Virus record (IMG/VR): IMGVR_UViG_3300021962_009901
Coordinates: 1-24,068 of that record
Reading direction: 5' to 3' (one strand)
DNA from: a virus
DNA: 24,068 nucleotides
Part shown: positions 1 through 24,068 of the stretch, in pieces
How positions within the stretch are numbered: the first letter of the stretch is position 1
How the letters are laid out: each line of letters begins with the position of its first letter
Program-made: the position numbers and the translations under genes
The notes under the pieces: generated by a model
The model's input: only the letters and a program-made list of their open reading frames with translations
What the model was told of the DNA's origin: nothing
Database searches by the model: none

Positions 1-34
1 CGGCTTTGAGGTGGTTCGAATCCACCCACTCGTA
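1..34 (+). tRNA. tRNA, 3' end only (isotype not determinable)
   Basis: The T arm is complete: stem GGTGG (10-14), loop TTCGAAT (15-21), stem CCACC (22-26). It is followed by a seven-base acceptor strand CACTCGT (27-33) and discriminator A34. The anticodon lies upstream of the window, so the amino acid cannot be read. CCA is not encoded. It sits 4 nt before the next tRNA, as in a phage tRNA cluster. Confidence 0.75.
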
Positions 35-38
35 CCTT

Positions 39-111
39 GCTCCTTTAGCAATCTGGTGAATGCAGCGAACTCATAATTCGCCTGAGGCGTGTTCGATCCA
101 CGCAAGGAGCA
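39..111 (+). tRNA. tRNA with CAT anticodon (tRNA-Met or Ile2)
   Basis: A full cloverleaf can be folded. The acceptor GCTCCTT (39-45) pairs with AAGGAGC (104-110). A short D arm starts at 48. Anticodon stem GCGAA (65-69) pairs with TTCGC (77-81) around the loop CTCATAA, giving anticodon CAT at 72-74. The T stem GCGTG/CACGC encloses TTCGATC (92-98). The discriminator is A111 and CCA is not encoded. CAT can be elongator Met, or Ile if C34 is changed to lysidine; the sequence alone does not decide. It does not look like an initiator, because the first acceptor pair G-C is matched. Confidence 0.88.
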
Positions 112-136
112 TAGGACAGAAACAACTCTGTCCATC

Positions 137-165
137 TTGACTTCTCCAAGTCAAACCCTTATAAT
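137..165 (+). promoter_or_regulatory. sigma70-type (early) promoter
   Basis: TTGACT (137-142) and TATAAT (160-165) are separated by exactly 17 nt, close to the bacterial housekeeping consensus. The expected start is near 172, about 16 nt before the ATG of the first small gene. It lies just after the tRNA pair and would give host-polymerase transcription of the small genes downstream. Confidence 0.65.
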
Positions 166-187
166 ACTAAGGTCAACATTCAAAACA

Positions 188-403
188 ATGACTCTCACAG
201 CAAAATTCAAGAAAGACGTTCAAACCCTTCGCGGTGCAGCAAATGGCGAATTCTACCTTGATGTAAAGAATCCGAAACTCTACAAAAAGGTTCGCCGCTA
301 TTACGAAAACGAAGGTGTAGTGTTCTCTGGTGATCCTCTAGATGATTATGAGATGCTTATGGAATATGTTCTTGCTGATCTTGAATCCGTTGAAGTTGCA
401 TGA
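188..403 (+). CDS. small hypothetical phage protein, 71 aa
   Basis: I do not recognise a named family. The reading frame extends upstream to 89 through the tRNA, but the ATG at 188 is the sensible start: it lies just downstream of a consensus promoter and begins a compact, charged protein (MTLTAKF...). The product is soluble, basic in its N-terminal half and acidic in its C-terminal half (many Asp/Glu after residue 50), with no signal peptide or membrane segment. Its stop overlaps the start of the next gene by 4 nt (ATGA), so the two are translationally coupled. It resembles the small conserved proteins of unknown function common in T4-like cyanophages. The function is unknown. Confidence 0.8.
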   Translation: MTLTAKFKKDVQTLRGAANGEFYLDVKNPKLYKKVRRYYENEGVVFSGDPLDDYEMLMEYVLADLESVEVA

Positions 404-651
404 CAACACGACTTCCTAAAGTTCTTTTGGAACGTGAAGGATATCGATTTGTGGAAGTTGGTATTCTTGAAATCAATGGTAAGCCAGATTACCGTATGCA
501 AAAGCAAAATGAATACACTAAACGCTGGAATGACATTTATCTGTTTGATAATGTTCTTCAATGTTCTACTGCTATGGAAGACATTGACTATGCACGTTGG
601 CTTGACCCAGACAGAGTACCTTGCTACGTTAAGGATGATGATGAAGAGTGA
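400..651 (+). CDS. small hypothetical phage protein, 83 aa
   Basis: The ATG at 400 overlaps the upstream stop in an ATGA arrangement, which supports both genes being real and coupled. The product is a soluble 83-residue protein with an aromatic-rich middle (RWNDIYLF) and a strongly acidic tail (DDDEE). No catalytic motif is recognisable. The short overlap and the shared promoter at 137-165 suggest an early phage operon of accessory proteins. The function is unknown, and the call as a gene rests on coding-like composition and coupling. Confidence 0.78.
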   Translation: MTTRLPKVLLEREGYRFVEVGILEINGKPDYRMQKQNEYTKRWNDIYLFDNVLQCSTAMEDIDYARWLDPDRVPCYVKDDDEE

Positions 652-685
652 GATATAGATAAATAATATAAAATAATCTATATCT
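651..685 (+). promoter_or_regulatory. stem-loop immediately before the HNH gene
   Basis: AGATATAGAT (651-660) is a perfect 10-bp inverted match to ATCTATATCT (676-685), with a 15-nt AT-only loop. The hairpin begins at the last base of the upstream stop codon and ends one base before the ATG at 687, so in readthrough RNA it would cover the translation start region. No good Shine-Dalgarno is visible. Blocking hairpins before homing endonuclease genes are known in T4 (I-TevI). The role here is inferred. Confidence 0.6.
658..665 (+). promoter_or_regulatory. late-promoter-like octamer inside the hairpin
   Basis: GATAAATA matches seven of eight bases of the T4 late consensus TATAAATA and fits the looser NATAAATA form I recall for cyanomyoviruses. 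It straddles the left stem and loop of the hairpin. A transcript starting a few bases downstream would lack the left stem arm and could not form the hairpin. The region is very AT-rich, so a chance match is possible. Confidence 0.38.
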
Positions 686-686
686 T

Positions 687-1073
687 ATGTATAAAAACCA
701 AGCAGATGCTAATGCCAAAGCAAGAGAACTTTATAGAAAAAATACTAAAAAGTACTCATTAAAAAATAAAGAAAAAAGAGAAAATCGCAGAAAATTAATT
801 TATGAAGCACTTGGAAATAAGTGTGTTGAGTGTGGATCTACTTCAAATTTAGAAATAGATCACATAAATCCTTCTCTAAAAGAAAATAGAATTTCTCCAT
901 TGGCACAAGGATTATCAAAAACATTAGATGACGATAATCTTCAACTGTTATGTCATTGTTGTCACACCAAAAAATCAAAATATCAAAGAAATGCTGCTTG
1001 GAATTTGTTCAGGAGTTTGTCTCTTGAAGAACAAAATAAATTAATACAAAAAGAAAAAGAGAAGGATGAGTAA
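687..1073 (+). CDS. HNH endonuclease (free-standing, homing-type)
   Basis: A 128-aa protein with a Lys-rich N-terminal half (residues 1-38) likely to contact DNA, followed by an HNH nuclease domain. The zinc-ribbon pairs are C46-x2-C49 and C89-x2-C92. The metal-binding core is EIDH (D58, H59), with the conserved Asn at N84 and the final His at H93. Free-standing HNH genes of this size are common in phages as selfish homing endonucleases that cut a genome lacking the gene; a packaging or repair role is less likely. It lies between small phage genes on the same strand. The upstream hairpin with a late-promoter-like element suggests restricted, late expression. All catalytic positions are intact, so it is probably active. 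Confidence 0.88.
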   Translation: MYKNQADANAKARELYRKNTKKYSLKNKEKRENRRKLIYEALGNKCVECGSTSNLEIDHINPSLKENRISPLAQGLSKTLDDDNLQLLCHCCHTKKSKYQRNAAWNLFRSLSLEEQNKLIQKEKEKDE

Positions 1074-1121
1074 ATAGTCACGGATGGACTTTAACAGCAC
1101 TGGTCGGGAGCAAAACCCCTT

Positions 1122-1349
1122 ATGTCTAAATCTGATTTGCTTCGGTGGATTGGAAACATTCTCCTCATAATTGGTTATCAAACTATGTTATGGGGAGAAT
1201 TTAAATACGGTTTAATGATAAAAGTTGTTGGGGGATTACTCACAATACCTTTTGCTATTAAACTTAAACTTTGGGATGTACTATTCTTATGTGCATTCTT
1301 TGGTATTACCGAGATATCAAAGTTAGTCCAACTTTTCTTAGTTTCTTAA
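1122..1349 (+). CDS. small membrane protein, 75 aa
   Basis: After a short charged start (MSKSDLLRW), two hydrophobic segments are visible at roughly residues 10-25 and 31-60, the second possibly forming two passes around LKLWDVLF. This predicts an inner-membrane protein of two or three helices. No family is recognised. The only Shine-Dalgarno candidate is GGGAG (1106-1110), 11 nt from the ATG, which is rather far. The 48-nt gap after the HNH gene holds no other ORF. Small phage membrane proteins can be superinfection exclusion factors or holins, but nothing in this sequence says so. Confidence 0.72.
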   Translation: MSKSDLLRWIGNILLIIGYQTMLWGEFKYGLMIKVVGGLLTIPFAIKLKLWDVLFLCAFFGITEISKLVQLFLVS

Positions 1350-1369
1350 AACTAAGTGGTGGAGCCAAT

Positions 1370-1501
1370 ATGACCCCTTATGAGTTTCTTGCTTCTCTCA
1401 AGAGCAAGTGGTGCGGATGGGGAATTCTTTCTCCGCCTGGTTTCCAATTTCCAGTTAAAGAATTGGTGGCGAGCCTGAGTTACTTGAGAGGAGTTGCATA
1501 A
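1370..1501 (+). CDS. possible 43-aa protein
   Basis: The ATG at 1370 has a good Shine-Dalgarno GGAG (1361-1364) five bases upstream, and the reading frame ends at a TAA (1499-1501) in the loop of the intrinsic terminator. The peptide (MTPYEFLASL...) is amphipathic, contains one Cys and a Pro/Gly-rich middle, and matches nothing I recognise. A frame starting at 1380 and ending at 1478 is an alternative but lacks a ribosome site. It is too short to be confident from sequence alone; the ribosome site and the terminator placement are the main support. Confidence 0.42.
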   Translation: MTPYEFLASLKSKWCGWGILSPPGFQFPVKELVASLSYLRGVA

Positions 1502-1514
1502 ACTCCTCTTTTTT
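1487..1514 (+). terminator. intrinsic terminator ending the small-gene block
   Basis: AGAGGAGTT (1487-1495) pairs perfectly with AACTCCTCT (1501-1509) around the loop GCATA, followed by six T (1509-1514). It closes the left block before the glycan cluster and overlaps the stop codon of the 43-aa frame. Confidence 0.85.
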
Positions 1515-1522
1515 AGTATAAT
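1494..1522 (+). promoter_or_regulatory. weak promoter candidate for the glycan cluster
   Basis: TATAAT (1517-1522) lies 20 nt before the first cluster ATG. A poor -35 (TTGCAT, 1494-1499) sits 17 nt upstream, inside the terminator. Only the -10 is convincing. It is the only promoter-like signal between the terminator and the cluster. Confidence 0.28.
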
Positions 1523-1542
1523 AAAATAAAATAGATTTCAAT

Positions 1543-2043
1543 ATGAAAATCGGATTTAATTGTAGTTCATTTGACCTGTTTCATGCTGGTCATGTTACGA
1601 TGCTTAAAATGGAAAAAGAAATGTGCGACTACTTAAAAGTTGCACTTCAAGTTGATCCAACGATAGATCGTCCTGGTATTAAAAATAAACCAACACAATC
1701 TGTTTATGAAAGGTATGTTCAACTTCAAGCATGTAAATATGTTGATGAGATTTTAGTTTATGAGACTGAAGCAGATTTATTAAATCTAATAAAAACTCAA
1801 ACAATTCATATTCGGTTTTTGAGCGAAGAATATAAAGATGTTGATTTTACAGGAAAACAATATTGTATTGATCATGATATTGAATTGTATTATCATTTGA
1901 GGAGACATCAATACTCTTCTACTGAGCTTAGGGGTAGAGTTTATTCTCTCGAAAAGGAGAAAAAAGAACAGAAAGAAATAATTGAAGATCCTCCTCAATA
2001 TTCTCCTCAATTATTAAGTAAATATTCTCTTAGAAATGATTGA
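1543..2043 (+). CDS. cytidylyltransferase-like protein (TagD/RfaE-C type)
   Basis: A 166-aa member of the nucleotidyltransferase HIGH-motif superfamily. The nucleotide-binding motif is HAGH at H14-H17 after the typical FDLFHAGH start, and the second signature is SSTELR at 125-130, the counterpart of the family's ISxTxxR. Enzymes of this family transfer CMP or AMP to a phosphorylated alcohol or sugar such as glycerol-3-phosphate or heptose-1-phosphate. The catalytic domain covers about residues 1-132. The remaining 34 residues form a Lys/Glu-rich and Pro-rich tail (PPQYSPQ) that the small TagD enzymes lack. First gene of the glycan cluster, probably supplying an activated building block. The substrate cannot be read from sequence; the family call is firm. 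Confidence 0.85.
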   Translation: MKIGFNCSSFDLFHAGHVTMLKMEKEMCDYLKVALQVDPTIDRPGIKNKPTQSVYERYVQLQACKYVDEILVYETEADLLNLIKTQTIHIRFLSEEYKDVDFTGKQYCIDHDIELYYHLRRHQYSSTELRGRVYSLEKEKKEQKEIIEDPPQYSPQLLSKYSLRND

Positions 2044-2045
2044 CT

Positions 2046-2972
2046 ATGGCAATTTTAGTTACAGGTGGAGCAGGGTTTATAGGAAGTAATTTACTTCATC
2101 ATTTGATTAAAACAGTTGATGAAGAGATTATTTGTATTGATAAATTGACTTATGCTGCAGACAAGAGCAATGTTCCTGATCTTGTCAGGTTTTATGCAAC
2201 AGACATTGCTGATGAACATAACTGCGAATATATTTTTAAAAAGCATAAATTTAATACAGTTTTTCATCTAGCAGCAGAAAGTCACGTAGATAATTCAATT
2301 AAAGATTGCTCACCATTTATTCATACAAATATAAATGGAACTGTTAATCTTTTGAATCTTTCTTTAAAGTATGAGGTTCAAAAGTTTGTTCATATCTCTA
2401 CTGATGAAATTTATGGATCTATAGAAGAGGGATATTTTACTGAAAACTCCAATTATTCTCCTCGTAATCCCTATTCAGCTTCTAAAGCAGCATCAGATCA
2501 TTTTGTAATGGCATATCATAATACTTATGGTCTTCCTGCAGTAATTACAAATTGTTCTAATAATTATGGACCTAGACAGCATTCGGAAAAGTTTATTCCG
2601 ACTATTATTCATAAATTATTTTCTGGTGAGAAGATTCCTGTTTATGGTGATGGAAAACAAATTAGAGATTGGTTGTATGTTCAAGATCACTGTGAAGCAT
2701 TATGTGAAGTTTGGTTGAAAGGTAGAACCGGTCAAAAATATAATATCGGTGGAGAGTGTGAAGTAGAGAATATTAATTTGGTTCGTATGATTCTTGATCG
2801 TATGAACATGAAAGAAGACATGATAGAATATGTAAAAGATAGACCAGGGCATGACCGCAGATATTCAACCGATATTACAAAAATTCGTCATGAAATTAAA
2901 TGGTCTCCAAGATTTACTTTGGAAGAAGGATTAGACAAAACTATTGAATGGTATGAACGCAATCGAAACTGA
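2046..2972 (+). CDS. rmlB: dTDP-glucose 4,6-dehydratase (RmlB)
   Basis: A short-chain dehydrogenase/reductase of extended type. The Rossmann motif is GGAGFIGS (7-14), the dehydratase triad region is STDEIYG with T119-D120-E121, the catalytic pair is Y143/K147 (PYSASK), and the RmlB signature NNYGPRQ is present near 172-178. It converts dTDP-glucose to dTDP-4-keto-6-deoxyglucose using bound NAD+. The frame opens with a TTG at 2040, but the ATG at 2046 starts exactly at the usual N-terminus (MAILVTGG) and lies 2 nt after the upstream stop. At 308 aa it is slightly shorter than typical bacterial RmlB (about 330-360). It is followed immediately by an RmlC homologue. RmlA and a classical RmlD are not evident, so dTDP-glucose must come from the host. 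Confidence 0.93.
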   Translation: MAILVTGGAGFIGSNLLHHLIKTVDEEIICIDKLTYAADKSNVPDLVRFYATDIADEHNCEYIFKKHKFNTVFHLAAESHVDNSIKDCSPFIHTNINGTVNLLNLSLKYEVQKFVHISTDEIYGSIEEGYFTENSNYSPRNPYSASKAASDHFVMAYHNTYGLPAVITNCSNNYGPRQHSEKFIPTIIHKLFSGEKIPVYGDGKQIRDWLYVQDHCEALCEVWLKGRTGQKYNIGGECEVENINLVRMILDRMNMKEDMIEYVKDRPGHDRRYSTDITKIRHEIKWSPRFTLEEGLDKTIEWYERNRN

Positions 2973-3483
2973 ACTTAAAGACGCATATATTATTACTACT
3001 AATATTTTTGAAGATGATAGAGGTTCTTTTCAAGAATCTTTCAATCTTCAACAAATACAAAAAATTATTGGACCTTATGAGTTTGTACAAGACTGTCACT
3101 CAATCTCGACGCAAAACGTTATAAGAGGTCTTCATTATCAAATTAAACATTCTCAAGGAAAACTTGTGAGATGTTTATTTGGAGAAATTTATGATGTAAT
3201 TGTAGATCTTCGTAAAAGTTCTTCTACTTTTGGTAAATGGATTGGAGTAAATTTAACTCCTGGTTCTAGACAACTATGGGTTCCACCAGGATTTGCTCAT
3301 GGATTTAAAGTCATTTCGGAAAGTGCAGAGGTTCTTTATAAAGTTACTGACTACCAATATAAAGAATACGAAAGAATTTTGTTATGGAATGATCTTGATA
3401 TTGATTGGCAAGTTTCTACACCAATCATGTCAGAAAAAGATATGAAAGGAACACCATTTAATCAGTGTGATATGTATGAGTAA
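2953..3483 (+). CDS. rmlC: dTDP-4-keto-6-deoxyglucose 3,5-epimerase-like (RmlC family)
   Basis: A 176-aa cupin enzyme. The hallmarks are EDDRGSFQESF (20-30), RGLHYQ with the catalytic base H61, the conserved VDLR (84-87) and PPGFAHGF (111-118). The family epimerises C3 and/or C5 of dTDP-4-keto-6-deoxyhexoses made by RmlB, its upstream neighbour. I chose the ATG at 2953 over a TTG at 2944; it overlaps the rmlB end by 20 nt. The substrate-side stretch reads FVQDCHSISTQ where rhamnose-type enzymes more often have QxNxSxS. The product could therefore be a 3-epimer or 5-epimer rather than the rhamnose precursor. The family is certain; the exact stereochemistry is not. Confidence 0.88.
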   Translation: MNAIETELKDAYIITTNIFEDDRGSFQESFNLQQIQKIIGPYEFVQDCHSISTQNVIRGLHYQIKHSQGKLVRCLFGEIYDVIVDLRKSSSTFGKWIGVNLTPGSRQLWVPPGFAHGFKVISESAEVLYKVTDYQYKEYERILLWNDLDIDWQVSTPIMSEKDMKGTPFNQCDMYE

Positions 3484-4294
3484 AATATCAGTATTTGGTG
3501 GAACTGGATTTATCGGAGGAACATTTTGTAAAATGTACTCCAAAGAGGTTGTTATAGTTCCAAGAAACAGTAGAAATTTTGAAACTAATGAAGTCTTATA
3601 TTTCATTAGTACAACAACAAATCAAAATGTTTTTAGTGATCTTCATGTTGATATTGATACTAATTTGAGTTTGTTTGTGGATGTCTTGCAAAATTGTAAA
3701 GATAAAGATATAACTTTTAATTTTATAAGTTCAGGATTTGTTTATGGAAATGACATTCTAGACGCTAAAGAAACTGATTGTTGCAATCCAACTGGTTTTT
3801 ATTCAATCACTAAAAGATGTGCTGAACAATTGCTCATTTCTTTTTGTGAGACATTTGGAATCAAGTATAGAATTCTGAGAATTGGAAATGTATATGGAGT
3901 AGATAAAACAATTTCACCAGGAAAAAATGTTCTAGGATATATGATTGATCTTCTTAAAAATAATCAAGATATCAAACTTTATGATGATGGAAAGTTTTTG
4001 AAAGATTATATGTTTGTAGAAGATATTTGTAGAGCAATTAAAACAATTTTGGAGAGAGGAATATGTAATGAAATTTATAATTTAGCTTCTGGTGAAACTT
4101 TTTATTTTAGGGAAATTATAGAAAGCGCAAAGGAAATAGTTGAAAGTAAAAGTAAAATACTAAACATACCATTTCCACAATCTCAAAAGTTTATACAAGT
4201 TAAAAATATGACTTTGAATATCAGTAAATTGAATTCATTAAAATTTTCATGCGATCTCCAATTTAAAAATGGTTTGCAAATACTGTGCAAATAA
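3476..4294 (+). CDS. NAD-dependent epimerase/dehydratase family protein (4-ketoreductase candidate)
   Basis: A 272-aa extended SDR protein with Rossmann motif GGTGFIGG (8-15), SSG at 85-87 and catalytic Y109/K113 (YSITK), plus a C-terminal RDYMFVED-like motif reading KDYMFVEDI. It follows rmlB and rmlC, so the likely job is reduction or epimerisation of the 4-keto sugar they make, in place of RmlD. This is inferred from position; the fold and catalytic residues are seen. The ATG at 3476 overlaps the rmlC end by 8 nt and is preferred to a GTG at 3467. Very low GC. It could equally be a 4-epimerase. Confidence 0.8.
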   Translation: MSKISVFGGTGFIGGTFCKMYSKEVVIVPRNSRNFETNEVLYFISTTTNQNVFSDLHVDIDTNLSLFVDVLQNCKDKDITFNFISSGFVYGNDILDAKETDCCNPTGFYSITKRCAEQLLISFCETFGIKYRILRIGNVYGVDKTISPGKNVLGYMIDLLKNNQDIKLYDDGKFLKDYMFVEDICRAIKTILERGICNEIYNLASGETFYFREIIESAKEIVESKSKILNIPFPQSQKFIQVKNMTLNISKLNSLKFSCDLQFKNGLQILCK

Positions 4295-4302
4295 AATATA
4301 AT
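4274..4302 (+). promoter_or_regulatory. internal promoter candidate
   Basis: TTGCAA (4274-4279) and TATAAT (4297-4302) are 17 nt apart. They lie at the end of the upstream gene and in the 34-nt gap before the 4329 gene, the largest gap in the cluster. The expected start is near 4309. The AT-rich context raises the chance of a random match. Confidence 0.4.
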
Positions 4303-4328
4303 ATATACTAAGAGAAATTTATTCATCT

Positions 4329-5375
4329 ATGAGTGATTATAAGAAAACAGCACTTGTACTTGGTGCTGGTGGTTTTATTGGAAGCCACATGGTAAAAAGA
4401 CTTCTTTCGGAAGGATACTGGGTTCGTGGTGTAGATTTAAAGTATCCAGAATATTCTAAAACTGAAGCCCATGAATTTATTCAAGGAGACTTGAGAGACT
4501 CTGCTTTCGTTGAAAGAGTTCTCCAATTTAAGGGATATCTAGGAAATTTTTATCATTTTGTATCATCAAAATATATCGATACTTTTGATGAAATTTATCA
4601 GTTTGCTGCTGATATGGGTGGCGCAGGTTTTGTTTTCACTGGGGAAAACGATGCAGATATTATGCATAATTCTGTAACAATTAATTTGAATGTTCTTGAA
4701 GGGCAAAAAAGACTTAATGATTTTAAGTGTGTGAATAAGACTAGAATTTTTTATTCTAGTTCTGCTTGCATGTATCCAGAACACAATCAATTAGATCCCA
4801 ATAATCCAGATTGCCGTGAAGAATCAGCATATCCCGCAGCACCAGATTCTGAATACGGTTGGGAGAAGTTGTTCTCAGAGCGGTTGTTTTTCGCTTATCA
4901 TCGTAATTACGGGATCCCTGTTCGGGTTGCTAGGTATCATAATATCTTTGGACCAGAAGGAACCTGGAAAGGTGGGAGAGAAAAATCTCCAGCGGCAATC
5001 TGTAGAAAGGTTGCAGAACTTCCAAAGGAAGGTGGAACCATCGAAGTGTGGGGAGACGGTCTACAAACTCGTTCCTTCTTGTATATTGATGAATGCATCG
5101 AAGCAACCCGTAGAATGATAGAATCTGAATTTATTGGACCGATTAATATTGGTTCGGAAGAAATGGTAACTATCAATCAACTTGTAGATATTGCTGCTAA
5201 AGTTGCTAATAAAGAAGTTAAGAAAAATCATGTTCTTAACGCACCTCTTGGAGTTCGTGGTCGTAATTCTAATAATGATTTGATTCGTGAAAAACTCAAA
5301 TGGGATTATTCAATGACTCTTGAAGAAGGGATTTCTAAAACTTATAACTGGATTGAGGAGCAATTAAATGGATGA
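4329..5375 (+). CDS. GDP-mannose 3,5-epimerase homologue (plant GME-like)
   Basis: A 348-aa extended SDR. NAD binding is at LGAGGFIGSH (11-20). AADMGGAGF (93-101) and SSSACMYPE (143-151) are near-identical to the plant enzyme, as are Y176/K180 and FGPEGTWKGGREK (207-219) and the later WGDGLQTRSF. C147, Y176, K180 and K219 line up with the catalytic Cys, Tyr, Lys and Lys described for Arabidopsis GME. That enzyme turns GDP-D-mannose into GDP-L-galactose and GDP-L-gulose. The length is slightly under plant GME (about 377 aa) because the N-terminal extension is missing. A substrate change is possible but the active site is intact. It overlaps the next gene by 8 nt, and it is slightly more GC-rich than the gene before it. 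Confidence 0.88.
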   Translation: MSDYKKTALVLGAGGFIGSHMVKRLLSEGYWVRGVDLKYPEYSKTEAHEFIQGDLRDSAFVERVLQFKGYLGNFYHFVSSKYIDTFDEIYQFAADMGGAGFVFTGENDADIMHNSVTINLNVLEGQKRLNDFKCVNKTRIFYSSSACMYPEHNQLDPNNPDCREESAYPAAPDSEYGWEKLFSERLFFAYHRNYGIPVRVARYHNIFGPEGTWKGGREKSPAAICRKVAELPKEGGTIEVWGDGLQTRSFLYIDECIEATRRMIESEFIGPINIGSEEMVTINQLVDIAAKVANKEVKKNHVLNAPLGVRGRNSNNDLIREKLKWDYSMTLEEGISKTYNWIEEQLNG

Positions 5376-6021
5376 AAATTTTTCTTGGATTGAAAATAAA
5401 AGAGATGACTGGAGAGAATATGTTTTGTCCCTTGAAGATGATAATGTAAGTGAAATTTTAGGTGCCATCCCATCAGGATGGAACTTTCCCCCCAAAGGAC
5501 ATTATAAATTCTGCAAGTGGTTAATTGAAAAAATCAAACCAGAAGTTACTGTAGAACTTGGAGTTGATTATGGTTATTCTGCATTTGTGATGTCCATGTG
5601 TCAAAAAAATAAAGTCTATGGAATAGATTGTTTTGATGTATCAAAACATGGTCCCAGAATAGATGATGATTATAAATTTGTAATGTCTGTAAAAGAAAAA
5701 TTAAAGTTAGATAATTTAGAAATCATTAAAGGTTATTTTGATGATGTTGCAAAAACTTGGGATAAAGAGATAGATCTTCTTCATATCGATGGACTTCATG
5801 ATTATGAAAATTGTAAAAATGATTGCTATACTTGGGCTCCTTTTTTAAAGGAAGATGGTGTAATTCTTTTTCATGATACTGTTTCTAACCCAAATGGTGT
5901 TGGTCTTTTCTTTTCTCAACTTGAAGTTCCTAAAATTAATTTTACAAATTCTTATGGGTTGGGAGTTGCTTCTAATAATAAAGAATTGATTCAAGAAATT
6001 AGAGATACTTTTAAACTATGA
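5368..6021 (+). CDS. class I SAM-dependent methyltransferase
   Basis: A 217-aa protein of the Methyltransf_24 type. The SAM-binding motif I is VELGVDYGYS (62-71), followed by GIDCFD (85-90). The acidic/His cluster LLHIDGLHDYE (137-147) and ILFHDT (166-171) are typical of O-methyltransferases and cephalosporin-hydroxylase-like members in polysaccharide clusters. H139, D141 and D170 are candidates for metal or catalytic roles. The gene starts 8 nt inside the previous gene and overlaps the next by 4 nt (ATGA), showing translational coupling. It probably O-methylates a sugar or a small activated donor; the target is unknown. Confidence 0.78.
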   Translation: MDENFSWIENKRDDWREYVLSLEDDNVSEILGAIPSGWNFPPKGHYKFCKWLIEKIKPEVTVELGVDYGYSAFVMSMCQKNKVYGIDCFDVSKHGPRIDDDYKFVMSVKEKLKLDNLEIIKGYFDDVAKTWDKEIDLLHIDGLHDYENCKNDCYTWAPFLKEDGVILFHDTVSNPNGVGLFFSQLEVPKINFTNSYGLGVASNNKELIQEIRDTFKL

Positions 6022-7577
6022 AAGTTTTGATTCCTATGTCTGGAATGAGCAGTCGCTTCTCAAATGAAGGATATCAAATTCCAAAATATCTCATAGAACT
6101 AAATGGTAAAAAAGTTATAGAACATATAATCAACCTTTATCCTAAAGATTGTGAGTTTATTTTCATTCTAAATGAAGTGCATGAGAAAATGCATAATGTA
6201 AGTAAATTTCTTGATACATTATGTGATAATAAAAATGTAATAATTATTGACTCTCATAAGAAAGGACCTGTTTATACAATCTCTTGCGTTTATGATTTAA
6301 TAAAAGATGATGAACCAGTGATTATAAATTATTGTGATTTTTCGATGTATTGGGATTATCAGGACTTTGAAAACTTTGTTAATGATACTCAGTGCGATGG
6401 TTCTGTTGTTTGTTATACTGGATTTCATCCTCATATGTTGGGTGGAGATAATTATGCATTTTGTAAGACTGATCCAGATAATAGAGTTTTAGATATACGC
6501 GAAAAACAACCTTTTACTGACAATAAAATGTCAGAATACGCTTCTACTGGAACATACTACTTTAAAAAAGGAAAATTTATTAAAAAATATTTTGACGAAT
6601 TGATAGGTCAAAATATAAATCTCAGTGGAGAATATTATGTAAGTCTTGTTTATAATCTTCTTATTAAAGATAACTTTTTTGTAAATGTTTATGAAGTTCC
6701 ATATATGCTTCAGTGGGGAACACCTTTAGATCTTAATATGTATTTGAAGTGGTCTCATTACTATGAGAAAGCATTGCTTGGGCAAAAAAATTCAAAGATA
6801 GAAAATTGTACAACTTTAATTCCAATGGCAGGATTTGGAAGTCGTTTTTCTAAAGAAGGTTTTGATGTACCAAAACCTTTTATAGAAGTTAATAATGATA
6901 GTATGGTAAATCAGTCTATCAAATGTCTTCCAAAAACAGATAAAGTTTTATTTGGTTGTCTAAAAGAACATAAAAATTTTTCAATAACTGGAGATGTCAT
7001 TTGGTTTGATGAAGTACCTCCTGGACAAGCTTGTACCACCGAAAAAATGTTAGAGTGTGTCGAAGATGAGTCTATTCTCATTTCTGCTTGTGACAATGGA
7101 GTTTTTTATGATTCTGCCAAATTTTTATCTTTAATTGAAGATTTAAATAATGATATTATTGTTTGGAGTTATAAAGACAACTATGCAAGTTTTTATAATC
7201 CAGATATGTACTCTTGGTTAGAAGTCGATAAAGAACAAAATATTACCAATGTAAATGTCAAAAAGTTTAAGGGAAATGATCCACTCAACGAATATGCAAT
7301 TGTTGGGACAATGTTTTTTAGAAATAAAGAGATATATTTAAAATCTCTTTATCAGATGTATAATAAAAATAAAAAAGTTAATAATGAGTTTTATATTGAT
7401 ACCTTGTTGAACGAATCAATTAAACTTGGATATAAAGTTAAGAACTTTGAAATAGATAACTATATCTGTTGGGGTACTCCAAACGATTTAAAAACATACC
7501 AGTACTGGCAGAAATTTTTCAGTAACGTTGATTGGCACCCTTATAACTATATAAATGACTACTTTACAAAAAACTGA
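6018..7577 (+). CDS. tandem double nucleotidyltransferase (two NTP_transferase domains)
   Basis: A 519-aa protein made of two homologous halves. Domain 1 (about 1-250) begins LIPMSGMSSRF with R13 and K23. Domain 2 (about 265-515) begins LIPMAGFGSRF with R276 and K286. Both halves keep the nucleotide-binding loop, the downstream Lys, an acidic residue in a YCD/ACD context (the likely metal ligand), a G(E)YY / EFYID segment, and a matching WGTP (L/N)DL near the end. Single-domain relatives transfer a nucleotide to a sugar or choline phosphate. A fusion of two could make a pseudo-dimer or activate two substrates. Domain 1 has Ser-Ser where GxGxR enzymes have Gly-Ser, so the halves may have diverged. 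It lies beside an aldolase-like and a HAD gene, suggesting a joint pathway. Confidence 0.85.
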   Translation: MKVLIPMSGMSSRFSNEGYQIPKYLIELNGKKVIEHIINLYPKDCEFIFILNEVHEKMHNVSKFLDTLCDNKNVIIIDSHKKGPVYTISCVYDLIKDDEPVIINYCDFSMYWDYQDFENFVNDTQCDGSVVCYTGFHPHMLGGDNYAFCKTDPDNRVLDIREKQPFTDNKMSEYASTGTYYFKKGKFIKKYFDELIGQNINLSGEYYVSLVYNLLIKDNFFVNVYEVPYMLQWGTPLDLNMYLKWSHYYEKALLGQKNSKIENCTTLIPMAGFGSRFSKEGFDVPKPFIEVNNDSMVNQSIKCLPKTDKVLFGCLKEHKNFSITGDVIWFDEVPPGQACTTEKMLECVEDESILISACDNGVFYDSAKFLSLIEDLNNDIIVWSYKDNYASFYNPDMYSWLEVDKEQNITNVNVKKFKGNDPLNEYAIVGTMFFRNKEIYLKSLYQMYNKNKKVNNEFYIDTLLNESIKLGYKVKNFEIDNYICWGTPNDLKTYQYWQKFFSNVDWHPYNYINDYFTKN

Positions 7578-8245
7578 TGGAAATACTAGAACTTGCAAGA
7601 GAAATAAGTGATTATACTATATGTGGTGAAGGAAATGTATCTGTAAGAACAGGAGAAAATACTTTCTTAATTAAGGCAAGTGGGACAAGTCTTCATACTT
7701 TATCTGAAGAAGATCTAACTTTATGTAATACTAACGGAGCACAAATAGAACTTCTTCATAAAAAACCAAGTATTGAAACTTCTTTTCACGCTTGGATTAT
7801 GAAGACTTTTCCACATGTTAATTTCATTGCTCATACTCATCCTCCACATACAACTAAAATTTTATGCTCCGAACCACCTGTTCTTTATGATTTTGCCGAG
7901 CACAGGTGGTTTCCAGATCAAATTGTAAGAAATGGAACTAAGTCCTGCGTAGTTCCTTATGCACCTCCAGGAGAGGCAATTCTAAAATTGGTTGAAAAAC
8001 ATGTATCTACTTTTGTTGAGCGTGAAGGATTTTTCCCAAAGTTGATTCTTCTTCAAAACCATGGTATAATCACAGCATCTGCATCTAAAAAAGACTGCGC
8101 TGCTGCAACTTTAATGTGTGAAAAATCTGCTGATATCTTTGTAGGAGCAAAACTTCTGGGTGGAGTTAATTTTCTGACTAAACAAGAAGTCGCTGATGTT
8201 GATACCTGCCCAAATGAAAATTATCGGAGAAATCTGTATCAATGA
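7577..8245 (+). CDS. class II aldolase/adducin family protein
   Basis: A 222-aa protein with the family layout: GEGNVSVR (17-24, the phosphate-binding loop), KASGTSL (33-39), catalytic Glu candidate E67, zinc ligands in HTHP (H86, H88) and a third His in QNHGI (H162). Family enzymes cleave or form sugar phosphates such as fuculose-1-P and ribulose-5-P, or decarboxylate. All metal ligands are present, so it should be active. The ATG at 7577 overlaps the previous stop by one base, and the end overlaps the next gene by 4 nt. Together with the double nucleotidyltransferase before it and the phosphatase after it, it may make a small phosphorylated precursor. The substrate is not known. Confidence 0.85.
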   Translation: MEILELAREISDYTICGEGNVSVRTGENTFLIKASGTSLHTLSEEDLTLCNTNGAQIELLHKKPSIETSFHAWIMKTFPHVNFIAHTHPPHTTKILCSEPPVLYDFAEHRWFPDQIVRNGTKSCVVPYAPPGEAILKLVEKHVSTFVEREGFFPKLILLQNHGIITASASKKDCAAATLMCEKSADIFVGAKLLGGVNFLTKQEVADVDTCPNENYRRNLYQ

Positions 8246-8553
8246 AAGTTATCTATGTTGATATTGACGAAACCATATGTCATAGAGAAACTTCTATTGA
8301 CTTTGGTACAACTCATGATTATACAAAAGCACAACCTATTAGAGAAAATATAGAAAAGATTAACAAACTTTATGATGAAGGTCATACAATTGTTTATTGG
8401 ACTGCTCGTGGATCTAGAAAACAAATTGATTGGACAAATTTAACCAGACAACAACTTGCTGATTGGGGTGTAAAGTATCATGAGTTGCGAGCAGATAAAC
8501 CATTTTATGATTTGTTTATTGAAGATAAAGCATTGAGAATTGAAGAATTATGA
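8242..8553 (+). CDS. HAD-superfamily phosphatase, short (103 aa)
   Basis: A capless HAD protein with motif I DIDET (D7, D9), motif II Thr in YWTARG (T54), motif III Lys K86 and motif IV IED (E94, D95). This short form is common in capsule and LPS clusters, where it removes phosphate from sugar or polyol phosphates. It is tightly coupled to both neighbours by 4-nt overlaps. Its place after the aldolase-like gene and before the GDPD-like gene fits a route through phosphorylated intermediates. The substrate is unknown. Confidence 0.83.
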   Translation: MKVIYVDIDETICHRETSIDFGTTHDYTKAQPIRENIEKINKLYDEGHTIVYWTARGSRKQIDWTNLTRQQLADWGVKYHELRADKPFYDLFIEDKALRIEEL

Positions 8554-8999
8554 TACTTATATCTCATAGAGGGAATATAAAGGGCCCAGTTCCGGACAAA
8601 GAAAATCGTCCAAGTTACATTGATTGTGCGATTGGAAATGGATATCATGTAGAAATTGATATTCGTTCAATTGATGGTGAGTTGTGGTTGGGTCATGATG
8701 AACCACAATATAAGGTTGATCACAACTGGTTAGATAAACGTAGAAATTATTTGTGGTTGCACTGCAAAAATCTTGAAGCAGCAAAAGAGTGTTGGGCGTA
8801 TCATTCGTTTTGTCATAGCAGTGATCCTTTTACCTATACTTCCACAGGTAAAATTTGGTTACATGATCTAACTCAAAAAATTGATAACAATACTATTATT
8901 CCACTGATTGATCAAATTGATATTGAAAAATTCTCATTAGTGGGTAAAAATCCTTTTGGCATATGCACTGATTATCCTATTCTTATTAAAAAATTTTAA
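8550..8999 (+). CDS. glycerophosphodiester phosphodiesterase-like protein, compact
   Basis: A 149-aa protein with the key GDPD residues: SHRG (H6, R7), VEIDIR (E35, D37), DGELWLGHDEP (D42-P52, with H49) and a C-terminal CTDYP of the kind that ends many family members. Family enzymes hydrolyse glycerophosphodiesters with a divalent metal. Typical members are about 240 aa or more, so this is a minimal version, although both ends of the domain are present and it does not look truncated by mutation. No signal peptide is seen, so it acts in the cytoplasm. It may act on a glycerophospho- or other phosphodiester decoration made in this cluster. Catalysis is plausible but not certain given the size. 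Confidence 0.68.
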   Translation: MILISHRGNIKGPVPDKENRPSYIDCAIGNGYHVEIDIRSIDGELWLGHDEPQYKVDHNWLDKRRNYLWLHCKNLEAAKECWAYHSFCHSSDPFTYTSTGKIWLHDLTQKIDNNTIIPLIDQIDIEKFSLVGKNPFGICTDYPILIKKF

Positions 9000-9001
9000 T
9001 T

Positions 9002-9751
9002 ATGAAAATAGCACTTTGTTTGTCTGGTCAGCCCAGATCTATTGATGCTGGTTTTTATGCACTAAACGAATCTATATTGAAACATAATGATGTTGATGTA
9101 TTCATTCATACTTGGTTTGATGAAAACAATTTAAGTACAAATTCGGTTATTCCTGGAAGGGAAGCAAACAAACTGGATTCCAATGCAATTGAAAAATTAA
9201 AAGAACTTTACAATCCAAAAAAGATATTAGTCGATAAACCAAGATTTTGGGATGAAAAATATGAATTCACAGATCTTTGCTTTGTCAAAGCTTGGACTTG
9301 GGCTTTAGAAACTAGGTCGGGATTGGAGTCTGCGAAGGACTATATTTGCAATACTGCAAACAGTATGTTTTATAGTATAATGATGTCAAACATGATCAAA
9401 AACGAATATTCTAAAGAGAATGGTATTCAATATGATTTGGTCATTAGGAACAGGATTGACTTTGCTCCTCATATTGAATTAAAATTTGATGAAATGTTCA
9501 CGGATGAATTTGAAGATGATGTTTTAATTTATCATGATTTACAACAACCAGACAATATGATTGCAGATTGGTTTGCAATGGGGAGAACTAAAACAATGAA
9601 TATTTACAGTGATGTATATTCTAATATAGAAAACTTAGTCAAGCAATCGAATCATATTGATGGATATTGGTGTAATGAACTTTTACTCAAACATCATATT
9701 CAAAATAACAACATAAAAATTGAAAAAGTAAATTTTGAAGTTCATTACTAA
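9002..9751 (+). CDS. putative glycosyltransferase-like protein (SGQPR family)
   Basis: A 249-aa soluble protein starting [13 protein letters not shown], then [12 protein letters not shown], a conserved start seen in uncharacterised proteins of polysaccharide clusters and large viruses. [10 protein letters not shown] segment in the middle carries the R.R.D pattern found in nucleotide-sugar binding regions of GT-A-like folds. No classical DxD is obvious. It lies 2 nt after the previous gene and 7 nt before gmd. I infer a sugar transferase from this and from context, but I do not recognise a CAZy family with confidence. Confidence 0.6.
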
Positions 9752-9758
9752 TAAAGAT

Positions 9759-10784
9759 ATGAAAACAGCATTAATTACAGGAATAACAGGACAAGATGGT
9801 TCATATCTTGCTGAACTTCTTTTGGAAAAAGGATATAAAGTACATGGAATTATTAGAAGGAATTCTACATCAGATTGTACTGATAGAATTAAAGAGTTAT
9901 TAACTAATCCTAATATAAAATTGGATTATGGTGATCTGAGTGATTTTTCAAATGTAACATCTATCATTCAGGAAACTCAACCTGATGAAGTTTATAATCT
10001 TGCAGCACAAAGTCACGTAAAAGTTTCTTTCTCTAATTCTTTATATACTACTGATGTAGATGCAGTTGGAGTTGTTAGACTTCTTGAAGCAATTAGAGTT
10101 CTGGGTCTTATTGATAAAACAAAATTCTATCAGGCTTCTACTTCAGAATTGTTTGGCAAAGTTCAAGAAGTACCTCAAAAAGAGACCACTCCTTTTTATC
10201 CTAGATCTCCTTATGGAGTATCTAAATTGTATGGTTTTTGGATTACTAAAAACTATAGAGAATCATATAATTTGTTTGGGTGTAATGGAATTTTATTTAA
10301 CCACGAATCTCCTAGAAGGGGAGAGTTGTTTGTCACAAGAAAGATTACAAAAACTCTTTCTGAAATAAAAAATGGTAAGAGAAAGGGTCCTCTTGAGCTT
10401 GGAAATCTAGATGCAAAAAGAGACTGGGGACATGCAAAAGATTATGTTAGATCTATGTGGATGATGTTGCAGCATGATTCTCCGGATGATTATGTTGTTT
10501 CAATGGAGCAACAACATTCTGTTAGAGACTTTGTAAATATTTCTTGCAAATACATTGGATTTGATATAGAATGGTATGGTGAAGGTATAGATGAAGTTGC
10601 CATAGATAAAAACACAAATAAAATCTTGGTACAAATCAATCCCGATTATTATAGACCTGCCGAAGTAGAGTCATTGGTAGGTGATTGTACCAAAGCTAAA
10701 AATATTCTTAAGTGGAAACCTGAGTATTCTTTTGAAAATCTTGTTGAAGAGATGTGTAAATCTGATTTAAAACTGACCAAATGA
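9759..10784 (+). CDS. gmd: GDP-mannose 4,6-dehydratase (Gmd)
   Basis: A 341-aa extended SDR with the Gmd-type motif [10 protein letters not shown] (8-17), STSELFG with T128/E130, catalytic Y152/K156 (PYGVSK) and [10 protein letters not shown], which is diagnostic for Gmd. It converts GDP-D-mannose to GDP-4-keto-6-deoxymannose, the precursor of GDP-L-fucose, GDP-rhamnose and related sugars. The ATG at 9759 is preferred over a TTG at 9735 because it begins the usual N-terminus (MKTALITG). The next gene overlaps by 4 nt. No clear GDP-fucose synthase (Fcl) follows. One of the other SDR genes, or the host, must complete the pathway. A GT11 fucosyltransferase 3 kb downstream suggests the product is used as fucose. 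Confidence 0.95.
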
Positions 10785-11707
10785 AACAAAAAATTATTTT
10801 GTGGGGATATCCACACCTAACACATACCCATTCTTACATTTATTATGGATTAAAAAAAGGATTTGAACATCTTGGATGTGATGTTTTCTGGTTTCATGAT
10901 GGAAATTATCCATCTACAACTGAATTTGACTATGAGAATTCAGTATTTTTCGTAGATAATCAAGGAAGAACTGAAAATAATGTCCCTATTTTAGGATCTG
11001 GAATTTATTTTTCATATGATACTTTTACAAATGTGAATAAGTATTTGGGAAAAGTTAAAGGATTAGTTAATTATAGAGTCGCTGAATATAAGCATCCTGG
11101 TGTTGATAATGAAAGGTATGTTCAAATTGAAAAGGGCGTAGTATTTGATACTCAATCTTCGGAAGAGTATAATGTGATTCATTTTAATTATGCAACAAAT
11201 CTACTTCCTCATGAAATTGATTTTGAATGGGCAAATAAAAAAAGGAACAATGAGTATAATTTTATTGGAACAATTCATTCCCCACGTCCTAATTTTGAAC
11301 CACTTCATCAAAATTTCATTCAGATAATTAAAGATAACAATATACAATTTAATCATAGAGATCCTTGGATTAATCCTGCTACTGAGGAAGAAAATATAGA
11401 ACTGATGCAAAAATCTATATTTGTTCCAGATTTTAGACCAGCTGAGCAAAAGGCAAATCTATATACTTCTGATAGGATTATGAAAGCAATCAGTTATGGT
11501 TGTCTTGTAGTTTCAGACTGTCATTATGCAAAGAATTTCATTGATGAACAGTTATTGACATCAGAAAATGCACAAGAAATTTATGATCTTGGAATGGAAA
11601 ATCAATATAATATTGATCTAATCGTTCATTTGATGGAGGTTGTTAAAAACAACCATACATATATTAACCGCTGTAAGGGACTTTTAAGTATTATTGAGGA
11701 GTTTTAA
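10781..11707 (+). CDS. putative glycosyltransferase (GT-B C-terminal type)
   Basis: A 308-aa soluble protein. The N-terminal part ([12 protein letters not shown]...) looks like a Rossmann half with [17 protein letters not shown]. The C-terminal part has [17 protein letters not shown] (about 232-248), which resembles the R-x-x-E-x-x-x-x-G-x-x-x-(I/V) donor-binding helix of glycosyltransferases of the Glyco_trans_1_2 kind, with Lys in place of Glu. Start and gmd stop overlap by 4 nt; the gene downstream begins 2 nt after its stop. A sugar transferase is the best guess, and the family is not certain. Confidence 0.6.
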
Positions 11708-11709
11708 TA

Positions 11710-12945
11710 ATGTCGTCTTATAAAGAAATCGAAGTTTGTAGAGTTACGAAACAAAAAGATCTTGTTTCATTTCTTAATCTTGGTGAGCAAAGTTTAACTG
11801 GAGTTTTTCCTCGCCCTGAGGAATCTGTAGGAATTGGACCAATTGAATTAGTTTGGAGTCCATCTAGTTATTTGGTCCAATTAAAACATACTTATGAACC
11901 CACAGAAATGTATGGGGATAACTACGGATATCTTTCCAGTTTGAATAATTCAATGGTTCAGCATTTGAATCAAAAAGCAAATTATTTGACTGAACTAGCA
12001 GACTTGAAAAATGGTGATGTTGTAGTGGATATTGGTTCAAATGATTGCACCTTTTTAAAAGCACTACCATCTTATACAAATAGAATTGGCATTGATCCAA
12101 CCATTAAAAAGTTTTCAGATTATTATCCAGAAGAAATTACTGCAGTTGCAGATTTTTTCTCTAAAGAATCTTATTATTCTGTAGAATCTTCTAAGAAGTG
12201 TAAATTAGTAACTTCAATTTCTTGTTTTTATGATTTGGATGATCCTGTATCTTTTGTAAAAGATATTTGTGAAATTTTGTCTGATGATGGTCTATGGCAT
12301 TTTGAACAAGCTTATTTGCCATCAACTTTGAGAGCAACTTCATACGATACTGCTTGTCATGAACATATTGAATATTATTCAATGCTTTCTGTTAATAAGA
12401 TTCTTTCTCTTGCTGGAATGAAGATTGTTGATGTTTCTTTGAATGATATAAACGGTGGTAGTTTTGCCGTAACAGCATGTAAAGATACAAATAATCAAAT
12501 CAAGGTTAATTCGTCTGTAATTGATTGGTTAATCGATGAAGAATATAAAATGGGACTGGACACTCCTAAACCATACTTTGACTTTGCAGAAAGAGTAAAT
12601 TCTCATAGAGAATCTTTAGTCAATTTAATTAGAAAAATTAGATCTGAGGGCAAAACAATTTATGGATATGGAGCATCTACAAAGGGGAATGTTATGCTTC
12701 AGTGGTGTGGACTAACTCCAGATGATATTATTGCTATTGGAGAAGTAAATCCAGACAAATATGGATGTGTAACTCCTGGAACAAATATTCCGATTATCCC
12801 AGAGTCTGAAGTTAAAGCAATTAATCCAGATTATATGATTGTTTTACCTTGGCATTTTAGAAATGGAATTCTCCAAAGAGAAAAAGAGTATAGAAATTCT
12901 GGAGGTAAATTTATTTTTCCTTTACCATATATTGAGATTGTATGA
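11710..12945 (+). CDS. sugar C-methyltransferase family protein lacking zinc cysteines
   Basis: A 411-aa protein with the three-part layout of NovU/TylC3-type NDP-sugar C-methyltransferases: N-terminal Methyltransf_13-like part (1-80), SAM-binding domain with DIGSND (107-112) and C-terminal Methyltransf_14-like part carrying YGYGASTKGN and PDYMIVLPWHFR. Relatives methylate carbon 3 or 5 of dTDP-4-keto sugars. The N-terminal zinc site is normally four Cys in two CxxC pairs. Here C10 survives, but its partner is T13 and the second pair is S50/S53, so the site is lost. The Shine-Dalgarno GAGGAG (11696-11701) lies 8 nt before the ATG. With RmlB nearby, a branched-chain deoxysugar is a natural product to suspect. 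Confidence 0.82.
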   Translation: MSSYKEIEVCRVTKQKDLVSFLNLGEQSLTGVFPRPEESVGIGPIELVWSPSSYLVQLKHTYEPTEMYGDNYGYLSSLNNSMVQHLNQKANYLTELADLKNGDVVVDIGSNDCTFLKALPSYTNRIGIDPTIKKFSDYYPEEITAVADFFSKESYYSVESSKKCKLVTSISCFYDLDDPVSFVKDICEILSDDGLWHFEQAYLPSTLRATSYDTACHEHIEYYSMLSVNKILSLAGMKIVDVSLNDINGGSFAVTACKDTNNQIKVNSSVIDWLIDEEYKMGLDTPKPYFDFAERVNSHRESLVNLIRKIRSEGKTIYGYGASTKGNVMLQWCGLTPDDIIAIGEVNPDKYGCVTPGTNIPIIPESEVKAINPDYMIVLPWHFRNGILQREKEYRNSGGKFIFPLPYIEIV

Positions 12946-13805
12946 TGAATAAAATTTTAATTCTGGGATCTAGCGGACAAATAGGAGCATACTTAACTGA
13001 ATATTTTAAAAATAAAGGTAAGTGTGTTTATGAATTTGATGTTGTAAATGATTTGTCTGAGGACTTATCTATCATTCCCAATCCTCTCCTTGAAGAAAAA
13101 ATTGCAGATTCTGATTTTGTATTTTTTCTTGCGTTTGATGTTGGTGGATCTAGATATCTTAAAAAGTATCAACATACTTTCCAATTCATTGATAATAATA
13201 CAAGGTTGATGGCAAATACTTTTGGTCTTCTTCAAAAGTATAATAAGAAATTTGTATTTGCATCATCTCAAATGAGTAACATGAGTTACTCTCCTTACGG
13301 AGTTCTTAAGAATGTTGGAGAACTCTATACAAAATCACTTAATGGTTTGATAGTTAAGTTCTGGAATGTTTATGGTATTGAAAATGATTATGAAAAATCT
13401 CATGTAATCACAGATTTTATCCGAAAGGGATTTGAGACTGGTGTTATTGATATGCTCACGGATGGTGAAGAAGAAAGAGATTTTCTATATGCCGAAGATT
13501 GTTGTGAAGCACTTGAAACAATAATGGAGAATTATACAGAATTCACTCATGAAGACAATCTTCACATCACAAGTTTTAGATATACAAAAATCAAAGATAT
13601 TGCTAGCATAATCGTTGGGCAATTTAATTTGATTGGTAAATATGATGTTGTTGTAAAACCATCTTTGGACAAAGATTCGGTTCAACTTAATAAGAAGAAT
13701 CAAGCGGATACTTTTATTACAAAATGGTGGATGCCAAAAACTTCGGTTGAACATGGTATTGAAAAAATATTTAAAGACATGGAGAAAAAGTATGCTAGCA
13801 TGTAA
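12942..13805 (+). CDS. NAD-dependent epimerase/dehydratase family protein
   Basis: A 287-aa extended SDR with Rossmann motif GSSGQIG (9-15) and Y119/K123 as the likely catalytic pair (PYGVLK), followed by KFWNVYG and an ERDFLYAED segment typical of sugar-nucleotide SDRs. It follows the C-methyltransferase with a 4-nt overlap. A second ATG at 12945 is possible. The usual Ser/Thr upstream of the Tyr appears in FASSQ (S108/S109). Candidate reactions are 4-keto reduction of the methylated sugar or epimerisation; it could also provide the Fcl step missing after Gmd. The fold is sure and the reaction is not. Confidence 0.8.
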   Translation: MMNKILILGSSGQIGAYLTEYFKNKGKCVYEFDVVNDLSEDLSIIPNPLLEEKIADSDFVFFLAFDVGGSRYLKKYQHTFQFIDNNTRLMANTFGLLQKYNKKFVFASSQMSNMSYSPYGVLKNVGELYTKSLNGLIVKFWNVYGIENDYEKSHVITDFIRKGFETGVIDMLTDGEEERDFLYAEDCCEALETIMENYTEFTHEDNLHITSFRYTKIKDIASIIVGQFNLIGKYDVVVKPSLDKDSVQLNKKNQADTFITKWWMPKTSVEHGIEKIFKDMEKKYASM

Positions 13806-14634
13806 TCAATTGGGAAATAATGGAAGACTTGGAAATCAAATGTTCCAGTATGCGGCACTCAAAGGAATTGCTTCTAGGAGAAAATTTGACTTTTGCATAC
13901 CTCCCTTTGAATCGGGTGGCATAGATAACTATGGTCTAGGAGAAGCATTTGATATTAAATCAAATTTTTCTCTAGCAAATTTTCCGTCTGTTGGAGAACC
14001 TCATTTTCACTACAGTGAAGATTTTCATAACAACTGTCCAGATAATGTAACTCTTGTTGGGTATTTTCAATCAGAGAAATACTTCAAGGAAGTAGAAGAA
14101 CAAATCAGAAAAGATTTTACTTTTAGGAAAGAGTGGCTAGAACCTTGTTTAGAATTTAGAAAGCAGTTTGGTGATCAAGAGATTGCTTTTTTGCATGTTC
14201 GACGAGGAGATCCAAATCTTGTAGATCGTAGAGGATTTAAGTGGGCATATGTTAATTGTTCTGATCAGCATCCTGTTCAACCAATACAATACTATGAAGA
14301 AGCAATTAAACTCCTTCCTGAAGATATGCCTATTCTTGTATTCTCCGATTCGATTGAGTGGTGCAAAGAACAAGATATTTTTAAACCAGATAGATTCATG
14401 ATGTCTGAACCCGAAGATAAGTATTCTGACGGTGCTCTGGTTCCTTTCACTGATTTGTGTTTAATGTCTTTGTGTGATCATGCTATTATTGCTAATAGTA
14501 GTATGAGCTGGTGGGGTGCTTGGTTACAAAAAAATCCAAACAAAAAAGTAATTGCTCCCAAAATGTGGTTTGGACCTGCCTATGCTCAACATAATACAAA
14601 AGACTTGTATTGTGATGGTTGGGAGATTATTTGA
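13792..14634 (+). CDS. alpha-1,2-fucosyltransferase family protein (GT11)
   Basis: A 280-aa protein with the full GT11 signature: GRLGNQMFQYA (11-21) near the N-terminus, HVRRGD (135-140), the GDP-fucose binding motif, and ANSSMSWWGAWL near the C-terminus. Family members transfer L-fucose from GDP-fucose to O2 of galactose, as in bacterial H-type O-antigens and human FUT1/FUT2. The ATG at 13792 has an excellent Shine-Dalgarno GGAG (13781-13784) and puts the signature where bacterial enzymes have it; an upstream TTG at 13747 is not needed. No membrane anchor is seen, as usual for bacterial forms. The donor pathway starts with the gmd gene in the same run. Confidence 0.93.
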   Translation: MLACNQLGNNGRLGNQMFQYAALKGIASRRKFDFCIPPFESGGIDNYGLGEAFDIKSNFSLANFPSVGEPHFHYSEDFHNNCPDNVTLVGYFQSEKYFKEVEEQIRKDFTFRKEWLEPCLEFRKQFGDQEIAFLHVRRGDPNLVDRRGFKWAYVNCSDQHPVQPIQYYEEAIKLLPEDMPILVFSDSIEWCKEQDIFKPDRFMMSEPEDKYSDGALVPFTDLCLMSLCDHAIIANSSMSWWGAWLQKNPNKKVIAPKMWFGPAYAQHNTKDLYCDGWEII

Positions 14635-15458
14635 TGATTTATATTTCTGGATCAAATGGACTAATAGGTAAAGAACTATCTAAAAATATTAATAATTATA
14701 TTCCAATTTCTTATCGTGATGAAGATCCAGAAATAAATTTTTTACCAAATTCAATTTTGATACATTTATCATCATCAATAACTCCAAGAAACGGTTTAGA
14801 AGATTTAGAAAAGTCATTGCAAAGTGATGTATTAATACCACTCAAATTATTTCAAAGATATTTAAAAACAAATCCTAACGGAAAAATTATTTTTCTTTCT
14901 ACGTCTGGTGACTTACATAGTTCTGAATACAATGTCATAACTGATGAAAATTCTATTCCTAATCCAAAGTCAATCTACGGAACTCATAAATTACTTTTAG
15001 AAAGTTATATTAAACTACTTCATAAAACTAATAATTTTACCAGTATAATTTTTAGAGTTACTAATGTTTATGGTGGCAAACCAAGTAAATCTAGAGTTAA
15101 TGGAATCATAGATAAACTCATTACGAGTGATGTTATAACAATAACAACGAGTGTTGAAGAGACTGTTAATTTTATTCATATGGATGATTTGATTAGTTTG
15201 TTATTGAAGGCAATACATGCAGAGATAAGTGGGTATAATTTGTTTTTAGTTGGCGGTTCTAATTCAATTTCAATTGGTGGATTAATTAAAAAAATTCAAA
15301 ATTATGTTTCTCCCAAAATCATATACAAAAATCAAAATTCAAAACCATTATACATAAACATAGACACTACAAAGGCACAAAAATATTTTAATTGGGAGTG
15401 CAAGTATTCGATTGATAGTGGTATAATTAAACAAGTAAAATCTTTGAAATCTTTATGA
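14634..15458 (+). CDS. NAD-dependent epimerase/dehydratase family protein (reductase candidate)
   Basis: A 274-aa SDR with a shortened nucleotide-binding start GSNGLIG (6-12) of the RmlD/Fcl-like kind (MIYISGSNGLIGKEL), and Y115/K119 (YGTHK) after a STSG segment (89-92). The start resembles 4-ketoreductases that finish deoxysugar nucleotides more than dehydratases. It lies between the fucosyltransferase and GT6 genes; the ATG shares one base with the upstream stop and the end overlaps the next by 4 nt. The very low GC content and Ile/Asn/Lys-rich composition are noteworthy. The most likely job is a keto reduction of a GDP- or dTDP-sugar, which is inferred. Confidence 0.78.
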   Translation: MIYISGSNGLIGKELSKNINNYIPISYRDEDPEINFLPNSILIHLSSSITPRNGLEDLEKSLQSDVLIPLKLFQRYLKTNPNGKIIFLSTSGDLHSSEYNVITDENSIPNPKSIYGTHKLLLESYIKLLHKTNNFTSIIFRVTNVYGGKPSKSRVNGIIDKLITSDVITITTSVEETVNFIHMDDLISLLLKAIHAEISGYNLFLVGGSNSISIGGLIKKIQNYVSPKIIYKNQNSKPLYINIDTTKAQKYFNWECKYSIDSGIIKQVKSLKSL

Positions 15459-16174
15459 AAGTTGCTATTTCATTTTTTGGTACTGGGAGTTATTTAAATT
15501 TTTTACCAAACTGGTATGAGTCGATTGAAAATAATCTTTTTCCAGAAATAGAAAAAAAAATTATCGTTTTCACTGATGGTGAAGGCGATTTTCCTGAAAA
15601 TATAGTTAAAGTAGAAACAGAACATTTTGGATGGCCAGAAGTTTTTCATAAAACTTTTGAAACAATTCTGAGAGCAAAGGACATTATTAGTGAATGTGAT
15701 TGGTTCATCTCAATTGATGCTGATATGATAGTTAAAAAAACAATTACTGTAGAAGAATTTTTAGATGAATCAAAGGATTATATTGGAGTACATCACCCAT
15801 GTGCTTACTTAAAACTCAAACCTCATGACAAATTCCCTGGTTCTTTTGATGTAAATCCTTTATCTAATGCATGTATCACTGAGGATATGGATACTTCTGT
15901 TTATTATCAGGGATGTTTATGGGGAGGAAAAGTTCCTGAAATTATTAATATGATGGAATTGTTGGATAAATGGACTAAGGAAGACATAAAAAACAATAGT
16001 GTTCCTGTTTGGTATGAGGAATCTTATTTTAATAAATTCTTCATTACAAATAAAGATAAAGTTAATACTCTTTCTCCTTCTTTTGCATATCCAGAAGACT
16101 ATAAAGAGTATTGTGATTTTGAAGAAAAGATCACGCATATTTCTAAAAATAATCAACAATATCATAATCAGTAA
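15455..16174 (+). CDS. family 6 glycosyltransferase (GT6, ABO-like)
   Basis: A 239-aa GT-A fold enzyme. The start FFGTGSYLNFLPNWYES matches the GT6 opening, SIDADM gives an intact DxD (D88, D90), YYQGCLWGG corresponds to the acceptor/donor segment seen in ABO enzymes, and WYEESYFNKFF is the conserved W-x-E/D-E-S-x-x-N-K-(Y/F) block. GT6 enzymes add alpha-1,3-linked Gal or GalNAc with retention, typically onto fucosylated galactose. Many cellular bacterial GT6 members have NxN instead of DxD, so this version resembles the animal type. It has no membrane anchor. Its location near a GT11 gene is functionally suggestive. Confidence 0.87.
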   Translation: MKVAISFFGTGSYLNFLPNWYESIENNLFPEIEKKIIVFTDGEGDFPENIVKVETEHFGWPEVFHKTFETILRAKDIISECDWFISIDADMIVKKTITVEEFLDESKDYIGVHHPCAYLKLKPHDKFPGSFDVNPLSNACITEDMDTSVYYQGCLWGGKVPEIINMMELLDKWTKEDIKNNSVPVWYEESYFNKFFITNKDKVNTLSPSFAYPEDYKEYCDFEEKITHISKNNQQYHNQ

Positions 16175-16176
16175 TT

Positions 16177-16953
16177 ATGTCTAAAAAATTATCAGTTTAT
16201 TATCACATCTGGAGTCCAGATGGTTCAGACCTTTGGAAATTAATGGTCGATGAACAACTCAAAAGAATTTATCGTAATGGTCTTCCAGAAGAAGCATCTA
16301 TTTACTGTGCGATCAATGGACCTCAGGCAAATAGAATTGCAGAGTATGTTTCAATTTATAATTGGTTAACTGTTCTGGATGTCTCAATAGATGAGAGTGA
16401 ATATGAAGGATTTACTCTTAAAAAATTGTATGAAGAAACTCATTTTAATCCTGACTTAAAAGCAGTTGCGTATTTGCATACAAAGGGAATTAGTCACATG
16501 TGTGGCGTAAGAGACCACTATTCTGATCGTAAATTTAGAGCTGTTAATAGTTGGAGACATCAGATGGAGTGGGGAATTCTTGATAGGTGGAAAGAAGCAG
16601 TTGATAAACTTGACGAATATCAAGTTTCTGGTGTAAACTATTGTTTAGATCCATGGCCACATATGAGTGGAAATTTTTGGTGGGCTAGGTCTGATTATGT
16701 AAAGACATTAATTCACCCAACCCGAGACAGATTTCCTAATGACAGTAGAGATTTTGGTCCAATTCAAAGAATGAATTTTGAAAAATGGATCGGACTGAAT
16801 AATCCAAAGTCTTTTAGTTTTTATAATGCTCCATTTAGTTACGATTTTAAAGGTATGAAACCAGATATACAACCAACACCACCTGGAGAACCACATTGGT
16901 TTTGGTTATACAGAGACGACATTGAACCCTATTATAGAAAGGAAGGTAACTGA
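16177..16953 (+). CDS. uncharacterised glycan-cluster protein, likely glycosyltransferase
   Basis: A 258-aa soluble protein. Recognisable features are YHIWSPDG near the start, VAYLHTKGISH in the middle, WRHQMEW, and WPHMSGNFWWARSDY (about 160-174). This HTKG ... SGNFWWA pattern occurs in uncharacterised proteins of polysaccharide clusters and large DNA viruses, and SGNFWWA suggests an acceptor-binding loop. Many Trp residues are consistent with sugar binding. It lies 2 nt after the GT6 stop and 1 nt before the next gene's start. I infer a transferase but do not know a characterised member. Confidence 0.58.
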   Translation: MSKKLSVYYHIWSPDGSDLWKLMVDEQLKRIYRNGLPEEASIYCAINGPQANRIAEYVSIYNWLTVLDVSIDESEYEGFTLKKLYEETHFNPDLKAVAYLHTKGISHMCGVRDHYSDRKFRAVNSWRHQMEWGILDRWKEAVDKLDEYQVSGVNYCLDPWPHMSGNFWWARSDYVKTLIHPTRDRFPNDSRDFGPIQRMNFEKWIGLNNPKSFSFYNAPFSYDFKGMKPDIQPTPPGEPHWFWLYRDDIEPYYRKEGN

Positions 16954-16954
16954 C

Positions 16955-17677
16955 ATGACTTTTGGATGCTTTCATACTGTTTATGAAAACAAAAAAGCAA
17001 CGGAATTTATTTTGCAAGAATTTAGAAAATTTCATCCAGATGCACCATATACTTTAATCTGCGATGGTGGAGTAGATTATTCCGATTTAGCAAAAAAATA
17101 TAATTGCAAATACGTTCATTCGTACATGAGAATTGGTAGGAGGAACTGGGGAGATCCTTCTGGTGTTTATGGTTTTACTAAGGATGAAAGTCTTCATTGG
17201 ATTCATCATTTTCGAGAAGCAGCAAAGCATGTCAGAGAAAATGGGGGAACACATATGATTATGATGGAGGATGATGTTCTCACTCAAGGAAAAGTGAAAA
17301 TAGATCCATCTTGGGAGTGTGCTGGATTTGATGTTCCTGGCAATAAAATTTCTCCAGGTCTTCTTTCATATATTGTTGATAAGTATGGAGCTAATCCAAA
17401 TGTTGATTGGTATGGAGCAGGCGGTGGAAGCATCTATAATATTGATACATTTCTAGATAACTATCATAAAATATATGATTTTATTGATGAAGAATTTGAT
17501 CTAATTTTAAATACAATGGACCATAGATTTGGATGGTTGGATCTTTATATGCAAATTGCCTATTTTATTTGTGGTAAAGATTATTCAATTAATACTAATT
17601 TGACTGAGACTTGGAAAACCCCAGATTTTAGGAATTCCGAATACACACTTATTCATGCATATAAAGAACTTTACTAA
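16955..17677 (+). CDS. putative glycosyltransferase, 240 aa
   Basis: The protein starts MTFGCFHTVYENKKAT and has MIMMEDDVL in the middle (about 104-112). This is an EDD motif after hydrophobic residues, as in GT-A enzymes where it binds metal and nucleotide sugar. YGAGGGSIYN (about 153-162) fits the following acceptor region. The ATG at 16955 has a purine-rich GGAAGG upstream and avoids the TTG at 16922 inside the previous gene. The gene ends one base before the next start. A family number cannot be assigned by eye; a sugar transferase is likely. Confidence 0.68.
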   Translation: MTFGCFHTVYENKKATEFILQEFRKFHPDAPYTLICDGGVDYSDLAKKYNCKYVHSYMRIGRRNWGDPSGVYGFTKDESLHWIHHFREAAKHVRENGGTHMIMMEDDVLTQGKVKIDPSWECAGFDVPGNKISPGLLSYIVDKYGANPNVDWYGAGGGSIYNIDTFLDNYHKIYDFIDEEFDLILNTMDHRFGWLDLYMQIAYFICGKDYSINTNLTETWKTPDFRNSEYTLIHAYKELY

Positions 17678-17678
17678 T

Positions 17679-18620
17679 ATGAACATTGCACTTATCGGAC
17701 CTGGTATTATGCCTATTCCCCCTGATGGGTGGGGAGCGGTTGAAAGTTTAATTTGGGATTATGCTCTTCAATTGGAGAAATTAGGACACACTGGAACCAT
17801 TATCAATACTCCAAATTGGAATGAAATATTGAATTATTTGAAAGAAGATAAGTATGATTTTGCTCATCTTCATTATGATGTTTTTCATGAGTTGTTGGAT
17901 CTAATTCCTGATATTCCTAAGATTGCTATAAGTAGTCATTATCCATATATCGACCAACCTTATATGCATCGTAGAGATGGATATGATAAGACATTTGATT
18001 TTATCATCAAAAATAAAAAATATTATATCTTTTGCATCTCTAAAAAAGATTATCAAACGTTTAAAAATGCAGGTGCTGACGAAAGCAAACTTTTACTTTC
18101 TGAGAATGGTGCTAATCATGAAACATTTACTTATTGCAAGGATCCTGTAAAGGCAGATAGATCTTTGTATCTTGGGCAGATTTATCATCGCAAGAAACAG
18201 TGGTTATATCAATCTATTAAATGTATTGATTTCGTGGGAAAGAATAGTAATTCTACTCCCTTTGATCCGTCAATTAATTATCTTGGTGAATGGTCGGATG
18301 AATATAAAAAACAACATCTGACGGACTACGGAAACCTTGTTCTTCTTTCTGATGGAGAAAATGGAACTCCTTTAGTAGTTAAAGAAGCATTAATTAATGG
18401 TCTTGGAGTGGTGATCTCTAAGTATGCTGCTCATGATGTTGATACTTCTCTACCTTTTATTACTTTGATAGAAGATGATAAGTTGGAAGATATTGAATAT
18501 GTAAAAAATAAAATAGAAGAAAATCGTGAAGTATCTTTAACTATGCGTGATGAAATTCGTGACTATGCGATGGAGAATTTTTCTTGGGAAAAATTAGTAA
18601 AACTCTACGTGCAGAATTGA
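17679..18620 (+). CDS. GT4-like glycosyltransferase, copy 1
   Basis: A 313-aa GT-B fold protein. It begins MNIALIGPGIMPIPPDGWGA, the family's N-terminal glycine loop followed by WGAVE; next come a donor-side ENGANHETF segment and DGENGTPLVVKEALINGLG, the E-x7-E-like donor motif with the second Glu at KEAL. It is clearly a paralogue of the next gene, with the same landmarks throughout. Relative to that copy it lacks some residues in the middle and has NGTPLV where the other has AHPLV. The start at 17679 is 1 nt after the upstream stop; a longer start at 17655 is unnecessary. It probably adds a hexose to the glycan. Confidence 0.82.
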   Translation: MNIALIGPGIMPIPPDGWGAVESLIWDYALQLEKLGHTGTIINTPNWNEILNYLKEDKYDFAHLHYDVFHELLDLIPDIPKIAISSHYPYIDQPYMHRRDGYDKTFDFIIKNKKYYIFCISKKDYQTFKNAGADESKLLLSENGANHETFTYCKDPVKADRSLYLGQIYHRKKQWLYQSIKCIDFVGKNSNSTPFDPSINYLGEWSDEYKKQHLTDYGNLVLLSDGENGTPLVVKEALINGLGVVISKYAAHDVDTSLPFITLIEDDKLEDIEYVKNKIEENREVSLTMRDEIRDYAMENFSWEKLVKLYVQN

Positions 18621-18638
18621 AAAGATGGAGTCAATTCA

Positions 18639-19592
18639 ATGAACATCTGTATTATTGGTCCAGGTTTTTCTCAAATACCTCCAGTTGGTTGGGGTGCGGT
18701 TGAGATTGTAATTTGGGATACTGCAAATGCTTTAAAAGAGTTGGGGCATCAAGTGCATATCATTAATACCACAAACCCACAAGAAATCATTGGTACGATT
18801 AATCAATTAAATCCTGACTTTGTACATGTTCATTATGATGATTATGTCTTTCTTTATCCATACATTCAATTTCCAAAAGCAATTACAACTCATTATGGGT
18901 ACTTAGAAAGACCCGAAATGTATGGGGCATACTCATACAAAGCAAATGGGTTTGCAAATATTAAACCAAATGTTTTTGCTTTATCCGATGGGATTAAAAA
19001 CATTTATAAAAATCAAATGAGAATTCCTGAGAACAATTTATATGTTGTTCCTAATGGAGTTTCTAATGAAAAATTTAGAGTTACTGATGATCTAAAATAT
19101 TCGGATAGAAGCATTTATCTTGCAAAAGTAGATTATAGAAAAAGACAAACTCTTTTTCAGAGTATTCCCTCAATTTATTACGCAGGAAATATTGTAGATG
19201 AAAGATTTGAGATTAATAAAAACTATCTTGGTGAATGGTCAAAAGAGGATTTATATGAAAATTTAACTGATTATGCTAATCTAATTTTACTATCTGATGG
19301 TGAAGCACATCCACTTGTTTGTATGGAGGCACTTGCGGCTGGATTAGGATTGGTAATTTCTGAATGGGCTACTGCTAATCTAGATCTAACAAAAGATTTC
19401 ATCACAGTGATTCCTGAGAGTAAGATTACTGATCTTGATTATATTTCAAATAAAATAGAAGAGAACAGAATTGTATCTTTGAAAAAAAGAAAAGAAATAG
19501 TAGAATATGCAAGGCAGTTTAGTTGGAAAACACAATTAGAAACCTACTACATTCCTTCTGTAAAAAATGTCATAGAAAAAACTAATGGATAA
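18639..19592 (+). CDS. GT4-like glycosyltransferase, copy 2
   Basis: A 317-aa GT-B protein, the tandem paralogue of the gene before it. Shared landmarks are IGPGFSQIPPVGWGAVE near the start, VVPNGVSNEKF in the middle, LGEWSKED, and DGEAHPLVCMEALAAGLG as donor-binding motif with E in CMEAL. The donor motif here is closer to the classical GT4 form (E-x-F/H-G/P-L-x-x-x-E-A-x-A-x-G) than in copy 1, so the two may use different donors. GGAG (18627-18630) lies 8 nt before the ATG. The 18-nt gap before it is among the largest in the cluster. The end overlaps the GT25 gene by 8 nt. Confidence 0.84.
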   Translation: MNICIIGPGFSQIPPVGWGAVEIVIWDTANALKELGHQVHIINTTNPQEIIGTINQLNPDFVHVHYDDYVFLYPYIQFPKAITTHYGYLERPEMYGAYSYKANGFANIKPNVFALSDGIKNIYKNQMRIPENNLYVVPNGVSNEKFRVTDDLKYSDRSIYLAKVDYRKRQTLFQSIPSIYYAGNIVDERFEINKNYLGEWSKEDLYENLTDYANLILLSDGEAHPLVCMEALAAGLGLVISEWATANLDLTKDFITVIPESKITDLDYISNKIEENRIVSLKKRKEIVEYARQFSWKTQLETYYIPSVKNVIEKTNG

Positions 19593-20385
19593 GAATAAAT
19601 CAACATATAAACTTAAAAACATTGGGCCCATTTATTACTTAAATCTTGATGGCCAACCCGAAAGGCGTCAATATATGGAGGACCAATTTAAGTATTGGGA
19701 GATAGAAAATTATACTCGCATCTCTGCATATGATGGTCGTGAAGATGACTTGAGTGATATTCTTACCGGACGTTATCCCGAAATGATGTCTTCTGGTGAG
19801 ATTGGATGTATTACATCTCATCTAAAAGCCATCAAACATTGGTATGAAACATCAGATAGTCCATATGCAATTATTATGGAAGATGATTGCAATCTTGATC
19901 TTGTAAAGTATTGGAACTTTACTTGGTCAGATTTTTATGCACATATCCCTTATGACTGGGATATTGTTCAAATTGCAATTATCTGTACTGGTGATATTCA
20001 TGTAAAACTTCATAAAAGATTTGTGAATGATTTTTCAACTGCTTGCTACCTAATTACTCGTCATCATGCAGAAAAACTCTTGAGGTTTCATGTTCGGGGA
20101 GACAAGTATAAACTTGATAATGGCGTAAAACCAAGACCAGTTGCTGACGACTTGATTTACAATTCTGGGAATACTTATTCGATTCCTCTTTTTCTTTATA
20201 GAATTGAACTTGGGTCGTCTATTCATCCAGAACATATTGATGCATTTCATAAAGGCAATCATGACGCATTACTAAATTTTTGGAGTCAGAATGGACCAGA
20301 GATTGATATTAGAGATTATATGAATTATGATCCTTATTTGGGACGAATAACAGAAAATTCTGCTGTTCAGCAGCAAAACCCTTGA
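19585..20385 (+). CDS. glycosyltransferase family 25 (LPS biosynthesis) protein
   Basis: A 266-aa protein with the GT25 pattern: IYYLNLDGQPERR (N20, D22, R27, R28), SSGEIGCITSHLKAI (69-83, where the G-E-I/V-G-C-x-x-S-H block is diagnostic), and IIMEDDC (E99, D100, D101) as the metal-binding acidic motif. STACYLITRHHAEKLL follows as the typical second half. GT25 enzymes transfer galactose or similar sugars to LPS core or O-antigen. It is the last gene of the glycan run. Its stop codon overlaps the -35 element of a promoter, and a terminator follows 32 nt later. Confidence 0.9.
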   Translation: MDKNKSTYKLKNIGPIYYLNLDGQPERRQYMEDQFKYWEIENYTRISAYDGREDDLSDILTGRYPEMMSSGEIGCITSHLKAIKHWYETSDSPYAIIMEDDCNLDLVKYWNFTWSDFYAHIPYDWDIVQIAIICTGDIHVKLHKRFVNDFSTACYLITRHHAEKLLRFHVRGDKYKLDNGVKPRPVADDLIYNSGNTYSIPLFLYRIELGSSIHPEHIDAFHKGNHDALLNFWSQNGPEIDIRDYMNYDPYLGRITENSAVQQQNP

Positions 20386-20411
20386 CATGATCCCAAAAAA
20401 AGTGTTAAGAT
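20382..20411 (+). promoter_or_regulatory. promoter candidate for the porin gene
   Basis: A perfect TTGACA (20382-20387), overlapping the GT25 stop codon, is followed after 18 nt by TAAGAT (20406-20411), a four-of-six -10. The predicted start near 20418 falls at the beginning of the terminator hairpin, so a transcript would carry this hairpin at its 5' end. Confidence 0.45.
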
Positions 20412-20416
20412 GCAGG

Positions 20417-20443
20417 AACCTTAAAACAACTTAAGGTTTTTTT
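20417..20443 (+). terminator. intrinsic terminator after the glycan cluster
   Basis: AACCTTAA (20417-20424) and TTAAGGTT (20431-20438) pair perfectly around AACAAC, followed by seven T (20437-20443). It ends the long glycan transcript before the porin gene. Confidence 0.83.
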
Positions 20444-20471
20444 CATATTCTATAGAAGAAAATAAAAACTT

Positions 20472-21941
20472 ATGAAACTCAAACAACTGATGCTTGCACC
20501 TGTTGCTCTGGGAATGGTTGCTCCTGTTGCTGCTAATGCCACAGATCTTAATATGACTGCAGTCAACCAATATGCAACCTCTGAGCAGGTCACAAGCGTT
20601 ACTCAACTTTCTGATGTGCAACCTACCGATTGGGCATACCAGGCACTCAGCAACCTCGTAGAGCGTTATGGTTGCGTTGCTGGTTATCCTAACGGCACCT
20701 TTGGTGGTGGTAGTGCAATGACTCGCTACGAGGCAGCAGCACTTCTGAATGCTTGCCTTGACCGTGTTACTGAAAATACAGATGAACTTAAGCGTCTTGC
20801 TAATGAGTTCCGCAATGAACTTACCGTAATTCAAGGTAAGGTTGCAGGTCTGGAAGCACAAGTTACCACTCTTGAAGCACAACAGTTCTCTACTACTACC
20901 AAACTGCGTGGTGAAGCAAACTTTGTTCTTGGTGGTGTTGATGATTATCAGACCAAAGGTGGTGATGTAACTCACACCGCTTTTAACTATGATCTCCGTC
21001 TGAACCTGGATACTTCATTCACTGGTAAGGATCTGCTTCGCACTCGTCTGCGTTCATCCAACTTCAGTGGTGATCCTTTCGGTTCTAGTTCTTCTTTGTT
21101 TAAACTAGATAAGGCAGACAGCACTATTAGTGAAGTTGGCAACAATGTAGTGATTGACCGTCTCTACTATTCGTTCCCTGCTTTCAATAACAGTACGACT
21201 CTGACTGCTGGTGCTCTGGTTCGTAATACCGAAATCTCTTGGCTGCCTACTGCATACAAGTCTGGTATTCTTGACTTCTTCTCCGTTGCTGGTACTCCTG
21301 GCGTCTATAACAAGGCAGTTGGTGCTGGTTTCGGTGCTCAGTACGGCACAAAAGGTCTTATTGCTGGTATCAACTATGTTGCACAAGCAGGTCAAGATAG
21401 CACTCGTGGTGAGTTTGATGAGACTGGTGCTCTGAATACTCTCGCACAAATCGGTTATCGTGGTACTAACTGGGGTGCTGCATTCGGTTATCGTTATGGT
21501 ACAGAAGGCACTCGCGTTCGCACCTACAACGGTTTGAATGGTGCTTCTGGTGCTCTGGTTCCTGGTCAAACCTCTAATGGTTATGCACTGAATGCTTACT
21601 GGCAGCCTGAGAAAGCAGGTATTATCCCTTCTGTCTCTGCTGGTTATGGTTGGAACACTGTAAGTGGTACTGAAAGTGCTGCTACCAACAGTCAGTCCTG
21701 GTTCGCTGGTCTTCAGTGGGAAGATGTGTTTGTTGGTGGTAATTCCGCTGGTGTTGCTATCGGTCAGGCACCTACTGGTGAGAACCTTGAGAAGGCAACG
21801 ATGCTTGAGATCTTCTACAAGTATCAAGTATCTGATAACATCAGTGTCACTCCTGCTATTATCTACGGTAGTGATAACCAACGTCTTGCTGGTAACTCTT
21901 CCAACTGGGGTGGTGTGATTCAAACCACGTTTAAGTTCTGA
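20472..21941 (+). CDS. cyanobacterial-type SLH-domain outer-membrane porin
   Basis: A 489-aa precursor. A signal peptide covers residues 1-23 (MKLKQLMLAPVALGM..., cleavage after ANA). An SLH domain lies at about 45-98 (DVQPTDWAYQAL, GYPNGTFGGG, MTRYEAAALLN), followed by a coiled-coil-prone stretch (100-138) and a long beta-barrel of the OprB-like porin type rich in Gly/Tyr/aromatic strands, ending in the terminal Phe (TTFKF) needed for outer-membrane insertion. It matches the SomA/Slr1841-type porins of cyanobacteria, which bind peptidoglycan through SLH and carry solutes such as ions. The GC content is higher than the glycan genes, consistent with a separate origin. In a phage it could change host uptake or mask/replace a receptor; both are inferences. 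Confidence 0.9.
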   Translation: MKLKQLMLAPVALGMVAPVAANATDLNMTAVNQYATSEQVTSVTQLSDVQPTDWAYQALSNLVERYGCVAGYPNGTFGGGSAMTRYEAAALLNACLDRVTENTDELKRLANEFRNELTVIQGKVAGLEAQVTTLEAQQFSTTTKLRGEANFVLGGVDDYQTKGGDVTHTAFNYDLRLNLDTSFTGKDLLRTRLRSSNFSGDPFGSSSSLFKLDKADSTISEVGNNVVIDRLYYSFPAFNNSTTLTAGALVRNTEISWLPTAYKSGILDFFSVAGTPGVYNKAVGAGFGAQYGTKGLIAGINYVAQAGQDSTRGEFDETGALNTLAQIGYRGTNWGAAFGYRYGTEGTRVRTYNGLNGASGALVPGQTSNGYALNAYWQPEKAGIIPSVSAGYGWNTVSGTESAATNSQSWFAGLQWEDVFVGGNSAGVAIGQAPTGENLEKATMLEIFYKYQVSDNISVTPAIIYGSDNQRLAGNSSNWGGVIQTTFKF

Positions 21942-21963
21942 TAATCCACTCATAATTTGAGTT

Positions 21964-21995
21964 AGACCACTCTTTTCTGGGGTGGTCTTTTTTTT
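21964..21995 (+). terminator. intrinsic terminator after the porin gene
   Basis: AGACCACTC (21964-21972) pairs with GGGTGGTCT (21980-21988), with one G-T pair, followed by eight T (21988-21995). It isolates the porin transcript from the hli promoter. Confidence 0.87.
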
Positions 21996-22014
21996 GACTT
22001 CCTGACAAAAGGAC

Positions 22015-22043
22015 TTGACACCCCTTTATTTTTCCTATATAAT
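22015..22043 (+). promoter_or_regulatory. consensus sigma70-type promoter for hli
   Basis: TTGACA (22015-22020), a 17-nt spacer and TATAAT (22038-22043) match the bacterial consensus exactly. The start is expected near 22050, 22 nt before the hli ATG. This is the strongest promoter in the window and predicts high early expression by host RNA polymerase. Confidence 0.9.
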
Positions 22044-22071
22044 TGTGTAACAATTCGTAATAAAACGAAAA

Positions 22072-22281
22072 ATGACTGTAACAAAAAACGAGTTCGGGCA
22101 AATGAATATGTTTGCTAAAGAACCATCAATGTATATGACCAAGGAAGACCTTGAGCGTTATGGCATTGAACCTTATGCAGAGAAAGCGGAGAAAATGAAT
22201 GGACGTTGGGCTATGGTCGGTATTGTTGCTGGCGCTATTTCTTACGCTCTCACTGGGCACCTCTTTTTCGGAGTAGTTTGA
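22072..22281 (+). CDS. hli: high-light-inducible protein (Hli)
   Basis: A 69-aa protein. A polar N-terminal region (1-40) is followed by one chlorophyll-binding-type helix with the family motif AEKMNGRWAMVG (E, N, R and M conserved) and YALTGHLFFG. Hli proteins are single-helix relatives of plant light-harvesting proteins. They sit in the thylakoid membrane with photosystem II assembly complexes, where they bind pigments and protect against excess light. Cyanophages carry them widely, presumably to keep photosynthesis going in infection. It stands directly behind a perfect promoter. The Glu-Asn-Arg motif is intact. Confidence 0.93.
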   Translation: MTVTKNEFGQMNMFAKEPSMYMTKEDLERYGIEPYAEKAEKMNGRWAMVGIVAGAISYALTGHLFFGVV

Positions 22282-22284
22282 GAC

Positions 22285-22313
22285 TTGACAATGACTTCAA
22301 CTATCTTTACAAT
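22285..22313 (+). promoter_or_regulatory. promoter candidate for petF, inside the 28-aa frame
   Basis: TTGACA (22285-22290), a 17-nt spacer and TACAAT (22308-22313) form a near-consensus promoter just after the hli stop. The -10 lies inside the small reading frame that starts at 22291. A start near 22320 would give petF a leader of about 57 nt. Confidence 0.55.
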
Positions 22314-22377
22314 AACATCAGTTGCCTTCTTCGTTCTGTTGGCAGCATCCGTTGAAAAAATTTGCGAGACTTACTAA
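22291..22377 (+). CDS. possible 28-aa single-helix membrane peptide
   Basis: ATG at 22291 to TAA at 22377 encodes a 28-residue peptide with a hydrophobic run ([15 protein letters not shown]) and a short polar end (VEKICETY). It resembles in kind, but not in sequence, the small single-helix subunits of photosystems and cytochrome b6f. The ferredoxin ATG begins on the last base of its stop codon, an arrangement of coupled genes. Against it: no good ribosome site, and a promoter candidate overlaps it. It may be a real tiny membrane protein or a chance frame. Confidence 0.42.
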
Positions 22378-22670
22378 TGACCGTTTTTAATGTCACTCTT
22401 CAATCTCCCGATGGCACCGAAACTACTATCGAATGTGCTGATGACCAGTATATCCTTGAAGCAGCAGAAGAGGCAGGTATTGACCTCCCTTCATCGTGTA
22501 AGGCAGGTGCTTGTTCCGCTTGTGCAGGAAAACTCATCTCTGGCACCATTGATAACGAAGAACAATCGTTCCTTGATGATGATCAACAAGCAGAAGGTTG
22601 GGTTCTCACTTGCGTTGCTTATCCCACAAGTGATTGTGTGATCCTGACTGAGCAGGAAGAAAACCTGTGA
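22377..22670 (+). CDS. petF: plant-type [2Fe-2S] ferredoxin
   Basis: A 97-aa protein, the exact size of cyanobacterial photosynthetic ferredoxin. The iron-sulfur ligands are C41, C46, C49 and C79 in the standard CxxxxCxxC ... C spacing, in the context [15 protein letters not shown] and [11 protein letters not shown]. Acidic residues dominate the surface, including DDDQ and a C-terminal EQEE, as in photosystem I electron acceptors. It accepts electrons from photosystem I and gives them to reductases; in cyanophages it can serve phage bilin reductases. The ATG at 22377 gives the standard N-terminus, while the frame extends to 22362 without reason. Confidence 0.95.
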
Positions 22671-22945
22671 GTACTGCTGGTATGCTAGGGCAATTTGCAA
22701 TTGCTCTTGAAACACTTGGGTGGGATAAAGATGATGACATCTCAGTTGAAATTGGTGGTGTAGCAGTAACAGGAACTGCTACCAGTCCAAATGCAAATCC
22801 AAAATGGGCAAAACCTTTTGGAACAATTACCTATCAAAACGATGCTTTCATCGTAATTAAAAACAAGTCAAGGAACCCAGTTGTTCCTTCACAACCAAAT
22901 CCTGAACTCAAACAAAAACATTTTTATCAAGGAGAAAAACAATGA
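22667..22945 (+). CDS. small hypothetical protein, 92 aa
   Basis: GTG start at 22667 overlapping the ferredoxin stop by 4 nt (GTGA); an ATG at 22682 is a less coupled alternative. The protein has a central segment of alternating hydrophobic residues ([14 protein letters not shown]) suggesting a small beta structure, and a Pro/Asn/Lys-rich C-terminal tail. No family is recognised and there is no signal peptide or membrane segment. It is sandwiched between ferredoxin and a second hli with overlaps on both sides, so it belongs to the same photosynthesis-linked operon. The function is unknown. Confidence 0.72.
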
Positions 22946-23049
22946 ACGAACGCGCAGAACGTATTAATGGTTGGGCAGCAATGATTGGTATTGTTGCCGC
23001 AATGGGTTCTTATGCCCTCACTGGACAAATCATTCCTGGTATTTGGTGA
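22942..23049 (+). CDS. hli: short high-light-inducible protein, 35 aa
   Basis: ATG at 22942 with a perfect Shine-Dalgarno AAGGAG (22929-22934) seven bases upstream; TGA at 23047-23049. The peptide is essentially only the Hli helix: AERINGWAAMIGIVAA followed by YALTGQIIPGIW, the C-terminal signature of marine cyanobacterial and phage Hli. Where the family has ExxNGR, here it reads E6-x-x-N9-G10-W11, so the Arg is replaced by Trp. It overlaps the upstream stop by 4 nt and is followed by the peroxiredoxin ribosome site. It is probably a thylakoid photoprotective peptide; the missing Arg makes pigment binding less certain. Confidence 0.9.
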   Translation: MNERAERINGWAAMIGIVAAMGSYALTGQIIPGIW

Positions 23050-23060
23050 TGGAGGTTAAA

Positions 23061-23588
23061 ATGCGTAAAGAACAATATCAAGTTCCCCAAGTGGAGTTTG
23101 TATTTCGTGAGAATGGTGAGTTTGTAAATCGTACATCCGCAGAACTATTCAATGGGAAGCGCGTGGTCATTTTTAGCCTGCCTGGTGCTTTCACTCCTAC
23201 TTGCAGTGCCTATCAGTTACCTGGATTCGAAGAGAAATATGACGACTTTCGTAGTCTTGGCATCGACGATATTTACTGCATCTCTGTTAATGATGGGTTT
23301 GTAATGAATGCCTGGGCACAGGACCAGAACATCAAAAATGTAAAACTCATTCCAGATGGCAATGCATATTTCACACGCTCTATGGGAATGCTTGTCACTA
23401 AGTCCAACCTTGGTTTCGGTGATCGGTCTTGGCGTTATGCTGCGGTCGTGGATAACGGAATCATCGAAAAACTATTCGTTGAGGATGGGCAGCGGGATAA
23501 TGCAGAAACCGACCCTTACGAGGCGACTACTCCAGAAGTGGTTCTTGATTACGTAAAATCTACAGTACGAGAAACTGTTACTGCTTGA
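23061..23588 (+). CDS. peroxiredoxin, Prx5 type
   Basis: A 175-aa thioredoxin-fold protein with the Prx5 active site PGAFTPTC (41-48), where C48 is the peroxidatic Cys and T45 the helper. Downstream are YQLPGFE, ISVNDGFVMNAWA, and TRSMGMLV containing the conserved Arg. It reduces hydrogen peroxide and organic peroxides, using glutaredoxin or thioredoxin as electron donors. The start at 23061 has a strong Shine-Dalgarno GGAGG (23051-23055); the frame extends further upstream through the hli gene but that part is not coding. Its place after ferredoxin and hli genes suggests protection of infected cells from light-driven oxidative stress. Confidence 0.92.
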   Translation: MRKEQYQVPQVEFVFRENGEFVNRTSAELFNGKRVVIFSLPGAFTPTCSAYQLPGFEEKYDDFRSLGIDDIYCISVNDGFVMNAWAQDQNIKNVKLIPDGNAYFTRSMGMLVTKSNLGFGDRSWRYAAVVDNGIIEKLFVEDGQRDNAETDPYEATTPEVVLDYVKSTVRETVTA

Positions 23589-23596
23589 AAATAATC

Positions 23597-23622
23597 AAAG
23601 CGTCCGAAGGGGCGCTTTTTTT
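23597..23622 (+). terminator. intrinsic terminator after the peroxiredoxin gene
   Basis: AGCGTCC (23599-23605) pairs with GGGCGCT (23610-23616), with one G-T pair, around GAAG. Flanking AA/TT extend the stem, and a run of seven T follows (23616-23622). It ends the photosynthesis-linked operon. Confidence 0.87.
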
Positions 23623-23629
23623 ATAAATA
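23622..23629 (+). promoter_or_regulatory. T4-type late promoter
   Basis: A perfect TATAAATA lies 26 nt before the next ATG and directly after a terminator. In T4-like phages this octamer is recognised by RNA polymerase carrying the phage sigma (gp55) with the sliding clamp. No -35 is needed or seen. Its placement in a short intergenic space supports function. Confidence 0.78.
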
Positions 23630-23654
23630 CCTTCAGTGTTTATAGAGATAATCC

Positions 23655-24068
23655 ATGACCCTAGATCTTCATAACTTTTTTAAGTTTTATGATGATAGTA
23701 ATGAGAACCATGTAGCAGCGGTTCAGTGGTTGGAGGATAATCTACCTGCTCAGTTTTTAGATGATGCAGAAACAGATTGGATTGGAATTTTCAGAACTAA
23801 GCCCCCTACACCAGCAGTTCTTGCAGTTCCATATTTCAATCAAGTAGATAACTACAGAGATGCACATAGAACTTGCAACTCTTCATCGTGCGCTATGTGT
23901 CTTGCTTTCCTCAAGCCAGGCAGCATTAAAGGTGACGATGAGTACGTTAAGAAAGTATTTGCAATTGGTGATACAACGGACCATGCCGTACAGACGAAGG
24001 TTCTGGCAGGTTATGGCGTTAAGTCACACTTTAGTTACAATTTATCTTTTGCTGATATCGATAAAAGT
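23655..24068 (+). CDS. C39-like cysteine peptidase family protein (partial, runs off the window)
   Basis: ATG at 23655, open to the right edge (138 codons, no stop). The first 55 residues have no known fold. From about residue 56 the sequence VLAVPYFNQVDNYRD followed by TCNSSSCAMCLAFLK (73-87) has the form of Peptidase_C39_2 proteins (VPYxxQ ... TCNxxSxAM), with C74 as the likely catalytic Cys. A later HAVQTKVLAGYG is the usual helper region. Similar proteins in cyanophages are annotated as VrlC-like or as virion-associated peptidases or muralytic enzymes. The late promoter upstream supports a structural or lysis-time role. The end and any C-terminal domain cannot be seen. Confidence 0.72.
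   Translation, partial: MTLDLHNFFKFYDDSNENHVAAVQWLEDNLPAQFLDDAETDWIGIFRTKPPTPAVLAVPYFNQVDNYRDAHRTCNSSSCAMCLAFLKPGSIKGDDEYVKKVFAIGDTTDHAVQTKVLAGYGVKSHFSYNLSFADIDKS

Follow-up and report, generated by a model that had tools for sequence, protein, structure and literature searches.

In a 24,068-nucleotide virus record, the whole of which we analysed and refer to as the window, an RNA hairpin with an embedded late-promoter-like octamer is predicted directly before the start of an HNH endonuclease gene. On the best reading of this arrangement, which we consider likely, the hairpin is a translational lock of the endonuclease gene and the late promoter is its key, a late switch of the type known from T4 I-TevI. 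The features of the locus are listed here.

38 to 112: tRNA-Met
137 to 165, plus strand: candidate sigma-70-type (early) promoter, TTGACT-17-TATAAT, 11 of 12 consensus matches, upstream of the operon
188 to 403, plus strand: small ORF, phrog_552 (E 7e-26), first gene of the proposed read-through unit
400 to 651, plus strand: small ORF, phrog_481 (E 7e-40), whose stop codon touches the hairpin
648 to 688, plus strand: predicted RNA hairpin of 13 pairs (648-660 with 676-688), taking in A and U of the HNH ATG
651 to 660, plus strand: left arm of a perfect 10-bp repeat, AGATATAGAT, 100% complementary to 676-685
658 to 665, plus strand: late-promoter-like octamer GATAAATA (of the NATAAATA type), overlapping the left arm
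671, plus strand: predicted late transcription start, placed 6 nt past the octamer
676 to 685, plus strand: right arm, ATCTATATCT, which would be unpartnered on the late RNA
687 to 1073, plus strand: HNH endonuclease gene, 128 aa (PF01844, E 1.2e-8, above the cut-off; phrog_4234, E 4e-14)
1122 to 1349: phrog_2318 ORF
1380 to 1480: wcaG RNA (RF01761, 97 bits)
1486 to 1510, plus strand: intrinsic-terminator-like hairpin, the sole match of the terminator scan in 1-2100

Bases 1-1600 of the window have matches in 252 phage records; 246 carry the names Synechococcus, Cyanophage or Prochlorococcus, and the remaining six are Marine virus (five) or uncultured (one). Promoter-like sites are about as frequent in 1-2100 as in shuffled sequence (8 versus 7.5), and the site at 137-165 tops them by two matches. 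The terminator scan of 1-2100 found no terminator-like site between it and 1486. RNA started early at this candidate promoter would read through phrog_552 and phrog_481 into the HNH gene. It would hold both arms of the repeat, so that the region of the start codon would be paired, ribosomes would be largely excluded and little endonuclease would be made. T4 late transcripts start 6 nt after the octamer. If the late RNA polymerase of this phage likewise starts a few bases past GATAAATA, in the loop (near 671), the late RNA would lack the left arm, its start region would be open and endonuclease would be made. One weak point of this scheme is that the stem has the stop codon of phrog_481 at its base, where a terminating ribosome could melt the hairpin.

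Other features of the window deserve mention in their own right. Directly before the strong wcaG match, at 1292-1371, lies a second, weak wcaG-like sequence, which scores 21.7 bits and so falls short of the gathering score, 42. At 1075-1121, immediately 5' of the phrog_2318 ATG, there is a conserved AGTC-ACGGATG-GACT...CTGGTCGGGAGCAAACCCC element, variants of which were seen by eye upstream of other genes that follow phrog_481 (loci L100, L107, L115 and L151). One pair of its first stem is changed on both sides in 4 of 13 sequences, no Rfam match overlaps it at E up to 1, and it may be an undescribed structured RNA. Farther along, the window carries a full-length SLH/OprB porin gene (20472-21941; OprB E 1e-11, SLH E 7e-8), which six phage records match, with full coverage only in S-SRM01 (two accessions, 71% identical). 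It is followed at 22362-23588 by ferredoxin (Fer2) and peroxiredoxin-like (Redoxin) genes near each other, possibly host-derived redox genes.

The preliminary description had noted a perfect 10-bp inverted repeat filling the gap between a stop codon and the HNH ATG, with a late-promoter-like octamer overlapping its left arm, and both observations held. The arms are separated by 15 nt. The final base of the phrog_481 stop codon (TGA, 649-651) is the first base of the left arm, and ATAAATA begins 28 nt upstream of the HNH ATG at 687. The octamer occurs as a single exact copy in the window when both strands are searched, and ATAAATA occurs only twice (at 659 and 23623) where shuffles give 13.4 copies, both times on the plus strand and shortly 5' of the ATG of an ORF. 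The second ATAAATA (23623-23629) lies just after a terminator-like hairpin and ends 25 nt before an ATG at 23655, a plain late-promoter layout. According to PMC2984593, NATAAATA is the late promoter of cyanophages.

The RNA fold of 645-695 has a predicted energy of -12.2 kcal/mol (z -4.07; 1 of 200 shuffles equally stable). The arrangement of hairpin and octamer is beyond chance, though the stem by itself is not extreme for DNA so rich in A+T. A pattern search for the arm with the octamer returned seven stretches, six of which precede an HNH gene of the window's family. The seventh (L017) lies in another contig with no ATG directly after it, a sign that chance alone can produce the motif. Searched by DNA similarity, 620-720 had only weak, partial matches in the phage collection, those listed being in phages of other hosts. 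No Shine-Dalgarno-like 4-mer (GGAG, GAGG, AGGA or AAGG) lies at -16 to -5 of the HNH start, so the stem does not take the form found with intron endonucleases, in which a Shine-Dalgarno sequence is paired, and this is a second weak point of the scheme. Such an absence is usual in cyanophage late leaders, since by the same test only 52 of 266 have such a 4-mer and 214 do not.

To express the arrangement as a number, we calculated a switch score, defined as the free energy needed to open the start region (-10 through the start codon) on read-through RNA minus the same cost on late RNA. Read-through RNA was modelled from 35 nt upstream of ATAAATA and late RNA from 6 nt past the octamer. For the window, in which the predicted 13-bp stem takes in the AU of the AUG, the cost falls from 12.4 kcal/mol on read-through RNA to 0.8 on late RNA, a score of 11.65. 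The score is 11.6-11.7 for every assumed start from 668 to 674, each of which removes 651-660. When the octamer and the ATG were kept fixed and the flanks were dinucleotide-shuffled, the mean score was 3.7 and 12 of 2000 shuffles reached 11.65.

As a positive control, we scored two T4 stretches, 59 kb in all. The genes e (15.5, or 12.9 from the upstream octamer), I-TevI (12.4), I-TevII (11.5), segB (10.0) and 49 (8.7) stood out, and the window's score falls among these values. The first four are named as switches in the reviews PMC2988022 and PMC3014915; gene 49 is counted here as a switch on the basis of a cited title. The remaining three late ORFs in these stretches scored 0.8, 0.2 and -0.1. 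The score of 0.2 belongs to I-TevIII, which PMC2988022 counts among switches of this type, so that the score missed this switch, whose T4 copy is defective. No ATAAATA was found within 80 nt of T4 mobB, mobC, mobD or mobE. Recovering five T4 switches in 59 kb makes the score usable on whole phage collections.

We then considered late leaders in nine cyanophage genomes totalling 1.90 Mb (S-SRM01, S-SKS1, S-SCSM1, RN05-S, DSL-LC03, P-SSM2, S-B05, Sf-CH1b and SynMITS9220M01). They contain 523 copies of ATAAATA, and for 319 of these (61%) an ORF of at least 60 codons begins 18-60 nt downstream. Seven of nine control heptamers of similar make-up gave 10-17%; the other two, AATAAAT (24%) and TAAATAA (40%), both overlap ATAAATA by six letters. 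The nine genomes provide 300 late-ORF leaders, or 266 after near-duplicates were removed. The window's score is reached by four of the 266, and three of these four belong to genes for endonucleases of the HNH, endonuclease VII or homing type. Isolates with strong leaders are S-SKS1 (58,148), DSL-LC03 (40,846) and RN05-S (110,106). When only ORFs of up to 400 aa are considered (193 leaders), such endonucleases account for 8 of the 20 top-scoring leaders versus 2 of 20 drawn at random from the other 173, one of the eight (S-SRM01 207,773) counting only if a second ATG is the start. Counting every PHROG match labelled endonuclease, the figures become 9 of 20 versus 5 of 20. Left uncounted in the first comparison were one phrog_447 protein with homing-endonuclease matches among the top 20 and, among the random 20, one phrog_447 protein, one phrog_452 nuclease, a head-closure protein with a weak phrog_15427 match and a GIY-like protein without any family. 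Twelve of the top 20 were thus not counted as endonucleases; genes for a baseplate wedge protein and for assembly of an L-shaped tail fibre are in the top 20, as are others whose function is unknown.

Because the Pfam GIY-YIG model missed several GIY-like genes of S-SRM01, endonucleases were classified first by motif and afterwards with PHROG scans. Classification by motif took a head-tail adaptor for HNH-like and overlooked two of the endonucleases among the six top leaders; with it, a score of at least 4 is reached by 7 of 17 endonuclease-like leaders versus 30 of 249 others (Fisher p 0.004), and 9 of the 17 score below 3. In an earlier test of the pairing energy across the predicted start site, the median was -9.6 for 10 Pfam-defined endonuclease leaders and -2.9 for 320 others (p 0.0045), 38 of which lie at -8 or below. 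High switch scores are therefore enriched among endonuclease leaders and are not exclusive to them, and several cyanophage endonuclease leaders have the octamer without a strong stem. At one HNH-type gene (L222, S-SRM01 207752), ATAAATA begins only 12 nt before one possible ATG; use of that ATG would give a leaderless late mRNA.

Within the window's own HNH family, six distinct leaders could be compared (the window, L001, L002 with the identical L003, L004, L005, and L015, which stops at a contig edge). The left arm and the octamer are unchanged in all six. Three paired positions vary, on the 3' side, 69 of 72 cells pair (95.8%), and L001, L002 and L005 (three of the six) have one mismatch each. 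Predicted opening costs are 8.0-12.9 on read-through RNA and 0.8-1.1 on late RNA, except 4.5 for L005; these values used an octamer index shifted by one base, which moves the window from 12.43 to 12.58. The preliminary description had proposed a check for covariation in the stem, and among these close relatives there is none. None of 12 pairs is changed on both sides in the six sequences, and the HNH gene of Sf-CH1b (42% identity), the nearest more distant cyanophage relative found, has neither an octamer before its start nor such a stem. The HNH proteins of the close relatives are 95-99% identical, so the cassette is young and its conservation says little. IMG/VR relatives (6 loci by single protein, 41 by alignment) include nothing between 95% and 48% identity, and the window family alone therefore cannot decide the matter. 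In all 36 further HNH loci from the alignment search (hosts unstated), no ATAAATA was found between -150 and +200 nt relative to the assumed start.

A second family of HNH genes, which we call A3, was defined by an alignment of genes related to those of RN05-S, DSL-LC03, L236 and L239. It comprises at least 80 loci (L398-L477) on IMG/VR contigs, with hosts mostly unstated. From the 80 listed, 64 were used and gave 36 distinct leaders; 14 loci without the octamer, several of which still show stems by eye, and two without a start were left out. In the 36 leaders the distance from ATAAATA to the ATG is 24-38 nt, and stem sequences vary widely. We exchanged left and right arms among 25 representatives, clustered at <80% left-arm identity and excluding leaders hand-picked for high score. 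The true pairs sum to -346.9 versus a mean of -217.3 for permuted pairs, and 0 of 20000 permutations were as good, a result that was the same with 19 representatives (70%) and with 15 (60%). Switch scores are at least 5 in 19 of the 36 leaders and below zero in 7, some of which have a stem clear of the ATG.

For 30 of the 36 A3 leaders the HNH stop codon has the start of a tRNA gene no more than 20 nt away, and the downstream tRNA often overlaps the stop, by up to 18 nt. Two leaders hold a partial copy of the 5' end of the downstream tRNA-Val (L407, copy score 17 against a maximum of 12 in 200 shuffles; L405, 12 against 11), and on this likeness the left arm of their hairpins may have been borrowed from the target tRNA. 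HNH genes of other families (51 records) include further cases with an octamer about 27-30 nt before the ATG, within a stem in L229, L245 and L247 and without one in L220. TILVLNSSYEP-type HNH genes (L223-L227, L226 being a duplicate) have no octamer before the start.

There are at least two other ways to account for a stem at this position. The octamer could be a real late promoter and the hairpin a by-product of A+T-rich surroundings with no regulatory role. The 12 flank shuffles of 2000 that give an equally strong switch fit this account, as do the pair-breaking changes tolerated in L001, L002 and L005 and the several cyanophage endonuclease leaders with an octamer and no strong stem. A mere by-product would not be expected, however, to score as high as the T4 switches, to come from a set of top leaders enriched in endonucleases, or to have counterparts in A3, whose arms bind their true partners much more strongly than exchanged ones (0 of 20000 permutations as good); we consider it unlikely. 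The hairpin could also serve translational coupling, in which ribosomes that reach the end of phrog_481 (649-651) melt the stem and reinitiate at 687; the hairpin would then tie HNH synthesis to phrog_481 rather than delay it. The stop codon does touch the left arm, 35 nt before the ATG, and PMC2988022 describes coupling as proposed for T4 mobE. Coupling, however, has no need of a late promoter inside the stem, and in T4 segB and the tRNA-wedged HNH genes the same arrangement follows a tRNA gene, with no ORF ending at the stem. We give this explanation very little credence.

Comparison of phrog_481 loci suggested how the proposed lock and its key came to the locus together with the HNH gene. 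From the best 80 of 577 and the best 80 of 282 relatives, together with other loci, we obtained 157 rows representing 82 distinct loci, 5 with the HNH gene and 77 without. The distance from the phrog_481 stop codon to the phrog_2318 ATG is 470 with the HNH gene and mostly 45-50 without it. The left arm with the octamer (GATATAGATAAATA) was found within 150 nt of the phrog_481 stop in none of the 77 HNH-less loci listed, and ATAAATA in one (L087). Fifty-one of the 77 are clean empty sites, with the next element no more than 6 nt past the stop; some of the others carry inserts of another kind. One named phage with the empty site is S-SRM01. The absence of the arm from all listed HNH-less loci, together with the difference in spacing, indicates that hairpin, promoter and gene arrived together as one unit.

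652 to 1073, plus strand: cassette of hairpin, late promoter and HNH gene, about 422 bp, from the locus comparison, with exact edges ambiguous because similar sequence lies at both ends

The encoded protein has the HNH domain PF01844, a Pfam scan found no GIY-YIG domain in it, and relatives carry empty sites; judged from these sequences, 687-1073 is probably a mobile, freestanding HNH homing endonuclease gene.

The same comparison bears on two further explanations of the repeat. It could be a DNA operator at which the endonuclease represses its own late promoter, as for I-TevI, which according to PMC2988022 binds an operator over its late promoter. The repeat does overlap the octamer, and an operator can coexist with the switch reading. 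As an alternative to the switch it earns hardly any credence, since none of the 77 listed HNH-less loci has a left-arm copy in the 150 nt next to the phrog_481 stop, which gives no sign of a shared homing-site sequence, and the stems of another family pair as RNA. That the hairpin is a transcription terminator or RNA-processing hairpin ending phrog_481 agrees with its place just past the stop codon and is scarcely credible, as it has no T-run, was not picked up by the terminator scan, which reported only 1486-1510 in 1-2100, and is absent from 77 of 77 listed loci with phrog_481 and no HNH gene, having arrived with that gene.

Taken beyond the window, the lock-and-key reading leads to a broader proposition, which we regard as evenly balanced: that throughout the T4-like cyanophages freestanding endonuclease genes share a general expression module, evolved anew repeatedly, in which a hairpin covers the start and its loop holds a late promoter. 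HNH families with no relation to one another would each have their own stem, the module would move with the gene as a cassette and, in the tRNA-wedged family, the 5' arm would sometimes be copied from the target tRNA. If so, half of the switch would come from the landing site itself. The switch reading of the window would in itself bring a classic T4 control device to the T4-like viruses of cyanobacteria, and it suggests that these selfish genes generally need to delay synthesis of the endonuclease, the delay not being peculiar to T4 introns. With their many different stems, natural phages also offer a set of cases in which to test how such a switch is put together, and put together again once its gene has moved.

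The I-TevI-like logic put forward in the preliminary description agrees with the energy change, the position of the octamer, the T4 comparison, the cassette and the recurrence; covariation in the stem failed to appear among close relatives, and the claim that the switch is new for the HNH class falls. The mechanism is already known, HNH genes included, as PMC2988022 lists the HNH endonucleases I-TevIII and Aeromonas phage Aeh1 mobE. In cyanophages the switch appears to be unreported in the open-access titles and abstracts searched and in passages of PMC2984593, PMC3037559 and PMC5931967, a survey that takes in few subscription papers.

The T4 td intron endonuclease I-TevI resembles the window in that ATAAATA lies 30 nt before the ATG (28 in the window) and the stem is lost on late RNA, with predicted opening costs falling from 13.9 to 1.4 (12.4 to 0.8 in the window). 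It differs in being a GIY-YIG enzyme encoded inside a group I intron, in hiding a Shine-Dalgarno sequence, and in that PMC2988022 and PMC3014915 report its switch from experiment, whereas the window's is a prediction. T4 gene e (lysozyme) also has late octamers near the 5' strand of a start-hiding stem (PMC3014915) but, unlike the window's probably mobile gene, is not mobile. Aeh1 mobE is, like the window's gene, a freestanding gene of the HNH class, and by the description in PMC2988022 its promoter and RNA structure are arranged in a similar way; it differs in being inserted in nrdA. T4 segB, although a GIY-YIG gene, shares with the window a freestanding endonuclease gene, a stem and an ATAAATA 29 nt before the ATG, and, like the A3 family, it lies among tRNA genes.

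Follow-up and report, generated by a model that had tools for sequence, protein, structure and literature searches.

A recurrent GT11–GT6 gene pair in marine cyanophages, with exchangeable donor genes, as a candidate two-step glycan-capping cassette

ABO-type antigens are found in vertebrates and in some bacteria, and a phage locus that encodes members of both transferase families behind them raises the question of which glycan, if any, the phage would build. The window analysed here is the whole 24 kb fragment IMGVR_UViG_3300021962_009901 from a cyanomyovirus, a T4-like phage of marine cyanobacteria. GT11 with HVRRGD, GT6 with DxD and Gmd lie on the same strand of one cluster, as the original prediction had it, and profile matches (PF01531, PF03414 and TIGR01472) bear out their identities. 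The cluster is strand-uniform and is preceded by a terminator-like hairpin at 1486-1510 (Table 1). Along SDR2-GT11-SDR3-GT6 successive genes overlap by 14, 1 and 4 bases. GT11 and GT6 are non-adjacent, with SDR3 intervening; Gmd lies three genes from GT11, and GME is 8.4 kb away from it.

Table 1. Features of the glycan cluster and its GT11–GT6 cassette, in window coordinates.
Feature	Position	Strand	Basis
Glycan cluster around the cassette: nucleotide-sugar enzymes and several transferases	1543..20385	+	ORFs, families
GME, GDP-mannose 3,5-epimerase (GDP-D-mannose to GDP-L-galactose)	4329..5375	+	phmmer 5.6e-82 to Arabidopsis GME
MT24, methyltransferase after GME	5368..6021	+	PF13578, 4e-21
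Gmd, GDP-mannose 4,6-dehydratase	9762..10784	+	TIGR01472, 520.9 bits (cut-off 415)
SDR2, SDR overlapping GT11 by 14 bp	12942..13805	+	without the epimerase Cys of Fcl/GME
GT11, 280 aa, GME-associated type	13792..14634	+	PF01531, phrog_2644, fold, tree placement
HVRRGD donor-binding motif (HxRRxD) of GT11, residues 135-140	14194..14211	+	alignment
SDR3, extended-SDR nucleotide-sugar epimerase-like, between GT11 and GT6	14634..15458	+	Epimerase PF01370, 1e-15
GT6, 239 aa, with DAD and changed loop WYEES	15455..16174	+	PF03414, BoGT6a/ABO homology, phrog_3317
DAD (DxD) motif of GT6, metal-binding type, residues 88-90	15716..15724	+	aligned to BoGT6a N95-A96-N97
WYEES loop of GT6	16010..16024	+	aligned to BoGT6a W189-H190-D191-E192

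Both transferases belong to their families by profile and by catalytic features. GT11 matches the CAZy GT11 profile (E 9.5e-20, 71.4 bits, cut-off 23.9), and H135, R137, R138 and D140 of its motif are invariant in a 32-sequence alignment. Sequence comparison with the PDB gave weak FUT8 matches alone, and a fold search settled its identity: the AF2 model (pLDDT 88) has the GT-B fucosyltransferase fold of NodZ, FUT8 and AtFUT1, at Z of about 13-14. GT6 matches the CAZy GT6 profile (E 8.7e-17, 61.3 bits, cut-off 25), with phmmer hits to BoGT6a at 4e-22 and to human ABO transferases at about 1e-10, and carries both the catalytic glutamate E189 and DAD. The latter motif is present in 71/71 phage GT6 clusters, where bacterial GT6 proteins have NxN at that site.

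The GT11–GT6 pair is neither a product of chance nor unique to the window, as a comparison covering hundreds of related viruses shows. When phage GT6 proteins were clustered at 90% identity and clusters having at least 1.5 kb of upstream sequence were retained, 69 of the 72 had a GT11 gene no more than 3 kb upstream on the same strand, directly adjacent in 43. GT6 almost never lacks an upstream GT11, while many GT11 genes have no GT6 within the stretch that was fetched, which fits GT6 acting on the product of GT11. The pair is also present in the public genomes of S-CAM9, Bellamy, ACG-2014f and P-SSM2; the GT6 gene of P-SSM2 cited in the original prediction is confirmed, and there GT11 likewise lies upstream of it, with two genes between, and a true Fcl is present. 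A GT11/GT6 unit with ABO-like logic can thus be retained from the original prediction. The original prediction knew of no description of this pairing as a unit, and in the open-access PMC literature we found no account of GT11 and GT6 as a phage unit. A host origin of the pair was considered and rejected, GT6 being present in just 3 of 300 host-family genomes; GT11 gave no match in those three, in a search that also gave none in any control genome.

Which L-sugar would GT11 receive? The window encodes a GME by full-length homology (5.6e-82 to the Arabidopsis enzyme against 1e-25 for the next family) and by Cys147, Tyr176, Lys180 and Lys219, which are invariant in four aligned phage GMEs and whose catalytic roles we take to be those of the Arabidopsis enzyme. 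GDP-fucose synthase (Fcl) was not found within the 24 kb window, while the rest of the genome could hold fcl. SDR1, SDR2 and SDR3 were rejected as fucose synthases, the conserved Cys missing from each when aligned to Fcl and GME. Gmd alone does not yield GDP-fucose. The window therefore combines the gene pair of an ABO module with Gmd only from a GDP-L-fucose supply (Gmd plus Fcl), which the host could provide. Gmd and the ORF at 10781 probably feed another sugar, because Gmd was not found in the fetched stretch near the same cassette of the closest relatives (L004, L005 and L013), which are arranged as GME-MT24-SDR2-GT11-SDR3-GT6.

An alternation of suppliers runs through the phages: cassettes carry either Gmd plus Fcl or GME, and almost never both. 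Across 71 GT6 clusters, 31 had GME, 21 Fcl and 17 neither, with one record having both and one cluster mixed members, so that co-occurrence is rare (Fisher p 8e-6); both suppliers are present in L190. Whole records agree, with GME and no Fcl in S-CAM9, Bellamy and SynMITS9220M01, and Fcl and no GME in ACG-2014f and DSL-LC03. As predicted, three GME-type loci whose supplier was at first out of reach (L031, L059 and L067) had GME further upstream, and none was found further upstream of supplier-less fucose-type loci. SDR2 lies immediately 5' of GT11 in 18 GME-only clusters and in 0 Fcl-only clusters; as a marker of a single GT11 clade it was discarded, with 13 changes on a larger tree.

The window GT11 groups in the tree with GME-linked GT11s. 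Its predicted donor is a GDP-linked sugar of L-galacto configuration, for which gene context suggests GDP-L-galactose. Fucosyltransferases, including the Arabidopsis alpha-1,2-FucT, accept GDP-L-Gal (PMC8787198). We also considered the residue at the G/T position of HxRRG/T as a donor determinant; its raw association (Fisher 4e-8) is confounded with ancestry, with too few switches on the tree, and serves as a lead only. Other GT11s bearing HxRRGD use GDP-fucose.

It is conceivable that the window nevertheless encodes a true ABO-like fucosylated epitope, with GT11 drawing on host GDP-L-fucose, GT6 adding Gal or GalNAc and GME serving another transferase of the cluster. About 60% of host-family genomes (183 of 300) encode Fcl, so that host GDP-fucose could be the donor, and the relatives with Gmd plus Fcl (ACG-2014f and DSL-LC03) or Fcl (P-SSM2) probably make fucosylated products; the confirmed families and the fucosyltransferase fold of GT11 are likewise what this reading expects. 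We regard it as unlikely here, given the window without Fcl, a Gmd that was not found beside the cassette in near relatives, the GME-linked placement of GT11, and a GT6 whose loop is altered and whose donor pocket (Q152, C154 and E188) is unlike that of human GTA and unlike that of GTB. The same observations leave fucose as the first sugar, and with it the ABO epitope originally predicted, unsupported in the window.

The change in GT6 has its own genetic correlate. The WHDE loop, whose role has been described (PMC3961637), is common among GT6 proteins though not strictly defining, and reads WYEE in the window, retaining the nucleophile Glu with the preceding Asp replaced by Glu. This change of the active site, from WHDES to (W/F/Y)xEES, coincides with the presence of an SDR gene: xxEES is found in 19/19 GT6 proteins with an SDR gene between the transferases and WHDE(S/T) in 52/52 without one, an association that represents a single origin. 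SDR3 (AF2 pLDDT 88) has MoeE5 and UDP-sugar 4-epimerases as its nearest folds, and we propose that it would make or modify the donor of GT6.

The histories of the two transferases show that each travels with its own donor gene. The supplier label changes 3 times on the GT11 tree against 9 on the GT6 tree, whereas for an SDR gene between the transferases the counts are 1 on the GT6 tree and 7 on the GT11 tree; GT11 tracks the supplier and GT6 tracks the SDR gene, as two donor-plus-transferase modules that recombine independently. Since there are only about three supplier switches on the GT11 tree, the link between supplier and GT11 type reflects few independent events. A natural swap is seen in L168, which retains window-like SDR2 (81%), GT11 (78%) and downstream genes (87% and 83%), and in which SDR3 is missing and GT6 is of the WHDES type, 57% identical to that of the window. 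These differing histories, and the many other transferases in the same cluster, would also be expected if GT11 and GT6 acted on different acceptors and were neighbours merely through the clustering of cyanophage glycan genes in variable regions. The recurrence of GT11 just upstream of GT6 makes this highly improbable, as does its presence in P-SSM2: the GT6 proteins of this phage and of ACG-2014f share only about 30% identity.

The comparison establishes what the genes are, that the cassette is conserved, that suppliers alternate and modules are swapped, that the loop of GT6 has changed and that GME is nearly absent from the host family; the donors, linkages, order of action, acceptor and purpose of the cassette are what we infer. 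In our judgement it probably caps a glycan in two steps, through two exchangeable modules, each of donor genes and a transferase, that add an L-galactose-type sugar and then an SDR-modified one. In the first module, GME, with SDR2 as a proposed optional modifier and perhaps MT24, which could O-methylate the L-sugar, would provide a GDP-L-galactose-type donor from which GT11 would place the L-sugar alpha-1,2 onto galactose. In the second, GT6 would add the sugar supplied through SDR3 alpha-1,3 to the same galactose after the L-sugar. The product would have ABO-antigen branching, with L-galactose or a derivative replacing L-fucose and an unusual third sugar. Its likely site would be a host surface polysaccharide or LPS, altering receptors during infection.

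More tentatively, we see a serious possibility that this is a dedicated L-galactosyl ABO-like pathway, in which GME feeds an L-galactosyl-specific GT11 and an SDR supplies a GT6 with a changed donor loop. The host would thereby be given a sugar whose nucleotide donor its family almost never makes (GME occurs in 1 of 300 host-family genomes, the centre genome, picked for carrying GME), and modules would be swapped to change the epitope. Decoration of the virion or another phage product, in place of the host surface, seems to us rather unlikely. In its favour, ACG-2014f has a tail fibre gene close to the cluster; against it, the glycan cluster of the window has no T4-like late box (TATAAATA), neither point being strong; the window holds one such box against about 3 expected by chance, at 23622, before a C39-peptidase ORF.

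Our comparison of gene neighbours has several implications: (i) Marine cyanophages carry the ABO-like two-step logic as a standard cassette with exchangeable parts. (ii) The donor of each transferase can be predicted from its neighbours, which is rarely possible from sequence alone, and phage GMEs, mostly annotated as UDP-glucose 4-epimerases or generic epimerases, can be corrected. (iii) If the proposal holds, GT11 would include dedicated L-galactosyltransferases and GT6 a member with a new donor, offering a concrete test of phages repainting the host surface with sugars that the host cannot make.

Among known systems, the E. coli O86 O-antigen pair WbwK (GT11) and WbnI (GT6), which makes a blood-group B-like structure (PMC4202792), shares the predicted logic, in which one galactose is modified first by GT11 and next by GT6 into an ABO-type trisaccharide. 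It differs in the NxN of its GT6, where the phage has DAD; the window moreover comes from a phage, has GME without Fcl as the source of the L-sugar, and carries an SDR gene that separates the two transferases. Human FUT1/FUT2 (GT11, H transferase) and GTA/GTB (GT6) belong to the same families as the pair, with the same chemistry predicted and the catalytic Glu and DxD conserved, whereas GTA and GTB have L/M266 and G/A268 where the phage has Q152 and C154, and W-H-D-E in place of W-Y-E-E. BoGT6a of Bacteroides ovatus (4AYJ, 4AYL) is the closest solved GT6 and aligns over its full length, but is a metal-independent NxN enzyme using UDP-GalNAc, with a WHDES loop. P-SSM2, ACG-2014f, S-CAM9, Bellamy, SynMITS9220M01 and DSL-LC03 share GT11 upstream of GT6 and a GDP-L-sugar supplier in the genome, which is Fcl in P-SSM2, ACG-2014f and DSL-LC03 and GME in the other three, whose pairs, unlike that of the window, lack an intervening SDR gene. 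For cyanophage S-SCSM1, gmd, fcl, GME and an alpha-1,2-FucT were reported together (PMC9602691); this phage is absent among the GT6 matches listed, and that report does not draw the supplier–transferase link. Plant fucosyltransferases also accept GDP-L-Gal from GME, but as promiscuity in mutants or in vitro, with no dedicated gene cassette (PMC8787198).

The pairing of a fucosyltransferase-family gene (GT11) with an ABO-transferase-family gene (GT6) is a real and widespread unit in phages. The window is a virus record of 24,068 bases of T4-like cyanophage type, and its genes match those of Kyanoviridae phages. The original prediction placed both genes in one cluster near gmd, and this holds: the genes are identified directly by several means, listed in the table, with the predicted GT11 fold matching NodZ (Z 13.7), FUT8 (13.6) and Arabidopsis FUT1 (13.2) in a fold search, and the GDP-mannose 4,6-dehydratase (Gmd) is genuine and lies three genes upstream of GT11. 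The order SDR2-GT11-SDR3-GT6, in which SDR2 and SDR3 are short-chain dehydrogenase/reductase-type genes, is probably translationally coupled, since the genes overlap by 14, 1 and 4 bases.

Features of the window and its sugar-gene cluster
Feature	Position	Evidence or remarks
Sugar-gene cluster	1543-20385	single strand throughout
dTDP-glucose 4,6-dehydratase and RmlC-like epimerase	2040-3483	no evident RmlA or RmlD; adjoins a nucleotidyltransferase (1543-2043) and a further SDR (3476-4294)
Gmd, then ORF without Pfam family (10781-11707)	9762-11707	ORF accompanies Gmd in several phages; no Fcl
GT11	13792-14634	Pfam, PHROGs, HVRRGD motif, predicted fold
GT6	15455-16174	Pfam, PHROGs, DAD motif
Phage porin	20472-21941	SLH and OprB domains; 71% identity to Synechococcus phage S-SRM01 porin; partial matches in S-PM2 and S-CREM1
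Ferredoxin and peroxiredoxin genes	22377-23588	beside the glycan cluster; likewise in DSL-LC03
T4-like late box TATAAATA	23622-23629	sole one in the window; directly before C39-peptidase ORF at 23655

GT6 profile scans of viral contigs gave 156 GT6 ORFs in the fetched loci, forming 75 clusters at 90% identity. Conservation of the unit is evident: among the 72 clusters with at least 1.5 kb of upstream sequence, a same-strand GT11 lies no more than 3 kb upstream in 69 (directly adjacent in 43, about one gene away in 19 and about two in 7), while GT11 is more distant in two and absent in one. The reverse association fails, as most loci recovered by the GT11 scan have no GT6 in the fetched stretch; this asymmetry is predicted if GT6 acts on the GT11 product. 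The pair occurs in the deposited genomes S-CAM9, Bellamy, SynMITS9220M01, ACG-2014f, DSL-LC03, B23 and P-SSM2, and we found no paper in the open-access PMC literature describing it as a unit.

The source of the GDP-L-sugar alternates between GDP-mannose 3,5-epimerase (GME) and GDP-fucose synthase (Fcl). In ACG-2014f and DSL-LC03 the pair is preceded by Gmd and Fcl. S-CAM9, Bellamy and SynMITS9220M01 have, directly before the pair, a gene labelled UDP-glucose 4-epimerase or generic NAD-dependent epimerase. We reject this annotation, as homology identifies GME: the S-CAM9 gene matches Arabidopsis GME at 6e-81 (next family near 1e-23), and the window GME shares 64, 77 and 79% identity with the three proteins. 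GME occurs in 37 cyanophage records of INPHARED and is named GDP-mannose-3',5'-epimerase only in S-SCSM1; wherever else it is annotated, it goes under UDP-glucose 4-epimerase, nucleotide-sugar epimerase or generic epimerase/dehydratase. The window GME retains all four expected active-site residues. Fcl was not found in this 24 kb fragment of a genome, and SDR1, SDR2 and SDR3 are ruled out as Fcl, lacking the Cys common to Fcl and GME. Of 16 records searched whole, 14 of them carrying GT6, nine have GME only, seven Fcl only and none both. When suppliers are assigned by BLAST score cut-offs from a small set of references, the 71 GT6 clusters divide into 31 with GME, 21 with Fcl and 17 with neither, besides a single record (L190) that has both and one mixed cluster (Fisher p 8e-6, for clusters that are not independent of one another and few supplier switches).

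Gmd itself is unlikely to serve the pair, because three loci (L004, L005, L013) retain the window's GME, the methyltransferase MT24, SDR2, GT11, SDR3 and GT6 with Gmd absent from the fetched stretch. Together with its companion ORF and without Fcl, Gmd is likely to lead to a different sugar.

GT11 tracks its supplier, the GME/Fcl label changing only three times on the tree of 72 GT6-partnered GT11s. Supplier-less loci in the GME part of this tree were expected to have a distant GME, and all three (L031, L059, L067) did; fucose-type supplier-less loci never had GME, and some had Fcl farther away (L060, L264, L289). This asymmetry is explained by host-family genomes, in which Fcl is common (183/300) and GME nearly absent (1/300, the genome picked as centre for carrying it): a fucose-type phage can rely on its host, whereas one of the L-galactose type has to encode the enzyme itself. 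Despite this near-absence, four Prochlorococcus single-cell assemblies (L317, L318, L319, L321) hold a GME 74-75% like the phage form. A GT6 match occurs in three of the 300 genomes (L396, L397, L398), and GT11 was not found in these three. The G/T residue of HxRRxD correlates with supplier, inseparably from ancestry.

GT6 instead tracks the SDR gene. Across 71 clusters, presence of an SDR between GT11 and GT6 changes once on the GT6 tree and seven times on the GT11 tree, mirrored by nine and three changes of the supplier label. A loop of GT6 reads (W/F/Y)(Y/H/F)EES in 19/19 GT6s with the SDR and WHDES or WHDET in 52/52 without; the corresponding loop of BoGT6a, W189-H190-D191-E192, is described as crucial for catalysis and for binding the substrate (PMC3961637). 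The association is a single evolutionary event, which the clade has kept through changes of GT11 partner. The SDR is very likely the enzyme that forms or modifies the GT6 donor, given that it tracks GT6, that the loop differs and that UDP-sugar 4-epimerases and MoeE5 are nearest to the predicted SDR3 fold. In four loci (L015, L017, L018, L021) whose GT6 is of the EES type, a nucleotidyltransferase and SDR1 separate it from GT11, which suggests that this GT6 uses a non-standard activated sugar.

Module swapping is seen directly in natural exchanges. Relative to the window, L168 (contig 3300011116_000553) keeps SDR2 (81%) and GT11 (78%), as well as both of the genes that follow GT6 (87% and 83%), whereas its GT6 is only 57% identical and of WHDES type, and SDR3 is missing. 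Conversely, L020 and L017 have similar GT6 (82%) and SDR1 (70%) but different GT11s (46%) and suppliers (GME versus Gmd and Fcl), and L306 and L079 share GT6 (91%) but differ in supplier and GT11 (67%).

The product of GME is GDP-L-galactose. The window GT11 would transfer L-galactose, or a form modified by SDR2 and/or MT24, to a putative host surface glycan, and GT6 would next add a sugar supplied via SDR3. GDP-L-galactose is accepted by fucosyltransferases, including the Arabidopsis alpha-1,2-fucosyltransferase (PMC8787198). The identity of GME does not prove that its product is destined for GT11, and it may go to another transferase of the cluster. A motif scan of the window found no late box TATAAATA in the glycan cluster, which fits, if weakly, expression before the structural genes.

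GT6 enzymes add alpha-1,3 sugars onto Fuc-alpha-1,2-Gal, a reaction for which E. coli O86 has WbwK and WbnI (PMC4202792). The ABO-type fucosylated epitope originally proposed is only partly right: the ABO-like GT11-GT6 unit stands, but fucose is not supported, given a window with GME and without Fcl and a GT11 that tracks its supplier. The better reading is an ABO-like cassette that is modular, belongs to the L-galactose type and has its GT6 linked to an SDR.
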